Below, piece after piece: positions 1 through 64,000 of a stretch of 64,000 nucleotides of DNA. The position numbers and the translations under genes are program-made. The notes beneath the pieces are model-generated. The model worked only from the letters and a program-made list of their open reading frames with translations. It ran no database searches and was not told the DNA's origin. The stretch is from Bacteroidota bacterium (GTDB taxonomy: Bacteria; Bacteroidota; Bacteroidia; AKYH767-A; OLB10): contig JAGVTU010000017.1 in assembly GCA_019136655.1 (NCBI GenBank), positions 248,001 to 312,000 of the forward strand. Reading direction: 5' to 3'. The number at the start of each line of letters is the position of its first letter. Positions within the stretch are counted from its first letter, which is position 1.

Positions 1-96
1 GTAGTTTCAGGCAATAGCAGCAAGACAGAAAAGTTTATCCATAACTAGAATTTCGCTTTACAATTATACGATTTCAGTAAATCTTAATAATTCGAT

Positions 97-127
97 GTTG
101 CAACATTGATTATTTGATTTATTTTTG
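97..127 (+). promoter_or_regulatory. Bacteroidota-type promoter of the yceI-like gene
   Basis: GTTG at 97-100 and TATTTTTG at 120-127 are 19 nt apart and match the Bacteroidota -33 and -7 elements (TTG/TTTG and TAnnTTTG). The start codon lies 25 nt downstream of the -7 box. No transcript evidence is available here. Confidence 0.6.
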
Positions 128-152
128 CAGCGAACTTTAAATTATTATAGAA

Positions 153-737
153 ATGAAGAAATTATTATTAAGCGGAATTGCCCTACTTACTTCAGTAAGC
201 TTATTAGCGCAAACCAAGTGGAATGCTGACAAATCACATTCCAATATCAATTTTAAAGTCACACACATGATGATTTCAGAGATTGAAGGATCATTCAAAG
301 ACTTTAATGCAGTCATGACATCAACAAAGGAAGACTTTGAAGACAGTAAAGTGGAATTTACAGCACAGGCAGCTTCCATTAACACCAATAACGAGAAGAG
401 AGATGCTCACCTGAAAAATGATGATTTTTTTGCGACTGATAAGTATCCTGATATTACTTTCAAAAGTGTTTCATTTAAAAAAGTAGCTGATAAGAAGTAT
501 AAAATGGTAGGTAATCTTACCATGCGTGGAGTTACCCGTTCAATAACCTTAGATGTTACTTTGATGGGAACAATTAATGACCCTTATGGAAATACAAGGG
601 CAGGTTTTAAAATCGAAGGTAAACTGAACAGAAAAGATTATGGCATATCCTGGAGTGCTGCAATGGATAACGGAGGAGCTGTTGTAAGTAATGAAGTGGC
701 AATTAATTGTGCTGTGGAATTGATTAAAGAAAAATAA
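153..737 (+). CDS. YceI family periplasmic lipid-binding-like protein
   Basis: The 194-residue product has a clear signal peptide (Lys-Lys, a hydrophobic stretch, probable cleavage after Ala19). The mature part matches the YceI family: an opening stretch around DKSHSNINFKVTH, a central HLKNDDFFATDKYPDITF block, a GNLTMRGVTR strand, and GFKIEGKLNRKDYGI near the end. YceI proteins are lipocalin-like beta barrels that bind polyisoprenoid or amphiphilic molecules in the periplasm. The length is normal for the family. A MarR regulator follows on the same strand 95 bp downstream, so a regulatory link is possible but unproven. The substrate cannot be told from sequence. Confidence 0.93.
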   Translation: MKKLLLSGIALLTSVSLLAQTKWNADKSHSNINFKVTHMMISEIEGSFKDFNAVMTSTKEDFEDSKVEFTAQAASINTNNEKRDAHLKNDDFFATDKYPDITFKSVSFKKVADKKYKMVGNLTMRGVTRSITLDVTLMGTINDPYGNTRAGFKIEGKLNRKDYGISWSAAMDNGGAVVSNEVAINCAVELIKEK

Positions 738-768
738 ATGTTGAGGAAACATTAAATGATTTAATAAT

Positions 769-776
769 TAAGTTTG
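769..776 (+). promoter_or_regulatory. Possible -7 element upstream of marR-like gene
   Basis: TAAGTTTG fits TAnnTTTG exactly. No well-spaced -33 TTTG was found (the nearest, GTTG at 740-743, is 25 nt away). A transcript starting here would carry the hairpin at 792-820 in its leader. Confidence 0.35.
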
Positions 777-791
777 TGTGTTGAATTAACC

Positions 792-820
792 AAAGAGAGT
801 ATTGTTAAGATACTCTCTTT
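792..820 (+). terminator. Perfect 11-bp hairpin between yceI-like and marR-like genes
   Basis: AAAGAGAGTAT (792-802) and its exact complement ATACTCTCTTT (810-820) enclose a 7-nt loop. The end in TTT suggests a terminator for the YceI gene. It sits only 12 nt before the MarR start, so it could instead be a leader structure or a dyad operator for MarR. Confidence 0.5.
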
Positions 821-832
821 TACTTTAAACAA

Positions 833-1282
833 ATGAAAATAGAAGAAGCCATTCAGCAACCCGTCTTTAAAAATGAAAAAGTTAAGGCGAGCCTCAACCT
901 TATATACACAAGTAACTGGTTGCAAAGTAATATTAGGATCTTCTTACTGCGTTTTGGACTAAGCCCTCAGCAGTTTAATGTGTTGAGAATCCTGAGAGGT
1001 CAGCATCCAAACCCAATAAGTACGCATGATGTACGTTGCCGCATGCTGGATAAAATGAGTGATGTGTCAAGAATAGTTGCAAGGTTGCATAAAGCAGGTT
1101 ATGTTAATCAAAAGGAACATTCTGCAGACAAACGCCTTGTTGATGTTGTAATCACTGCAAAAGGACTAAAACTTCTCGAAAAAATTGATTCAGAAATGCA
1201 TGAAACTGAAGAACTGATGTCCAACATTACCATGCAGGAAGCAAAAACCCTCAACCTTATATTGGATAAACTTAGAAAATAA
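833..1282 (+). CDS. MarR family winged-helix transcriptional regulator
   Basis: This 149-residue protein has the MarR layout: dimerisation helices at both ends and a central winged helix-turn-helix. The recognition region is roughly residues 45-100, with DKMSDVSRIVARLHKAGYV as the second and recognition helices and the wing at EHSADKRLVDVVITAKG. MarR proteins are dimeric repressors or activators that respond to small molecules or oxidation. It follows the YceI gene, so that gene and its own promoter are the natural candidate targets; this is inference. No conserved Cys redox sensor stands out. Confidence 0.92.
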   Translation: MKIEEAIQQPVFKNEKVKASLNLIYTSNWLQSNIRIFLLRFGLSPQQFNVLRILRGQHPNPISTHDVRCRMLDKMSDVSRIVARLHKAGYVNQKEHSADKRLVDVVITAKGLKLLEKIDSEMHETEELMSNITMQEAKTLNLILDKLRK

Positions 1283-1307
1283 GTATAGTTGCTTCTACCG
1301 AATAAGA

Positions 1308-1337
1308 AATGTTTCCATTAATGTAAACAGAAACATT
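1308..1337. terminator. Possible terminator between convergent genes
   Basis: AATGTTTC (1308-1315) and GAAACATT (1330-1337) form a perfect 8-bp stem with a 14-nt loop in the 87-bp gap between the convergent MarR and large exported-protein genes. It is AT-rich and the loop is long, so it is only a candidate. Confidence 0.35.
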
Positions 1338-1369
1338 CCTTTCGATATAATTCTCAGACAACTTCAGCT

Positions 1370-4300
1370 TTACAGCCCGGCATCTTTAATTCGTTTTAAG
1401 AATTCGTTTTTCTTCCTGTCTGTAGCCAGCATAAACTGATAAGGTTCAAGCCCTCCTTTTTCGCTTGCAACGCGCTTTTCAGGTTTCATCTCATCAATTG
1501 GCTTATTAAACTTCTCATCGCTTGAAATGGCCTGCATCACTCCACGCTGATAATTGAAATAGTACCACATATCCGGTAATGCTTCAAGATAAATATTCAG
1601 CACATCTCCGCTTCGTCTGCGCATGATTTCAACTTTTCCGTTTACCATGCGTCCAACATATGTTTTGCCAATAATTCCCAAACCTATTTTTCCTGTAGAA
1701 ATATAAGACGCGCGTTCTTTGTTGTAATAAAACTTAAGCTCGCTAAGCACTAAGGTATGTTGCAGTTCAGAAGGAATTTTTCGTGCTGAGCCATAAATTC
1801 CGGTTTCATTAAGCAATTTTTCTGTCTTGTCTTTTCCAATCATATTGGTGAGTGCATTGCGATAAACTTTTCTGTCGTCCATAAATGGTTGCAGTGCAGG
1901 AATAGAATTAAACATCTCTGCCATTGCTTTTAATGCATCATCGTTAAACATAAAATCAACAGTCATTATCTCGTCAAATCCGATTGAATCGTTTACTGTT
2001 GAATAAATAACACGCCCGTAATTACCCAACTTCAACTGACCAAAATCCTGTGTCAGGTTAATTCTTCCTTCTGCAACAAGTTCACATTTCTTATCATCAA
2101 GAATTACAGAATTGGTAATCGCTGCTGATGATTTTACAGAATCTGTTCCCGGCATTGTGCCACTGATAGTATATTGCCTTGAATTATTATCATAGGTAAG
2201 ATACCCCTCTGCTGAAATAACTTCTGCATCGCTGCTTCCCTTTTTTGGTGAAAGAAATGCAGGATACATCATGGTGCTGTCGCTGCCGAAATAAATTCCG
2301 GAATAAAGTTTTTGCATTGTTTCATTGGCAGGCGCCTCAATGGGTATGTTCACACCTTTAGGATTGATTTCTCCGGAGAAACCGAACCAGTTGCGATCGA
2401 ACATGCTGCAATGATGGTTTACAATGGCAAAACCACTGAAGAATAAATGCTCTTTTGCAGCATTAATTCGAAGTTTGCCTTTATACTGAATAGTCGGGCT
2501 GATGAAGAAGTGAGCCGAATCAGGGATGACTCCAATAGCAAAAGTTTGTTTTGTTGTATCAATACCAATCTGTGTAAGTTTGATTTTATGTTTCACCTTG
2601 GTTTGATCAAGATATTCGTAGTTACCATCACCTGAGTAGTTCTTGCTGCTTGTAATAGTTATATTAGTGTTGAGCATGGTGTGATAACGGCTGGTTGTAT
2701 TGGCAATCACCTTGCTGTTAACCAGTGGACGCATCACAGCATCACGTTCCACAACTACATTTCCCAAGTCGGGTATGATGGAAGCATCAGCTACTAAAAT
2801 TTCTTTTACCTTAAATCCTTTGAGCAAATAAGATTTTAAGTTATAAGATGCAAGTGGTGCTGTCCATCTTAAAGAGTCCTGTTGTGGATTTACCGATACA
2901 AACTCATTGCTGTTTTCAGCCAATGCATCCGAGCTGCCAAACTCCAGTTCCGATTTATCCATGAACCATCTGAAATCACTTATGTAAGAGATATACTGAT
3001 TAACCGGAAAATCAACTTTTGCTCTGCCCCCGTTGCTGCTGAAATTACCAATTCGTTTGTCGAGGTCAATATTGGCTTTTACGTTTTTGGTTTGTAATGC
3101 CAACAAATCTGTCATATCACTTTGCAGTTTAAATTCAGCAGAGTCCGCACCATAACTGTGTTCGCGTATATAATGATTGTCGGATATGAGCTGTGATTGC
3201 TGGAACGTAATAGTACCGTTGGCTTTCACTCCAGTTGGCATCAGCACCAAATTGCCATCCAAAACGGCTTCTCCTTTAAACAAATCGAAATTATGGCTGC
3301 GTTTGAACACATACATTTTATCATTCTTAGGACGCCAGTTCACAAAAACATCTTCCGACTTAATATCAGGGAATTTAGTGTTTCCTATCTGCTCACGTCT
3401 TATCACAAAACTTTGCGTAACGGCATGCATGCTGTCGGGGAAAAACACAATGTTATCAGACTTGCTTGTACTGCTCAGATAATCCACTTCACCTTTTCCT
3501 AAGAATCCGTTATGACTCAGGCTAATCTGCTCGCGATATTTTCCTTTTCCATTATAAGCAGTAAAACCTTCCGCAGGAGTTTGAGTAGTAAATCCTAATG
3601 AATAATCGGGTTGTACGGTGAGTTGTTGCCTCCATTCCGGAAAAATATCTGCAGACACCATGCTTCCTTCAAATACCAACCCTTCCTTAGTAAGAGAGTT
3701 CAGGCTGTCAATACTGAAAGGGTCAAGATGATAATAAAATTTGTCGCGCTTATAAACACCACTGTATATTTCAGGGTAATCATAGTAAATGAATGACTTA
3801 TTGGTACAAACAAAAATGGGATATTCGTCATTGGCTACAAAACCTGATTTATTGGAAGGATTGTCTATTGATAATTTTCCGTTAAGTTGTTGTAATATAC
3901 TTTTAATGGGGACAAGTTTTTTCTTCCCATTTCTGTCTAATTCTTCAGAAGGAACTTTAAACCTCAATGAGTCAACATTTTTCAAATCAATATTAAAATC
4001 CTCATAATTAAAAGCGAATTCTTTACCATAAAAATCAAGACGACCTGCATGAACTCTTCCGTTAAAAACCATGTCGCGGTTTTTCTTTAATGTCAATTCT
4101 TGCTCAAAAGGTTGTATATAAACTTCCTGAGAGTCGCTGATTAAAACATGACTTACACCTCTCATATTGATATCAAAATTCAACAGATTGATGGTGGCAT
4201 TGGGCATCCCCGAAATCATAGATTCAATCTTTAATTCATCATAGTCAACTTTTCCTGTCTGAGCTTTCAGGTAATAAGAAATTTTATCTTTAACAATAAA

Positions 4301-5797
4301 TCTATCAGCATCTGAATCGTAACTCACAAACCCTAATGATGACAATCCTAAAACCAAATTGCGCACAGTATTGTCGGTGAGTTTCATGTATTGGGCAAGG
4401 TCGTTTACATGTATAACCTTCGTATTGTTTTTCTCAGCATATTGCTGAATGGTGTAAAGTGGATTGGCTTCAGAAATTCCCTGAATTTTATCAAATCGCT
4501 GACGTGAGTAAAGGTTCACTGATTCGAAACGGAGTTTGCTCTCCCCTCCTCCTGAAATCATTTTAAGATCCATCAAAGGGTCGTCCACTTTCCAAATCAA
4601 CTGATCAAAATCCAAATCCATTTTATGATAGCTGTCGAAATAAGGACTGTTCACTGCTGTTTGGCCGTTTTTAGTAAGAGTCACCGTGCGGTCTTTGTAA
4701 ATATATTTAAACTCCACACCGGGATGATAGATCGAATCTTTCTCCCAGTAAATTACGGCAGCAGCATTAATAGATACAATACGATCGGGTCTGATGATAA
4801 ATCCCTGCGACAACATTTTAAGCTGTGGTTTACCGTTAAGCTTAAAAAGTAAAGTAGCATAACTGTTACGGTTTCCTGAGCCTACCATTTTACTTCCCTG
4901 AAGTGAAAATCCTCCTCTGCAGTCAGCATCTTTTACAAGGTCTTTGATATCAAGTGATGTGCTGTAACTCACAAATCGCGGATAGCTGGCATTGGAGTCG
5001 TTCACATTGGCAAGGAGTTTATCGTGATAACGACCCTTTAATTCACTCTCGAAATACTTTTTATAAGAAAATGTAACAGAGTCCATGCTATATTCAGAGG
5101 CTTTCAAATTGATAACATATTTTTTGATGGTAGCATTGGCTTCAGTTGGTGAGAGGCCGGCTCTGGTAAAATTCACTTTTCCTCCATTGCCATAAAAAAG
5201 CAAATTGTTGGGATAATAAATTCCCTGCGTGCCTTCAATAACTGAGCTGTCTCCTTTGCTTGTACAACGTAAGGTTGTAGTGGCAAACACAATACGTGGC
5301 AATGAGTCAAACCCAAAAGAATACTGATTTGAGTAGCTGCTCCATTCAACAGAACTTGAACTGTATAATATATTTCCGGAAAACAACGATTGTGATATTT
5401 CAAGAAAATCCCCCAATCTTCTTACATTAAGTTTACCAATTGATTTTTCGAATGTTGAATGCCAGTCAGCGAATGTTTTGGCATCTTTTCCACTTGCAGT
5501 AAAAGCTGTGAGCACTCCTGTATAAACTACAAAGTCAGGGAATGCCTTCATTCTTTTTTTAAGCATGGCATTGCAGGTTTTAATTACGGTCTGTTGCTGG
5601 TCTGCATTTAACTTTCCAAGGTAAACCGGCTTAAACTCATCCATAATCTTCTCGGCTTCCTTTTTATTGGTTTCTTCGAAAAAGGATTTAAGGTCAACCA
5701 AAAATCCCGAAGGATCGGTGCTGAAAGATTTAAGGGTTTGAGCAATAACATTTCCTGAAATGCCCAGCAGAAAAAACAATGCAAATAATTTTCTCAT
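1370..5797 (-). CDS. Very large exported protein of unknown function (1475 aa)
   Basis: I do not recognise the family. The product starts with a signal peptide (residues 1-20, probable cleavage after the Ala of NVIAQ). Most of the rest is beta-rich, Ser/Asn/Asp/Tyr-rich sequence with repeated strand pairs such as NGRVHAGRLDFYGKEF and LDGNLVLMPTGVKANG, as in large periplasmic or surface beta-helix or beta-sandwich proteins. Residues about 450-510 differ: VIHVNDLAQYMKLTDNTV and what follows read like a winged-helix segment. There is no T9SS sorting domain, no C-terminal membrane anchor and no catalytic motif I can name. It is a lone gene, convergent with marR and divergent from gdhA. Periplasmic or outer-membrane location is inferred from the signal peptide only. 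Confidence 0.85.
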   Translation of the reverse strand: MRKLFALFFLLGISGNVIAQTLKSFSTDPSGFLVDLKSFFEETNKKEAEKIMDEFKPVYLGKLNADQQQTVIKTCNAMLKKRMKAFPDFVVYTGVLTAFTASGKDAKTFADWHSTFEKSIGKLNVRRLGDFLEISQSLFSGNILYSSSSVEWSSYSNQYSFGFDSLPRIVFATTTLRCTSKGDSSVIEGTQGIYYPNNLLFYGNGGKVNFTRAGLSPTEANATIKKYVINLKASEYSMDSVTFSYKKYFESELKGRYHDKLLANVNDSNASYPRFVSYSTSLDIKDLVKDADCRGGFSLQGSKMVGSGNRNSYATLLFKLNGKPQLKMLSQGFIIRPDRIVSINAAAVIYWEKDSIYHPGVEFKYIYKDRTVTLTKNGQTAVNSPYFDSYHKMDLDFDQLIWKVDDPLMDLKMISGGGESKLRFESVNLYSRQRFDKIQGISEANPLYTIQQYAEKNNTKVIHVNDLAQYMKLTDNTVRNLVLGLSSLGFVSYDSDADRFIVKDKISYYLKAQTGKVDYDELKIESMISGMPNATINLLNFDINMRGVSHVLISDSQEVYIQPFEQELTLKKNRDMVFNGRVHAGRLDFYGKEFAFNYEDFNIDLKNVDSLRFKVPSEELDRNGKKKLVPIKSILQQLNGKLSIDNPSNKSGFVANDEYPIFVCTNKSFIYYDYPEIYSGVYKRDKFYYHLDPFSIDSLNSLTKEGLVFEGSMVSADIFPEWRQQLTVQPDYSLGFTTQTPAEGFTAYNGKGKYREQISLSHNGFLGKGEVDYLSSTSKSDNIVFFPDSMHAVTQSFVIRREQIGNTKFPDIKSEDVFVNWRPKNDKMYVFKRSHNFDLFKGEAVLDGNLVLMPTGVKANGTITFQQSQLISDNHYIREHSYGADSAEFKLQSDMTDLLALQTKNVKANIDLDKRIGNFSSNGGRAKVDFPVNQYISYISDFRWFMDKSELEFGSSDALAENSNEFVSVNPQQDSLRWTAPLASYNLKSYLLKGFKVKEILVADASIIPDLGNVVVERDAVMRPLVNSKVIANTTSRYHTMLNTNITITSSKNYSGDGNYEYLDQTKVKHKIKLTQIGIDTTKQTFAIGVIPDSAHFFISPTIQYKGKLRINAAKEHLFFSGFAIVNHHCSMFDRNWFGFSGEINPKGVNIPIEAPANETMQKLYSGIYFGSDSTMMYPAFLSPKKGSSDAEVISAEGYLTYDNNSRQYTISGTMPGTDSVKSSAAITNSVILDDKKCELVAEGRINLTQDFGQLKLGNYGRVIYSTVNDSIGFDEIMTVDFMFNDDALKAMAEMFNSIPALQPFMDDRKVYRNALTNMIGKDKTEKLLNETGIYGSARKIPSELQHTLVLSELKFYYNKERASYISTGKIGLGIIGKTYVGRMVNGKVEIMRRRSGDVLNIYLEALPDMWYYFNYQRGVMQAISSDEKFNKPIDEMKPEKRVASEKGGLEPYQFMLATDRKKNEFLKRIKDAGL

Positions 5798-5825
5798 CTG
5801 TATAATTAAAAAATGTGGTTTATTG

Positions 5826-5833
5826 CAAAAATA
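5826..5833 (-). promoter_or_regulatory. -7 element for the large exported protein gene
   Basis: On the minus strand this reads TATTTTTG, an exact TAnnTTTG match, 28 nt upstream of the start codon. No convincing -33 element is seen. Confidence 0.4.
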
Positions 5834-5980
5834 ACGCTTGCATAAAACTTAACGTGTGCTCTGGTAAAATCTCTTTTGAGTTGTTAACATGTGATAAAGT
5901 CTTCTTAGGCAATAGTAAAGGTGATAATGAAAGCCCGTCAGATGGCGGAAAGTGTTAATAAACATATTCATCAGGCCGCT

Positions 5981-6011
5981 TTTGGTTAGATATAAATCTT
6001 TCATAATTTCG
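5981..6011 (+). promoter_or_regulatory. Candidate gdhA promoter
   Basis: TTTG (5981-5984), a 19-nt spacer, then TAATTTCG (6004-6011), one mismatch from TAnnTTTG. The start codon is 22 nt downstream, with no Shine-Dalgarno sequence. Confidence 0.5.
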
Positions 6012-6033
6012 TGCCCACAAAAATCAAAAAGCA

Positions 6034-7311
6034 ATGGCTGACACTAAAAAAGTTAAACACCAACAGGAAAAAGATAACCCTTTTGAAGAAATGATTAAGC
6101 GCTTGGATGTAGCTGCTAAAATCATGAAACTGGATGATGACGTTTATGAAATCATGAAAAAACCAAACCGTATTGTTTATAGCAGTATGCCCATTAAATT
6201 GGATAACGGCAAGACTCAGGTTTTTGAAGGATTCCGCGTTATTCATAGTACTGCCTTAGGTCCTTCAAAAGGAGGCATTCGTTACAGTTTAGATGTGAAT
6301 GAAAATGAAGTAATGGCTTTAGCTGCCTGGATGACTTTTAAGTGTGCCATTGCCGATATTCCTTATGGTGGGGCAAAAGGTGGAATTACATGTGACCCTT
6401 CAAAGATGAGTGTTGGTGAATTGGAAAGACTGACACGTGCATATGCAGGAGCTATGGCTGACGTATTTGGGGTTGATAAAGATATTCCAGCTCCTGATAT
6501 GAATACCGGAGCAAGAGAAATGGCCTGGATTGTTGACGAGTTCAGTAAATTAAAAGGTGAATTCACACCGGGTGTAGTTACCGGAAAGCCGTTACACCTT
6601 GGAGGCTCACGCGGAAGAGTTGAAGCAACAGGAAGAGGAGTTATGACAGCAACTATGGAAGCACTCGAAAAACTGGGGCTGAAACCGGAAAAATGCAGAG
6701 CAGCGGTACAGGGATTCGGCAATGTAGGTTCCATTACAGCCAAACATTTGGCAGCACAGGGAATAAAGATTGTAGCTATTTCTGACCATACGGCAGCTTT
6801 TTATAATGCAGACGGAATTGACATTGAAAAAGCCATAGCATACCGTAATGGAAACAAAGGTGTTATTAAAGGTTTTAAAGGAGGAAAGTTAATTTCAAAC
6901 GAAGAGTTACTTACTCTGAATGTGGATATTCTGACTCCATGTGCAATGGAAAATCAGATTACTGAAGAGAATGCAAATAAGATAAAAGCCAAATTAATTG
7001 TTGAAGGCGCAAACGGTCCTACCACTGACGAGGCTGATCATATTCTGGAGAAAAAAGGTGTTACTGTTATTCCTGATATTCTTGCCAATGGTGGTGGTGT
7101 AACGGTTTCATATTTTGAATGGGTTCAAAACCGTACAGGATATTATTACAGTGAAGAAGAAATAAATAAGCGTGCCGACAGATGGATGAAGCAAGCTTTC
7201 AACAATGTTTGGGACGTTTCAAAAAAGTATAAGGTTCAAATGCGCATAGCTTCTTATATTTATGCGTTGAGCAAAATTGAATTAGGTATTAAATCACGCG
7301 GCAGTTATTAA
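6034..7311 (+). CDS. gdhA: Glutamate dehydrogenase (Glu/Leu/Phe/Val dehydrogenase family)
   Basis: The 425-residue protein catalyses reversible oxidative deamination of glutamate to 2-oxoglutarate and ammonia in the cytoplasm. GPSKGGIRY (76-84), Lys103, and PYGGAKGG with Lys115 form the substrate pocket; Asp155 in PAPDMNTG is the expected catalytic acid; GFGNVG (227-232) followed by Asp251 is the Rossmann nucleotide site. The Asp at the end of the second beta strand favours NAD over NADP, but this is inference. Length fits the hexameric bacterial and archaeal class of about 420 residues. The gene appears monocistronic, with its own candidate promoter and a strong hairpin at its end. Confidence 0.96.
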   Translation: MADTKKVKHQQEKDNPFEEMIKRLDVAAKIMKLDDDVYEIMKKPNRIVYSSMPIKLDNGKTQVFEGFRVIHSTALGPSKGGIRYSLDVNENEVMALAAWMTFKCAIADIPYGGAKGGITCDPSKMSVGELERLTRAYAGAMADVFGVDKDIPAPDMNTGAREMAWIVDEFSKLKGEFTPGVVTGKPLHLGGSRGRVEATGRGVMTATMEALEKLGLKPEKCRAAVQGFGNVGSITAKHLAAQGIKIVAISDHTAAFYNADGIDIEKAIAYRNGNKGVIKGFKGGKLISNEELLTLNVDILTPCAMENQITEENANKIKAKLIVEGANGPTTDEADHILEKKGVTVIPDILANGGGVTVSYFEWVQNRTGYYYSEEEINKRADRWMKQAFNNVWDVSKKYKVQMRIASYIYALSKIELGIKSRGSY

Positions 7312-7330
7312 TCACTGCCGCTTTTTATTT
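7298..7330 (+). terminator. Rho-independent terminator after gdhA
   Basis: GCGGCAGT (7298-7305) pairs perfectly with ACTGCCGC (7314-7321) around an 8-nt loop and is followed at once by TTTTTATTT. The gdhA stop codon lies in the loop. The next gene starts at 7340. Confidence 0.85.
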
Positions 7331-7339
7331 GAATATTGA

Positions 7340-7996
7340 ATGACTATACATCGCGAAGGTAAATATTGGGTGATGGGTACCTTATCAGCATTTGTAATTA
7401 TAAATGCTCTGGTGCTTACAACCCGTGAAAAGCAGGACTGGCTGAGCCTTCTCGTATTCATAGTTACTTTCATTTTTCTGATTCTCATAGTTCAATTTTT
7501 CCGTTATCCCAAAAGATCGGCTACACGCAATGAGAATTATGTGATTGCACCTGCTGATGGTAAAGTTGTAGTAATCGAACAAACCACAGAGTCTGAATTT
7601 TATAAAGACAAACGCATACAGGTTTCAATTTTCATGTCGCCTTTCAACGTACATGCCAACTGGTATCCTATCAGCGGAAAGATTCGTTATCTCCGTTATC
7701 ACAAAGGAAAATATCTGGTGGCATGGCATCCAAAGGCGTCAACTGATAATGAACGCACAACCATTGTTGTAGAAAAAGATCAGAATAAAACTGTATTGCT
7801 TCGGCAAATTGCCGGTGCATTAGCCAAACGAATTGTTTATTATCCTCATGAAAATGATCTCGTAAAACAAGGCGCAGAAATGGGGTTTATCAAGTTTGGC
7901 TCGCGTGTGGATATTTTTCTCCCTCTTACAGCTAAAGTAAATGTGCAGATGAATCAGAAAGTTACAGGAAAAGTTACAGTAATAGCTGAACTGTAA
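7340..7996 (+). CDS. psd: Phosphatidylserine decarboxylase proenzyme
   Basis: This 218-residue protein belongs to the short Psd family, which converts phosphatidylserine to phosphatidylethanolamine at the inner membrane. Two hydrophobic segments at about 10-27 and 34-54 anchor it. Then come IAPADGKV (69-76), SPFNVHANW (100-108) and the self-cleavage site: Gly187-Ser188 in IKFGSRVDIFLP, where serine becomes the pyruvoyl group of the alpha chain. The beta-chain His residues are present. It starts 28 nt after the gdhA stop, beyond a strong terminator, so it may need its own promoter; none is clear in the short gap. Confidence 0.93.
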   Translation: MTIHREGKYWVMGTLSAFVIINALVLTTREKQDWLSLLVFIVTFIFLILIVQFFRYPKRSATRNENYVIAPADGKVVVIEQTTESEFYKDKRIQVSIFMSPFNVHANWYPISGKIRYLRYHKGKYLVAWHPKASTDNERTTIVVEKDQNKTVLLRQIAGALAKRIVYYPHENDLVKQGAEMGFIKFGSRVDIFLPLTAKVNVQMNQKVTGKVTVIAEL

Positions 7997-8029
7997 TAAT
8001 CAATTTCTTCTTTGTGTTTTTTACATTCG

Positions 8030-8037
8030 TATATTTG
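8030..8037 (+). promoter_or_regulatory. -7 element very close to the GNAT gene start
   Basis: TATATTTG is an exact TAnnTTTG match and ends 4 nt before the ATG. A TTTG lies at 8011-8014 with a 15-nt spacer, shorter than usual. If used, the transcript would be leaderless or nearly so. Confidence 0.45.
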
Positions 8038-8041
8038 AAGC

Positions 8042-8560
8042 ATGTTACGGAGTAAAAATATATTGTTGCGTGCCTGCGAACCCGATGACCTGCCTTTGAT
8101 GTATGAATGGGAAAACAACACCAACAACTGGTTGCTGAGCGATACTGTTAAACCCTTTTCGAAATATACCCTGAGTGAATTTATACAGCAGGATCAGTCA
8201 GATATTTTCACCACCAAACAACAGCGCTTTGTCATACAAATGTTTCAGCCACTTAAGACAATCGGCTTTATTGATTTGTATCAATATGACCCCGTTCATC
8301 GCAGAGCAGGTGTTGGAATATTGATTGGTGACGAAACAGAGCGCAAAAAAGGATATGCCGCTGAGAGTATAGAATGTCTAAAGAAATACGCTAAACAAAC
8401 ACTGAATCTCCATCAGCTGTATTGTTACATACAGGCTTCCAACAAGGCAAGCATTAAGTTGTTTCAGCAATCGGGATTTACTTCTGTGGGTGTATTAAAA
8501 GACTGGTTGATTTATAATCAGAAGCCCGAAGATGTGATGCTTTATCAGCATATACTCTGA
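8042..8560 (+). CDS. GNAT family N-acetyltransferase (RimJ/RimL/SpeG-like)
   Basis: The 172-residue protein has the GNAT fold of the Acetyltransf_3 type: opening strand RSKNILLRACEPDDLPLMYEWEN, a middle GFIDLYQYDPVHRRAGVGILIGDE strand pair, the acetyl-CoA pyrophosphate loop ERKKGYAAESIE (about residues 100-111), and the ASNKASIKLFQQSGF motif near the C terminus. Proteins of this group acetylate ribosomal protein termini, polyamines or antibiotics. The substrate cannot be chosen from sequence. It stands alone between psd and the MazG-like gene. Confidence 0.92.
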   Translation: MLRSKNILLRACEPDDLPLMYEWENNTNNWLLSDTVKPFSKYTLSEFIQQDQSDIFTTKQQRFVIQMFQPLKTIGFIDLYQYDPVHRRAGVGILIGDETERKKGYAAESIECLKKYAKQTLNLHQLYCYIQASNKASIKLFQQSGFTSVGVLKDWLIYNQKPEDVMLYQHIL

Positions 8561-8640
8561 AATCAGTTTTCAACAACTGTTGATATACGATAGTTTACAC
8601 AGATACTTTTTAGCAGATTTGCAGTTCAAATACACTAATT

Positions 8641-9036
8641 ATGCAAACATTACAGGAAACCATTGACAAGGTAAAAGAATTTCATTCAGTATTCGGACTT
8701 GGATATTTCGAAAGTCCTCAGTCAGATGTTGACCGTAAAACAGTAGAACTGCGCCACCGTCTAATGCAGGAGGAAAATGATGAATATCTTGAAGCAGCTT
8801 TGAATAAAGATTTAACGTTGATTGCTGATGCCTTGGGAGATAAATTGTATATCCTGTGTGGGACTATCATTGCACATGGTCTGCAACATAAAATCACGGA
8901 AGTGTTTAACGAAATACACCGCAGCAATATGAGTAAACTGGATGAAAACGGGAAACCTGTTTATCGCGAAGATGGCAAAATCATGAAAGGCAAAAACTAT
9001 TTTTTGCCTGATATCAAAGCTGTTTTGGAGCAGTGA
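8641..9036 (+). CDS. MazG-like/PRA-PH family nucleoside triphosphate pyrophosphohydrolase
   Basis: This 131-residue, mainly helical protein has the all-alpha NTP-pyrophosphatase motif: acidic EENDEYLEA (about 45-53) on one helix and ADALGDKLYI (about 62-71) on the next, giving the E-x-x-E and D-x-x-D metal ligands. Family members hydrolyse (d)NTPs or phosphoribosyl-ATP to the monophosphate and pyrophosphate. A separate hisI/hisE context is absent, so a histidine role is unlikely and a house-cleaning role more likely. The next gene starts on GTG inside its stop codon (GTGA), so the two are probably cotranscribed. Confidence 0.88.
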   Translation: MQTLQETIDKVKEFHSVFGLGYFESPQSDVDRKTVELRHRLMQEENDEYLEAALNKDLTLIADALGDKLYILCGTIIAHGLQHKITEVFNEIHRSNMSKLDENGKPVYREDGKIMKGKNYFLPDIKAVLEQ

Positions 9037-9737
9037 TTGGCAAACTCAGTATTATCATTCCTGTTTTTAATGAGGAAAAAAATATTGAAGAAGTATTACA
9101 GAATATTTTTTCAATACAACTACCCTTCGATATCAAAAAACAGGTTATTATAGTTGATGACCGTTCAACGGATGAAAGTGCCTCACGAATTGAAAAGTTA
9201 CTCAGCGAGAATAATGCCGATACTCATTTCATAAAACAAAAAGTCAATGGTGGAAAAGGTAGTGCCATCCGTGCAGGTTTGAGTGTTGCCACCGGTGATT
9301 ATCTGATTATTCAGGATGCAGATCTTGAACTCAATCCACAGGATATAAACAAACTGATTGAAGTTGCTATATCTCAGAAAGCTGATGTAGTTTATGGATC
9401 AAGATTTTTAAACAAACAACCCTACCCTGTTCCTCTCAAAACAAAAATTGCAAATCGTTTTCTTTCGTTGATGACATCGCTGATGACAGCCCGAAGAATA
9501 ACCGATATGGAAACCTGTTACAAACTCATCAGAAGTGCTCTGTTGCAAAATATTCAGTTAAAAGAAAATCGTTTTGGTTTCGAACCGGAAATCACCATGA
9601 AACTGTTGCGTAATAAAAATATTGTTTACAGAGAGTTTCCTGTTTCATATAAAGCACGAAGTCTGAATGACGGAAAGAAAATAGGACTGACAGACGGAAT
9701 AAGAGCTTTAATTTGTCTGATAAAATATCGTTTCTGA
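9033..9737 (+). CDS. Family 2 glycosyltransferase (dolichol-phosphate mannosyltransferase-like)
   Basis: The 234-residue GT-A enzyme opens with LSIIIPVFNEEKNIEEVL, then VDDRSTDES and the metal-binding QDADLELNP, with YGSRFL and the acceptor-side TDMETCYKLIR further on. These are hallmarks of the DPM1/GtrB-like branch that transfers sugar from a nucleotide sugar to a lipid phosphate. There is no C-terminal membrane domain. The GTG start overlaps the previous stop by 4 bp, and the next gene starts on an ATG sharing one base with this stop, which suggests translational coupling. A likely role is to make the lipid-linked sugar used by the GT-C-like protein that follows. Confidence 0.93.
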   Translation: MIGKLSIIIPVFNEEKNIEEVLQNIFSIQLPFDIKKQVIIVDDRSTDESASRIEKLLSENNADTHFIKQKVNGGKGSAIRAGLSVATGDYLIIQDADLELNPQDINKLIEVAISQKADVVYGSRFLNKQPYPVPLKTKIANRFLSLMTSLMTARRITDMETCYKLIRSALLQNIQLKENRFGFEPEITMKLLRNKNIVYREFPVSYKARSLNDGKKIGLTDGIRALICLIKYRF

Positions 9738-11482
9738 TGAAGCAAATCAGGCCATATTTAATTCTTGCTGCTGCGTTACTGATAATTTCAGTTTGGTATC
9801 AGCACATTACCTATGGCAATGAAAAATACGAGAGAATAGTTGACAGTGACGGCAAGGGCTACTACGCTTATCTGCCTGCCATATTTATTTATCATGATTT
9901 GAGTTTTGGCTTTTATTTTAAAGAAGAAAACAAAGAGATAAGACGATATTTTGATGAGCGGTTCTTAACACGATTAGGAGATAAAACTGTTATAAAAACA
10001 TATTGTGGCGAAGCGATGCTGATGCTTCCTTTTTTTGCAAGCGGATGTATCCTTCAGTATTTTATTGCAGGCCATACCACAGGCTTTGAACCACTGGTTC
10101 AGTTTTTCATTTGTATTGGTGCCGTGTTTTACCTGTGTTTGGGTTTATTGGCACTGCATAAACTACTCCGAGCATTAGGTTTTACAGATAGAGTTGCATT
10201 GCTTACTTCTCTTGGTTTGTGTCTTGGTACCAATCTGCTCACCTATGCAGTTTTTTATCCTACCATGAGTCATGTGTATTCATTCAGCATGATTGCTTGT
10301 TTCATTTATCTGGTTTATAAATTCAAACAAAAGCCAGAGTCTAACACATGGTTGTTGCTGTTTCTAATATTTGCAATCATCATTCTTATACGTCCGGTTA
10401 ATGGTGTTCTGATTGTCTTTCCACTCATATTTGCCCGTACAATTTTCGGTTTTTTGAAAAACCATATCCGGTTGACAATAGTTGGCTCAGTTGTTTTTCT
10501 TGCTGTCATCAGCATTCAGCCTTTGCTCAATTATATTCAGTGCAGCGAATTATTTCCATGGAGTTATGGCGATGAAGGCTTTTATTGGCGTCACCCTGAA
10601 TTTATGAAAGTACTTTTCAGTTTTCGTAATGGAATGTTTATCTATTCACCTGTACTGTGGTTAGTTATTCCGGGATTTGTTTTATTATTTTTCAAAGACA
10701 GATTGTTTTTACTTGCTACATCCATTACACTTCTTTTGTCATTTTACTTCATTTCAGCCTGGTGGAACTGGTCGTCAGAGCCGGCACTTGGCAATCGCTC
10801 CTGTATTGACTGGTATGCATTTTTTGCATTACCATTGGCAGTTACTATCAATCAGAAGCCGATGCTTTTAAAGTATCTTTTATCAGGAATACTTTTTCTT
10901 GCTGTCAGCCTTAATGTTGTTTTCACCTGGCAATATTTGCGTGACATCATACATCCTGACGGAATGACGAAAGAGAAATTCAATTATGTTTTTCTTAAAA
11001 CATCCAAAGAATATTACGGTTGTTTGGGCAATGGCAATGAAGAAAGTTTTCTTCCTGCCGAAGATGTTCCGTTTTTTGATTACGCATCTGTTGCTTCTTC
11101 TCTCAATGATATTACTGTTTTTAATGATACTGTAAGAAACGGGATGAATATTGCCATTGAGAATAAATCGGGAATATTAAAACCCATGAAAGCTGTTGTA
11201 AGACTGCAGCGGCTCGAAAAAGAATTTAAAGCTTGTACCGATGCCTTTGTGTTTTTCGATTATCTGGATAAGAACGGCAACCTTTATTATCGCGAAAACT
11301 TGCGCATAAACGATATTCCAAGGCAGCAGTTGAATGAGTGGAAATCATTTGAATATACATTTGTGATGCCTGCAGCCAGGTCGAAGGACGACAAGCTGGT
11401 ATTCAACATCAGCAACAGCCAGGGTCGTCCGTTTGAAATAAAAGATTTACATGTTTCATTATTTCATTTTGTAAAAAGGTAA
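9737..11482 (+). CDS. Polytopic membrane protein, GT-C glycosyltransferase-like
   Basis: I chose the ATG at 9737, which overlaps the previous stop by one base, over a TTG 24 nt upstream; this gives 581 residues. The first hydrophobic segment (about 7-20) is followed by an acidic periplasmic loop with DSDGKGYYAYLPA, resembling the Asp-containing first loop of PMT/ArnT-like GT-C enzymes. About ten membrane segments follow, then a soluble C-terminal domain of about 150 residues that looks beta-sandwich-like. GT-C enzymes use lipid-phosphate sugars, which fits the upstream GT2. The exact family is uncertain. Confidence 0.8.
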   Translation: MKQIRPYLILAAALLIISVWYQHITYGNEKYERIVDSDGKGYYAYLPAIFIYHDLSFGFYFKEENKEIRRYFDERFLTRLGDKTVIKTYCGEAMLMLPFFASGCILQYFIAGHTTGFEPLVQFFICIGAVFYLCLGLLALHKLLRALGFTDRVALLTSLGLCLGTNLLTYAVFYPTMSHVYSFSMIACFIYLVYKFKQKPESNTWLLLFLIFAIIILIRPVNGVLIVFPLIFARTIFGFLKNHIRLTIVGSVVFLAVISIQPLLNYIQCSELFPWSYGDEGFYWRHPEFMKVLFSFRNGMFIYSPVLWLVIPGFVLLFFKDRLFLLATSITLLLSFYFISAWWNWSSEPALGNRSCIDWYAFFALPLAVTINQKPMLLKYLLSGILFLAVSLNVVFTWQYLRDIIHPDGMTKEKFNYVFLKTSKEYYGCLGNGNEESFLPAEDVPFFDYASVASSLNDITVFNDTVRNGMNIAIENKSGILKPMKAVVRLQRLEKEFKACTDAFVFFDYLDKNGNLYYRENLRINDIPRQQLNEWKSFEYTFVMPAARSKDDKLVFNISNSQGRPFEIKDLHVSLFHFVKR

Positions 11483-11509
11483 ATCATAAATCAAATGATT
11501 GCGAAATAG

Positions 11510-11517
11510 TACTTTTG
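11510..11517 (+). promoter_or_regulatory. -7 element close to the flippase start
   Basis: TACTTTTG matches TAnnTTTG exactly and ends 6 nt before the chosen ATG at 11524. No good -33 element is visible. Confidence 0.35.
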
Positions 11518-11523
11518 CTGCTC

Positions 11524-12963
11524 ATGCAACGGAAATTCATCACCAATCTTGCATTACTGTTACTGCTCAACCTGCTGATAAAGCCATTCTGGATTTTCGG
11601 CATTGACCGCACAGTTCAGAATATGCTGGGTGCTGAAGTATATGGTAAGTATTATGCATTATTAAACTTTTCCTACCTGCTCAATATTCTCCTCGATGCA
11701 GGTATTACCAATTTCAACAATAAAAATATTTCACAGCATCAGCATCTTGTTTCCAAACATTTTGCAGGAATTGTTGTACTGAGGTTTTTACTTGCAGGCG
11801 GATATCTGGCGGCCTCATTAATTCTTGCATTTTTTGTAGGATACACCCTTGACGACATTTTACTTTTAATACTCTTATTGGTCAATCAGTTTTTCATTTC
11901 CTTTATCTTATATCTGCGTTCCAATCTTTCAGGGTTGCATCTTTTTAAAAGTGATTCGCTGGTGTCGGTAACAGATCGTTTTCTGATGATCATATTCTGT
12001 AGTTTCTTAATCTGGGGCAACAGTGGTCAGCATCTGGAGATTACATCTTTCGTTTATGTACAAACTTTTGCTTACATTCTTACTGCTGCTTTTGCTTTAA
12101 TGTTGCTCAAAGGAAAATTAAATTTTCAGAAACTAACCTGGCATCCGGCCTTTTACATTTCAATTCTTAAACAGTCAGCACCATTTGCATTGCTAATATT
12201 ACTCATGACTTTTTACAGCCGCATTGATGCCATCATGCTTGAACGTCTGCTTCCTGATGGTGCATTTTATGCTGGAGTATATGCCCAGGCATTTCGTATG
12301 CTGGATGCCGTAAATATGTTTGGCTTTCTATTTGCCTCATTGTTGCTTCCCATGTTTGCACACATGATAAAAAAGCATCAACCTGTTCATGATCTCACAA
12401 AACTTTCTTTTACTTTACTTGCAGTGCCCTCGCTGACACTGGCAATTTCCGGACTTTTTTATGGTAACGCCATTATGGAACTACTTTATCACGAACATTC
12501 TGATTTATCTGCTCCGGTATTTACGCTGTTGATGTTCAGCTTTTTTTGTATGGCTACTTCCTATGTTTTCGGAACATTACTCACAGCCAACGGAAGTTTG
12601 AAACAGTTAAATATAATGGCCTTATGTGGTATGTTACTCAATATTATTCTGAATCTCATTCTCATTCCATCATATAAAGCTTATGGGGCAGCCATTGCCG
12701 GACTGATTACTCAGGCTGTAATGACTCTATCTCAAGTAGTCATTGCATGGAAGATTTTTAACTTTAAAATCAATTATAACCTTTTGATTCGTTTGGGAAT
12801 ATTTATTCTGCTTGTATATTTTGCGGGAATGGAAATAAAACAATTTAAACCATCTGTTGACGGATTTTTAATTTTACTCATTTCAGGCGCTTTACTGGGA
12901 TTTCTGCTTCGCATTATCAGTATTTCTGGCCTTAAAACTATACTTGCTGACCGAAATGCCTGA
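11524..12963 (+). CDS. Polysaccharide flippase (Wzx/MATE-like)
   Basis: The ATG at 11524 was preferred to an in-frame TTG at 11515, which lies inside a promoter-like box. The 479-residue product is almost entirely membrane-spanning (about 12-14 segments) with a Wzx-type N terminus, NMLGAEVYGKYYALLNFSYLL. AGVYAQAFRMLDAVNMF and the later repeat of the same architecture fit the oligosaccharide flippase family, which moves lipid-linked repeat units across the inner membrane. Its place between glycosyltransferase, Wzz-like and O-antigen ligase genes supports a surface polysaccharide role. Confidence 0.88.
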   Translation: MQRKFITNLALLLLLNLLIKPFWIFGIDRTVQNMLGAEVYGKYYALLNFSYLLNILLDAGITNFNNKNISQHQHLVSKHFAGIVVLRFLLAGGYLAASLILAFFVGYTLDDILLLILLLVNQFFISFILYLRSNLSGLHLFKSDSLVSVTDRFLMIIFCSFLIWGNSGQHLEITSFVYVQTFAYILTAAFALMLLKGKLNFQKLTWHPAFYISILKQSAPFALLILLMTFYSRIDAIMLERLLPDGAFYAGVYAQAFRMLDAVNMFGFLFASLLLPMFAHMIKKHQPVHDLTKLSFTLLAVPSLTLAISGLFYGNAIMELLYHEHSDLSAPVFTLLMFSFFCMATSYVFGTLLTANGSLKQLNIMALCGMLLNIILNLILIPSYKAYGAAIAGLITQAVMTLSQVVIAWKIFNFKINYNLLIRLGIFILLVYFAGMEIKQFKPSVDGFLILLISGALLGFLLRIISISGLKTILADRNA

Positions 12964-12978
12964 CATGGCATTATTTGT

Positions 12979-12986
12979 TACATTTG
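12979..12986 (+). promoter_or_regulatory. -7 element upstream of the Wzz-like gene
   Basis: TACATTTG is an exact TAnnTTTG match, 25 nt before the ATG at 13012. There is no well-spaced TTTG upstream. Confidence 0.4.
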
Positions 12987-13011
12987 CGGTTCTCTAATCA
13001 AATTATTATCA

Positions 13012-13983
13012 ATGAATACCCCTCCTGTTTACGAAGAAAATTTCGCTTCGCTTAACTTTATACAATTGGTTAAGAAATGGAAAAAGCAGCTATTAATCAT
13101 TGCTTTAATTTCAATGGTGCTGTCATTTATTTTCACGTTACCATTTTTTATTCCACCTATGTATAAGTCTGTGGCTATAACATACCCTGTAAATTTAAGT
13201 GCCTACTCTACTGAAAGTGCCACAGAACAATTGCTGCAGTTATATGATGCTGAAGAAATAAAAATGGAGCTTATCAGAGATTTTGATTTATACAATCATT
13301 ATGAAATTGATTCTACAAAAAAGAACTCAAGATCGGCTATCTTAAAACAACTGTCAGGCAATATCAGCATCAACAAAACTGACTTCGAATCCGTGAAACT
13401 CGAAGTGATGGACACAGACCCAGTAATTGCAAAACAGATGGCGGATTCCATTATAGAAAAAGCCAGCCGTGTTACACGTAAATTATACAGAGAACTTACA
13501 CAGGAAGCTCTGGTAGTTGCACAAAGGCAGTTTGAGGAAAAAAGTGTAATGATTGATTCACTTGATAAAGAAATGACCAAATTAAGGATGAAATCAGGCA
13601 TCATTGAATTTTCTCAACAAACACGTGAAATAAGCAGAGCCTATTACACTTCTATCCTTAACAGAAATGAAAATGCAAAACTTGATACTTTATTCAAGAG
13701 AATGCAGCAATATGGGTCTGAATATGTGACACTAAATGAGAAAATAAATTATGCCCGTGCCACCATCAATAATTACAGACAATATGTTGAAAATGCGACC
13801 AAGGACTTAACAAAAGAATTAACTTATTCTAATGTGGTTACAAAACCTATTGTTGCGGACAAGAAATCATATCCTGTTCGCAGTCTGATAATGCTGATGT
13901 TTACTGCTTCAGTGGTATTCCTCTCATTTGTAGTTATTGTGATTTACGAAAACTCTCAGGAGAAAAAAGTTGCATCAAAATAA
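13012..13983 (+). CDS. Wzz/GumC-like chain-length determinant (no kinase domain)
   Basis: This 323-residue protein has the polysaccharide co-polymerase layout: an N-terminal membrane helix at about 27-48, a long periplasmic domain rich in helix and coiled coil (about 60-280), and a C-terminal membrane helix at about 286-310. The end of the periplasmic part carries a proline-containing stretch before the second helix (NVVTKPIVADKKSYPVRS), typical of the family. No Walker motif is present. A second, kinase-bearing relative lies at the right edge of the window. Length control of the O-antigen-like polymer made by the neighbouring genes is the likely role. Confidence 0.87.
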   Translation: MNTPPVYEENFASLNFIQLVKKWKKQLLIIALISMVLSFIFTLPFFIPPMYKSVAITYPVNLSAYSTESATEQLLQLYDAEEIKMELIRDFDLYNHYEIDSTKKNSRSAILKQLSGNISINKTDFESVKLEVMDTDPVIAKQMADSIIEKASRVTRKLYRELTQEALVVAQRQFEEKSVMIDSLDKEMTKLRMKSGIIEFSQQTREISRAYYTSILNRNENAKLDTLFKRMQQYGSEYVTLNEKINYARATINNYRQYVENATKDLTKELTYSNVVTKPIVADKKSYPVRSLIMLMFTASVVFLSFVVIVIYENSQEKKVASK

Positions 13984-15433
13984 CATTATACACGCTTCTC
14001 AAAAGCAGGTTAAATGGCTTTATTTGCTTACTGCAATGTATATGCTCATTGCAGTTGGCAGCCTGGTAACTGAATTTTACTGGTTGCTGCTTTTGCCCGC
14101 TGCTGTCCTTATAGCATACAGTGCACTTTATCATTTAGATAAACTTTATTTGTTCGTTGCATTTTGCACTCCATTAGCTATCAATCTTTCCAAAACCGAT
14201 TTGGGTATTGGTGTCAGTCTTCCAACAGAACCGTTGCTGTTCAGTATGATGCTGATCTATCTTTTATCAAAGATGATTGATGGAAGAATTGACAAAGAGT
14301 TAATGTTGCATCCAATATCCATTCTTATTGTTATTCATCTTTCATGGGTACTTATAACTTCGTTTACCAGTTCCATGTTTGTTGTGTCCATAAAGCATTT
14401 TATTGCACGGTTGTGGTTTATTACCATTGGATTTTTTCTGGCTACAAAAATTTTTAAGAAAGAAAGCAGGATACGTAATTTTATATGGCTTTATAGTATT
14501 GGAATGGCCATCACCATCATTTATACTATCACAAGACATAGTATGAATGGATTTACTCAGATGTCGGCACACTGGGTAATGACACCATTTTATAACGATC
14601 ATACAGAATATGGTGCTGTACTTGCAATGATGCTACCTCCCATCATTGGTTTTATTTTTATGAAACAAAAGTCTTTTATGTACCGATTCTTTGCGTTATT
14701 ATTGGCAGGACTGACTATTGTTGGCATTATTTTGTCTTATACGCGTGCATCCTGGTTAGGAATTGTATTTGCGGCCTGTGCATCTTTTGCATATGTATTT
14801 CGCGTACGGACATGGATGGTGATTGCAGTGTTGGCTTCAATGGTGGTGGGATATTTCATATTTGAGTCAACAGTGCTTTATAAATTCAGTAAGACTAAGG
14901 AATATTCTCAGAACGATTACCGTAATCATGTAAAATCCATCACCAATATCAAAACAGATGCTTCCAACGTAGAGCGTCTCAACCGCTGGAGTTGTGCCTG
15001 GCGTATGTTTCTCGACAAGCCTTTTTTTGGATGGGGGCCCGGCACTTATCAGTTCAATTATTCAGTGTATCAGCTTAACGAAGAAAAAACCTACATCAGC
15101 ACGAATTTGGGAGACAAAGGCAATGCCCACAGCGAATATTTAGGCCCTTTGAGTGAACAGGGAGTTTTAGGGCCTTTAATTTTTATTACTCTATGTATAA
15201 TCGTTTTATACCGTGCATCACGTGTATTTCTTGAATCGCCATCACGCGATCAGCGCATTCTTGCATTGACGATGCAGTTGGGATTAATTACTTATCTCAT
15301 TCACGGATTTCTGAATAACTTCCTCGATAAAGACAAAGCTTCCATACCTTTCTGGGGATTTATTGCTGCAATAACGGTGTTGGATTATTACCACCGTAAA
15401 CATTTTACATCTCTAAGCGAGCGCACGCAGTGA
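13970..15433 (+). CDS. O-antigen ligase/polymerase family membrane protein
   Basis: About 11 membrane segments and the Wzy_C/WaaL hallmark: a large loop with RLNRWSCAWRMFLDKPFFGWGPGTY followed by NAHSEYLGPLSEQGVLGPLIF. The conserved Arg and His of this loop act in joining or polymerising lipid-linked glycans. The start is uncertain: TTG at 13970 overlaps the previous gene by 14 bp, and the next in-frame ATG (14036) would shorten the first membrane helix. It ends the polysaccharide operon and overlaps the 3' end of the convergent phosphatase gene by 21 bp. Polymerase versus ligase cannot be separated from sequence. Confidence 0.87.
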   Translation: MHQNNIIHASQKQVKWLYLLTAMYMLIAVGSLVTEFYWLLLLPAAVLIAYSALYHLDKLYLFVAFCTPLAINLSKTDLGIGVSLPTEPLLFSMMLIYLLSKMIDGRIDKELMLHPISILIVIHLSWVLITSFTSSMFVVSIKHFIARLWFITIGFFLATKIFKKESRIRNFIWLYSIGMAITIIYTITRHSMNGFTQMSAHWVMTPFYNDHTEYGAVLAMMLPPIIGFIFMKQKSFMYRFFALLLAGLTIVGIILSYTRASWLGIVFAACASFAYVFRVRTWMVIAVLASMVVGYFIFESTVLYKFSKTKEYSQNDYRNHVKSITNIKTDASNVERLNRWSCAWRMFLDKPFFGWGPGTYQFNYSVYQLNEEKTYISTNLGDKGNAHSEYLGPLSEQGVLGPLIFITLCIIVLYRASRVFLESPSRDQRILALTMQLGLITYLIHGFLNNFLDKDKASIPFWGFIAAITVLDYYHRKHFTSLSERTQ

Positions 15434-16654
15434 AAGAATAGTCACATCATCGCTGTATGAAATATTCTGACGGTACTCATCTAAATGGCTTATTAATTCA
15501 TTGTGAAAATCTTTCAAAGTACTCGATGCCATTTTTTCACTGATAAACTGTTGCAGATTTTCAGCACCGAAAAATTCTCCTGATTCATTTTCGAGTTCGG
15601 TAATGCCATCTGTGTAACAAAATACAGAAGCTCCTTTTTCGAAAGTAATTGTTTCATCATTCAGAAATGGAAGCTCATCAAACATTCCTAAACCGGTAGT
15701 GCCATTATTCAACACACGAACATTGTTTTTCTCACAGAGAACGGGAGGATTGTGCCCTGCATTTACGTAATGCAAGGTGTGTGTTTTGAAATTGATAATC
15801 CCAATGAAAAAAGTAATAAATTTTTCTCCCTGTGCCGATTTATTTACACATGCGTTTAATTCAGTAACAAGTTCTTTGAGCGTTAATTTATTCTTGATTA
15901 AAGCATGCAGATTAGCCTGAAAATTGGACATGAGCAATGCCGCTGCCATACCCTTTCCTGAGACATCAGCCATGCAGAAAATGTGCTCATAATCACTCAG
16001 CGAAATAAAATCGTAATAATCGCCCCCAACCTGCTGATGAGGAAGATAAACACTGTCCACATCAAACCATTCATTGCCTTGTAATCCTACAGGAAATAAC
16101 ATGTCCTGCATTTCAGCAGCAAGCTCAAGCTCTTTTCGAAAAGCTGCCTGTTCCACAGCCTGAAGATTGAGTCTTTTGTTTTCGATGGCTACCACAATAA
16201 TGTTGGTGATGGTATGTATAAACGGCACAACCTCACGCACCGGAATATCGTGTGTACTCTTAATGTCGCCCACTATACTGTAAGCAAGCAATTGTTCGTT
16301 GTGATAAACAGGAATAATGGATTCGTCTTTTTCGAGCCATGCTGGTGCCGAAATTTCTTTAGTGGATGACATCTGAAGTTCTTCAAGCAATTTCTCAGGT
16401 TGAAGTTTTGCCAACTCTTCTTTCATGCCGTATGATAAGACCTGTTTCCATGAACCTTCATTTACAAAAAGTGAAAGTTTGCCTGCATGCAAATGATCTT
16501 TTATTACCGACTCATAAATTTTATACAGTTGTTCAGAGGGAAGATTGTAGTTGATGGCCTTGGTAATTTGCAGCAACCAGTGCAACTGCAGTTTTTTTGA
16601 TTGCAGTTCCCAGTTTAATTTTTCTGTGGTTTCACTCATGATTTTCTCAGTCAT
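15413..16654 (-). CDS. PP2C-type (SpoIIE/RsbU-like) serine phosphatase with N-terminal sensor region
   Basis: The C-terminal 230 of 413 residues form a SpoIIE phosphatase: LPHQQVGGDYYDF, ADVSGKGMAAALLMS, YVNAGHNPP and FCYTDGITE carry the metal-binding Asp/Gly residues. The first 180 residues look like a degenerate GAF domain joined by a helix (ELELAAEMQDMLFP), as in RsbU-type regulators. Such enzymes dephosphorylate anti-sigma antagonists. No partner STAS or anti-sigma gene is next to it. It overlaps the lpxD-like gene upstream by 8 bp. An ATG five codons in (16639) would remove the overlap. Confidence 0.9.
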   Translation of the reverse strand: MTEKIMSETTEKLNWELQSKKLQLHWLLQITKAINYNLPSEQLYKIYESVIKDHLHAGKLSLFVNEGSWKQVLSYGMKEELAKLQPEKLLEELQMSSTKEISAPAWLEKDESIIPVYHNEQLLAYSIVGDIKSTHDIPVREVVPFIHTITNIIVVAIENKRLNLQAVEQAAFRKELELAAEMQDMLFPVGLQGNEWFDVDSVYLPHQQVGGDYYDFISLSDYEHIFCMADVSGKGMAAALLMSNFQANLHALIKNKLTLKELVTELNACVNKSAQGEKFITFFIGIINFKTHTLHYVNAGHNPPVLCEKNNVRVLNNGTTGLGMFDELPFLNDETITFEKGASVFCYTDGITELENESGEFFGAENLQQFISEKMASSTLKDFHNELISHLDEYRQNISYSDDVTILSLRALA

Positions 16655-17588
16655 CCTGCTTGTCTAAAAACTCAAATACTTCAGGCAATCGTTTTAACAA
16701 TGCTAACTCTTTCATTTTTGCGCGTGCATCAGAGGTCGGGCTACCGAAATAAGTTTTTCCGGGCTCTAAGGATTTTCCAACGCCCGACTGCCCCAAAACA
16801 ACAGCTCCTTTCCCTATGGTAAGATCTTTCTGCACACCTACCTGTCCCCACAAGATTACATCATCTTCAATAGTTACTACTCCTGCAATGCCCACATGAG
16901 CAGCAAACAAACAATTACGACCTACCACTGTATCATGTCCAATGTGAATGTGATTGTCGAGTTTTGTTCCGCTGCCAACAACCGTATCGCCCGACACACC
17001 TTTGTCAATGGTGCAGCATGCACCAATTTCTACTTTATCGCCAATTATTACTCTCCCACAGGTGTGCATTTTATCATATCCTTCAGGTCTTCTTTTAAAA
17101 TAAAATGCATCTGCACCGATTACGGTATTTGCATGTAATATAACATCATTCCCGATTTCGCAATGGTCATAAATTACCACACCCGGATGAATGATACAAT
17201 TCTTTCCAATCTTAGAATGAGCTCCTACCACACTTCCCTGCATAAGCACAGTGCCCTCACCTACTTTTGCAGTTGGGTGCACCTGACTCATACTTGGTTC
17301 AAACGGTCTGTAATGACGGGTGATAAAATTGTAATCTCTGAAAGGATCATCTGAAATTATCAGCGCCTTGCCTTCGGGGCAGGCCACTTCTTTATTGATG
17401 ATAACAATGGTAGCTGCAGAGTGAAGTGCCTTGTCGTAATACTTGGGATGATCTACAAATGTGATATCTCCGTTTTCTACTTTATGAATCTCATTAATTC
17501 CAAGTACAGGAAAATCATCTCTGCCGATATATTTTGCATGAATCAATGATGCAATATAGCTGAGAGTAAGCTGCTGCTCAAATTTCAT
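16647..17588 (-). CDS. lpxD: LpxD-like UDP-3-O-acylglucosamine N-acyltransferase
   Basis: The 313-residue protein has a short N-terminal LpxD uridine-binding-like domain (about 1-100), then a left-handed beta helix of hexapeptide repeats (about 100-290). DNHIHIGHDTVVGRN carries the expected catalytic His, and the helix ends with LEPGKTYFGSPTSDARAK. LpxD adds the second 3-hydroxyacyl chain in lipid A synthesis. Bacteroidota often keep another lpxD beside lpxC and lpxA, absent here, so this may be a paralogue with a different acceptor. It is 32 bp from the urea transporter gene upstream. Confidence 0.85.
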   Translation of the reverse strand: MKFEQQLTLSYIASLIHAKYIGRDDFPVLGINEIHKVENGDITFVDHPKYYDKALHSAATIVIINKEVACPEGKALIISDDPFRDYNFITRHYRPFEPSMSQVHPTAKVGEGTVLMQGSVVGAHSKIGKNCIIHPGVVIYDHCEIGNDVILHANTVIGADAFYFKRRPEGYDKMHTCGRVIIGDKVEIGACCTIDKGVSGDTVVGSGTKLDNHIHIGHDTVVGRNCLFAAHVGIAGVVTIEDDVILWGQVGVQKDLTIGKGAVVLGQSGVGKSLEPGKTYFGSPTSDARAKMKELALLKRLPEVFEFLDKQDD

Positions 17589-17620
17589 TGGTGTAAATTA
17601 TTACGCAAATGTAGCAAAGC

Positions 17621-18508
17621 TTATTTCTTGGTAATGATAATTTTTTGTAAACTTATCACAAGCACCGTTGCAGCTACAAAAGGAAAGGTCAGTTGCAGCA
17701 GATTGTATTCAGTCATTTTTACGCTGATGACCAATGACAGTAAAACAGCCACTGCGGCCTGAAGTATATTTTTAAACTGCTTTCCTGAAAATGTTAGGGC
17801 ACAGAGTACAGCATTAAAACTGAATAAACCATCAGCAACTGCTCCCTGAGGAACATTAAATAAATGCAGCGCAATAAGCCCTGAAAGAAATGAACCTGCA
17901 ATGCCATAAACTGCCGCTACCGGAGAGCAAATTGCAACCGCAAGTATGAACAAGAGCCCGGAGATAATATTATTTTGAAAAATAACCTGGCCGAATCCTT
18001 TAACAGGGAAAACAAAATAATTTAATGACGATGCCTCCGCTGCAGATGGAGTAACTTCCGACTCAGGAAAAAAAGTATGAAGGATAAAAACCAGGAGCCA
18101 GGTAACCAACACAAATGGCAATGTAAATACAGGAATGTTCTGACGGATAAAAAAATGCTGAATGCATGCCGATAAAACAGCTCCAACCAATACCATCAGC
18201 CACAACAATACACCGGGGTTGAAAAACAGAATCAATGCCACACCGGTAAGCGCAGCACTGAAACCATACAAACCTTTATTGATATTTTCCGATGGAAAAT
18301 TTAGAACTATTGCAGTAAGCGTTCCTGTGAGTGCAGCAAGTAATGCAGCTACACCCATACTCACAGAGCCAAAACAAATTCCGGCTAAAAAAACCATTCC
18401 TGTAACAGCATTTTCCTGAAGCATGATTTGCCCAAGTCCTTTGAAAAGTCTTCTCACCAATGAGTCATTTCTGAAAATATTTTTTTGGAGAGAAATATCT
18501 GAATTCAT
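17621..18508 (-). CDS. Urea transporter (UT family)
   Basis: The 295-residue inner-membrane protein has the internal duplication of UT-family channels: KGLGQIMLQENAVTG at the start of half one and KGFGQVIFQNNIISG at the start of half two, each followed by about five membrane segments. LPFVLVTWL fits the LPxxxxTW signature. These channels let urea pass down its gradient. No urease or urea carboxylase gene lies in the window, so a nitrogen role depends on genes elsewhere. Nitrogen-related neighbours are alanine dehydrogenase upstream and gdhA further away. Confidence 0.9.
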   Translation of the reverse strand: MNSDISLQKNIFRNDSLVRRLFKGLGQIMLQENAVTGMVFLAGICFGSVSMGVAALLAALTGTLTAIVLNFPSENINKGLYGFSAALTGVALILFFNPGVLLWLMVLVGAVLSACIQHFFIRQNIPVFTLPFVLVTWLLVFILHTFFPESEVTPSAAEASSLNYFVFPVKGFGQVIFQNNIISGLLFILAVAICSPVAAVYGIAGSFLSGLIALHLFNVPQGAVADGLFSFNAVLCALTFSGKQFKNILQAAVAVLLSLVISVKMTEYNLLQLTFPFVAATVLVISLQKIIITKK

Positions 18509-18563
18509 AGTCTTACAAAATCAGTGGTACCAATTACGAATCACCAAAGAAGGCAATTCGTTT

Positions 18564-19790
18564 TCAGAAAGTAAAACTTGCCATCAGCAGGTTAAGGTCG
18601 CGGTAAGGCATTTTAAAAATTTCACCTACATATTTATTGGTTACAGTTCCTCGGAAAAGATAAACTCCTGAACGTATGGCAGCATCTTTCCAGAGCAGAT
18701 TTTCAAAACCACCATATTCACCAATGTTTAGAAGTATAGGAGTAAAAATATTGCTCAGTGCCGAAGAAGATGTTCGTGCAACACGGCTTGCAATATTGGG
18801 AACACAATAGTGTACCACACCATACTCTCTGAATGTAGGGTTGGAATGGCTGGTAGATTTTGAAGTTTCAAAACAACCACCCTGGTCAATACTTACATCA
18901 ATTACAACAGATCCGAATTTCATCTCGCTCACCATTTCTTCGGTAACTACAATAGGAGTTCTTCCTGTTTTGGCATGGAGCGCCCCAATTGCCACATCAC
19001 ATGTACGCAATGCTTTCAGAAGAACAGAATGAGTCAAGGTGCTTGTGAAAACGTGTTCACCAAGGTTTTTGATAACACGTCTGAGTTTATACATGTTATC
19101 ATCAAATATTTTCACATCAGCTCCTAATCCCATGGCAGTTCGGGCTGCATTTTCACCAACAGTACCTGCTCCAATAATCACTACCTCTGATGGCGGAACT
19201 CCTGCAACACCGCCTAACAATTCTCCTTTACCTCCGGTAGTATTGCTCAGAAGTTCCGAAGCAATCAGTATAGAAGTTCTTCCTACAATCTCACTCATGG
19301 CCTGAATGACAGGCATCAAAGCAGAGTCGTCTTTCATATACTCATAAGCCAAAGCTGTAATTTTTTTTCGCGACAGCTTCTGAAAAAATTCTTTATTCTG
19401 AACGGTTACCTGCAACACTGAAAACAACGTCTGTTTGTTCTGCATCAAATCAATTTCATCCAGTGTTGGCGGGCCGATTTTCAGGATCATATCGGCAGTA
19501 TAAACTTCTTTGGCACTGTAAACAATTCTTGCTCCTGCTTCGCTGTAATCGGTATCTGTAAAGTTAGCTGCATTACCTGCTCCGGTTTCTACCATCACCT
19601 GATGGCCATTGTTAACCAATACGGCAACTGAATCAGGGGATAATGCAATACGCTTTTCTTCGAATGAGATTTCCTTCGGAAGCCCTATCAGCATTTCTTT
19701 TCTGCCTTTCTTTACTTCAAGCATGCTCTCCTGCGGCATTAACACCGACTGAGTGGACTGTGCTGCTTCAGCTCCTAATGACACTGTCAT
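18564..19790 (-). CDS. ald: Alanine dehydrogenase
   Basis: The 408-residue enzyme interconverts alanine with pyruvate and ammonia using NAD. After a 33-residue leader the core starts with LIGLPKEISFEEKRIALSP, holding the pyruvate-binding Arg and Lys. The Rossmann motif is VIIGAGTVGENAARTAMGLG, followed by KIFD, and the active-site region is VVIDVSIDQGGCFETS. The start codon overlaps the tsaE stop as ATGA, which supports the long N terminus. The order porX-tsaE-ald suggests one transcript with PorX and TsaE, though the functions differ. Confidence 0.94.
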   Translation of the reverse strand: MTVSLGAEAAQSTQSVLMPQESMLEVKKGRKEMLIGLPKEISFEEKRIALSPDSVAVLVNNGHQVMVETGAGNAANFTDTDYSEAGARIVYSAKEVYTADMILKIGPPTLDEIDLMQNKQTLFSVLQVTVQNKEFFQKLSRKKITALAYEYMKDDSALMPVIQAMSEIVGRTSILIASELLSNTTGGKGELLGGVAGVPPSEVVIIGAGTVGENAARTAMGLGADVKIFDDNMYKLRRVIKNLGEHVFTSTLTHSVLLKALRTCDVAIGALHAKTGRTPIVVTEEMVSEMKFGSVVIDVSIDQGGCFETSKSTSHSNPTFREYGVVHYCVPNIASRVARTSSSALSNIFTPILLNIGEYGGFENLLWKDAAIRSGVYLFRGTVTNKYVGEIFKMPYRDLNLLMASFTF

Positions 19791-20212
19791 AGTCTTACTT
19801 TTATGGTGCGAATTTCGTCTTTAACATCCATAAGAACAAGTGCTGAATCAAAATTTATAAGCGGTTCAATTTTTTCAGGCCATTCTATCAAACATTTGTT
19901 ACCACTGAAAAAATAGTCTTCATAACCCAAATCATACACTTCACTCAGTTTATTGATTCTGTAAAAATCGAAATGATAGATTATTTCACCTTTGGATGTG
20001 TGATACTCATTCACAATAGAAAATGTAGGACTGCTGACGTTATCCGTTACTCCGTAATGCTTGCAAATATGGCTGATGAGAGTGGTTTTTCCAGCACCCA
20101 TTTCACCTTTGAACAAAACGATTGTTGAATCTTTCAGCAGTTTGGCAAGTTGCTCTGCAATAACATTCAGCTCTGAAAGATTCTTACAGACGAACGTTTT
20201 TTCATCAGCCAT
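19787..20212 (-). CDS. tsaE: tRNA threonylcarbamoyladenosine synthesis ATPase TsaE
   Basis: This 141-residue P-loop protein has Walker A GEMGAGKTTLISHI (about 35-48), the conserved SPTFSIVNEYH stretch and IYHFDFYRI, ending with CLIEWPEKI, which is the standard TsaE motif set. With TsaB and TsaD it makes t6A at position 37 of ANN-decoding tRNAs. The length is normal. It lies 4 bp after porX and overlaps ald by 4 bp. Confidence 0.96.
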   Translation of the reverse strand: MADEKTFVCKNLSELNVIAEQLAKLLKDSTIVLFKGEMGAGKTTLISHICKHYGVTDNVSSPTFSIVNEYHTSKGEIIYHFDFYRINKLSEVYDLGYEDYFFSGNKCLIEWPEKIEPLINFDSALVLMDVKDEIRTIKVRL

Positions 20213-20216
20213 AACA

Positions 20217-21773
20217 TTATTTTGTCACGAGTGTAATGTATGGTACAATCATCTCTTCGAGAGAAACACCTCCGTGCTGAAAAGTATTGCGGTAATGATT
20301 CACATAATGATTGTAATTATTGGGGTATGCAAAAAACTTATCCTGCTTTGCAAAAACGTATGTGGTACTCACATTTACACGTGGCAGAAATGCATCTGCC
20401 GGATTTTTTATTTCGAATACATCACGTTTTTCGTAATTGAGGTTCTTGCCCTGTTTATAGCGCAGATTGGTGTTAGTGGTTCTGTCGCCAATAATTTTTG
20501 AAGGCTCTTTCACGCGAATGGTTCCATGGTCGGTAGTGATAATAAGCTTTACATTTTTCTGGGCAATGCGCTTTAATGCTTCTAACAAGGGCGAATGTTC
20601 AAACCATGATTTTGTAATAGAGCGATAAGCTGATTCATCATCTGCAAGCTCACGAATCACCTGCATGTCGGTACGTGCATGCGAAAGCATATCCACAAAA
20701 TTATATACAATCACATTCAGCTTATTGTTGAACAGATTCGGAATATTATCAGCCAAATCTTTTCCGGCTTCGAGGTTGGTTATTTTGGTGTAAGAAGTCT
20801 TTATATTTTTTCTGAGTCTTTGAATCTGGTCTAACAAAAGTTCTTCTTCGTAATTGTTCTTGCCCCCTTCATCGTCATCGTAAGTCCACCACTTGGGATG
20901 CATCTTTTCAATTTCTGAAGGCAGTATTCCTGCAAAAATGCTGTTGCGGGCATACTGTGTAGCTGTTGGCAAAATGCTGTAATAGGTATCTTCTTCTACC
21001 ACACGAAACAACTCAGAAATGGCAGGCTCAATTATTTTCCACTGGTCGAACCGCAAATTGTCAATCAGCAGCATAAACACCGGAGTGTCGTCACTTTCGG
21101 CAGCGGGAATCACTCTGCGCTTGAGCAAATGCTGCGACATCAGCGGAGCATCTTTCTCCGGATTTTTTAACCATGAAATGTAGTTGCTCTCTATAAATTT
21201 TGAGAAAAGTCTGTTCGCTTCTTCTTTTTGCTGCACTAATATTTCGTGCATACTGTCGTCATTTATATTTTCAAGTTGAAGTTCCCAGTAAATTAGTTTT
21301 TTGTACAACTCAACCCAGCCCTGATGAGTAAGCCTGTCTCCAAGCATCATTCCAATCTGCCTGAATTCCTGCTGATACTGTGTATTTGTTTTTTCACTTA
21401 CCAGTCTTTTGGTCTCAAGATTTTTTTTCAGCGAAAGCAAAATTTGTTTGGGGTTTACCGGTTTTATGAGGTAATCTGCAATCTTGGATCCAATGGCATC
21501 TTCCATAATTGCTTCTTCTTCGCTCTTTGTAATCATTACCACAGGAATGTTTTCATTCATGTTTTTAATGCGAAGCAGCGTTTCAATACCACTCAGTCCG
21601 GGCATGTTTTCGTCCAGAAAAACTATATCAAAAGGTTCTTTCCGGAATAACTCAATAGCGTCATTACCACTGTGAGCAGTAACGGTTTCGTATCCTTTTT
21701 CAGTTAAAAATAAAATATGGGGCTTCAGCAAATCTATCTCATCATCCGCCCATAATATACGTTGCATTTCCAT
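20217..21773 (-). CDS. porX: PorX, T9SS response regulator with PglZ domain
   Basis: Residues about 4-120 form a receiver domain: acidic pair Asp10-Asp11, phosphoacceptor Asp54 in VFLDENMPG, and Lys in DYLIKPVN. A helical linker leads to a PglZ alkaline-phosphatase-superfamily domain (about 200-518) with MLLIDNLRFDQW, PTATQYARNSIFAG, FVDMLSHART, TTDHGTIRV and the C-terminal HGGVSLEEMIVP. PorX, paired with the sensor PorY, controls T9SS gene expression through the sigma factor SigP, and its PglZ domain has nucleotide phosphodiesterase activity in studied species. The full protein matches known PorX in length (518). PorY is not adjacent. Confidence 0.95.
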   Translation of the reverse strand: MEMQRILWADDEIDLLKPHILFLTEKGYETVTAHSGNDAIELFRKEPFDIVFLDENMPGLSGIETLLRIKNMNENIPVVMITKSEEEAIMEDAIGSKIADYLIKPVNPKQILLSLKKNLETKRLVSEKTNTQYQQEFRQIGMMLGDRLTHQGWVELYKKLIYWELQLENINDDSMHEILVQQKEEANRLFSKFIESNYISWLKNPEKDAPLMSQHLLKRRVIPAAESDDTPVFMLLIDNLRFDQWKIIEPAISELFRVVEEDTYYSILPTATQYARNSIFAGILPSEIEKMHPKWWTYDDDEGGKNNYEEELLLDQIQRLRKNIKTSYTKITNLEAGKDLADNIPNLFNNKLNVIVYNFVDMLSHARTDMQVIRELADDESAYRSITKSWFEHSPLLEALKRIAQKNVKLIITTDHGTIRVKEPSKIIGDRTTNTNLRYKQGKNLNYEKRDVFEIKNPADAFLPRVNVSTTYVFAKQDKFFAYPNNYNHYVNHYRNTFQHGGVSLEEMIVPYITLVTK

Positions 21774-22121
21774 TTATTAAAATCGGTTAAAAATAAACTT
21801 TTAAAACGCCCATCCGGTTTTTTTATTGGATTTTTTTTGAAAAAGACTTCAGCTTTTTTCCATTGATCCGCGAAATTCAAATTTTATTTTAGTTGATTAT
21901 TAAGCACTTTTATTCAAAGCACTTTCATTTTTTTTAACAATCCTGATAAAGAGAGATTTCCACTCGAAGGGAATATTATTTTTGCCGCCTGTTTTTTAAC
22001 AAAGCTGTGTTTAAAATGCAAACCGCAGTCACTGCATCAGCTTTACAATAACATATAATTTCAGCCTTCACAGTTTTAACTGAAGGCACTTTGTCAGAAT
22101 CAATTAAGAAATTTTTAAATC
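21774..22121. other. 348-bp divergent intergenic region between porX and parE
   Basis: There is no open gene here. It holds a -7 box for parE at 21977-21984 and, in the resulting leader of about 130 nt, a hairpin: GCCTTCA (22064-22070) pairs with TGAAGGC (22081-22087), with an alternative inner pairing CAGTT/AACTG. The porX side is AT-rich; I see TATTTTTA on the minus strand, not a full promoter match. Confidence 0.6.
21977..21984 (+). promoter_or_regulatory. -7 element for parE-parC
   Basis: TATTTTTG matches TAnnTTTG exactly. Only a weak TTTC lies at the expected -33 position. It would give a leader of about 130 nt, the longest inferred in the window. Confidence 0.4.
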
Positions 22122-23984
22122 ATGGCTAAAAAATCAACTCATAATTACACCGAAGACAGTATTCAAAGCCTCGACTGGAAAGAGCACATCCGACTTCGTC
22201 CCGGAATGTATATTGGCAAACTGGGTGACGGAACTTCACGCGATGACGGTATTTATGTGTTGCTGAAGGAAGTGATAGACAACTCTATTGATGAGTATGT
22301 GATGGGCTATGGGAAGCAAATTGATGTTACCGTAAAAGACGGACAAGTTACCGTGAGAGATTATGGCCGTGGTATTCCATTGGGCAAAGTGGTTGACTGT
22401 GTTTCGAAAATAAATACCGGTGGCAAGTACGACTCTCAGGCATTTCAGAAGTCAGTGGGTCTGAACGGTGTTGGTACCAAGGCGGTAAATGCCCTTTCCT
22501 CCTATTTCAAAGTGCAGTCGGTGCGCGATGGCAAAACAACTATTGCTGAGTTTAAGCGTGGCGAACTCGAAAAACAACTGAAAGAAAAACCCTGCGACCT
22601 GCAGGATGGCACTCTGGTGAGTTTTATTCCTGATGAAGAAGTGTTCAATGACTTTAAATTCAATCACGAATACATTGAGAGAATGCTCAACAACTATGCT
22701 TTCCTGAATGTGGGGCTGAAACTGAATTTCAACGGCAAAGAATTTTACTCTCAAAACGGCTTGTTGGATTTGTTAAAAGCAAACCTCAGCGAAGAAGTTT
22801 TATACCCAATTGTGCACCTGCGCGACAAAGACATTGAAATTGCATTTACGCACACTCCATCTTACGGTGAAGAGTATTTTTCATTCGTAAACGGTCAGCA
22901 TACCACACAGGGAGGAACACACCTGGCTGCATTCAGAGAAGCTGTGGTAAAAACAGTGCGTGAGTTTTACAAGAAAGATTTCGACCCGAGTGATGTTCGC
23001 GAAGGCATTGAAGCTGCCATCAGCATTCGCATACAGGAGCCGGTTTTTGAATCGCAAACCAAAACAAAACTGGGATCACAAAATACTTATCCCAATGGCC
23101 CTTCTCTGCGCAACTGGATCAATGATTTTGTAAAAACCAATCTTGATAATTATCTCCATAAAAATCCTGAAACGGCTGATGCATGGCTTAAGAAAATTCA
23201 GCAGAGCGAACGAGAGCGCAAAGAAATTGCCGGAATAAAAAAATTAGCCAATGAGCGTGCCAAGAAAGCTAATCTGCACAATAAAAAGTTGCGTGACTGT
23301 CGTATTCATCTCAACTCCAAAGCACCTGAGAAGTTTGAGTCAACATTGTTTATTACAGAGGGAGATTCTGCAAGCGGATCTATCACCATTTCGCGTGATG
23401 TAAACACGCAAGCCGTTTTCAGTCTGAAAGGAAAACCACTGAACAGTTTCGGTCTTACCAAAAAAATCGTTTACGAGAATGAAGAGTTTAACCTGTTGCA
23501 GAATGCACTGAATATTGAAGACGGACTGGACGAACTGAGATACAACAGAATTGTAATTGCTACCGATGCCGATGTGGACGGTATGCACATTCGTTTACTT
23601 CTGCTCACTTTCTTCCTGCAGTTTTTCCCTGAACTGGTAAAGAATAATCATGTATTCATTCTTCAGACACCACTTTTCAGAGTGAGAAATAAGAAAGAAA
23701 CCATTTATTGTTATAATGAACAGGAGCGCATCAATGCAATAGCCAAACTGGGAAGCAAGCCTGAGATAACACGTTTCAAAGGACTTGGAGAAATTTCACC
23801 TGATGAATTTAAGAATTTCATAGGTAAAAAAATGCGTTTAGAACCTGTAAGTATTGAAGGCGAAGGTTCCGTGCAGCATCTGTTGGATTATTACATGGGA
23901 AAAAATACTCCCGAAAGGCAGGATTTTATCATCAACAATCTGCGACTTGAAGAAGAACTGGAGCCTGAAGAAACCGAAGCATAA
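22122..23984 (+). CDS. parE: DNA topoisomerase IV subunit B
   Basis: The 620-residue type IIA subunit has a GHKL ATPase domain: [10 protein letters not shown] with the catalytic Glu, VRDYGRGIP, and [15 protein letters not shown] for nucleotide binding. The transducer and TOPRIM domains follow: [10 protein letters not shown] holds the acidic Glu, and [12 protein letters not shown] the metal-binding Asp triad. Near the end, [13 protein letters not shown] is the TOPRIM-tail motif. Length and pairing with the next gene favour topoisomerase IV (decatenation) over gyrase (GyrB usually about 650 residues and unlinked in this phylum). The parC-like gene starts 33 bp downstream. Confidence 0.93.
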
Positions 23985-24017
23985 CAAATTATTAACTTAG
24001 CAAAGCAACATCAGCAA

Positions 24018-26183
24018 ATGAGCAAAGCAAAAGATAAAAACAAGCAAGCCCCCAAAGAGCAATTACCTACAATTGCCGAACAACCTACAAGACATATAAG
24101 CAATATGTATCAGAACTGGTTTCTGGATTATGCATCGTATGTAATTCTGGAGCGTGCAGTACCCTATCTAGATGACGGACTGAAGCCCGTGCAGCGAAGA
24201 ATACTCCACAGCATGTGGGAAATGGAAGACGGACGCTACAATAAAGTGGCCAACATCATTGGTAACACCATGAAGTATCACCCTCATGGTGATGCTTCCA
24301 TAGGTGATGCACTGACTCAAATCGGGCAGCGTGACTTGCTGATAGACACACAGGGTAACTGGGGAAATATTTACACCGGTGATGCAGCAGCAGCACCCCG
24401 ATATATTGAAGCTCGTCTTTCGAAATTTGCTCTGGATGTAGTGTATAATCCCAAAACTACTGTTTGGCAATTGTCTTATGACGGAAGAAATAAAGAGCCT
24501 GTTTCATTGCCTGTTAAATTTCCGTTGTTGCTTGCTTCCGGAGTTGAAGGTATTGCAGTAGGTCTGGCATGCAAAATTCTTCCTCATAACTTTTGTGAGC
24601 TGATTCAGGGATCTATTGATGTTTTAAGAAAAAAGAAAACCAACATACTTCCTGATTTTGCAACCGGAGGAATTGCCGATTTCAGAAACTACAACGAAGG
24701 TATTCGTGGGGGCAGAATTAAGGTGAGAGCGGTGATTGAACAGAAAGACCGTAAAACTTTACTAATCAAGCAGATTCCATTCGGCACTACAACATCATCA
24801 TTGATTGAATCTATCCTCGCAGCAAACGATAAGGGAAAGATTAAAATCAAAAAAGTGGAAGACAATACGGCTGCTGAAGTTGAAATTGCCATTTATCTAC
24901 ACCCCGATTCTTCTGAAGATATTGATAAAACCATTGAAGCATTGTATGCCTTCACCAATTGCGAAGTGAGCATCTCTCCAAATTCTTGCGTGATACGTGA
25001 CGGCAAACCTGAGTTTATGAATGTGAATGATATTCTCAGGGAATCCACTTTCAACACGGTGGAACTGCTGAAACGCGAATTGGAAATTGAGCTCAGCGAG
25101 CTGATGGAAGACTGGCATTTCTCCTCTCTCGAAAAAATATTTATCGAAAACCGTATATATCGCAAAATTGAAGAGTGCGAAACATGGGAAGCAGTAATTA
25201 AAGCCATTGACAAAGGTTTGACCCCTTTCAAGAAAATGCTGAAGCGCGAAGTTACAGAGGAAGATATCGTAAAACTTACAGAGATAAAAATAAAACGTAT
25301 CTCTAAATATGATTCCTTTAAAGCTGACGAACACATCAAAGCACTGAATGAAAAAATTAAAGGAGTAAAAGAAAATCTTAAGAATCTTACCGCCTATGCC
25401 ATTACTTACTTTAAAGAACTTCTGAAAAAATATGGCAAAGGCCGCGAGCGTAAAACCGTCATCAGCGAAGAAGGATTTGAGCAGATTGAAGTAAGGAAAG
25501 TTGTCATCAACAATGCGAAACTTTATGTTAACCGTGAAGAAGGATTTGCCGGCTATGGCATGAAGAAAGACGAACTGGTAAGTGAATGTTCAGATATTGA
25601 TGATGTACTTGCACTGACCGGTGACGGAAAATTTGTGGTAAATAAAATTGCCGATAAAGGTTATTACGGGAAGGATATTCGATTTATAAAAGTATTCGAG
25701 AAGAATGACGAAGGTACTGTTTACAATATGGTTTACAGAGACGGTGCCAGAGGTGATTTATACATCAAGCGATTTGTTATTTCAGGAGTAACCAGAGAGA
25801 AAGTGTATGACCTCACCAAGGGTTCTGAAAATTCTAAAGTCGTTTATCTCGGAATTTCAGGAGTAAATGATGCACCCACTATTCAGATTATTCTGAAACC
25901 CCGTCCGAAATTGAAAAACACAACATTCAATGTTAATTTCAATGAGATTTTAATCAAAAATCGTTCAGCTATCGGTAATATTCTCACCAAGTTTCCTGTG
26001 CATAAAATCACAGAGGTGTCAAGGCCTAAATCATCCGGCAGCAACGACACTTCAAAAGAAACCAAGAAGACCGATAAAGAAAGTGAGCCCGATATTTTTG
26101 AATTCAACGGAAATCATTCCAAAAAAACGGAAGTAAAAAAATCTCCTGCTACACAAAGGGTACAGATGAAAATGGAAATTTAG
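24018..26183 (+). CDS. parC: DNA topoisomerase IV subunit A
   Basis: The 721-residue breakage-reunion subunit has the winged-helix core GLKPVQRRILHSM (54-66), YHPHGDASIGDALT (87-100) and catalytic Tyr129 in APRYIEARLS. A tower domain and coiled coil follow (about 340-480), then a short C-terminal domain that ends in a charged low-complexity tail (about 660-721). The usual beta-pinwheel is reduced compared with GyrA, consistent with ParC. It is shorter than many Bacteroidota homologues of about 850-900 residues, probably in the C-terminal domain. It is cotranscribed with parE; the rsmB-like start is 1 nt after its stop. Confidence 0.92.
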   Translation: MSKAKDKNKQAPKEQLPTIAEQPTRHISNMYQNWFLDYASYVILERAVPYLDDGLKPVQRRILHSMWEMEDGRYNKVANIIGNTMKYHPHGDASIGDALTQIGQRDLLIDTQGNWGNIYTGDAAAAPRYIEARLSKFALDVVYNPKTTVWQLSYDGRNKEPVSLPVKFPLLLASGVEGIAVGLACKILPHNFCELIQGSIDVLRKKKTNILPDFATGGIADFRNYNEGIRGGRIKVRAVIEQKDRKTLLIKQIPFGTTTSSLIESILAANDKGKIKIKKVEDNTAAEVEIAIYLHPDSSEDIDKTIEALYAFTNCEVSISPNSCVIRDGKPEFMNVNDILRESTFNTVELLKRELEIELSELMEDWHFSSLEKIFIENRIYRKIEECETWEAVIKAIDKGLTPFKKMLKREVTEEDIVKLTEIKIKRISKYDSFKADEHIKALNEKIKGVKENLKNLTAYAITYFKELLKKYGKGRERKTVISEEGFEQIEVRKVVINNAKLYVNREEGFAGYGMKKDELVSECSDIDDVLALTGDGKFVVNKIADKGYYGKDIRFIKVFEKNDEGTVYNMVYRDGARGDLYIKRFVISGVTREKVYDLTKGSENSKVVYLGISGVNDAPTIQIILKPRPKLKNTTFNVNFNEILIKNRSAIGNILTKFPVHKITEVSRPKSSGSNDTSKETKKTDKESEPDIFEFNGNHSKKTEVKKSPATQRVQMKMEI

Positions 26184-26184
26184 C

Positions 26185-27342
26185 ATGCGCGAACAAACAA
26201 TCATGAATCAAATAACCGGCATCATTGCCGGTTTTGATTTTTCTGTACCCCTGCATCACTATCTTAAAAACTATTTCAGACGGAATAAACAGTTAGGCAG
26301 CCGCGACAGAAAAATTATTTCAGCAGGATGTTTCTCGTATTATCGTTGCGCAAAACTCTTTAGCCCGTGCAGTGAAGAAGAAAAAGTGGCTTACAGTTTT
26401 TATTTAACAGGTGAAAAAAATCTCTTGAGCGAATATCTGTTCAAAAAGTATTCACTTCCTGAAGAATTACCTCTCAGTGAACGTTTAACAGCATTACAAA
26501 AAACAACGTCTGTGTTGTCGTTTGATGATGCGTTTCCATTTATCAGACATCTCTCTGAAGGAATTGATGCAAATGCTTTTGCCGGATCGCTCTTTCGGCA
26601 ACCCTATGTGTGGATAAGGATTCGCAACGGCTATGAAAAAAAAGTTGCTGATGAATTGCAAGAAGCAGGAATTTCACCTGTGGTGACTCATAACAACGCA
26701 TTGGGATTTCTGCCTATCACCTCACTCACCTCCCTTTCTTCCTATCTCGAAGGACATTTTGAAATTCAGGATTTTTCATCACAGGAAACATTGACATTAT
26801 TACCTGAAAAAATCACGGGCAACTGGTGGGATTGTTGCAGTGGTTCGGGAGGAAAAACACTGATGATAGCCGATCGTTTTCCCGAAGTAAACTTTTTACT
26901 CACCGACAACAGAGTTTCTGTTCTGGAAAATGCACAAATGCGCCTGAAAAAAGCCCAGGTGAAGAATTACAAAATTCAGCAGCTTGACCTGAAAAAAACG
27001 CCACTCTTCAACAAAACATTTGATGGCATTGTTGCAGATGTACCTTGTTCGGGTTCGGGAACCTGGAGTCGTTCACCTGAAAACATGTGGAATTTTGATG
27101 TATCGAGAATTGATGACTTTGCCAAACTTCAGGTAAATATTATCAAACAGGTAATTCCTTTTTTGAAAGACGAAGGATTGTTGCTTTACATCACCTGTTC
27201 GGCTTTTGCAAAAGAAAATGAACGCAATACTCAGTTGATCTCATCCGATTGCAATCTTTCTATCATTCAACAAAAGATTTTTCATGGTTATCGCCATCAT
27301 GCTGACACCATGTTTGGCTGTCTGTTCAGAAAAAATCAATAA
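26185..27342 (+). CDS. RsmB/NOP2-type rRNA (cytosine-5) methyltransferase
   Basis: This 385-residue protein has an N-terminal NusB-like RNA-binding half (about 1-150), then a Rossmann methyltransferase. WDCCSGSGGKTLMIAD is the SAM-binding motif I, ADVPCSGSGTWSR is motif IV with one catalytic Cys, and LLYITCSAFAKENE is motif VI with the nucleophile Cys. RsmB methylates C967 of 16S rRNA; related enzymes modify other sites, so the target base is not certain. The first ATG is one base after the parC stop; a second ATG at 26203 is also possible. Confidence 0.9.
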   Translation: MREQTIMNQITGIIAGFDFSVPLHHYLKNYFRRNKQLGSRDRKIISAGCFSYYRCAKLFSPCSEEEKVAYSFYLTGEKNLLSEYLFKKYSLPEELPLSERLTALQKTTSVLSFDDAFPFIRHLSEGIDANAFAGSLFRQPYVWIRIRNGYEKKVADELQEAGISPVVTHNNALGFLPITSLTSLSSYLEGHFEIQDFSSQETLTLLPEKITGNWWDCCSGSGGKTLMIADRFPEVNFLLTDNRVSVLENAQMRLKKAQVKNYKIQQLDLKKTPLFNKTFDGIVADVPCSGSGTWSRSPENMWNFDVSRIDDFAKLQVNIIKQVIPFLKDEGLLLYITCSAFAKENERNTQLISSDCNLSIIQQKIFHGYRHHADTMFGCLFRKNQ

Positions 27343-27451
27343 CAACCGGTAAAATTCATTTTTCATCTTCTGCGTCACCATTCCGGCTAATGCTCATTTA
27401 TCATACCATAACATGGATTGCTACATACACAGAGATTATCTGTTAAAATAC

Positions 27452-27481
27452 TTTGATGTAATCCGACAATCAATACTTTTG
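27452..27481 (+). promoter_or_regulatory. Bacteroidota promoter of the T9SS cargo gene
   Basis: TTTG (27452-27455), an 18-nt spacer and TACTTTTG (27474-27481) form a textbook pair. The start codon is 25 nt downstream. Confidence 0.7.
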
Positions 27482-27506
27482 TCATCCTTTACATAAAATC
27501 AAACAA

Positions 27507-29894
27507 ATGAACAGATTTACTTTTATGCTTGCAATGCTCTTTGCAAGTGTTAGCCTGAATGCACAAAATTTCAATATTTCTTTTCTGAGCAATCTGCCTT
27601 ATCAGAATGATGAATTGGCAAATATCGGAGGATGGACATCACCTACAGGAGTTGAATATGCCCTTGTGGGAACTACCTCCGGACTTTCTATAGTAGATGT
27701 GAGCAATCCTTCCAACCCTGTTGAAGTGGTGTTGGTTCCGGGCCCTAACTCAACTTGGCGCGAAGTAAAAACCTATGACCACTATGCCTATGTAACTACC
27801 GAAGGTGGTGGTGGTTTGCAGATTGTAGATTTATCACAACTGCCAAATGCAGCACCTGCAATTGACTGGACAGGAAATGGGGCAATCAGTGGTCAGTTAA
27901 ATTCCATTCACTCTTTGCATATTGAAGACGGATATGTGTATCTGCATGGCTCCAATCTTTTTCAGGGAGCAACCGTTATTGCTGATATTGCAACCAATCC
28001 GCTTAGCCCTAATTATGTAGGCCATACTCCCGGAGCTTATGTTCATGATGGATATATACGTGGAAATTATTTTTATGCCTGTCATATCTACAATGGCGAT
28101 TTTACCATTTACGATATTTCAAACAAAGCCAATCCTGTTCCTGTGGGTGTAAAAGTTACTCCCGGCAATTTTACTCACAACTCATGGCTTTCTACAAACA
28201 GCCAGTACTTGTTTACAACTGATGAAGTATCCGATTCGTACCTTACTGCTTATGATGTTTCAGACCCTGCCAACATAACTGAAATGGATCGTATTCAAAT
28301 CACACCCGGATCCGGCTCTGTTGTTCATAACACGCACATCATTCAGAAAAACGGAGGTGATTTTGCTGTAACAGCCTGGTATAAGGACGGAGTTGTTATT
28401 ACTGATGTTACCCGCCCCGATAATATGGTGAATGTAGGTTGGTACGACACCTACACACAGGGTTCAGGTGATGGATTTAGTGGCGATTGGGGTGTTTACC
28501 CTTACCTGCCTTCAGGTATTCTGGTTGTTTCTGATATGAATAACGGATTATTTGTACTTGAACCAACATATCAGCGAGCTTGCTATCTTGAGGGTGTGGT
28601 TACCGACAGTATTACAGGTTCTCCAATTTTTAATGCAACGGTTGAAATTCTTAATACAAACATTATTAAAAACTCAAAAGCTAACGGTGAATACAAAACA
28701 GGAATTTTAAATGCAGGCACATACGATATACAGGTTTCAGCTGCCGGATATATTACCAAGGTTATTACCGGAATTTCGCTTTCTTCAGGTGTTGTAACCA
28801 TTCAGGATGTGGCATTGGCACCATTGGCAAGTACATCTTTAACAGGTCAGGTAATTGAAAGTGCAACAAGCAATCCTGTTCCAAATGCCTACGTAACATT
28901 TTCAGGAAACGGCCTTGAGTATAGCACCACTGCCGATGCTTCAGGAAATTTTACAATTCCTTCAATGGTCTTAGGTTCTTACAATGTTACAGCAGGAAAA
29001 TGGGGATACCGCACACAATGCACAACCATAGGCATTCAGGCAAATCCTTCGCCTGTGGTAATTGCTCTTGATAATGGATACTATGACGACTTTTCATTCA
29101 ATTTTGGTTGGACAATTTCAGGTTCAAGTGCCAACCTTTGGGAGCGTGGTGTTCCACATGGCACTCCTGCAGTATTTGGTCCGGGTTATGCCAATCCCAA
29201 TGAAGATGACCAAACCGATTGTCTTGATCAGGCTTATGTAACTGATAACAATCCTAATGCAAGCTCTTCCGGTTCCAATGATGTGGATAACGGAACGGCT
29301 ATACTTACTTCTCCTGTATTTGATATAACAGGAGTTCCGAATCCTATGCTTAAATATTCACGTTGGTTTTATAATGACGGTGGCAATGGCAATCCCAATG
29401 ATTCACTCATTGTAAGATTAAGCAACGGAAACACCACAGTTACACTTGAAACAGCAACAGCCAACACTCCAGGAATGGGAACATGGGTACAAAAATCATT
29501 TAGCCTGTTAGGTTTAATTCCTATTACTGCAAATATGACACTCACTGTTTATACAGCTGATCAATTTAACTCAGGTCATGTGGTAGAAGCTGGATTTGAT
29601 AAATTTGAAATTGTTGGTGCAACAGGAATCAACACAGTTGAAGCCGATAACATTAGTCTTACTGCATCGCCCAATCCGTTTAATGATGTAATTCAGATAC
29701 ATTATCAATCGAAAGATGCAACTGCCAACACCATCACGGTTACGGATATTGCCGGACGAACAGTTAAGCAAACCGGAATTTTACCGGCATCAGGTTCAGT
29801 TACACTTGGAAGTGAGTTTAGTTCTGGAGTTTATTTTGTCAGGTTGAATGAATCAGGTAAATGCGTTAAGAGTATTAAGGTTGTAAAAAAATAA
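27507..29894 (+). CDS. T9SS-exported choice-of-anchor B/LVIVD-repeat protein
   Basis: Domains in order of the 795-residue product: signal peptide (1-20); a beta-propeller-like region of LVIVD-type repeats (about 25-355) with GLSIVDVSNPSNP, GLQIVDLS, FTIYDISNKANP and LTAYDVSDPANI; two carboxypeptidase-regulatory-like modules opening at LEGVVTDSITGSP and LTGQVIESATSNP; a jelly-roll-like stretch (about 525-705); and a type A sorting domain (about 715-795) with SPNPFNDVI, ITVTDIAGRTV and GVYFVRL. The sorting domain directs secretion by the T9SS and surface attachment or release. It has its own strong promoter. The ligand or substrate is unknown; I see no catalytic motif. Confidence 0.93.
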   Translation: MNRFTFMLAMLFASVSLNAQNFNISFLSNLPYQNDELANIGGWTSPTGVEYALVGTTSGLSIVDVSNPSNPVEVVLVPGPNSTWREVKTYDHYAYVTTEGGGGLQIVDLSQLPNAAPAIDWTGNGAISGQLNSIHSLHIEDGYVYLHGSNLFQGATVIADIATNPLSPNYVGHTPGAYVHDGYIRGNYFYACHIYNGDFTIYDISNKANPVPVGVKVTPGNFTHNSWLSTNSQYLFTTDEVSDSYLTAYDVSDPANITEMDRIQITPGSGSVVHNTHIIQKNGGDFAVTAWYKDGVVITDVTRPDNMVNVGWYDTYTQGSGDGFSGDWGVYPYLPSGILVVSDMNNGLFVLEPTYQRACYLEGVVTDSITGSPIFNATVEILNTNIIKNSKANGEYKTGILNAGTYDIQVSAAGYITKVITGISLSSGVVTIQDVALAPLASTSLTGQVIESATSNPVPNAYVTFSGNGLEYSTTADASGNFTIPSMVLGSYNVTAGKWGYRTQCTTIGIQANPSPVVIALDNGYYDDFSFNFGWTISGSSANLWERGVPHGTPAVFGPGYANPNEDDQTDCLDQAYVTDNNPNASSSGSNDVDNGTAILTSPVFDITGVPNPMLKYSRWFYNDGGNGNPNDSLIVRLSNGNTTVTLETATANTPGMGTWVQKSFSLLGLIPITANMTLTVYTADQFNSGHVVEAGFDKFEIVGATGINTVEADNISLTASPNPFNDVIQIHYQSKDATANTITVTDIAGRTVKQTGILPASGSVTLGSEFSSGVYFVRLNESGKCVKSIKVVKK

Positions 29895-29995
29895 CATAAA
29901 TAGCTAAATATCAAATTTGTAGCCAAGTGTAATTCAACCATTCAGGAAGGCTTTTGTTCTGTGAATAAATCCGTTTAATAATTTTGAATGATAGA

Positions 29996-30026
29996 TTTGT
30001 TAATCAAGAAAAAAATCCTACTTTTG
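29996..30026 (+). promoter_or_regulatory. rplU-rpmA promoter
   Basis: TTTG (29996-29999), 19 nt, TACTTTTG (30019-30026), with the start codon 28 nt downstream. It is one of the best matches in the window, as expected for ribosomal protein genes. Confidence 0.75.
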
Positions 30027-30054
30027 CCGTCCGTTTGAAAAAACTCGTAAAAAC

Positions 30055-30366
30055 ATGTATGCAATAGTTAACATAGCCGGCCAGCAATTTAAGGTAGAAG
30101 AGAAACAACAGATTTTCGTACACCGTCTGGAAGGTGCTGAAGGAGAAGAAGTAAAATTCAATGAAGTTTTACTTGTGGACAATGATGGAAAAGTAAAAGT
30201 AGGTGCCCCTGTATTGAGCAATGCAAGTGTTTCTGCTAAGATCATCAGCCACATGAAAGGCGACAAAGTTTTAGTATTTAAGAAGAAAAGACGTAAAGGC
30301 TACAAAAAGATGAATGGCCACCGTCAGTATCTCAGCAAAATTGAAATTAACGCTATCAACGCTTAA
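30055..30366 (+). CDS. rplU: 50S ribosomal protein L21
   Basis: The 103-residue protein has the L21 signature: [18 protein letters not shown] at the start, the central [16 protein letters not shown], and the basic C-terminal [16 protein letters not shown] that binds 23S rRNA. Length is standard. It is followed after 20 nt by rpmA, the usual pair. Confidence 0.99.
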
Positions 30367-30386
30367 TCATTTAAAATCGAAAGAAA

Positions 30387-30650
30387 ATGGCACATAAAAA
30401 AGGTGAAGGTAAAGTAAAAAACAACCGCGAATCGCACAGTAAACGTCTCGGTGTAAAAATATATGGTGGCCAGAAAGCCATTGCAGGAAATATTATAGTT
30501 CGTCAGCGTGGCACTAAGCACAATGCCGGTGAAGGTGTAGGAATGGGCAAAGACCATACTTTGTTTGCTTTGATTGACGGTACAGTAATATTTAAAAAGA
30601 AAGCCGATAACAAATCATACGTTTTCATTCAGCCTGCTGCTGAAGCGTAA
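30387..30650 (+). CDS. rpmA: 50S ribosomal protein L27
   Basis: The 87-residue L27 starts [19 protein letters not shown], with [19 protein letters not shown] and [17 protein letters not shown]. The N terminus is already in the mature form: there is no cleavable extension of the Firmicutes type. L27 reaches the peptidyl transferase centre. It is cotranscribed with rplU, with a terminator 25 nt downstream. Confidence 0.99.
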
Positions 30651-30675
30651 AACAGCAATTCGGAAAAAACTACTT

Positions 30676-30706
30676 AGGCTGTATCCAAAAGATGCAGCCT
30701 TTTTCG
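30676..30706 (+). terminator. Rho-independent terminator after rpmA
   Basis: AGGCTGTATC (30676-30685) pairs with GATGCAGCCT (30691-30700) over 10 bp with one G-T wobble and a 5-nt loop, followed by TTTTTCGTTTT. Confidence 0.88.
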
Positions 30707-30723
30707 TTTTAAAATACAGTTAA

Positions 30724-30753
30724 GTTGTTTCACATACATTAAAGTTACATTTG
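30724..30753 (+). promoter_or_regulatory. lpxK promoter, nearly leaderless
   Basis: GTTG (30724-30727), an 18-nt spacer and TACATTTG (30746-30753). The ATG follows after only 4 nt, so the transcript would start at or very near the start codon. Confidence 0.6.
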
Positions 30754-30757
30754 CGAG

Positions 30758-31801
30758 ATGAAAAATCTGCGGCTGCTGTTGATACCTTTTTCATGGCTCT
30801 ATGGCTGTGTAATGGCAATACGCAATTTTTTATTCGACAGTGGTATTCTTAAATCAGCCTCCTACCCTGCTCCTGTCATCTGCATTGGCAACCTGAACAC
30901 GGGTGGCACAGGCAAAACACCGCATACAGAAATGTTGCTGCATTTGTTACAGGATAAAAAAACAGTTGTGGTTTCAAGAGGCTATGGCCGTAAATCGAAA
31001 GGGGTGATTGAAGTAAGTAACAGTGCAAATGCCGAACACGTTGGTGATGAACCTTTGCAGATGAAACGCAAGTTTCAGAATACAATTTTTGTTGTTGCCG
31101 AAAAAAGAACTGAAGGAATTGATTATGCCTTAAAAAAATATCCTGACACAGAAGTGGTATTGTTAGACGATGCCTTTCAGCACCGCAGTGTGAAACCCGG
31201 CCTGACGATATTGCTGACTCAGTTTGATGATTTATATACTGATGATTTTGTTCTGCCTGCAGGAAACCTGCGCGAGTTTCGTTCAGGTGCCATTCGTGCA
31301 GATATCATCATTGTAACCAAATGTCCTGCGCAGATGAGTGCAGATGAGAAGAAAAAAATATTGACAAAAATCAGTTCGCATAAGCATGTGTTTTTCTCAA
31401 CACTTCAGTATCAACCTCTGATTTCACTCGAAGAACAACAAAAAATTGAAATTTCATCTCTGAAAGATTATGAAATTTTGTTAATATCAGGAATTGCATC
31501 GGCAAAAAAACTTCAGAATTTTCTCTCTTCACAGAGTAAGAATTTTCTCTCTCTTGAATTTGGTGATCATCATTCATATTGTGAAAAAGATTTTTCTCTC
31601 ATAAGGAGTAAATTCAATACTTTCGCCTCTGATAAAAAGATTATTGTAGTTACCGAGAAAGACGCAGTGAAACTGAAAAATGAAAAGTTTGAACCACATT
31701 TAAAAACTTTACCTTTTTACTGTTTGCCGGTTGCTGTTAATTTAATTGAAGACAAAGAAAAATTTAATTTATTAGTAAAGAAATATGTTGGAAAAAGTTA
31801 A
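30758..31801 (+). CDS. lpxK: Tetraacyldisaccharide 4'-kinase
   Basis: The 347-residue lipid A enzyme phosphorylates the 4' position of the disaccharide at the inner-membrane surface. An N-terminal membrane-associated helix (about 1-25) precedes the P-loop NTGGTGKTPHTEML (about 48-61). VSRGYGRKSKGV, GDEPLQMKRKF and VLLDDAFQHRSVKPG are the LpxK motifs. Length is normal. It overlaps punA by 17 bp, so the pair is likely cotranscribed. It is not next to other lipid A genes. Confidence 0.96.
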   Translation: MKNLRLLLIPFSWLYGCVMAIRNFLFDSGILKSASYPAPVICIGNLNTGGTGKTPHTEMLLHLLQDKKTVVVSRGYGRKSKGVIEVSNSANAEHVGDEPLQMKRKFQNTIFVVAEKRTEGIDYALKKYPDTEVVLLDDAFQHRSVKPGLTILLTQFDDLYTDDFVLPAGNLREFRSGAIRADIIIVTKCPAQMSADEKKKILTKISSHKHVFFSTLQYQPLISLEEQQKIEISSLKDYEILLISGIASAKKLQNFLSSQSKNFLSLEFGDHHSYCEKDFSLIRSKFNTFASDKKIIVVTEKDAVKLKNEKFEPHLKTLPFYCLPVAVNLIEDKEKFNLLVKKYVGKS

Positions 31802-32594
31802 AGCCATTGCTGAACACATCAGAAAGACTGCTTCGTTCAATCCTGAAGTTGGAATCATATTAGGATCAGGTTTGGGTGGCCTTGTCAAAGAAATTGAAGT
31901 AACCAAAGAAATAAATTATGCTGATATTCCGGGATTTCCTGTATCAACAGTAAAAGGCCATGGCAGCAAACTGATATTCGGCAAACTGAATGGTGTGAAT
32001 GTAGTTGCCATGCAGGGACGATTTCATTTCTACGAAGGTTATTCCATGCAGGAGGTTATTCTTCCTGTAAGAGTAATGAAATTCCTCGGTATTAAAACAC
32101 TTATTCTTTCCAATGCAAGTGGTGGTGTTAACCCTGCGTATAAAGTGGGTGACCTGATGATTCTTGATGACCACATAAATCTGATGGGCACCAATCCGCT
32201 TATCGGAAAAAATGAGGATGAATTGGGTCCTCGTTTTCCTGATATGGGTGAACCTTATGACAAAACACTTATTGAAAAAGCTAAGAAAATTGCAACAGCA
32301 CATGGCTTTGTATGTCACACCGGAGTATATGCTGCCGTAACAGGTCCTACTTTTGAAACGCGTGCAGAATACAAATACATTAAATACATTGGTGCCGATT
32401 GCGTAGGAATGTCAACTGTACCTGAAAACATTGCAGCCCGCCACATGGGTTTGCCCGTATTTGCCATTTCTATCATCACTGACCTTGGAGGAAGTGATCA
32501 ACCTGAAGTAATAACCCATGAAGAAGTGCTTAAAGTAGCCAATGCCGCAGAGCAAAAAATGACAGTTATTATAAAGGAATTAATTAAAGAATAA
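31785..32594 (+). CDS. punA: Purine nucleoside phosphorylase
   Basis: The 269-residue trimeric-type PNP splits inosine and guanosine with phosphate. VGIILGSGLGG holds the phosphate-binding Ser, VVAMQGRFHFYEGYS the His motif, TLILSNASGGVNP and TGPTFETRAEYKYI the purine pocket, and VGMSTVPENIAA the ribose site. The start overlaps lpxK by 17 bp; MLEKVKAIAEHIRK is a good N-terminal helix and no later start fits better. Confidence 0.96.
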   Translation: MLEKVKAIAEHIRKTASFNPEVGIILGSGLGGLVKEIEVTKEINYADIPGFPVSTVKGHGSKLIFGKLNGVNVVAMQGRFHFYEGYSMQEVILPVRVMKFLGIKTLILSNASGGVNPAYKVGDLMILDDHINLMGTNPLIGKNEDELGPRFPDMGEPYDKTLIEKAKKIATAHGFVCHTGVYAAVTGPTFETRAEYKYIKYIGADCVGMSTVPENIAARHMGLPVFAISIITDLGGSDQPEVITHEEVLKVANAAEQKMTVIIKELIKE

Positions 32595-32595
32595 A

Positions 32596-32601
32596 AAGGA
32601 G
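32596..32601 (+). promoter_or_regulatory. Unusual strong Shine-Dalgarno sequence
   Basis: AAGGAG lies 6 nt before the ATG at 32608. Nearly all other genes in the window lack such a site, as is usual for Bacteroidota. It suggests that translation of the repeat protein does not rely only on the usual SD-independent mode. Confidence 0.6.
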
Positions 32602-32607
32602 TTAAAG

Positions 32608-35600
32608 ATGAGATTGAAAATTACATTCAACAGTTTGTTGATGGCAACTGCATTTATGATCATGTCAGTTGCAGCTGATGCACAGTTTTGGTTGCCGGTA
32701 GGTTCCGGTGTTAATGACAATGTTTACGCTTTTACAAAAGACACAGTGAATGATGTATTGTATGTGGGAGGGCGTTTTACCGATGCAGGAGGAAATCAGG
32801 CGTACCGTGTAGCCAAATGGGATGGCAGCACTTGGACTGCTGTGGGTGATGGTTTTGACAGTGATGTGTATGCGCTTTATTATGACCATAACAACAATGC
32901 CCTTTATGCAGGAGGAAATTTTACATTTTCGGGAATCAACCCTATGAACAGAATTGCCAAATGGGATGGCACTGCATGGCTTTCCTTAGGTTCAGGATGC
33001 AATGATCAGGTGCTTTCGCTCACTGGCGATTCTGTAGGAAATATTTATGCAGGAGGTTTTTTTACAATAGTGAATGGTATAAGTGCAGAGCGCATAGCAA
33101 AATGGAATGGCAGCACATGGAGTGCATTAGGTGCAGGAATAGGTTCCGGTTCCAATTACGTTGAATCTCTTACATTTTATAATGGTGACTTGATTGCCGG
33201 AGGTCAGTTCAGTTCTGCCGGTGGAATGTCAGCCTCAGGAATTGCACGCTGGGATGGTACTGCATGGTCCAACCTTCTTGGTGGTGTAACAGGTCTTTCG
33301 TCACGTGTTTCTGCACTTAAAGAAATCAATGGCGAATTGTATTGCGGAGGAACATTTACTCAGGCAGGCAGTGTTGCATCCAACAGTGTAGCCATCTGGA
33401 ATGGAACTTCATGGACAGCTATTCCCGGAGGAATTACAGGCGGACAGGCTAAAGTAAAATCACTTGGTTATTTATTCGATGTACTTTATGTTGGAGGTAA
33501 TTTTTCATCAGCAGGAGGTACAACCGTTTCCGACATTGCTGCTTTTGATGGCTCTACGTGGTCAGATCTTGGTGGCGGAACGAATAATCAGGTGGATGCT
33601 CTGATGAATTACAAGAACGAAATGTATGCAGGTGGTGCATTCTCTATGGCAGGAAACAATGCAATCCCTTATATCACCCGTTACCATACCACATGTCTCA
33701 CTACAAGCACCATGTCATCCATACCGGTTTCATGTTATAATCAGTGCAATGGTTCAGCAATAGTAAGTGCATCAGGAATGTCACCCTTTACTTATCAATG
33801 GTCAACTACTCCTGTGCAGACAGGTGATACAGCAACAGGACTTTGTGCAGGAACTTATTCAGTAATTATTACCGACAATACCGGTTGCAGCATAACAGAT
33901 TCTGTAACCGTTACTCAACCTGATTCACTGGTAATCACATTTTCAACTACAAACCCATCCTGTGAAGGATATTGTAACGGTACTGCCACTGCATCGAATA
34001 ACGGGCAGGGAACTGTTACTTATACATGGAATACCATACCTGTGCAGAATACACAAACTGCTACGGGATTGTGTGCAGGAACCTATACTGTAGAAATTAC
34101 AGATTCAGCAGGATGTATTGCCATTGATTCTGTAACAATTGTTGACCCTGTTGCCAATGTTGTAACCATTACAGCATTTGCTCCCTCCTGCTTTAACGGT
34201 TGCAACGGAAGTGCAGTGGCTGTTTCAACAGGAGCATCACCATTTACTTATTCATGGAATACCATTCCACCTCAAAGTGCTGATTCTGCCACAGGATTAT
34301 GTGCAGGTGTTTACACGGTTGTTGTAACTGACAGCCTTGGTTGCACAAGTACTGACTCTGTAGAAATCGTAAATCCTGCGCAGGCAACACTTCAGTTTAC
34401 TACCACTGCAGCAACTTGCTTCAATGTATGTAATGCCACAGCAACGGTATCTTCAAGCGGTGTTGCACCATTTACTTATTCTTGGAATACATCTCCTGTT
34501 CAAACAGGTGAAACAGCATCATCACTTTGTGCAGGCATGTATGAAGTTACTGTTACCGACAGCCTGGGTTGCAGCGTGACAGACTCTGTAAATGTAACTC
34601 AGCCTGATTCATTATTCTTTACTTTAAGCTCAACCAACCTCACCTGTCATGGTGTTTGTGATGGTTCAGCAACAGCAACAGTTTCAAATGCACAGGGTGC
34701 CGTTTCTTATCTGTGGAATAACGATTCAACAATGACTGCTATGATGATTAGTAATCTTTGTGCAGGAACTTACACGCTGGTAGCAACAGACTCCATGGGA
34801 TGTATGGCAACTGATTCTGTAACTTTAATTGAACCCGCAGCCAATGTGGTGACATTAAGTGCAACCAACCCTGTTTGCTACAACAGTTGTGATGGTCAGG
34901 TAGTAGCTGTTTCTACAGGAGCATCACCATTTACTTATTCATGGAATACCATTCCGCCTCAGAGTGCAGATACTGCTACAGGATTGTGTGCAGGTGTTTA
35001 TACTGTTGTCGTAACCGATAGTCTGGGCTGCACCAGTACAGACTCTATTGAAATCGTAAACCCTGCTCAGGCTACCTTGCAATTTTCTACAACTGCAGCA
35101 ACTTGTTTTGGTTCATGTGATGCCACTGCCACTGTCACATCCAGCGGTCAGGCTCCATTTACCTATTCATGGAATACCACACCGGTGCAGAATACTCAAA
35201 TAGCTTCAGCATTGTGTGCGGGCACATACGCTGTTACTGTAACTGATTCCAATCAATGTGCAGTAACTGACACTGTTACCATTGACGAGACTCCTCAAAA
35301 CCTACTTACTTTTACCACTGTAAATTCAAGATGTGCAGTTGCCTGCAATGGTACCACAACTGTTAGCTCCACAGGTACTGCTCCATTTACCTATTTATGG
35401 GACAATGGCAATACAACTGAAAGCATAGATTCTCTTTGTGCAGGAATTTATTTGGTAACCGTAACTGATAACATCGGTTGTTCTGTAACTGATACTGCAA
35501 CAGTATTGGATGATGCACCGCTTCCTGTGGTATTCACAACTCAATACAGTGCATGTAACGGCACCTGTACAGGCGAAGCTGTTGCAACCATTGCAGGATT

Positions 35601-36927
35601 ATCAGGATTGTCATTTAACTGGTCAACAGGCTCAACAAATGCTGGTGTGGATTCATTATGCCCGGGCACATATACGGTAACTGTTACCGATAGCCTGGGA
35701 TGTGTTTCAACAGGATCAACTGACATTGTTGTGCAACCTGTAATCTTAAATTTCACTTCAAGTGCGCCAACCTGTCATGGATTGTGTGATGGCACTGCAA
35801 GCATTAACCCGGTTGGTAATCCGCCATTCCAATGGATGTGGTCAACCGGTGATACCACTTCATTATCCCTTAGTGGCCTTTGTGCCGGTTCTTATTCAGT
35901 AAACATCAGCGACTCATCAGGATGTACAGGCAGTCATTCATTTGTATTCACTGACCCTGCTCCTATTACTTACGGTACTACTGCAAGTGATGCCACCTGC
36001 CCCGGACTTTGTGACGGACAAGCAACAATTTTTGCAACAGGCAATGGTACGCTCTCTTATCTGTGGAATACCAATCCGGTTCAGACTGACTCGATAGCGA
36101 CAGGGCTGTGTTATGGCTTTACATCATACACGATAACAGATAGCAACAACTGTTCTGTTACCGATTCAGTTCTCATTTTTGAACCTTTCCCAATCACAAT
36201 CGGAAACAATATACTTCCTGTATCCTGTACGGGCGACTGTGACGGATTTATACGAGCCATACCTTCAGGAGGAACACCGGCTTATAGCTATCTATGGTCA
36301 ACAGGAACTACTTTTGATACTCTGATTAACCTTTGTGCAGGAACTTATACGGTGACAGTAACTGATGCCAATCAGTGTACATCATCAGCCACCTATATTC
36401 TTGGTGACCCCGATCCTATTGCCATTACGTTTAATGTAACCAATGCCACCTGTGCAAGTTGCAATGACGGTGCTGTTACGGCTACAGCTACCGGAGGAAC
36501 ACCTCCTTATGATTATCTGTACACTTCGCTCTCAGTGTTTGATTCAACAGCTACCAACCTTCTTACAGGTTATTATGAACTGTGTGTTCAGGATTTCCAC
36601 AACTGTATTCAGTGCGACACTGTGTTTATTGACGTCTCAACAGGCATCAATGTACTTTCTTCTTCAGTAGATGATATCAGAATATATCCCAATCCGCTTA
36701 CTGATTTTGCTTACATTAAAATCAGCAGCGACAAATCGCTTACATCCTCTCTGAAATTCTATGATGTGGCAGGTCGCGAAATTGGATTGCCTGTTACTCA
36801 GCTTTTAAAATCAAACGACCAACAACTTTACCGAATTGACAACCATCATCTGAAACCCGGTTTATATTATGTGAGGGTATTTTCAGATAATGAAATCATT
36901 GGTGTAGGTAAATTTATCATACAATAA
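32608..36927 (+). CDS. Giant T9SS-exported protein with 13 SprB-like repeats
   Basis: The 1439-residue product has a signal peptide (1-25); a propeller-like N-terminal part (about 30-350) of repeats built on IAKWDGTAWSxLG and LYAGGxFT; thirteen SprB-type modules (about 365-1340) of about 75 residues, each with a C-x-x-x-C-N/D-G start, PFTYxW and LCAGTYxVxVTDSxGC; and a T9SS type A sorting domain (about 1350-1439) with IYPNPLTDFAYIKI and GLYYVRVF. SprB repeats occur in gliding adhesins and other surface proteins of the phylum. Paired Cys in each module may form disulfides after export. It is 13 bp after punA with a clear Shine-Dalgarno sequence. An adhesin role is inferred. Confidence 0.92.
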   Translation: MRLKITFNSLLMATAFMIMSVAADAQFWLPVGSGVNDNVYAFTKDTVNDVLYVGGRFTDAGGNQAYRVAKWDGSTWTAVGDGFDSDVYALYYDHNNNALYAGGNFTFSGINPMNRIAKWDGTAWLSLGSGCNDQVLSLTGDSVGNIYAGGFFTIVNGISAERIAKWNGSTWSALGAGIGSGSNYVESLTFYNGDLIAGGQFSSAGGMSASGIARWDGTAWSNLLGGVTGLSSRVSALKEINGELYCGGTFTQAGSVASNSVAIWNGTSWTAIPGGITGGQAKVKSLGYLFDVLYVGGNFSSAGGTTVSDIAAFDGSTWSDLGGGTNNQVDALMNYKNEMYAGGAFSMAGNNAIPYITRYHTTCLTTSTMSSIPVSCYNQCNGSAIVSASGMSPFTYQWSTTPVQTGDTATGLCAGTYSVIITDNTGCSITDSVTVTQPDSLVITFSTTNPSCEGYCNGTATASNNGQGTVTYTWNTIPVQNTQTATGLCAGTYTVEITDSAGCIAIDSVTIVDPVANVVTITAFAPSCFNGCNGSAVAVSTGASPFTYSWNTIPPQSADSATGLCAGVYTVVVTDSLGCTSTDSVEIVNPAQATLQFTTTAATCFNVCNATATVSSSGVAPFTYSWNTSPVQTGETASSLCAGMYEVTVTDSLGCSVTDSVNVTQPDSLFFTLSSTNLTCHGVCDGSATATVSNAQGAVSYLWNNDSTMTAMMISNLCAGTYTLVATDSMGCMATDSVTLIEPAANVVTLSATNPVCYNSCDGQVVAVSTGASPFTYSWNTIPPQSADTATGLCAGVYTVVVTDSLGCTSTDSIEIVNPAQATLQFSTTAATCFGSCDATATVTSSGQAPFTYSWNTTPVQNTQIASALCAGTYAVTVTDSNQCAVTDTVTIDETPQNLLTFTTVNSRCAVACNGTTTVSSTGTAPFTYLWDNGNTTESIDSLCAGIYLVTVTDNIGCSVTDTATVLDDAPLPVVFTTQYSACNGTCTGEAVATIAGLSGLSFNWSTGSTNAGVDSLCPGTYTVTVTDSLGCVSTGSTDIVVQPVILNFTSSAPTCHGLCDGTASINPVGNPPFQWMWSTGDTTSLSLSGLCAGSYSVNISDSSGCTGSHSFVFTDPAPITYGTTASDATCPGLCDGQATIFATGNGTLSYLWNTNPVQTDSIATGLCYGFTSYTITDSNNCSVTDSVLIFEPFPITIGNNILPVSCTGDCDGFIRAIPSGGTPAYSYLWSTGTTFDTLINLCAGTYTVTVTDANQCTSSATYILGDPDPIAITFNVTNATCASCNDGAVTATATGGTPPYDYLYTSLSVFDSTATNLLTGYYELCVQDFHNCIQCDTVFIDVSTGINVLSSSVDDIRIYPNPLTDFAYIKISSDKSLTSSLKFYDVAGREIGLPVTQLLKSNDQQLYRIDNHHLKPGLYYVRVFSDNEIIGVGKFIIQ
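33706..36645 (+). repeat. Array of 13 SprB-like coding modules, about 226 bp each
   Basis: The LCAGTY-type codons recur at about 33843, 34071, 34297, 34525, 34753, 34984, 35211, 35436, 35656, 35877, 36105, 36330 and 36560. Modules differ by many synonymous and some amino-acid changes, and the last three are the most diverged. Confidence 0.85.
33916..35286 (+). repeat. Higher-order duplication of a three-module block
   Basis: Block 1 (33916-34599) and block 2 (34600 to about 35286) each run through modules opening QPDSL, then ANVVT, then NPAQATLQF in the same order. The middle modules share TGASPFTYSWNTIPPQSAD and TATGLCAGVYTVVVTDSLG almost unchanged in protein, while the DNA differs at many third positions. 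Confidence 0.8.
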
Positions 36928-37952
36928 TGCCTCAGTCGCAGAAGAGCAATGTTTCCTTAAAACCATACAATACATTTGGAATTGATGTAAAGACATCGAA
37001 GTTTGCAGAAGCAGACAGCGTTGAATCATTACGCAACATTCTTTTGCAGACAGATATTTCAAAAACACCATTGCTGGTGCTTGGCGGTGGAAGCAACATT
37101 CTGCTTATGGCTGATTTTCCTGGTTTGGTTATTTTAAATCAGATTAAAGGAATTGAAATTGTCAGTGAGAATGACAAAACGATGATTGTAAAAGCAGGTG
37201 GAGGCGAACGATGGCATCAGTTTGTATTGTGGGCTGTTGAACATAATCTTGGCGGTATTGAGAATCTGTCGTTGATTCCCGGCAGTGTTGGTGCTGCTCC
37301 CATTCAGAACATTGGAGCCTATGGTGTAGAACTGAAAGACTCTTTTCACAGTCTTGAAGCGTTAAATATCAGCACAGGAGCTTTGCAAACTTTCACAAGG
37401 GAGGAATGTAAATTCGGTTATCGCAACAGTGTTTTTAAGAATGAACATAAAGGGAAATATATCATCACTTCCGTCATGTTCGAGCTGAAGAAAAATCCTG
37501 TTTTCAATACTTCGTATGGAGCCATTCAGTCTGAACTTCAAAAAAGCGGGATTAAGGAGTTAAGTGTAAAAGCCATCAGCGATGCAGTGATTGCCATTCG
37601 CAGAAGTAAACTCCCCGACCCTGCTGAAATTGGCAATGCAGGAAGTTTCTTTAAAAATCCTGAAATAGAAAAATCACAGTTTGATGTCATCAAGGAAAAG
37701 CATCCCGACATTGTGCATTATCCCGGTGCTGACGGAAAAATTAAAGTAGCTGCCGGATGGATGATTGAACAGTGCGGGTGGAAAGGTTTCAGAGATGGTG
37801 ATGCAGGATGCCATGCAAAACAGGCATTGGTACTGGTGAATTATGGTAAGGCTTCAGGAGAACAATTGTATAAGCTTGCACTTAAAATCAGGCAGTCGGT
37901 GCAGGATAAGTTCGGAGTAACTATTGAGCCCGAAGTAAACCTGATTGGCTGA
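36927..37952 (+). CDS. murB: UDP-N-acetylenolpyruvoylglucosamine reductase
   Basis: The 341-residue FAD enzyme reduces UDP-GlcNAc-enolpyruvate to UDP-MurNAc in peptidoglycan synthesis. PLLVLGGGSNILL and SLIPGSVGAAPIQNIGAYG bind FAD, ECKFGYRNSVFK holds the conserved Tyr-Arg, and NAGSFFKNPEI holds the catalytic Ser; the final Glu is in TIEPEVNLIG. Its ATG shares one base with the stop of the T9SS cargo gene (TAATG), so the cell-wall gene is translationally coupled to an adhesin-like gene, which is odd. Confidence 0.97.
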   Translation: MPQSQKSNVSLKPYNTFGIDVKTSKFAEADSVESLRNILLQTDISKTPLLVLGGGSNILLMADFPGLVILNQIKGIEIVSENDKTMIVKAGGGERWHQFVLWAVEHNLGGIENLSLIPGSVGAAPIQNIGAYGVELKDSFHSLEALNISTGALQTFTREECKFGYRNSVFKNEHKGKYIITSVMFELKKNPVFNTSYGAIQSELQKSGIKELSVKAISDAVIAIRRSKLPDPAEIGNAGSFFKNPEIEKSQFDVIKEKHPDIVHYPGADGKIKVAAGWMIEQCGWKGFRDGDAGCHAKQALVLVNYGKASGEQLYKLALKIRQSVQDKFGVTIEPEVNLIG

Positions 37953-37979
37953 AATTATTTATGAGAGATACCAAGCTTG

Positions 37980-38008
37980 TTTGCCGATAAAAAATAAAAG
38001 TATATTTG
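37980..38008 (+). promoter_or_regulatory. gcvH promoter
   Basis: TTTG (37980-37983), a 17-nt spacer and TATATTTG (38001-38008), with the ATG 19 nt downstream. Confidence 0.6.
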
Positions 38009-38027
38009 TCCAATAAAATTTAAACGT

Positions 38028-38408
38028 ATGAATTTTCCTGATAATCTGAAGTACACAAAGGAGCATGAATGGATTCGCGTGGAGGGTGATACCGGTATTG
38101 TAGGTGTTACCGATTTTGCACAGGGCGAATTGGGCGATATCGTATATGTTGACATCAACACTGTTGGTGAATCCGTTGCCAAAGATGCCGTTTATGGAAC
38201 TGTTGAAGCTGTGAAAACAGTTTCTGATTTGTTTATGCCTGTAGATGGTGAAGTACTTGAAGTTAACAGTGCGTTGCAAGACAAACCCGATGCAGTAAAC
38301 ACTGACCCTTATGGTGAAGGATGGATGGTAAAAATCAAAATCACCAATAAAAGCCAGCTTGATGAATTGATGTCGGCTGATGCATACAAGCAGATGATTG
38401 GTGCATAA
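38028..38408 (+). CDS. gcvH: Glycine cleavage system H protein
   Basis: The 126-residue lipoyl carrier has [25 protein letters not shown] at its start and the lipoylated Lys in [15 protein letters not shown]. It shuttles the aminomethyl group between the P, T and L proteins. Length is standard. No other gcv gene is in the window. The VanZ-like gene starts 5 nt after it. Confidence 0.98.
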
Positions 38409-38413
38409 GCATC

Positions 38414-38821
38414 ATGTCGCGTGCATGGACCCGTTCCCTGATTTGGGCATTATTCATTTTTATTTTGTGTGCCATCCCGGGCAAGAGTCTTCCTCATTAC
38501 ACCTGGGCTGATTTGTTATCGGTAGATAAGCTGATTCATTTTAGTTTATTTTTTATTCTGGCAATTCTCATCAAGCGCGCCTGGGCATTGTCTGTCACTA
38601 AACCAACTATTGCCTTGCAGAATTTTATTGTTATTGCAGGAGGAATAACTTATGGCGGATTGCTTGAACTGATGCAAAATTATTGCTACACCGACCGCAG
38701 TGGCAGCTGGTTCGATTTTCTTGCCAACTCTATTGGAGCAATGGCAGGAGCATTACTTTTTCTGAAACTGTTTTCTGCTGATGGAAAATGGTTGTCGTTT
38801 AAACGGACAAAAAAATCCTGA
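38414..38821 (+). CDS. VanZ-like family membrane protein
   Basis: This 135-residue protein has four membrane segments: about 7-22, 40-56, 68-86 and 100-116. The VanZ-type features are DKLIHFSLFFILAIL, with the conserved Asp-Lys-x-x-H, and the later GGLLELMQNYCYTDRSGSWFDFLANSIGA. VanZ-like proteins have a poorly defined role; the name comes from a teicoplanin resistance gene, but resistance cannot be inferred here. It is the last plus-strand gene before the minus-strand methyltransferase. Confidence 0.85.
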   Translation: MSRAWTRSLIWALFIFILCAIPGKSLPHYTWADLLSVDKLIHFSLFFILAILIKRAWALSVTKPTIALQNFIVIAGGITYGGLLELMQNYCYTDRSGSWFDFLANSIGAMAGALLFLKLFSADGKWLSFKRTKKS

Positions 38822-38836
38822 CTAAAAAAAATCTGA

Positions 38837-38882
38837 TTACTCAGTCAGAGCGAAAATCTGTAAATCAATATAAACTGAGTGA
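38837..38882. terminator. Possible terminator between convergent genes
   Basis: ACTCAGT (38839-38845) pairs with ACTGAGT (38874-38880), with a smaller CAGA/TCTG stem stacked inside. The VanZ-like and methyltransferase genes converge here. The loop is long, so support is modest. Confidence 0.3.
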
Positions 38883-38884
38883 AT

Positions 38885-39793
38885 TTACCTTTTCTCAATC
38901 ACTGCATGAATTTCACTCACCACAAGGTCATCCACAGAGGTAATTTTATTTTTGAAACAAAGTGGATGTTGAATAATCAGGTCGGCAAAATGTGGCAATC
39001 TGAATTCTTCATAAGAATGAACCACTGTTTTGTCACTGAATTGTTTCTTAAATAATTCTCTGAACTGCTTGATGTGCCAGCGGTTGAGCGTATCATCAAT
39101 GACCAGTTTCTCTGCGCTGTTTTCAGCAATCCATTTATTGAGAAACATTTTGTCGAACAAAAACTGGCAGTATGGAACGCCTATGATGTTGTAGGCATGT
39201 GCACCAAATGGCGAATGATACAACGGAGCAAAACGAACAGACATCAGTCCGCCCTTGCGCAATACTCGCAGCGACTCCTGAAAAACTTTATCCGGTGACG
39301 GAAAATGCTCGTAGCAGTTATATGAAAATACAAAGTCGAAAGATTCATCTTCGAAAGTCAGGTTGGCAGCATCCATTTTCAGTAGTGCCACACCAGCTGC
39401 TTTGGCACGGGGGTCAAAATCATCTTCTCTGTATTCAATAGCCGTAGCTTTAAATCCATTTTGTTGCAGAGCTGCACATACCATCCCCTCTCCCGAACCT
39501 AACTCAAGTACATCACTGAATCCGTTTTTGCCATAACGGTTCATCACTTCCATCATTTCATTGGCGCGCTCATCTCCTCTATTCTTTACACTGTCATTAT
39601 CATAACTCATGCGTTCACCCACCGGGTAGGCTGCCATCAGGGTTTCGAAAGTTTTTTCATCCAAAACCTCAGACACTCCCTTGACCTGAGACAACACACG
39701 TGCTGCCTTAAAAAATTTCTGTTCGTGATACAAAGCCGACACTTTTTGCCGTGCTGTAGATGGCAAAAGTTTTCTGGCTAAATCTTTTATCAT
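38885..39793 (-). CDS. Class I SAM-dependent methyltransferase (UbiE/Methyltransf_11-like)
   Basis: The 302-residue protein has a Methyltransf_11 core at about 85-200: VLELGSGEGMVCAALQ is motif I, TAIEYREDDFDPRAKAAG covers the acidic end of strand 2, MDAANLTFEDESFDFVFSYN covers motifs II-III, and HFPSPDKVFQESLRVLRKGGLM is the post-motif. The substrate is unknown. It is transcribed away from the polyene-like cluster, 168 bp apart. Methyltransferases occur in aryl-polyene clusters, but the divergent orientation makes membership speculative. Confidence 0.85.
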   Translation of the reverse strand: MIKDLARKLLPSTARQKVSALYHEQKFFKAARVLSQVKGVSEVLDEKTFETLMAAYPVGERMSYDNDSVKNRGDERANEMMEVMNRYGKNGFSDVLELGSGEGMVCAALQQNGFKATAIEYREDDFDPRAKAAGVALLKMDAANLTFEDESFDFVFSYNCYEHFPSPDKVFQESLRVLRKGGLMSVRFAPLYHSPFGAHAYNIIGVPYCQFLFDKMFLNKWIAENSAEKLVIDDTLNRWHIKQFRELFKKQFSDKTVVHSYEEFRLPHFADLIIQHPLCFKNKITSVDDLVVSEIHAVIEKR

Positions 39794-39815
39794 AACCTGT
39801 TTGAAAAATGCAGGC

Positions 39816-39823
39816 CAAATTTA
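39816..39823 (-). promoter_or_regulatory. -7 element of the methyltransferase gene
   Basis: The minus strand reads TAAATTTG, an exact TAnnTTTG match, 22 nt before the start codon. No -33 box is clear. Confidence 0.4.
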
Positions 39824-39905
39824 ACTGATGAAATAAATAAATGTTGCCTTGTTAATAACTATTCAAATATGATTCGAACAACCGTTGTCAGCAAGACGTA
39901 AAATA

Positions 39906-39935
39906 TTGACTTTTGCTAAGTAAGATTTATATTTG
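39906..39935 (+). promoter_or_regulatory. Promoter at the head of the polyene-like cluster
   Basis: TTG (39906-39908), a 19-nt spacer and TATATTTG (39928-39935), with the first ACP start 26 nt downstream. It is the only strong promoter seen before 13 closely packed genes. Confidence 0.65.
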
Positions 39936-39961
39936 CAACTGTAAAACCCCATTATCATAGA

Positions 39962-40213
39962 ATGAATAGAGAAGAAATAATTGCTATTACCAAGCGCTTT
40001 TTATCTGAAGAATTTGAAGTTGAGCAAGATAGCATTGAAGACAATAAAATACTGAAGGACACGCTCGAGTTGGATAGCCTTGACTATGTGGATTTGGTAG
40101 TAGTGATTGAGGAAAACTTTGGTTTTAAAACCACTGCCGAGGATTTTAAGACCATCTCCACTTTTGAAGACTTTTACAATTTTGTAGAGCGCAAACTCGG
40201 TGCTATGGCCTGA
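39962..40213 (+). CDS. Acyl carrier protein 1 of the polyene-like cluster
   Basis: The 83-residue four-helix ACP has the phosphopantetheine Ser39 in LELDSLDYVDLVV. It is not the usual housekeeping AcpP: the sequence around the site is ELDSLD rather than GADSLD, as often in secondary-metabolism ACPs. It opens the 13-gene run, 5 bp before the acyltransferase. It probably carries the growing polyene chain or its starter. Confidence 0.93.
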   Translation: MNREEIIAITKRFLSEEFEVEQDSIEDNKILKDTLELDSLDYVDLVVVIEENFGFKTTAEDFKTISTFEDFYNFVERKLGAMA

Positions 40214-40218
40214 TACCA

Positions 40219-41088
40219 ATGAGCCGGTGGGATGGCCGCAGTAAAGGGACGGCAACAGGTTACAGAATTTTTATTTATCTCATTGATAAGTTCGGAGTAA
40301 AAGCCGCTTATCGCCTGCTGTGGTTTGTTTCGTATTATTACTTTTTGTTTGCCGGAAATCCTAAAAAAAATATCATCCGATTTTATACCGAAGCTTTGGG
40401 CATGACTCCGGCTGAAGCAAAAAAACTTTGCAGAAAAAATTTTTATTATCTGGGCCAGACGCTGATTGACAGGAATGCTTTTTTATTAGGTAAAACTGAA
40501 AAATTTACCCACCATTTTGAAAACGAAGAATATCTTGTTGAACTGCAGCAGCAACATCATGGAGGAATTCTAATTAGTGCACATATCGGCAACTGGGAAA
40601 CAGCTGGAAATTTGCTTCATAAGCGTATATCCAAAAAAATTAATGTGCTGATGCTGGAAGCTGAAGAAGAAAAAATAAAAAAAGTGCTTGACGAAACTAC
40701 CGGTGGTGCGCGCTTTAACATCATTGCTATAAAAAATGATTTGTCGCATATTGTCAAAATAAACAATGCCTTGGAAGCAAATGAGCTTATAGCTATGCAT
40801 GCCGACCGTTACACAGATGGTGTAAAAACTATTTCTCTCGATTTTTTCGGGAAAAAAGCACAGTTTCCTCTGGGGCCTTTTCTTATTGCATCAAAGTTTA
40901 AAGCTCCTGTTACCTTTGTTTTCGCTCTCAAAGACGGTGATTTTCACTATGAACTGAGTGCCACCAAACCTTTGACAGGCAAACACAGTGCGGAGGAAAT
41001 TGCACGACTCTATGTTGACGAACTTGAAAAAAAAGTGAAAAAATATCCCGGACAGTGGTTTAATTATTACGATTTTTACAACGTATGA
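40219..41088 (+). CDS. LPLAT-family acyltransferase (LpxL/HtrB-like)
   Basis: The 289-residue protein has a membrane-associated N terminus (about 15-46) and the LpxL-type catalytic motif His122-x4-Glu127 in SAHIGNWETAG. MHADRYTDGVKT and FFGKKAQFPLGPF follow the family pattern. In lipid A synthesis such enzymes add secondary acyl chains; in aryl-polyene and xanthomonadin clusters a relative attaches the polyene acyl group to a lipid or sugar acceptor, the more likely role here. Its stop overlaps the next start (ATGA). Confidence 0.9.
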   Translation: MSRWDGRSKGTATGYRIFIYLIDKFGVKAAYRLLWFVSYYYFLFAGNPKKNIIRFYTEALGMTPAEAKKLCRKNFYYLGQTLIDRNAFLLGKTEKFTHHFENEEYLVELQQQHHGGILISAHIGNWETAGNLLHKRISKKINVLMLEAEEEKIKKVLDETTGGARFNIIAIKNDLSHIVKINNALEANELIAMHADRYTDGVKTISLDFFGKKAQFPLGPFLIASKFKAPVTFVFALKDGDFHYELSATKPLTGKHSAEEIARLYVDELEKKVKKYPGQWFNYYDFYNV

Positions 41089-41501
41089 TTTTAGAGCGAA
41101 ATGAAATTGAGAAAGTGATACCGCAGCGTGCCCCTTTTGTGATGATTGACACTTTGAAAGAAGCTGATGAAACAGGTTTCCGGAGTGAGTTTACTGCAAG
41201 AGCTGATAATATTTTTATGAAAGACAACAGACTTACCGAGCCTGCTTTGATAGAAAATATTGCTCAGACATGTGCTGCAGGTTTTGGATTTTTAGGAAGT
41301 CAGACCGAAGGGCAACCACGCATTGGATACATTGGTGCCATATCCCGCCTTACGGTGCACAACCTTCCTGCACTGGGAAGTACCATAACCACACACGTAA
41401 CAGTGTTGCATCAGATGGGCTCCATTTTTCTGGTGAAAGGAGAAAACGAGAGTGAAGGGAAAAAACTTATAAGTTGTGAAATGAAAATAGCACTTGCATG
41501 A
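41085..41501 (+). CDS. Hotdog 3-hydroxyacyl-ACP dehydratase-like protein (ApeP/COG4706-like)
   Basis: This 138-residue hotdog protein starts EIEKVIPQRAPFVMIDTLKEAD, a FabZ-like opening, but lacks the HFPxxPVxPG loop. In its place is NIFMKDNRLTEPALIENIAQTCAAG, which resembles the ApeP branch found in aryl-polyene clusters. A catalytic His is not obvious at the usual place, so activity may differ from FabZ. It overlaps both neighbours by 4 bp, indicating tight coupling. Confidence 0.82.
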   Translation: MILERNEIEKVIPQRAPFVMIDTLKEADETGFRSEFTARADNIFMKDNRLTEPALIENIAQTCAAGFGFLGSQTEGQPRIGYIGAISRLTVHNLPALGSTITTHVTVLHQMGSIFLVKGENESEGKKLISCEMKIALA

Positions 41502-41926
41502 AACATTTTTACCAGGCAGAGATACCAATAAAAATTCGCTTCAGCGATACAGATGCTATGGGAGTGGTGTGGCATGGCAATTACCTCCGTTTTTTTGAAG
41601 ATGCGCGCGAGGCTTTTGGAATAAAATACGGACTCACCTACCTTGATGTTTACAAGCGTGGTTTTTTTACTCCTATTGTAAAATCATCAGTAGAGCATAA
41701 AGCGCCTATCAACTATGGCGAAGAAGTTACTGCTATTGCCAAGTTTCATCCTACACCATCGGCCAAAATACTTTTTGATTTTGAAATACTGAATAAAACT
41801 ACCGGCAAACTCAGCGCCACCGGACATACCACACAGGTGTTTTTAGGAGTGGAATCGAGAGAAATGGAACTGATTAAACCTTCCTTCTATGTTGAATGGG
41901 AGAAAAAACTGGGAATAAAAATCTGA
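41498..41926 (+). CDS. Acyl-CoA/ACP thioesterase (YbgC/FadM, 4HBT family)
   Basis: The 142-residue hotdog thioesterase carries the 4-hydroxybenzoyl-CoA thioesterase signature IRFSDTDAMGVVWHGNYLR, with catalytic Asp17 and the HGNY loop, then FFEDAREAF. It would release or edit acyl or aryl thioesters. Thioesterases of this type are standard in aryl-polyene clusters. The next gene starts 3 bp downstream on GTG. Confidence 0.92.
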   Translation: MKHFYQAEIPIKIRFSDTDAMGVVWHGNYLRFFEDAREAFGIKYGLTYLDVYKRGFFTPIVKSSVEHKAPINYGEEVTAIAKFHPTPSAKILFDFEILNKTTGKLSATGHTTQVFLGVESREMELIKPSFYVEWEKKLGIKI

Positions 41927-41929
41927 GTT

Positions 41930-43009
41930 GTGAAAGTTTATTTGGGAGCCGAATCCATTATCAGTCCGTCAGGAAATGCTGAAGAGTGCTTTGAGAAAAT
42001 TGAAGAAGGCATTGCAGGCATAAAAAATTATTGTGACAGAGGTTTTAATAAAGAGAGTTTTTATTTATCGGCTTTTGAACATCGCAATTTTTCATTCGAA
42101 CAGTTGTTGAAGGATGCAATTCTTCAGTCACTAAAAAGTTTTGATGAGAAATTAATTACTTCCGACAAAACACTTCTCATCATCAGCTCTACCAAAGGTG
42201 ATTTAAGCAAAGGCTATGCTCAGGCACTCACAGCACCGGCATCAGCCATACAAAAAGATTTACGGCTGAAACATTTTCCTCTGATAATTTCAAATGCCTG
42301 CGCTTCGGGTGTGATGGCGATAAATTTAGCAGCTCATCTGCTTCAGACAAAAAAGTTTGAACATATTATTGTTGCCGGTATAGATTTAATTTCTGATTTC
42401 ATTCTTTATGGTTTTCAGTCGCTGTATGCATTAAGCAATGAAGCAAGCAAGCCATTTGACAAAGAACGAAAAGGAATAAATCTTGGCGAAGGTGCAGCTG
42501 CCGTTGTGGTAAGCACACAACCGTCTGCATTTAAGAGCGAATGTTATCGTTGGCTTGGAGGCTGCACTGCAGGCGATGCCAACCATATTTCAGGACCTTC
42601 ACGAACCGGTGAAGGATTATACCGAAGTGTCTTAGCCACATTAAAAGCTTCAGGCTTGACAACAGGTGATATTGACTTTATTTCTGCTCATGGCACTGCC
42701 ACTTTGTTCAATGACGAAATGGAAGCAATAGCCATGAACCGGCTAAGTATGCAACACATTCCGCTGAACAGTTTTAAAGGATTTTTTGGTCACACACTGG
42801 GTGCTGCCGGAATTATTGAAACAGCCATGTGCATTCAGTCAATGAGAAAAAATGTGCTTCTCAAAAGTGTTGGATATGATGAATGTGGTACCTCTGTGCC
42901 GCTGCATATCATTGAAGAAAGTAAACCTTGCAACATCAATACGGTTTTAAAAACTGCATCCGGTTTCGGAGGATGCAATGCTTCGTTAATCATTCAAAAA
43001 AACAGCTGA
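41930..43009 (+). CDS. Beta-ketoacyl-ACP synthase, catalytically complete
   Basis: The 359-residue KAS I/II-type condensing enzyme has an intact triad: Cys124 in SNACASGVMAIN, His254 in SAHGTATLFNDEMEA and His288 in KGFFGHTLGAAG. It is slightly short for FabF (about 410) because of trimmed loops in the N-terminal half. The GTG start follows the thioesterase stop by 3 bp. It resembles the single KS encoded beside the dehydratase in polyene clusters rather than housekeeping FabF. It may start chains or pair with the chain-length-factor-like gene downstream. Confidence 0.92.
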   Translation: MKVYLGAESIISPSGNAEECFEKIEEGIAGIKNYCDRGFNKESFYLSAFEHRNFSFEQLLKDAILQSLKSFDEKLITSDKTLLIISSTKGDLSKGYAQALTAPASAIQKDLRLKHFPLIISNACASGVMAINLAAHLLQTKKFEHIIVAGIDLISDFILYGFQSLYALSNEASKPFDKERKGINLGEGAAAVVVSTQPSAFKSECYRWLGGCTAGDANHISGPSRTGEGLYRSVLATLKASGLTTGDIDFISAHGTATLFNDEMEAIAMNRLSMQHIPLNSFKGFFGHTLGAAGIIETAMCIQSMRKNVLLKSVGYDECGTSVPLHIIEESKPCNINTVLKTASGFGGCNASLIIQKNS

Positions 43010-43011
43010 AG

Positions 43012-43599
43012 ATGACTACATGGTGCCGCTGGAAAGGGGATAAAGTTTTATTAAATGGCGAACTGTTTTTTCAGTGCGACAAAAACAATTCGGAAGATAT
43101 GGCATTGCAACTCTACCGTTTTCTGAAAATTGATTATCCAAAATTTCACAAAATGGATTCACTGAGTAAAACAGGCTTTCTGTTGACTGAAATTATTAAA
43201 ACCATAGAAGATACAGGTCGTTTTGCTGATGATGAAATTGCAATGGTATTTGCCAATAATCACTCATGCAGTGAGACAGATATAAAATTTGAACATTCCT
43301 ATCTGGAAGATAAAACTCCGTCACCTGCACTTTTTGTTTATACGCTACCCAATATTGTAACAGGAGAAATATCCATACGCAACAAATGGTATGGCGAATC
43401 GGCAGTTTACATACTTCCTGCATTTGATGCCGGTTTTTTTGAAGATCAGAAATCATTATTACAGCCACATACCAGAGCATTGGTGGCAGGATGGCTGCAA
43501 CTCATCCCTGAAACCGATGCATTTATTTACTTTGCAGAAAAAACTGCTGGAGAGCCGTTCAGCACAGAAAAAATATTACAAGCATATCATTCATTATAA
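43012..43599 (+). CDS. Small ketosynthase-like protein (Ketoacyl-synt_2 type)
   Basis: I start it at the ATG 2 nt after the previous stop, giving 195 residues; an upstream TTG extension to 42928 would run deep into the previous gene. Only the N-terminal half of a thiolase fold is recognisable: MVFANNHSCSETDIKFE, then SPALFVYTLPNIVTGEISIRNKWYGES, which corresponds to the KS region around the active-site strand. No Cys sits at that site and the His/His C-terminal half is missing, so it is probably non-catalytic, perhaps a structural or gating partner. Similar short proteins occur in polyene/flexirubin-type clusters. Confidence 0.75.
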   Translation: MTTWCRWKGDKVLLNGELFFQCDKNNSEDMALQLYRFLKIDYPKFHKMDSLSKTGFLLTEIIKTIEDTGRFADDEIAMVFANNHSCSETDIKFEHSYLEDKTPSPALFVYTLPNIVTGEISIRNKWYGESAVYILPAFDAGFFEDQKSLLQPHTRALVAGWLQLIPETDAFIYFAEKTAGEPFSTEKILQAYHSL

Positions 43600-43601
43600 A
43601 G

Positions 43602-43859
43602 ATGGAAAACCTCAAGGAAGAACTGAAAAAACAAATTATTGAACAATTAAATCTGGAAGACAAAAAGCCGTCAGATATAGCTGACGATGCACCATTGTTT
43701 GGCGACAACGGACTTGGACTTGACTCTATTGATGCCCTTGAACTGATTGTTCTCTTAGACAAACATTACCACATCAAACTGTCAAATCCGGAGGAAGGGA
43801 AAAAAGTTTTTAACTCCATTAACTCCATGGCTGAATACATCAACCAGGCAAAAAAGTAA
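43602..43859 (+). CDS. Acyl carrier protein 2 of the polyene-like cluster
   Basis: The 85-residue ACP has Ser42 in GLGLDSIDALELIVLL as the phosphopantetheine site. The spacing from the helix-1 region and the LFGDNGLGLDSID block match ACPs of aryl-polyene clusters better than AcpP. It starts 2 bp after the small KS-like gene and 7 bp before the next KS. Two different ACPs in one run suggest separate carriers for starter and chain, or for two lines. Confidence 0.93.
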   Translation: MENLKEELKKQIIEQLNLEDKKPSDIADDAPLFGDNGLGLDSIDALELIVLLDKHYHIKLSNPEEGKKVFNSINSMAEYINQAKK

Positions 43860-43866
43860 ACTCACA

Positions 43867-45045
43867 ATGAGTGTGTATGTTACAGGCATGGGCATCATTT
43901 CAGCTGTTGGAAACAATGTGGCTGAAAATCTCTCTTCACTTAAGGAGAGAAGAAGTGGTATCCGTAAAACAAAGTTGGCCTGTCATCCGCATGAAATATT
44001 TGCAGCACCTGTAAATTTATCTGACGAAGACCTGAGAACTCGCTTTCAGGTTTCGAACACGCCTCATTCAAGAACCTCCCTGTTGGGCATTGCCGCAGTG
44101 GCCGAAGCCTGGGGCAGTAATAAACATCTGCCCAATGTGCGTACTGCATTTATCGGATCTACTTCTGTTGGCGGTATGGATAAAACAGAAAAATATTACC
44201 GACAGGCGCTTGAAGGAAATTCTGCTGACTTTTCACTTGTGCAAACACATGACAGTGGCAACACTTCTGAAAAAATTGCGCATCACTTCGGAATAAAAGG
44301 TTATATCAACACCTTGTCAACAGCGTGTTCATCTGCTGCCAATGCACTGATGCTCGCTGCACGCATGCTTGAACATGGCCATGCTGACCGAATTGTAGCA
44401 GGAGGCTCCGACCCTTTGACGGGATTTACCATCAGCGGATTTCAGTCGCTGATGATTTATGATGAGGATTGGTGCAAACCATTTGACGAAAACAGAAACG
44501 GACTGAACCTTGGCGAAGGCGCTGCCTACCTTGTTCTTGAAAACGAAAAAAGTATTTCTGCAACAGGAAACAAACCACTCTGTTTGCTGAAAGGATGGAG
44601 CAATGCAGCAGATGCCTATCACCAAACCGCATCGTCACCGGAAGGAAAAGGAGCAACACTTGCCATGAAAAATGCTATCGAAAAATCAGGAGTTGCACTG
44701 AGTGATATTTCCTACATCAATGCACATGGCACCGGAACAAAAAACAACGACCTGAGTGAGTCAACTGCACTGCAGAATATTTTTGGCAAAAACATTCCGC
44801 CCTTCAGCTCAACAAAAGCTTTTACCGGACATACTCTTGCTGCAGCAGGTGCCATCGAAGCAGTGTATTCGGTGTTGTCCATCGTACATCAGGTATTGCT
44901 GCCCGGATTAAATTACAAAACCGTTATGTCGGAAACAGGATTGACTCCTGTAACTGAATACAAATCCTGCCAGGTAAATGCAGTTCTTTCCAATTCTTTT
45001 GGTTTTGGAGGCAACAATACATCTTTAATTTTTAAAAAAATCTGA
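43867..45045 (+). CDS. Beta-ketoacyl-ACP synthase (FabF-like), catalytically complete
   Basis: The 392-residue condensing enzyme starts MSVYVTGMGIISAVGNNVAEN, like FabF. Its triad is Cys154 in LSTACSSAANAL, His287 in NAHGTGTKNNDLSE and His322 in KAFTGHTLAAAG. It is directly followed, 3 bp later, by a gene for a partner-like protein with Gln at the Cys position. This side-by-side layout is that of KS-alpha/KS-beta heterodimers in type II polyketide and aryl-polyene systems, so it is the most likely elongating KS. Confidence 0.94.
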   Translation: MSVYVTGMGIISAVGNNVAENLSSLKERRSGIRKTKLACHPHEIFAAPVNLSDEDLRTRFQVSNTPHSRTSLLGIAAVAEAWGSNKHLPNVRTAFIGSTSVGGMDKTEKYYRQALEGNSADFSLVQTHDSGNTSEKIAHHFGIKGYINTLSTACSSAANALMLAARMLEHGHADRIVAGGSDPLTGFTISGFQSLMIYDEDWCKPFDENRNGLNLGEGAAYLVLENEKSISATGNKPLCLLKGWSNAADAYHQTASSPEGKGATLAMKNAIEKSGVALSDISYINAHGTGTKNNDLSESTALQNIFGKNIPPFSSTKAFTGHTLAAAGAIEAVYSVLSIVHQVLLPGLNYKTVMSETGLTPVTEYKSCQVNAVLSNSFGFGGNNTSLIFKKI

Positions 45046-45048
45046 ACG

Positions 45049-46005
45049 ATGTATTACATTCAATCCTCTGCATATATTTCACATCAGGATACTTTTCGCA
45101 AGAAGGGATTCTCAAAAAATCTCTCTGAAAATATTTCGACTTTAATCAAACCTGATTACAAAGAATTTATCAATCCGGCTCTCATACGAAGAATGAGTGA
45201 AGTGCTTCGTATGTCAGTAGCCTGTGGCAGTGCTGCATTGCAGGATGCAGGTGTGAAAACAGCCGATGCCATCATTGCAGGTACCGGCCTTGGTTGCCTC
45301 ATGGACACTGAAAAATTTTTGAATAACGTAATCACCATTCAGGGAGGTATGCTCCCTCCTACTTCATTCATTCAGTCAACTCACAACACCATTGCAGGGC
45401 AACTTTCGCTGGCACTCTCCTGCCACAGTTATAATATGACGCATACACAAAACAGTTTGTCGTTTGAGTATGCATTGTCAGACGCCATGCTGATGCTGGA
45501 TGAACAGCAGGGAAATATTCTTGCGGGTGCTGCCGATGAATATATTGATCCCTTGCAGCCTGTTGCAAATCATTTTGGTTTAAACCGTTTTCCACTGACA
45601 TCAGGAGCAGGATTTTTTGTTTTGTCAGATAAGGCTTCAGCACACACAAATGCTGTATTAGCAGATGTGCTTGCCATTCACGACAGCGATGAAAATATCT
45701 GTAAAGATTTTCTTGAAAGAAATCATCTCTCTTCTCCTGATTTTATTCTTACAGATGGATATCATGATGACACCAAGCGCATCTCTCAGAATTTTTCTGA
45801 AACACCTGTAATTCCATACACTCCTCTTTGTGGAATGTATGCTACATCATCAGCGTTTGCCATGCATCTTGCCATTGATATCCTTCAGCAGAAAACAGAA
45901 CAAGTTTCAGGAACTGCAATCAGACAACATCGCAATGCACTTATTATAAATCAACTTTTACCGGGCCGTACAGGACTCATCTTAATAAAAAACTATGAAG
46001 CATAA
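45049..46005 (+). CDS. Chain-length-factor-like ketosynthase homologue (Cys replaced by Gln)
   Basis: The 318-residue thiolase-fold protein aligns with a KS: AIIAGTGLGCLMDTEKFL near the start, PPTSFIQSTHNTIAGQLSLAL, then NMTHTQNSLSFEYAL, where KS enzymes have TACSS. Gln134 takes the place of the nucleophile Cys, as in KS-beta/CLF subunits. The C-terminal half is reduced and the HGT and GHT histidine motifs are lost. It probably forms a heterodimer with the preceding KS and sets chain length. It overlaps the deacetylase gene by 11 bp. Confidence 0.82.
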   Translation: MYYIQSSAYISHQDTFRKKGFSKNLSENISTLIKPDYKEFINPALIRRMSEVLRMSVACGSAALQDAGVKTADAIIAGTGLGCLMDTEKFLNNVITIQGGMLPPTSFIQSTHNTIAGQLSLALSCHSYNMTHTQNSLSFEYALSDAMLMLDEQQGNILAGAADEYIDPLQPVANHFGLNRFPLTSGAGFFVLSDKASAHTNAVLADVLAIHDSDENICKDFLERNHLSSPDFILTDGYHDDTKRISQNFSETPVIPYTPLCGMYATSSAFAMHLAIDILQQKTEQVSGTAIRQHRNALIINQLLPGRTGLILIKNYEA

Positions 46006-46747
46006 AATCGTAACTGTCGTTTTTATTCTTGCATTAATTCTTACAGGGATTTTGTATTACAACAATTCAAATCTGATTCCTGTTCTCACTGTAATTCTGG
46101 TAATCTATCTTGCAATAACGGCATTGGGGTCGTATCAGATAAAACTTAATTACTACATCACTTCTCTGAACAAAACCAACAGCGACAGCATTGCACTCAC
46201 TTTTGATGATGGTCCTGACCCTGCCACCACTCCTCAGATACTTGAAATTTTGAAACTTGCCAATCTGAAAGCAAATTTTTTTGTGATTGGGAAAAATGCA
46301 GAAAAATATCCTGAACTGATAAAAGCTATAGCAGCTGACGGACATACCATCGGCAATCATTCCTATTCTCATTCTGCAGGTATAGGATTATTCTCCAGAC
46401 AGAAATTAGTGAATGACGTAAACCAATGCACTGAAGCGATTGAGAAAATTACCGGAGTGAAACCTGTTTTATTCAGACCGCCATTTGGTGTTACCAATCC
46501 GCGTTATGCCTATCTGCTTCAGACAACAGGACTAAAATCCATCGGATGGAGTATCAGAAGCTACGACACAACCATAGAAAATGAAAAAAAACTATACAAC
46601 CGAATAACTTCACAATTAAAAGCGGGAAGTATCGTACTTTTACATGATACCAGCACAACAACCATACGAATGTTACCCTCACTCATCAACTATTGCAATC
46701 AAAACAATTTACCTATAAAACCGATTAACGAACTTACAGAACAATGA
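45995..46747 (+). CDS. Polysaccharide deacetylase (NodB) family protein
   Basis: The 250-residue protein has two membrane segments at about 7-24 and 27-43, then a NodB domain: ALTFDDGPDPATTPQIL holds the catalytic Asp and metal Asp, GNHSYSHS holds the metal His pair, and RPPFGVTN and VLLHDT complete the motif set. Such domains remove N-acetyl or other acyl groups from sugars. In this cluster it may tailor a sugar or lipid head group of the polyene. Its stop overlaps the lolA-like start by 4 bp. Confidence 0.9.
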   Translation: MKHKIVTVVFILALILTGILYYNNSNLIPVLTVILVIYLAITALGSYQIKLNYYITSLNKTNSDSIALTFDDGPDPATTPQILEILKLANLKANFFVIGKNAEKYPELIKAIAADGHTIGNHSYSHSAGIGLFSRQKLVNDVNQCTEAIEKITGVKPVLFRPPFGVTNPRYAYLLQTTGLKSIGWSIRSYDTTIENEKKLYNRITSQLKAGSIVLLHDTSTTTIRMLPSLINYCNQNNLPIKPINELTEQ

Positions 46748-47373
46748 AACACCTTCACCGATTATTTTGGTTAATGCTTTTAATAACTTCTGCTGTAGCT
46801 GCACAAAACCCCGAGCCGCTGTCTGACAGTAAAGATTTTATTTCGAGACTGAAAGAGCAAAGCCAACAAAACAAAACCATCAAAGCAGATTTTACTGAAG
46901 AGCGTTATATGTCTGTACTGAAGGAGCCACAGAAGTCTAACGGAATATTTTATTACAAAAAGGACAATATGCTGCGCTGGGAGAAAACAGCACCTTCGTC
47001 ATACATTTTTATCAGTGCCGACAATAAAGTGAAGGTTCGCGAGAGTGATAAAATTAAAGATGTTTCTTCCGTCAATCAGGTAATCGGCAGAATAAAAGAT
47101 TTGATGCTGACACTAGTGAATGGAAATTTCAACGACAGCAAACAGTTTGAACCCAGTTATTTTCAGACAGCTCAGTCGTATATCGTAAAACTAAAACCTA
47201 AGAATAAGCGAATGAGTAATTCTTTCGAATATATTCAACTCAGCTTTAACAAAAAAAATATGCTGCTCGATGAACTTTCCTTCTTTGAAAAATCAGGTGA
47301 CAAAAATGTGATGAAGTTCAGCAATCAGCGTGTAAATATTCCATTGGCCGATACCTTATTTACTAATTTCTGA
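46744..47373 (+). CDS. LolA-like outer-membrane lipoprotein carrier protein
   Basis: The 209-residue protein has a signal peptide (about 1-20, ending in AVAAQ) and the LolA fold: FTEERYMSVLKEPQKSNGIFYYKKDNMLRWEKTAP is the typical opening, and the later YIVKLKPKN and IQLSFNKKNMLLDEL strands fit. A LolA-like carrier is a standard member of aryl-polyene clusters, where it is thought to ferry the lipid-linked pigment across the periplasm. This copy is probably dedicated to that, not to general lipoprotein sorting. Periplasmic location is inferred. Confidence 0.9.
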   Translation: MKHLHRLFWLMLLITSAVAAQNPEPLSDSKDFISRLKEQSQQNKTIKADFTEERYMSVLKEPQKSNGIFYYKKDNMLRWEKTAPSSYIFISADNKVKVRESDKIKDVSSVNQVIGRIKDLMLTLVNGNFNDSKQFEPSYFQTAQSYIVKLKPKNKRMSNSFEYIQLSFNKKNMLLDELSFFEKSGDKNVMKFSNQRVNIPLADTLFTNF

Positions 47374-47375
47374 AG

Positions 47376-47723
47376 ATGCTGCTGAATTCATTCTTCTTTA
47401 TTCAAAAAAATGATGACGGTGTTTATCGCCTGCAACTGAATGCCGATCATGTAATTTACAAAGGGCATTTCCCTGAAAATCCTGTTACTCCCGGTGTGGT
47501 GCTGATACAGATGCTTACCGAGCTGATGCAACAGCATACAGGCAAAGCAGTGCGACTGATTTCCATCCCTTCCTGTAAATTTTCAAAAACGCTGAATCCT
47601 TTTGAATATCCATTTGTCAACTACAGCATTAAAACAACACAAAGCGACAACCACATTCAGGTGAGTGCACAGGTGGAAGAAGAAGGAACGCTGTTTTGTA
47701 AAATATCAGCAGTGTACGAATGA
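47376..47723 (+). CDS. Hotdog 3-hydroxyacyl-ACP dehydratase (FabZ/ApeI-like)
   Basis: The 115-residue protein has the full dehydratase loop: GHFPENPVTPGVVLIQMLTE, with catalytic His31. It is shorter than FabZ (about 145) and matches the ApeI-type dehydratase. With the ApeP-like protein, the cluster has two hotdog enzymes, as aryl-polyene systems do. Its stop overlaps the next start by 4 bp. Confidence 0.9.
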   Translation: MLLNSFFFIQKNDDGVYRLQLNADHVIYKGHFPENPVTPGVVLIQMLTELMQQHTGKAVRLISIPSCKFSKTLNPFEYPFVNYSIKTTQSDNHIQVSAQVEEEGTLFCKISAVYE

Positions 47724-48889
47724 TTCAACTGAATGTAATTCATGCCTGTGTCATTGTGCCTACCTTCAACAATGACAAGACACTGGAAAGAGTGTTGACA
47801 GGTGTTCTTACATTCAGCAATGGCAATGATGTGATTGTAGTAAATGATGGTTCTACGGATAACACCGATGCTGTTCTTGAAAAATTTCGCAACAGAATTA
47901 TTCTGCTAAAGAATGAAAAAAATCAGGGAAAAGGATTTTCATTGCGCAAAGGATTTGCAGAAGCCATCAACAGAGGATTTAAAAATGCTATAACTATTGA
48001 CAGTGACGGACAACATTACCCTGACGACATCAGCGTGATGATTGAAAATGCACAGCTCCATCCGGGTGCATTGCTGATGGGCTCACGCAATATGAATCAG
48101 GAAAATGTTCCGGGGAAAAGTTCTTTTGGAAATAAGTTTTCAAAGTTCTGGTTTTGGATTGAAACAGGTCAGAAACTTCCTGATACGCAAACAGGTTTTC
48201 GGCTGTATCCTCTTGATGAGCTGAAACACATTCGCTTGTTCACACGCAAATTTGAAACTGAAATTGAAGTAATCGTAAGGCTTGCATGGAGAGATGTAAA
48301 AATTATTGCAGTGGCTGTGAAAGTATTATATGACCCTGATGAACGTGTTTCGCACTTCAGACCTTTTCGTGATTTTACGCGCATCAGCATACTCAACACC
48401 TGTCTGGTTTTTCTTACACTGATTTATTTTCTTCCTAAGCGCATCATTCAGTATCTCTGGCGCAAAGGAATTATCACTGTGCTGAAAGAAGAAATTTTCC
48501 GCAGTGATGAAAGTAATTTCAAAAAGGCAGCATCTGTTGGCTTTGGTGTTTTTATGGGCATTGTTCCCATCTGGGGTTTTCAGCTGCTGGTAGGAATTCC
48601 TTTGGCTGTTTTAATGCGAATGAATAAAGTTTTGTTTATTGCCGCTGCCAACATCAGCATTCCTCCAATGATTCCACTTATCATTTTTGCAAGCTACTAC
48701 ACAGGAGGATTTTTTGTAAAAGAGAAAATGCGTTTCCAAAGTCTGGCAGAAATTAATCTCGAAAGTATCCATGCCAACTTTATACAATATGCCACCGGTG
48801 CATGCATACTGGCTGTAATTGCCGGTGCAATAGCTGCAGTGATTACTTATATGGCATTCAGTATTTATAAATTCAGGAAAGTAAGATGA
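47720..48889 (+). CDS. Glycosyltransferase 2-DUF2062 fusion membrane protein
   Basis: Residues about 5-230 form a GT-A domain: HACVIVPTFNNDKTLERVL, VVNDGSTDNTD and TIDSDGQHYPDDI, the metal-binding loop, with LPDTQTGFRLYP further on. The C-terminal about 130 residues are a DUF2062 domain with three membrane segments (GFGVFMGIVPIWGFQLLVGIPLA and two more). It would glycosylate a lipid-linked product at the membrane. It is the last gene of the run; its TGA is one base before the direct repeat that bounds the adjacent island. Confidence 0.9.
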   Translation: MIQLNVIHACVIVPTFNNDKTLERVLTGVLTFSNGNDVIVVNDGSTDNTDAVLEKFRNRIILLKNEKNQGKGFSLRKGFAEAINRGFKNAITIDSDGQHYPDDISVMIENAQLHPGALLMGSRNMNQENVPGKSSFGNKFSKFWFWIETGQKLPDTQTGFRLYPLDELKHIRLFTRKFETEIEVIVRLAWRDVKIIAVAVKVLYDPDERVSHFRPFRDFTRISILNTCLVFLTLIYFLPKRIIQYLWRKGIITVLKEEIFRSDESNFKKAASVGFGVFMGIVPIWGFQLLVGIPLAVLMRMNKVLFIAAANISIPPMIPLIIFASYYTGGFFVKEKMRFQSLAEINLESIHANFIQYATGACILAVIAGAIAAVITYMAFSIYKFRKVR

Positions 48890-48890
48890 G

Positions 48891-48914
48891 TTTACTTCCC
48901 GATACAAAACTTCG
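48891..48914. repeat. Left boundary repeat of the island (att-like)
   Basis: TTTACTTCCC, one variable base (G), then ATACAAAACTTCG. It matches the mnmE 3' end at 57892-57915 in 23 of 24 positions and in the same orientation. Read on the minus strand it would encode KFCIGK-stop, but the homology ends right outside the 24 bp, so it is an attachment core and not a gene fragment. The single difference is synonymous (ATC versus ATA, Ile). Confidence 0.85.
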
Positions 48915-49096
48915 GATTAAGAAGTTTCTCAACAGGCGTTATCATTTTACTTTTGTGTTTTGTAACGTTGAGTTAATTAAGTATAAAAAGTTTCTTTACT
49001 TATAATCCTGCTTAAAATCATTTAACCAATACATAAGAGAGGACAAATAATGAAGGTAGTGTTTTACTGCACGAAAAATATTTGATAGGCTTTCCC

Positions 49097-51997
49097 TTAT
49101 ACACTTGTTGAATTTGTTACCACATCAAAATCTGCTCCGATGGCTTCAAAATGCTTTCTGCCACATTTGATTTTGTCTGCTTCTGAATTACGGAGCTTTT
49201 CAAAGTTTTTGGTGCTTTTTGTTTCTCTTACCAAATAAATGGTTTCATCATTGTGCTTTACTATTGCCCAGTCGGGGTTGTATGTACCAATAGGGGTTTC
49301 TACTTTGAAGAATGCAGGTAGTTTTACAAATAGCTTTATATCTTCTCTCTTGTCTAATTCTTCGGCAAAACGTCTTTCTACTTCGCTATCATAAATAACT
49401 GCATTATAAACTGATTTTTGAACCTGCAAACATTGTTCAAAGTAGTCTTTCAATTCTTCTTCTCGGAATAGCTGCATACTCCATTCTACCTGCCCTGTTG
49501 TTAGTTTTTCGTACTTAATTCCGTCAATCATTAACTTGTGTAATTCCCGATTGATAATTCCGGCTACTGCATCCATAAACTTCTGTGGATTGATGGCAAA
49601 CTCAGCAATTCTGTTGGAACCTGAAAGTATCTTTACCAATGTGGCTCTTGTGAGTTCTGTTTCTTTTTGCAGGTAGGCAAGAATATCAGGCAGAATGCCT
49701 GAATATTCAATTTTTATCTCATTGGCTTTTGTGTTGGTGGTTGTTACCCCTTTCTTTTCAATACCAACAATATCTTCCCTGTATGATACTTTAACCGCTT
49801 CAATTTTTTCCATTTCTGAAATAGACTTAATTGCGTTAGCAATTAAGGTGTCTGTTGAGTAATCAACCTGATAGGTAGTGCGGTGCTTGATTTTATTCCA
49901 AAGGATTTCAAACTCAGGGTCGAGAAATATCTGTTTGTTGATTTTGAGCCTTTTGGGTTCTTCGTCTTTTTTGATGTGTCTTTCTAATAGGTACGATTGT
50001 AAAACGGTGATGATTTCCGCTTCCTGTTCTGCAAACTGCTCGGACAAGCCCAATGAAAATCCTTCTTTAGCAGGGTTGAATGCAGACTGTATTTTGCCGT
50101 TGGCATCTACAAACCCTTTGCTTACTAATTCTGCCCAAATATCTTCACTTGCTTTTCTGCCTAATGGTTTTTCTTCTTCACCTTCTAAAACAGATAATTT
50201 TGAGAATGCAATTTTGGGTACTTTACCAAAGGTAACGCCACAATCGTCTTCATACTCTTTTTGCAGCCCTGCTGCAAAATCTGCATAGCTTTCACGTGCA
50301 ATTACAGTTAGTTTGTTGATGTTATCGTCTTTTACTCTTTCGCCATCTGCATTTACTGGCAAACGAAGCCCACGACCTAATGTTTGTCTGCGTTCTTTTG
50401 TACTACCTACTTCTCTTAAAACACAAATCTGGAATACATTCGGGTTGTCCCAACCTTCACGAAGTGCAGAGTGTGAAAAGATAAATTTCAATGGCTCGTC
50501 CATTGAAAGTAATTGCTCCTTGTTACGCATAATTTTTGCGTAGGTATCATCATCTGCCTGTGTGCTTCCGTTGGTGTCTTTGAATACCCCTTTTTTGTCT
50601 GCTGAGAAATACCCATCGTGTAGCTTGTCCACCGGGAAAACATCTAATTCCTTGTATTGTGGCAACTTGATTAACTCGCTGTAATGGTATTCAAACAATT
50701 CAGCAAACTTGCCTTTAGCAGGTTTGCCTTCTGAATCATAGATACGGTAATTGGCAACCTTATCAACAAAAAACAAACTCAATACTTTAATGCCTTTACC
50801 TTTTAATTGCAACTCTTTATCCAAGTGCTTTTTGATGGTATTTTTGATTTGCACTTCTATCAGATCATCTGTGATACCACCCCTTTCCTGACCTAAGTAC
50901 AAACGACCTGAAGTAAAGTCTATAAACTCATTACCTGGTTCACAACTGATGTCTAAAACTTCAAAACCATTACGGTAGGCTTCTCTTTCATTGGATAAGG
51001 TATATAAATCTGCATTTTGCTTTACCCAAAAATCTTTCTCTTTTACACTTCCTTTGTCTTGAACTTGTATTTTAACTTTTGCTTTTATTCCGCTTTTGTT
51101 GTCCACTTCCATCAATTTGATGTAAGCATCATTTTGAGCATTTGCACCAACTACTGAGGCAACTACAATTTGCTTCACCAAACGCAATTCATACGCCTTA
51201 ATTGGGTCGAGCTTGTAAACAAGGTTGTACAAGTTTTTGTGCGTAGCAGAAAAACGGAATATGCACAAAGGATTGAGAGATTTGATGGCTTCCTGTGCTT
51301 TTGGGGTATTGTCCACACTTTGGGGTTCGTCTATCAAAACAATAGGGCGAACTGAATGGATAAAGTCTCTTGGGCTAAATCCGCTTAATTGGTTGCGTTC
51401 CTGATTGAAGATGTTTGTTTCTTTATTGAAAGCATCAATATTGATAATCATTATCTGCAACTGGTTGCTGGTGGCAAATTGCCGAAGGCGATTTGCTTTC
51501 TTGCTATCATATACAAAATGCTCAAACTCTATATTGTTGTAAAGTGCCTTGAAGTGCTCTCCTGTAATTTCAATATTCTTTAGTGTGCCTTCCCGGATGG
51601 CTACACTTGGCACTACAATGATGAACTTCTTGAAACCATACTTTTGGCTCAACTCAAATATGGTACGCAGGTAAACGTAAGTTTTACCTGTGCCTGTTTC
51701 CATTTCTACGGAGAAGTTTAAGCCATTATTTTGAAATTCTGTTTCGGTGGTTGGGTCTAAATCATTTCTTTCCTGAATGGCTTGTAAGTTCTTTAATAGG
51801 GTATCATCCATAAGGGTCAGATGATTGCCAATGCCTAACTCGGTTTGTATGGTGCTTAATTGCTGCCCCGCTTCTGCTTTTGCATTGATTTCTATGGTAT
51901 AGTCGCCTTGGTTTAACGGTTGACCATCAAACAAATCAACAAAGCTGCTTACAGCTTGTATTTGATATTCTTGGGTGCTGTCGAACTTTAACTTCAT
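49097..51997 (-). CDS. res: Type III restriction enzyme Res subunit
   Basis: I chose the ATG at 51997, 4 nt past the upstream stop, giving 966 residues that open MKLKFDSTQEYQIQAVSSF as Res proteins do; a longer frame to 52030 overlaps kilA-N. Walker A is ETGTGKTY (100-107), motif II is DEPQ (223-226), and superfamily 2 motifs continue to GRGLRLPV. The nuclease domain near the end has Pro908-Asp909 followed by Glu925-x-Lys927, the PD-(D/E)xK core. With Mod it translocates on DNA and cuts near unmodified sites. It is complete and shows no frameshift. Confidence 0.95.
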   Translation of the reverse strand: MKLKFDSTQEYQIQAVSSFVDLFDGQPLNQGDYTIEINAKAEAGQQLSTIQTELGIGNHLTLMDDTLLKNLQAIQERNDLDPTTETEFQNNGLNFSVEMETGTGKTYVYLRTIFELSQKYGFKKFIIVVPSVAIREGTLKNIEITGEHFKALYNNIEFEHFVYDSKKANRLRQFATSNQLQIMIINIDAFNKETNIFNQERNQLSGFSPRDFIHSVRPIVLIDEPQSVDNTPKAQEAIKSLNPLCIFRFSATHKNLYNLVYKLDPIKAYELRLVKQIVVASVVGANAQNDAYIKLMEVDNKSGIKAKVKIQVQDKGSVKEKDFWVKQNADLYTLSNEREAYRNGFEVLDISCEPGNEFIDFTSGRLYLGQERGGITDDLIEVQIKNTIKKHLDKELQLKGKGIKVLSLFFVDKVANYRIYDSEGKPAKGKFAELFEYHYSELIKLPQYKELDVFPVDKLHDGYFSADKKGVFKDTNGSTQADDDTYAKIMRNKEQLLSMDEPLKFIFSHSALREGWDNPNVFQICVLREVGSTKERRQTLGRGLRLPVNADGERVKDDNINKLTVIARESYADFAAGLQKEYEDDCGVTFGKVPKIAFSKLSVLEGEEEKPLGRKASEDIWAELVSKGFVDANGKIQSAFNPAKEGFSLGLSEQFAEQEAEIITVLQSYLLERHIKKDEEPKRLKINKQIFLDPEFEILWNKIKHRTTYQVDYSTDTLIANAIKSISEMEKIEAVKVSYREDIVGIEKKGVTTTNTKANEIKIEYSGILPDILAYLQKETELTRATLVKILSGSNRIAEFAINPQKFMDAVAGIINRELHKLMIDGIKYEKLTTGQVEWSMQLFREEELKDYFEQCLQVQKSVYNAVIYDSEVERRFAEELDKREDIKLFVKLPAFFKVETPIGTYNPDWAIVKHNDETIYLVRETKSTKNFEKLRNSEADKIKCGRKHFEAIGADFDVVTNSTSV

Positions 51998-52001
51998 AAG
52001 G

Positions 52002-52886
52002 CTATTCAGGTAATTGGTTTTGAGAGCCATCTTCCAAATAAATATCCGGTGATGTTTTTTTGATGGATTTCAAAAAATCTTGTTTATTCAAGATTTCTAA
52101 CTGGTATTTTGCAATTTCATATAGTTTCTGAAAACGAACTTGCCTTGCAATACCGTTTCGCATCATATCAGCATTGGCTGATTCCAAATTGGAGAGTACT
52201 GCCAATTCATTGATACTTGCAACATCCCTTATGTTCATTTCTTGCAGGGCTAATTGTGGGTTGGCTTCACGCCATTGTTTTGCTGTACATTGAAATAAGG
52301 CAAGATTGAGTACATCTGCTTCTTCGGCATATTCCAAGCTTTTTTTGGCTTCCGGTAAGGTAGAATGTGGAATAACGTAATCCTTTATGGCATCTGTTTG
52401 AATGGTATAGTTTACTTTACTTAAAACACGTTTTACGTTCCACTCTAAATTGTAATGGTTGCTCTCAACTTCTTTAAGCCTTTGGTATTCTTTAATTAAG
52501 TACAACTTGAAACTTGGATTTAACCAAGTAGCAAATTCAAAGGCAATGTCTTTGTGGGCATAAGTACCGCCATACCTGCCGGATTTTGAGATAATTCCGA
52601 TAGCATCAGTTGCTTCTATCCATTTTCGAGGGGTAAGATTAAAGTTGTTTAAGCCTGTTTGTTTTCTAAAGGTGTCGAATTCGACACCTTTAAAATTTGG
52701 ATTATTCAATTGTTCCCATAACCCAAGAAATTCAACGGTGTTTCTGTTACGCATCCAGTTTCGGATGTAATCATCACCTTCTTCTGACCTTACTATATCA
52801 GTGAGTGATATATAGTCTATTTCGTTGATATTCAAAATAGTGATATCTATGTTTTGAACCTGTATTTTCTTGTTTTGCTTGCTCAT
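52002..52886 (-). CDS. KilA-N domain protein
   Basis: The 294-residue protein has an N-terminal KilA-N domain (about 5-145): ISLTDIVRSEEGDDYIRNWMRNRNTVEFLGLWE, then TPRKWIEATDAIGIISKSGRYGGTYAHKDIAFEFATWLNPSFKLYLIKEYQRLKE in two blocks. The C-terminal half is helical with no family I can name. KilA-N is a DNA-binding domain from phages and large DNA viruses, also seen beside restriction genes in Bacteroidota. Here it lies 34 bp after mod and 4 nt before the chosen res start, so it is made with the system. A regulatory or specificity role is inferred. Confidence 0.85.
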   Translation of the reverse strand: MSKQNKKIQVQNIDITILNINEIDYISLTDIVRSEEGDDYIRNWMRNRNTVEFLGLWEQLNNPNFKGVEFDTFRKQTGLNNFNLTPRKWIEATDAIGIISKSGRYGGTYAHKDIAFEFATWLNPSFKLYLIKEYQRLKEVESNHYNLEWNVKRVLSKVNYTIQTDAIKDYVIPHSTLPEAKKSLEYAEEADVLNLALFQCTAKQWREANPQLALQEMNIRDVASINELAVLSNLESANADMMRNGIARQVRFQKLYEIAKYQLEILNKQDFLKSIKKTSPDIYLEDGSQNQLPE

Positions 52887-52920
52887 TTTTCAATCTTTAA
52901 TTGTGGCGATTTCGCCATAT

Positions 52921-54846
52921 TTAAACCGTTCTAAAGTTTACAACACCTTTGCTTTTCATTATTTGAACTGCATTGGTTTTTAGTGCATCTGCATTTTCGC
53001 CTTTGAAGCCTTCATCTAAGCAAATAACCCTTGTAGGTTGCATTTCTGCCATTGCCTTAATGCATTCGTGGGTGAGTTCTTTTTCAAGGCATATCAATAA
53101 CTGCCCTTCGGCAATGCTGAAAACAGTTAAGCCTGCTAACGTGAGTTTTTCAATGGGCGTGGTAAGCTCGAAACCTGATTTAAGCAACAACTCATACAAT
53201 ATGGCTTCTTGCTCTGCTTCGGGTGAAATGTGCTGTATATGCTCAAACAATTTTGCCTGGATAACTTCTGGCTCTTTCTCTAAGGTATTTTCCCAAATTT
53301 TGAAGTTTGATTTTGATAGTTTGAATACTTTGAAACCGAGGTCTGGTGAATTAACAATATCAGTACCAAAAATAGTTGATTCTTCATCCTTTCTTTTACT
53401 CTTGAAATCCCCACCAATTTTTGAAGCGGCTCTTTTAATTCTTTCCTTACTTATGTCTGCAATATTTTTATACCCTACTTTAAATGCTTCGGATTCTTCT
53501 GTTGTAGGTTCAGGAATTTGAACACAAATAAATTTTCTTCTCTTATTCTCAATTGCATTCAACTCCATAACAGCGTGTGCAGTTGTCGCAGAACCTGCGA
53601 AAAAGTCAAGAATTATATCATCATCTTCTTGTGACGATAGTTGAATAATTTTCTTCAGTAAGTCAACAGGTTTAGGAAAATCAAAGACTTTCTTTGAATC
53701 AAAAAGCTGACGTGTTTCGATAGTTGCTTTTTTATTACCTTCAATGTCGTTCCACAAGTTACCAGGCTGTTTTAACCTATTTTCTAAATAAAATTTTTGA
53801 TATACCTGCCAATTACCATTTACTTTCCGCCATTCTATCAAATTGTTTTTAACCATTTCTTCATATTTCGCTTTACCGCAAATCCATCTACTCTCATATC
53901 CGGTAGGGCCATAAGGAAATATATCTTCATTGTCTGGGCTTTTAATAGCATAAAACATACTCGGCCTATCTTCTCGTCTATCTTCACCACCAGTTCTTCT
54001 TAATGAACGAGTCAAGTATTTACCACCTTCATCTTCCTGATTGTAAATAGCCGCTTCTTTATCATTTAATGGAAGCCCTTCAATTGATTTGTAAATATTA
54101 TCTTTTGAATAAACGAGGATATAATCTACTTCATTTACAATTGCCTTGTTACCACCCCCTGTTGGAGTGCCAGTTGCTCTTGAAATTTGTGAGACAAAAT
54201 TTTCTTCACCAAAAACTTCATTACAAACATTTCTTAGATTATGTATTTCATTATCATCAATTGAAATAAAAATAATACCATCATCACTTAGTAAATTTTT
54301 TGCCAAAAACAACCGAGGATACATCATATTAAGCCACTTGCTATGAAAACGTCCATCTGTATCTGTATTAGTGCCAAACTTTCTGCCTTCCGAATCAATT
54401 TGCCCTGTATATTGTAAATAAGTTTCTAACGTTTCTGAGTAGTTATCTGGATAAATAAATTCTTTGCCTGTATTGTATGGGGGGTCGATATAAATCAATT
54501 TAATCTTCCCTAAATAGCTCTTTTGTAGTAGCTTCAATACTTCCAAGTTGTCACCTTCAATGAATAGGTTTTCGGTGGTGTCAAAGTTCACGCTTTCTTC
54601 CCTTGCAGGTATGAGTGTTGCAATGCTTGGCTGCTGAATGGTTTTAAAACAGTCGGCTTTGCCCGGCCAGTTCATTCCATAGCGTTCTTTGCCTACATCT
54701 ATACTTTGCCCCAAAGTAAGGCGTAGTTTATCCCAATCTACTTTCAGCCCTTCGGTGAATGCTTCAGGGAAAAGTTCTTTTAGCTTTCTCAATTGCTCTT
54801 CGGCTATATTCATTGAGGTGAGTTCTTGCTTTTGTATTTCTGACAT
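52921..54846 (-). CDS. mod: Type III DNA methyltransferase Mod subunit
   Basis: The 641-residue beta-class N6-adenine methyltransferase has motif IV DPPYN (121-125) before motif I FFAGSA (415-420), the order that defines the beta class. The roughly 200-380 region between them is the target-recognition domain that sets the site. A C-terminal part of about 150 residues completes the Mod-type layout. It both modifies the host DNA and directs Res. It starts 12 nt after the SNF2 gene stop. The recognition sequence cannot be predicted by eye. Confidence 0.95.
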   Translation of the reverse strand: MSEIQKQELTSMNIAEEQLRKLKELFPEAFTEGLKVDWDKLRLTLGQSIDVGKERYGMNWPGKADCFKTIQQPSIATLIPAREESVNFDTTENLFIEGDNLEVLKLLQKSYLGKIKLIYIDPPYNTGKEFIYPDNYSETLETYLQYTGQIDSEGRKFGTNTDTDGRFHSKWLNMMYPRLFLAKNLLSDDGIIFISIDDNEIHNLRNVCNEVFGEENFVSQISRATGTPTGGGNKAIVNEVDYILVYSKDNIYKSIEGLPLNDKEAAIYNQEDEGGKYLTRSLRRTGGEDRREDRPSMFYAIKSPDNEDIFPYGPTGYESRWICGKAKYEEMVKNNLIEWRKVNGNWQVYQKFYLENRLKQPGNLWNDIEGNKKATIETRQLFDSKKVFDFPKPVDLLKKIIQLSSQEDDDIILDFFAGSATTAHAVMELNAIENKRRKFICVQIPEPTTEESEAFKVGYKNIADISKERIKRAASKIGGDFKSKRKDEESTIFGTDIVNSPDLGFKVFKLSKSNFKIWENTLEKEPEVIQAKLFEHIQHISPEAEQEAILYELLLKSGFELTTPIEKLTLAGLTVFSIAEGQLLICLEKELTHECIKAMAEMQPTRVICLDEGFKGENADALKTNAVQIMKSKGVVNFRTV

Positions 54847-54858
54847 ATCTTTTCTGTT

Positions 54859-57744
54859 TTATTTTAAATGCCACTTGATTAAGAACAAATTTGTTTGAGT
54901 GAGCTGCTGCTGTAACTTTTGCTCAATCTGTTCTATCAATCGGTCTTTGCTCTGTTCAATTTCTTTTGCTGCTCCATCATATTCACGCCAAGCGGTATCT
55001 CTTTCGTTTTCTAACTTCTTACGTTCCTTTTCCAATTTTAGCTTCTCAGGCAAATTAGGAGCAAACCTTGATTGCTTTTTCACTTCTTTGATTTGCTGGT
55101 CAAGGTCTTTGAGTGTTATTTTCAGCGAGTTTCTTCTGTCTTCACCCCACAGATCCAATTTCTCTAATTCAATTTCAAAGTAGTTGGCATTTCGTTGTCC
55201 AATTTCGTCAATAACTTGCAATTGATGGGCTTTTAGATGGTTTTCTAATTCCGCAGAAACCTGTTCGGGCACAATGGTACTGTTACTTGTAATGTTTGCG
55301 GGTAAAGAGAAAAAACGCTCACAAACATCTTTCGTAATGGTTTCGCCTTCTGTTGTTATGGCTGATAACTGAACAAATTCTTCTACGTCAAAAGAAGTAA
55401 CAGAAAGCACCCTGCCAAGCATATAGCCTGACTTGCCTATGAAGGGTTCAATGGTGGATATTTTTTTGATGGTATTGGAATAGTCAAAAGTCAATTCAAC
55501 TGATGGCAATTCTTGTTTCTTACATTCTTCAATAATACGCTGTGCCAAAGGATGGCCAATTCTATATACATTGGCATCATCAATATTTTTACCTATCCGA
55601 TAAGGACCTGGGTGTATTTTTAGGTCGTTGAATGGATTTTTTAACAAACAGAATGAATTTTCGTCTGCTGAAAAATCTGCATTGCTATTCAGAGCAAATT
55701 GTGTGATGTTCCAAAGCCAGGATTCATATTTAGAAAGGTAGTCTTTACTTTCTTGTAAATTGATTCTCAACTTTTCGTGTACTTCTTCGTCAAAGTTTTC
55801 TAAAAGCTTTTGCCTTGTTTGTTGCATTGCATCTGAAATATTGTTTTCCAATTCAGCTTGCAGTTCGTTGAATGCTTCTTCAATTTGTTCGGTAGTTCTG
55901 CACTCCTGATAAATTCGGGCAATACGCTTTTCAAAATCCACTCCGTTTTCAATACTTCCCAACACTTCATCAGAAGCACCAAACACACCATTGAACAATT
56001 GAAATTTGTCACGGAGTAACTCATATACTCTTACATCTGCCGCATTGGCTTTATTCAGAAAGTTTACAACTACCACATCGTATTTTTGTCCATAACGGTG
56101 ACATCTTCCAATTCGCTGTTCAATGCGTTGAGGGTTCCAGGGCATATCGTAATTGATAACCATAGAACAAAACTGCAGGTTGATACCTTCTGCTGCTGCT
56201 TCGGTTGCTATCATTATAGTGGCTTCATCACGGAAATAGTCCACTAAAGCTGCTCGCTTATCAGCCGTTCTTGAGCCTGTTACTTTATCGGTATTTTTGT
56301 GTCGTGCAACCCAATCAGCATAGATTTTTCGGGATTTTTCATCAGTATTTGAGCCGTTGAATAAAACTACTTTATCAGCATAGCCCCTTGCTTCCAATAA
56401 ATTTCTCAGATAGAGTTGTGTCCGGGTACTCTCTGTAAAAATGATGGCTTTTTTTGGAGCACCCAAACGAACCATTTCATTAAATCCTCTTTCCAGTGCT
56501 GTAAATAATTTTTCCCCTTTGGAGTTAAGTCGAATTGACTTAGCTAACTTTTCAAATTCTTTCAGTGCATCTATTTCAATTCTGATATTTTCAATATCCT
56601 GTGCAGAATAGGTTTTCTTTTCTTTTTCTTGCTTTTCATCTTCTTCGCCTTCCCACTCGTCTTTCAATTCATCATAGGTCTCGAAATCAAGGGCAAAAAC
56701 TTCTTCTACATTGTCTGTTTGGCATTCTTTGACAATGCCTTCCAACCTATTTACCAAACTTTCTAAAGTACCCGAAATAGCAAAAGTTGAGGAGGCTAAA
56801 AGTCTCCTCAAAATCAGTGTCATCAATTTACGCTGACTTGCAGGAAGTGCATAAAGGTTCTCTGCTTGAAGATAATTGCTCACTATATCATATAGGCGTT
56901 GTTCTTCTTCCGTAGGGTAAAATTCTTCTACCAGTGCTATTCTGTTTGTATAGCGTATGTATTCTAAAACTTGCCTTCTGAGTGTTCTTTTGCAAATGGG
57001 TTTTAATCGTTCTTTTAATTCATTGAAAGTCTCAGCATCAGCGCTACTATTTACCCTGCTGTATTGTGTTTTAAAACTCTTTAAGTCACCAAAGGAATAA
57101 TCGTCAACAATGCTGACTAAGCCAAATAATTCTAATAATGTGTTTTGTAATGGAGTAGCAGTTAAGAGAACTTTGGGAATCTCACTTAATGATTCTTTTA
57201 TTGATCTTGCAATTTTATTGTTTGCTTTATAAACATTTCTCAATCTGTGTGCTTCGTCAATTACTGCCAAATCCCAATTAATTTGTTTGAGATAGGGTTC
57301 TTTGGTTCGAGCAAATTGATAGGAACAAATAATAATATCCGGCTGGTCGAAAGGATTGAGTTTACCCTTTTTGATGAACTCATTAAATGATTTAGCTTCT
57401 AAGATAACTGAGTTTAAAAAGAATTTATCTTGTAACTCTTGAGACCATTGTTTTCGCAAGTTGGCTGGTGTAATGATGATAATCTTCTTTTTGCGTTCAG
57501 CCCATTTCTGAGAAATAACTAACCCTGCTTCAATCGTTTTCCCTAAACCTACTTCATCCGCCAAAATCGCACCTTTAGATAAAGGTGATCGAAATGCAAA
57601 TAAGGCTGCATCTACCTGATGTGGGTTGAGGTCAACCTGAGCATCCACCAATGTTGAAGCTAACTTTTGCATACTATCTGATGAACTCCTCTTAGTGAGT
57701 TCAAATGCATAATATTTAGCGTGATATGGAGTAAGGTTATTCAT
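54859..57744 (-). CDS. SNF2/RapA-like helicase associated with the restriction system
   Basis: The 961-residue superfamily 2 ATPase has Walker A DEVGLGKTIEAG (63-74), motif II DEAH (163-166), motif III LTATPLQNTLLE, and motif VI QRIEQRIGRCHRYGQ, with ATEAAAEGINLQ just before it. The C-terminal 90 residues form a charged coiled coil (about 870-955). I see no nuclease or PLD motif. SNF2-like helicases occur in DISARM (DrmD) and beside type III systems, often with a DUF4391 gene, which is absent. It is the first gene of the four and would be made first. Its precise function in defence is not known. Confidence 0.9.
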   Translation of the reverse strand: MNNLTPYHAKYYAFELTKRSSSDSMQKLASTLVDAQVDLNPHQVDAALFAFRSPLSKGAILADEVGLGKTIEAGLVISQKWAERKKKIIIITPANLRKQWSQELQDKFFLNSVILEAKSFNEFIKKGKLNPFDQPDIIICSYQFARTKEPYLKQINWDLAVIDEAHRLRNVYKANNKIARSIKESLSEIPKVLLTATPLQNTLLELFGLVSIVDDYSFGDLKSFKTQYSRVNSSADAETFNELKERLKPICKRTLRRQVLEYIRYTNRIALVEEFYPTEEEQRLYDIVSNYLQAENLYALPASQRKLMTLILRRLLASSTFAISGTLESLVNRLEGIVKECQTDNVEEVFALDFETYDELKDEWEGEEDEKQEKEKKTYSAQDIENIRIEIDALKEFEKLAKSIRLNSKGEKLFTALERGFNEMVRLGAPKKAIIFTESTRTQLYLRNLLEARGYADKVVLFNGSNTDEKSRKIYADWVARHKNTDKVTGSRTADKRAALVDYFRDEATIMIATEAAAEGINLQFCSMVINYDMPWNPQRIEQRIGRCHRYGQKYDVVVVNFLNKANAADVRVYELLRDKFQLFNGVFGASDEVLGSIENGVDFEKRIARIYQECRTTEQIEEAFNELQAELENNISDAMQQTRQKLLENFDEEVHEKLRINLQESKDYLSKYESWLWNITQFALNSNADFSADENSFCLLKNPFNDLKIHPGPYRIGKNIDDANVYRIGHPLAQRIIEECKKQELPSVELTFDYSNTIKKISTIEPFIGKSGYMLGRVLSVTSFDVEEFVQLSAITTEGETITKDVCERFFSLPANITSNSTIVPEQVSAELENHLKAHQLQVIDEIGQRNANYFEIELEKLDLWGEDRRNSLKITLKDLDQQIKEVKKQSRFAPNLPEKLKLEKERKKLENERDTAWREYDGAAKEIEQSKDRLIEQIEQKLQQQLTQTNLFLIKWHLK

Positions 57745-57767
57745 TCTGTTCTTGTAATTATTGAAAT

Positions 57768-57775
57768 CAAAACTA
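57768..57775 (-). promoter_or_regulatory. -7 element of the restriction operon
   Basis: The minus strand reads TAGTTTTG, a match to TAnnTTTG, 23 nt before the SNF2-like gene start. No clear -33 box. It lies within the island's right end, so the system brings its own promoter. Confidence 0.4.
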
Positions 57776-57891
57776 CTAACATTTCACTTTTTCTATGACT
57801 TCTAATAGTTCTCCCGGTTTTTTGCACAGCATATTTGTAGTGTTTGGCCAATTCCTTAAAAAGACAAATATCGTGAATAAAAAATATTTCA

Positions 57892-57915
57892 TTTACTTCC
57901 CTATACAAAACTTCG
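57892..57915. repeat. Right boundary repeat of the island: mnmE 3' end
   Basis: The same 24-bp core as 48891-48914 with T instead of G at position 11. It covers the last codons of mnmE (K-F-C-I-G-K and stop). Insertion at this point keeps mnmE intact. Confidence 0.85.
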
Positions 57916-59305
57916 AGAAGATAAAATCGAGCAGGTCTTCTGATGAAACCTGTCCGGTGATTTCTCCCAATTGCGAAATTGCATATCTGATGTCTGATGC
58001 AATAAGGTCGTTGCTGATTTGCATATCCAACCCTACCAAAACTTTGTGCAATGATTCTTCGGCTAATCTGAGCGACTGTGCATGACGTGCATTGGTAACC
58101 AGCGATTCCTGCAGATTAATTTTTTCTACTCCCGATACATCGAGCAGTTTCTGCATGAGTAAATCGAGATGTGTTTTGTGCTTGGCTGATAAAATGACAA
58201 GATTAGAGAATGAAGCATACTCCTTTCGAATGGATTCCTCATCATACAAATCTGCTTTGTTGGCAATAAGTATGATATGCGAATCGGCAGTGGCATCTTT
58301 CAGATGCAGGTTGTTTTTGAGTTCGTTTATTTCATCTGTTAATGATGCTGCATTTGTATTGCGTGGGTCAAACAAATAAAGAATGACGGCAGCCTGTGCA
58401 GCTTTCTGAAAAGTGCGCTCCACTCCTATTGATTCAATGGTGTCGTCAGTGCTGCGTATGCCGGCAGTGTCAATAAATCTGAAACGGATACCGTTCAGAT
58501 TAAATTCTTCTTCAATGGTGTCGCGTGTGGTGCCTGCAATATCACTTACAATGGCACGCTCATCGTTAATCAGTGTATTCAGCAATGTTGACTTGCCTAC
58601 ATTGGGTTTTCCTGCAATCACTACAGGAATACCGTTTTTCAGAATGTTGCCAAGTTCAAAACTCTTCAGCAGTTTTTTTATTTTGGTGAGCAAGGTTTCA
58701 ACATTTGTTTTCAGTTCTTCGCGATTGGCAAACTCCACATCTTCTTCGCCAAAGTCGAGTTCCAGTTCTATCAATGCTGCAAAACGAATCAACTCTTCTC
58801 TCAGCAATTTTATTTCGTCAGAATATCCTCCTCTCATCTGCTGCATGGCTGCCTGCAATGCCGATTTGTTTTCAGAAGCAATAATGTCGGCCACAGCTTC
58901 GGCCTGCGACAAATCCAGTTTGCCATTTAAAAATGCACGCAGTGTAAACTCACCGGGTTTTGCCATTAGTGCGCCTTTGCTTTGCAATAACTCCAACAGT
59001 CGCTGACGTATATAGCCTGAACCATGACAACTGATTTCTGCAACATCTTCGCCAGTGTAGGAATGTGGCGAGCGGAAAATTGTTACCAGTACTTCGTCAA
59101 GTACCATATTGCCATCCATTACTTTTCCGAAATGAACGGTTTGTGTTTTAGCATCTGTCAGTTTAAAATCTTTTTTATTAGACTGAAATAAAGAAGAAAC
59201 TATTTCAATTGCTTTGCTTCCTGAAATACGAATGACACCTACTGCGCCAACTCCCGGTGGCGTGATAAGTGCACAAATGGTTTCACCTTTCTGAAATCTA
59301 CTCAT
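57893..59305 (-). CDS. mnmE: tRNA modification GTPase MnmE
   Basis: The 470-residue protein has an N-terminal tetrahydrofolate-binding domain (about 1-120), helical domain, and a G domain inserted in it: G1 is AGKPNVGKSTLLN, G2/G3 SDIAGTTRDTIEE and IDTAGIRSTDD, G4 IANKADL. It ends FCIGK with the invariant Cys. With MnmG it makes cmnm5U34 in tRNA. Full length confirms the island has not damaged it. Its start overlaps the upstream aminotransferase gene by 8 bp. Confidence 0.97.
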   Translation of the reverse strand: MSRFQKGETICALITPPGVGAVGVIRISGSKAIEIVSSLFQSNKKDFKLTDAKTQTVHFGKVMDGNMVLDEVLVTIFRSPHSYTGEDVAEISCHGSGYIRQRLLELLQSKGALMAKPGEFTLRAFLNGKLDLSQAEAVADIIASENKSALQAAMQQMRGGYSDEIKLLREELIRFAALIELELDFGEEDVEFANREELKTNVETLLTKIKKLLKSFELGNILKNGIPVVIAGKPNVGKSTLLNTLINDERAIVSDIAGTTRDTIEEEFNLNGIRFRFIDTAGIRSTDDTIESIGVERTFQKAAQAAVILYLFDPRNTNAASLTDEINELKNNLHLKDATADSHIILIANKADLYDEESIRKEYASFSNLVILSAKHKTHLDLLMQKLLDVSGVEKINLQESLVTNARHAQSLRLAEESLHKVLVGLDMQISNDLIASDIRYAISQLGEITGQVSSEDLLDFIFSKFCIGK

Positions 59306-60128
59306 GCGCCTCCAGTTTTTTGTTCAGCAGATTAAAAATTTCTTTAGTTGCCGAATGTGCAAACTCTTTTTTTCTGAACAAACGTACCCATCTGATACCT
59401 GTGCCCATGTTGGAGAGAAAAGCTTCATCTGCTTCTGTAAGCTCACTTTCGGAAAGTGTTTTCTCCTGTGCGTTTAACAGATTTATCAGCACCTGTCGCA
59501 ACACACCGTTCACACAACCTGCAGTTAATGGTGTTGTATAAGTCTGATTATTTTTAATCCAGAAAATATTGGAAGAAGTGCCTTCGCAAATTTCATTTCT
59601 TTCATTCAATATCAGCTGATCGTTCAGATTTTTATTTTTAAAATCAACAGAAGCCAAAATATAAATTAAGCTGTTGCAGTTTTTGAAAGACGACAAAGCA
59701 TTTATCGGTTTCTTAATATCGCTGTAAACATCTACATGCAAACCGTTTTCGAGCCATGAGAATTTATAATCCTCACAAGGCTGCGAAGTGATGAGCAACG
59801 TTGCCTTGTTTTCATGAGGAGAATATGTAGCTCCCGGATTTCTGGTAATGACTACACGTATTCTTGAAGCGTTCTGATGTGAGTTGCGCTTATTGAGTTC
59901 TGCAATTTTTGTTTCCAGAAAATCTTTAGTGATGTTTTCAGTTTTCAGTTTGAGAACACTGAGCCCATGTTTCAAACGTTCAAAATGTAAATCTATAAAC
60001 AATGGCTTTCCGTTTTTGCAGCGCATGGTTTCAAACAGTCCATCGCCATAGAGCAGCCCTCTGTTGTCTGATGTTATTCTTAGATCATCAGCACTTGCCC
60101 ACTCTCCGTTATACCATACTGTTGTCAT
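59298..60128 (-). CDS. Class IV aminotransferase (PabC/BCAT-like)
   Basis: I start at the ATG overlapping the upstream stop (ATGA), giving 276 residues; a longer frame to 60137 is less likely. The fold-type IV PLP enzyme has NRGLLYGDGLFETMRCKNG near the start, FKNCNSLIYILA holding the expected Lys/Ser region, and NEICEGTSSNIFWI near the cofactor. Candidates are 4-amino-4-deoxychorismate lyase, D-alanine or branched-chain transaminase. The short length favours PabC or D-amino-acid type; no decisive residue can be seen. Confidence 0.85.
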   Translation of the reverse strand: MTTVWYNGEWASADDLRITSDNRGLLYGDGLFETMRCKNGKPLFIDLHFERLKHGLSVLKLKTENITKDFLETKIAELNKRNSHQNASRIRVVITRNPGATYSPHENKATLLITSQPCEDYKFSWLENGLHVDVYSDIKKPINALSSFKNCNSLIYILASVDFKNKNLNDQLILNERNEICEGTSSNIFWIKNNQTYTTPLTAGCVNGVLRQVLINLLNAQEKTLSESELTEADEAFLSNMGTGIRWVRLFRKKEFAHSATKEIFNLLNKKLEAHE

Positions 60129-60619
60129 CCTGCACAAATTTCTTTTGTGATTGGCAAAACAGATTCATTGGCATTAATCAGAAAACCCTTTACACCTGCT
60201 TTTGTGGCAGCTTCAATATCGCGACTGCTGTCGCCAATAAAAAACGAATGTGACAGGTCAACATCATAACGGGCTGCAGCTTTTTCAATTAAAAGACTGT
60301 CGGGTTTGCGGCATAAACATTTACTCACATCAGGGTGATGAGGGCAGAAATAAAAATCAGTAATGCTTACTCCTTCTTTGTTAAATATTTTTTGCATGTA
60401 CTGATGAACAGCATTTACATCATCAACGCTATAAAGTTTCTTTGCCACACCACTCTGATTGGTGATGACGAACAACAGAAAACCATTTTCAGTAAAATGT
60501 TTAAGTGATTCCACTACTCCGTCATTTATAACCACCTGATCGGTTGTGTAAGTATAATAGTCATTGTTTCTATTAATCACTCCGTCACGGTCTAAAAAAA
60601 CAGCTTTATGCATTGTCAT
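60125..60619 (-). CDS. gmhB: HAD-IIIA phosphatase, GmhB-like
   Basis: The 164-residue HAD enzyme has the nucleophile motif VFLDRDGVINR (Asp catalytic pair), VITNQSGVAKK, and Zn ligands in FCPHHPDVSKCLCRKP, then IGDSSRDIEAA. This is the layout of D-glycero-D-manno-heptose-1,7-bisphosphate 7-phosphatase and of HisB-N, which it also resembles. No other heptose or histidine gene is nearby, so the symbol is tentative. A start two codons in (60613) would avoid overlap with the rhomboid gene. Confidence 0.82.
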   Translation of the reverse strand: MTMHKAVFLDRDGVINRNNDYYTYTTDQVVINDGVVESLKHFTENGFLLFVITNQSGVAKKLYSVDDVNAVHQYMQKIFNKEGVSITDFYFCPHHPDVSKCLCRKPDSLLIEKAAARYDVDLSHSFFIGDSSRDIEAATKAGVKGFLINANESVLPITKEICAG

Positions 60620-61224
60620 CAGAAATTAAGCAGTTGATTGATGAAGTGCAGAAATATTCCGGGTGCAATAGTTATCGGGAAAATAACTCCGTAAACAGCT
60701 CCCCAGAAGTGCGCATTGTGATTGATGTTATCGCCACCTTTTCTATCCATATAACTTGAAAGCCAAAGGTAGCCAACACCTGCAAGCACTCCCGGAATTC
60801 CAATCAGACCATAGAGATAAATTTTCTGCCAAGGAAAAAACAAGATAAATGTAAACAGTACTGCGGATACAGAACCTGAAGCACCAAGCCCATTGTAGAG
60901 ATAATTTTCTTTCTGCTTAAAATAAGTTGGCAAAATAGAAACTACCAGTCCGATGAGATAATAGGCTAAAAATATGACGGGCCCTGTATCGCCCAAAATC
61001 ATTGTAAACTGTCGTTCCACTACCGGCCCGAAGCTGTATAGCACAAACATGTTTACAAACAGATGGATAAAATCGGCATGAATAAATCCGGCAGTAAGCA
61101 GCCGATACCACTGTTTGTGGCGAGTAACCATGTAAGGATTAAAAATAAGATTGTTGCTTATCTCACGTTTGCTAAATGCAAGAAGACTCAGTATTACGGT
61201 TGCAATTACAATATAAAGTGTCAT
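60619..61224 (-). CDS. Rhomboid family intramembrane serine protease
   Basis: The 201-residue protein has about six membrane segments. HADFIHLFVNMFVLYSFG carries the His-x3-Asn element of TM2, GLGASGSVSAVLFT the catalytic Ser of G-x-S-G, and NHNAHFWGAVYGV the catalytic His. Rhomboids cleave transmembrane substrates within the membrane. It is alone in function here, with the GmhB-like gene overlapping its end by one base. Confidence 0.92.
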   Translation of the reverse strand: MTLYIVIATVILSLLAFSKREISNNLIFNPYMVTRHKQWYRLLTAGFIHADFIHLFVNMFVLYSFGPVVERQFTMILGDTGPVIFLAYYLIGLVVSILPTYFKQKENYLYNGLGASGSVSAVLFTFILFFPWQKIYLYGLIGIPGVLAGVGYLWLSSYMDRKGGDNINHNAHFWGAVYGVIFPITIAPGIFLHFINQLLNF

Positions 61225-61284
61225 TTACCCAAAAAGCCGAAATTACAGAATTAATCTGTGTTTTCGGATGATGATAAGTGAACT

Positions 61285-62421
61285 TTAATGATAATGCGTA
61301 TGCGAATAAGCAGGAGTTTTTTCGGTACCGGCTTTCTTGGTATCGCGAATACGTGAAGTCGTGTAAAAGAACACTGCCAGTGCTACCAGAAAAAATCCAC
61401 CAAAGATGACAGTGTATAAAATATTCCAGCTTGTGATGAGGAAGTTGATGGTGTAAACAAAAAATATTGTCAGTGCTGAGAGTAATGCATATACCCATGT
61501 CACCTGATTGTCTTTGAGTCCGAGATAAGCAAGGCTGTGTGTAGTATGATCTTTACCTCCTACAAATGGACTTTTACCTTTGCTGATGCGGTTAATAACT
61601 ACCACTGTAGTATCTGCAATTGGAAGCAAAAATGCCATCAGTACGGTCATGATTCTTTTAATGAGCAGCGACTCGGTAACCTGATAAGGATTGTTCCAGA
61701 AAAACATAATGCCGATGCCAGCAAGAAACACACCGAGAAACTGACTGCCGGTGTCGCCCATATACATTTTGGAAGGATGCCAGTTGAAATACAGAAAGCC
61801 GAGAATTCCTGCTGACAGACCAATAATAGAAGCAAGATAAAGATTATTGATATCATTGCTCATCATAATAATAACCACTGCTGAAATAATAATTCCAAGG
61901 CTAACAGTTCCCGTAATGCCATCCATATTATCGAGCATGTTGACAGAGTTCATAATGCCTACTACCCAAAATATGGTAATAACATAATTGAGCATAAGGT
62001 TGTCAAAAATGTCAATGTAGGTACCTGTGAAAATGAAACAGAATGCACAGGATACCTGAGCCAGAAATTTGAGAACAGGTTTTGTATTATAAGCATCATC
62101 TGCAAGGCCAATCAGGAAACCTATGGCCATGGCCATGATGAAACCCATGAACTGTGAGTTGTATAAAGCATCGTTGTTGTTGAAGAAAATGGAATAGATA
62201 GCAAGCGACAATAAAAATACAATGTAAAAAGAAAGTCCGCCCACGGCAGGCTTCGATTTGGAGCCCCAGCGAATAATGGTTCCGTCATTATTGTTTCTCA
62301 TACCAAGGGTAAAAAAGAAACGCATAAAAAGAGAGTTAATCAGAAATGAAAAGGCCAGAGAACCTAAAAACAAAGCTGAATAAATGAAGTAGTGGTAGTG
62401 GTTGTTTACTATGTCTTCCAT
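61285..62421 (-). CDS. MraY/WecA-family phospho-sugar transferase
   Basis: The 378-residue polytopic protein (about 11 membrane segments) transfers a sugar-1-phosphate to undecaprenyl phosphate. GLADDAYNTKPVLK holds the Asp-Asp motif, NSVNMLDNMDGITG the NxxNxxDGxDG-like site, and MGDTGSQFLGVFLAG the third motif; HTTHSLAYLGL near the C terminus is the HxxH loop. It starts the glycan of an O-antigen or enterobacterial-common-antigen-like polymer, in keeping with the nearby rfbC and Wzc-like genes. Absence of the MraY-specific neighbours (mur genes) argues for a WecA-type role. Confidence 0.92.
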   Translation of the reverse strand: MEDIVNNHYHYFIYSALFLGSLAFSFLINSLFMRFFFTLGMRNNNDGTIIRWGSKSKPAVGGLSFYIVFLLSLAIYSIFFNNNDALYNSQFMGFIMAMAIGFLIGLADDAYNTKPVLKFLAQVSCAFCFIFTGTYIDIFDNLMLNYVITIFWVVGIMNSVNMLDNMDGITGTVSLGIIISAVVIIMMSNDINNLYLASIIGLSAGILGFLYFNWHPSKMYMGDTGSQFLGVFLAGIGIMFFWNNPYQVTESLLIKRIMTVLMAFLLPIADTTVVVINRISKGKSPFVGGKDHTTHSLAYLGLKDNQVTWVYALLSALTIFFVYTINFLITSWNILYTVIFGGFFLVALAVFFYTTSRIRDTKKAGTEKTPAYSHTHYH

Positions 62422-62497
62422 TATGTTGTTTTTAAACTGAAAACTTCTGTAATGTTTACTGAAGTGTCAGTGGGGTTATTGAGTAAAAATACAAGCA

Positions 62498-62505
62498 CAA
62501 AAATA
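62498..62505 (-). promoter_or_regulatory. -7 element of the WecA-like gene
   Basis: The minus strand reads TATTTTTG. It would give a leader of about 75 nt. No -33 box is clear, and the gap to rfbC is short. Confidence 0.3.
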
Positions 62506-62517
62506 TAATATTGAATA

Positions 62518-63060
62518 TTAAAAAAGAATAGTTGCGTTCTTAAATTCCGGTAATAATTTATCTTTTTCAGAAAGAATGGGGTTTGAAATACCCCAGTTGA
62601 TATTTAAATCAGGGTCGTTATATCTGATTCCTGCTTCATATTGTCGGTTATAAATATTGGTGCATTTATAATAGAAAATGGTATTGTCTTCCAACGACAC
62701 AAATCCATGAGCAAAGCCTTCAGGAATCCAAAGCATTATATGCTCATCCTGATTAAGCTGAATAGAAAAGTTTTTTCCGAAGGTTGGTGATTTAGGACGA
62801 ATGTCAACCGCTACATCCAACACAGCACCTGAAATTACTTTTACAAGTTTGCCCTGTGCAAACGGTGGATTCTGATAATGTAACCCACGCAGTACGTTTT
62901 TTGCAGACTGAGAGAAATTGTCCTGTAAAAAATTATATTCAATACCTGATTTCTTCAGTTTTCCTTCGTGATACGATTCTAAAAAATATCCCCGATTGTC
63001 TTTAAAAACATCCGTCTTTATAACACACAAACCGTTTAACGCCTGTTCTATTATCTGCAT
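62518..63060 (-). CDS. rfbC: dTDP-4-dehydrorhamnose 3,5-epimerase
   Basis: The 180-residue cupin enzyme makes dTDP-4-keto-L-rhamnose. FLQDNFSQSAKNVLRGLHYQNPPFAQGKLVKV is the family motif, shown in parts, with catalytic His in RGLHYQ. GFAHGFVSLEDNTIFYYKC and the Tyr-rich end fit. It starts 2 bp after the Wzc-like gene, in the same operon. The rfbA, rfbB and rfbD partners are not in the window. Confidence 0.95.
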   Translation of the reverse strand: MQIIEQALNGLCVIKTDVFKDNRGYFLESYHEGKLKKSGIEYNFLQDNFSQSAKNVLRGLHYQNPPFAQGKLVKVISGAVLDVAVDIRPKSPTFGKNFSIQLNQDEHIMLWIPEGFAHGFVSLEDNTIFYYKCTNIYNRQYEAGIRYNDPDLNINWGISNPILSEKDKLLPEFKNATILF

Positions 63061-63061
63061 A

Positions 63062-64000
63062 TTATTTTCTGATAAAGAATCCTAAGATTTTTCTCCACCA
63101 AGGTAATTGCTCTTTTTCGTCTTCGGAATAATATCCATAACCGTAACCATAACTATAACCGTAGCCATAACCATAGCCGTAACCATAACCATAGCCATAG
63201 CCATACTTAAGTTTGGTCTGATCTACACTGTTGAGCACCACTGACAAACGTGGAACTTTATTTTCAGTTATAATTTTATTGATGTTATGGATAAACATTT
63301 TACGTGAATAGTTTGCACGCAAAATATAAATAGGATAATCAGCTTTCTGAATGATAGGAATACCATCACTCACCACTCCAACCGGTGGAAGGTCGGCAAT
63401 GATTACATCATAATGATTTTTTAAATACTCAAGCAACTCTGTCATCTTCGGACTGATGATTAGCTCTGATGGGTTTGGAGGAATAGGACCTGCAGTAATG
63501 AAATCAAGATTTTCGAGAGAGCTTTTATTGATACAGTTTTCAAATGAATCTTTCTTGATAAGAATAGTACTGATACCTCTGTTGTTTTCTACATTGAAGC
63601 CAAGGTGGATTTTAGGCTTACGCATGTCGAGGTCAAGAATAATAACTTTCTTTCCGGAGAATGAAATTACACCTGCAAGATTGATGGCATTGAATGTTTT
63701 TCCTTCTCCTGAAATGGTGGAAGTTACTGCCATCAGCTGCGAGCCTTCTTCGTTATTGATAAACTGAAGATTAGTACGGATAGAACGAAACGCTTCGGCA
63801 ATCACTGACTTGGGGCTTTTGTCAACCAGCATTTGCGAAATTGGAATTTCGCGTTTGTATCGTGGTACAATTCCCAACAAAGGAGCATCGGTATATTGAG
63901 CTATTTCTTCGAGAGAGCCAATCTGATTATAGAAGAGATATTTTAAAAAGATAAGAAGGAAACTTGCAAAAAATCCAACCATTAAGCAGGTACTTAAAAT
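63062..64000 (-). CDS. C-terminal part of a Wzc-like chain-length/tyrosine-kinase protein (partial)
   Basis: The frame is open to the window edge, so the N-terminal Wzz part lies outside. It begins in a membrane helix (MVGFFASFLLIFLKYLF), then a BY-kinase domain: Walker A STISGEGKTFNAINLAG, Walker A' VIILDLDMRKP, and Walker B DVIIADLPPVG. The C-terminal tail is a run of 14 tyrosines alternating with glycine (63128-63205), then SEDEKEQLPWW. In Wzc proteins such tails are autophosphorylated and set polymer length. It heads rfbC and probably more sugar genes. Confidence 0.92.
   Translation of the reverse strand: MLSTCLMVGFFASFLLIFLKYLFYNQIGSLEEIAQYTDAPLLGIVPRYKREIPISQMLVDKSPKSVIAEAFRSIRTNLQFINNEEGSQLMAVTSTISGEGKTFNAINLAGVISFSGKKVIILDLDMRKPKIHLGFNVENNRGISTILIKKDSFENCINKSSLENLDFITAGPIPPNPSELIISPKMTELLEYLKNHYDVIIADLPPVGVVSDGIPIIQKADYPIYILRANYSRKMFIHNINKIITENKVPRLSVVLNSVDQTKLKYGYGYGYGYGYGYGYGYSYGYGYGYYSEDEKEQLPWWRKILGFFIRK
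63128..63205 (-). repeat. Tyr-Gly tandem coding repeat (14 Tyr) in the kinase tail
   Basis: Read on the minus strand, 26 codons encode Tyr-Gly repeats with TAT/TAC and GGC/GGT/GGA codons mixed, one Ser in place of Gly, and a final Tyr-Tyr. The repeat unit is 6 bp (a Tyr and a Gly codon), with synonymous variation, so copy number could change by slippage while the frame is kept. Confidence 0.85.

Follow-up and report, generated by a model that had tools for sequence, protein, structure and literature searches.

A probable central flexirubin operon in a Bacteroidota genome, with candidate partner genes at four other loci

The analysed window (64,000 nucleotides, C2:248001-312000 of a 2.96-Mb genome in 27 contigs) carries 13 co-directional open reading frames on the + strand between positions 39962 and 48889 (Table 1). 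All 13 genes of the preliminary description were confirmed, and all are intact with catalytic motifs. The spacing between successive genes is 5, -4, -4, 3, 2, 2, 7, 3, -11, -4, 2 and -4 bp. The tight packing described before (gaps of 2-8 bp or overlaps of 4 bp) thus stands with gaps of 2-7 bp, but the overlaps range from 4 to 11 bp, with a single one of 11 bp. A scan with the Bacteroidota -33/-7 promoter consensus placed a promoter-like pair just 5' of the first ATG of the block, where a promoter had been suggested. The gene names given earlier agree with Pfam and NCBIfam almost throughout; for the half-KS the support comes from its AlphaFold fold. Upstream of the block a divergent SAM-methyltransferase gene (window 38885-39793, - strand) occupies the same place in the congeners G039 (95%) and G040 (58%). 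Just 3' of the block lies a type III restriction-modification island (window 49097-54846, - strand) with a res subunit, a KilA-N-domain protein and an N6_N4 methylase, which looks variable since it was not found at the corresponding position in either congener.

Table 1. Features of the block (window positions) and of the further pathway loci (contig positions).
Feature	Position	Strand	Evidence
Promoter-like pair TTG-19-TATATTTG, Bacteroidota -33/-7 type	39906..39935	+	pattern scan, 200 bases upstream
ACP1, acyl carrier protein, Ser motif LELDS	39962..40213	+	PF00550 E 1.6e-8
LpxL/HtrB-type acyltransferase (LPLAT)	40219..41088	+	PF03279 E 7e-20
DH1, FabZ-like hotdog	41085..41501	+	NCBIfam FabZ E 1.7e-7
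4HBT thioesterase	41498..41926	+	PF13279 E 4e-16
KS1, Cys-His-His ketosynthase, short N-terminus, GTG start	41930..43009	+	PF02801/PF00109
Half-KS lacking the active-site Cys, predicted chain length factor of ApeC-like type	43012..43599	+	AF2 pLDDT 91.6 and fold matches
ACP2, Ser motif GLDS	43602..43859	+	PF00550 E 1.1e-7; NF006617 above cut-off
KS2, Cys-His-His ketosynthase, ApeO-like	43867..45045	+	PF00109/PF02801; 6qsp_A
CLF-like truncated KS, no Cys, ApeC-like	45049..46005	+	PF13723; 6qsp_B, 7f28_A profile matches
Polysaccharide deacetylase family protein	45995..46747	+	PF01522 E 3e-35
LolA2, flexirubin-specific LolA	46744..47373	+	NF053544 160.7 bits, cut-off 125
DH2, hotdog	47376..47723	+	PF07977
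GT2 glycosyltransferase fused to DUF2062	47720..48889	+	PF00535 and PF09835
C3 locus: a run of ammonia lyase, SDR and KS genes (FlxA, FlxB, FlxC)	C3:52349-55844		
FlxA, tyrosine ammonia-lyase	C3:52349-53896		NF053541 779.7 bits, cut-off 700; ASGD (MIO) motif
FlxB, ketoreductase	C3:53893-54624		NF053542 394.4 bits, cut-off 340
FlxC-like KS	C3, same run as FlxA, FlxB		
C15 locus: Trp_halogenase-domain flavoprotein, CrtI-like protein, 1,272-aa MMPL protein	C15:106521-113167		
Large MMPL exporter	C15:109349-113167		homology to exporter of contiguous flx clusters
C5 locus: O-methyltransferase, 210-aa protein, FlxY, AAT/C45 acyltransferase-like protein	C5:14445-19323		
O-methyltransferase, FlxJ family	C5:14445-15560		NF053543 473.7 bits, below cut-off 560
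FlxY, aryl-CoA ligase (4-coumarate CoA ligase)	C5:16358-17665		NF053551 613 bits, cut-off 520
dar locus: DarA-like, DarB, DarG, DarH, ABC transporter, KS	C2:11141-18093		
DarA, DarB, DarG, DarH (dialkylresorcinol synthesis)	C2:11141-14603		

KS1 and KS2 both keep Cys-His-His and both acyl carrier proteins carry the Ser; the active-site Cys motif was found neither in the CLF-like protein nor in the half-KS (motif check). KS2 is related to ApeO (6qsp_A, E 5e-56), and the profile of the CLF-like protein matches ApeC (6qsp_B, E 3.7e-6) and 7f28_A (E 8.5e-6). For the half-KS, whose start is best placed at ATG 43012, the Pfam and NCBIfam searches gave no family match and the sequence search no solved relative; its relatives were found by fold. 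The best PDB matches of its AlphaFold model (mean pLDDT 91.6, 38-row alignment) are the small chains of 7f28 (E 2.9e-6) and 6qsp_B (ApeC, E 1.1e-5), so the predicted fold comes closest to chain length factors of the ApeC type. As KS1 and KS2 keep Cys-His-His and the two other proteins are ApeC-like without the Cys motif, the block probably contains two KS/CLF pairs, in which the half-KS would be the partner of KS1 and the CLF-like protein that of KS2.

The two hotdog dehydratases can be compared with FabZ, whose catalytic pair consists of His and Glu. DH1, which has no Pfam match and matches NCBIfam FabZ models weakly, keeps the Glu (IENIAQ) and has no His 14 residues before it, so that the catalytic His is absent. 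DH2 keeps the His of GHFP and carries Gln at the position of the Glu. We compared this to approximately 60 homologues of each from the loci L111-L190: the Glu motif occurs in 61 of 65 DH1 homologues, 60 of these 61 without the preceding His, and the Glu position of the DH2 homologues is held by Gln (45/63), Glu (17/63) or Gly (1/63). In aryl polyene (APE) clusters the ApeI/ApeP dehydratase is heterodimeric with a single active site (PMC8041823). The half sites of DH1 and DH2 are complementary and would fit such a heterodimer, with DH1 in the ApeP-like and DH2 in the ApeI-like role.

With its KS/CLF, ACP and dehydratase core, the ApeO/ApeC-like character of KS2 and CLF and a LolA2 above the NF053544 cut-off, the block holds core parts of an aryl-polyene/flexirubin-type pathway, as had been proposed. 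It is also true that the window has no ketoreductase, no ammonia lyase, no aryl-CoA ligase, no halogenase-like enzyme and no MMPL exporter: when the whole genome was searched with MMPL, Lyase_aromatic, SDR (adh_short_C2) and AMP-binding, no match fell inside C2:248001-312000. The view of a pathway without reductase, starter and export genes does not hold for the genome, where all of them are present. Four further loci were found on C3, C15, C5 and at the other end of C2, with a candidate for each of the five listed functions. This is in agreement with the earlier suggestion that the missing functions are borrowed: FlxA, FlxB and FlxC are encoded on C3, the MMPL protein on C15, FlxY on C5 and the dar genes on C2.

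The NCBI curated cut-offs are also exceeded by DarB (575 bits, cut-off 550), DarG (186, 170) and DarH (470, 300); DarA has no family match and is named by its place beside DarB and by homology. The MMPL protein on C15 shares 35-36% identity over nearly its full length (35% over 1,270 residues) with the exporter inside contiguous flx clusters. Since this is the full-length relative, another MMPL protein of 786 aa (C2:30801-33161) was rejected as the pathway exporter. The AAT/C45 acyltransferase-like protein on C5 may be FlxW. The dar locus lies approximately 270 kb from the block. More than 10 kb, containing other genes, separates the loci from the contig ends, so that they are not adjoining pieces of one cluster cut by the assembly. 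In the preliminary description a complete second polyene cluster elsewhere would have spoken against its reading; a genome-wide KS search revealed no second polyene core. Two other genes were noted on the way: a GH3-family protein like the lyso-ornithine lipid synthetase OlsH (C2:20373-21920; 340 bits, below the cut-off of 620), approximately 2.3 kb past dar, and a 2,239-aa ORF with AMP-binding and ketoacyl-synthase domains near a FabG-like gene (C7, approximately 8,000-11,000), which would belong to an unrelated biosynthetic locus.

In Dyadobacter and several Flavobacteriales flxA-flxB-flxC stand directly before these 13 genes, whose order is unchanged, so that the window contains a flexirubin core separated from the genes that adjoin it there. 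Outside the genus, the nearest named relatives are Dyadobacter species and Flavobacteriales MAGs. Dyadobacter-type clusters (e.g. L112-L118) are among the closest of these, with identities of 43-48% for the CLF, 57-64% for KS2 and 62-66% for TAL. Their flxABC genes directly precede ACP1 and their MMPL gene lies divergently upstream, whereas here both are on other contigs. Dyadobacter sp. HH091 was reported to be flexirubin-positive in the KOH test (PMC9606717). FlxC is found at most five ORFs upstream of the LPLAT gene in 33 of the 34 named loci with enough upstream sequence, the exception being OLB10, from the genus of the window.

Within the order, LolA2_flexi is above cut-off in 9 of 42 genomes; FlxA is above cut-off in the same nine, and all nine contain a relative of FlxY. 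One of the order genomes, G011, has all pieces except dar in a single run: flxABC, ACP1, LPLAT, DH1, a 227-aa protein, thioesterase, KS1, a methyltransferase, a flavoprotein, half-KS, ACP2, KS2, CLF, deacetylase, LolA2, a 215-aa protein, DH2, GT2, MMPL, and CrtI-like, AAT-like and FlxY genes. Here flxABC is directly 5' of ACP1, and MMPL directly 3' of GT2. In the four genomes of the window's genus (its own, G039, G040 and G041), none of flxABC, the MMPL group and the FlxY group shares a contig with the core.

One of the closest known systems is that of Chitinophaga pinensis, for which flx genes as well as TAL and 4CL activities are published and whose flx and dar loci are separate (Cpin_1853-1877 and Cpin_6850-6851; PMC3992019). 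Like C. pinensis, the genome encodes TAL, SDR, several KS, two dehydratases, thioesterase, deacetylase, acyltransferase, LolA, GT, exporter and 4CL, with dar apart. Unlike C. pinensis, where flxA to flxY form one cluster, the flx genes are found in four pieces and dar is the fifth locus. The APE clusters of E. coli, Xenorhabdus and Acinetobacter share with the block the ApeO/ApeC-type KS/CLF pair, ApeI/ApeP-type hotdogs, LolA, GT and thioesterase. APE synthesis starts from 4-hydroxybenzoate via ApeH (PMC8253772), and the genes listed for APE include neither a tyrosine ammonia-lyase nor dar, whereas here FlxA and FlxY equivalogs and dar are present. An ApeH-type acyl-ACP synthetase is missing from the window, which gave no AMP-binding match; the ligase of the pathway is FlxY on C5.

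Flexirubin is a yellow-orange outer-membrane pigment of Bacteroidota, an ester of a polyene with a dialkylresorcinol, and turns red in KOH. As LolA2_flexi, FlxA, FlxB, FlxY, DarB, DarG and DarH are above their cut-offs and synteny is found in relatives, we consider the block very probably the central operon of a flexirubin (flx) pathway that is encoded at five separate sites of the genome. FlxA would deaminate tyrosine to 4-coumarate, FlxY would activate it and FlxC would probably take part in priming. The ACPs, KS1/half-KS and KS2/CLF of the window could then, together with FlxB and the putative DH1/DH2 heterodimer, extend the starter to an aryl polyene. The Trp_halogenase-domain flavoprotein, the CrtI-like protein and the O-methyltransferase may tailor this polyene, and the thioesterase may release it. 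DarA, DarB, DarG and DarH would provide the dialkylresorcinol, and one acyltransferase (the AAT/C45 protein, DarH or the LPLAT of the window) could join both halves, with the MMPL protein and LolA2 transporting the product to the outer membrane. We regard this as a well-explained, ordinary case of flexirubin, the production of which is predicted from sequence.

The product could also be an aryl polyene to which no dialkylresorcinol is attached, with dar as a separate system, and which is kept as a free acid or a lipid or glycolipid ester like the aryl polyenes of Gram-negative bacteria. The distance of dar and the GT2, deacetylase and LPLAT genes within the block could be read in this way, and no DarB orthologue was found in G041, of the same genus, or in G002, of the same order, which are listed as 99-100% complete and carry FlxA and LolA2. 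However, the genome has its own DarB, DarG (the flexirubin equivalog) and DarH above cut-off, and the proven producer C. pinensis has separate loci as well (PMC3992019), which makes an unjoined polyene unlikely. DarB is present in the window's genome, G039 and G040; G041 has flx loci, with no DarB orthologue found, so that the dialkylresorcinol half may be dispensable in the genus. A related proposal concerns the genus as a whole: its polyene branch could run uncoupled from the dialkylresorcinol branch, with some other lipid as the anchor of the pigment. We hold such an uncoupling of the two branches for doubtful, if slightly less so; starter, extension, tailoring/export and resorcinol supply could then be controlled separately through the scattered genes.

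A non-aryl polyene, or some lipid of quite another kind, was considered in the preliminary description alongside an acylated glycolipid; the sole argument for it is that the window itself has no starter genes. With FlxA and FlxY equivalogs in the genome, the joint presence of FlxA and a FlxY relative in all nine order genomes with LolA2_flexi, and the position of the block directly behind flxABC in Dyadobacter, this has become next to negligible; flexirubin, with FlxA, FlxY and dar, supersedes it and there is no need to assume a different product. That the block is what remains of a decaying, no longer functional flexirubin cluster would be in line with the broken-up genes and with the adjoining variable island. 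It is nevertheless highly improbable, as the 13 ORFs are intact with catalytic motifs, and as the split layout is found again, with mostly intact ORFs, in congeners down to approximately 60% protein identity, which argues for selection. The island was also rejected as the cause of the break, since the blocks of G039 and G040 likewise end after GT2, with other neighbours.

The flexirubin reading implies that a cluster judged incomplete from one window can belong to a complete pathway scattered over the genome, and predictors that expect adjacent parts might report a core of this kind as an orphan or as an unusual polyene. The genus, of uncultured Bacteroidota and including the MAG OLB10, joins the likely flexirubin makers with a set that is apparently of the Dyadobacter/Flavobacteriales type and not that of its own order. 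In quick trees with one gene from each of three loci, KS2 (window), TAL (C3) and 4CL (C5), the last from a set without Dyadobacter, the genus groups with Dyadobacter/Flavobacteriales/Crocinitomicaceae types away from its own order. A clade with the order-mates was rejected (AU p 1.4e-5 for KS2, 1.8e-4 for TAL, 4.5e-51 for 4CL). The simplest reading of these trees is that the whole set goes back to one origin, other than that of the order-mates, through transfer or old paralogy, and that the scattering came later.

Literature searches found no published accounts of split flexirubin clusters beyond C. pinensis. The 33 contiguous loci among 34 suggested that the split is a peculiarity of the genus, which is contradicted by a class-wide sample of 158 genomes, 26 of them with both FlxA and LolA2 markers. 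The two markers are at most 30 kb apart in 7 of the 26, 645 kb apart on one contig in one, and on different contigs in 18, some of which may be assembly breaks. Together with the separate flx and dar loci of C. pinensis this indicates that scattering is a common state, of which five loci are at most a modest extreme. We further report that in G191, a genome of the same class assembled in one contig, FlxA gave no match at the threshold used and LolA2_flexi is well above cut-off, so that it perhaps carries an flx-like core with another starter.
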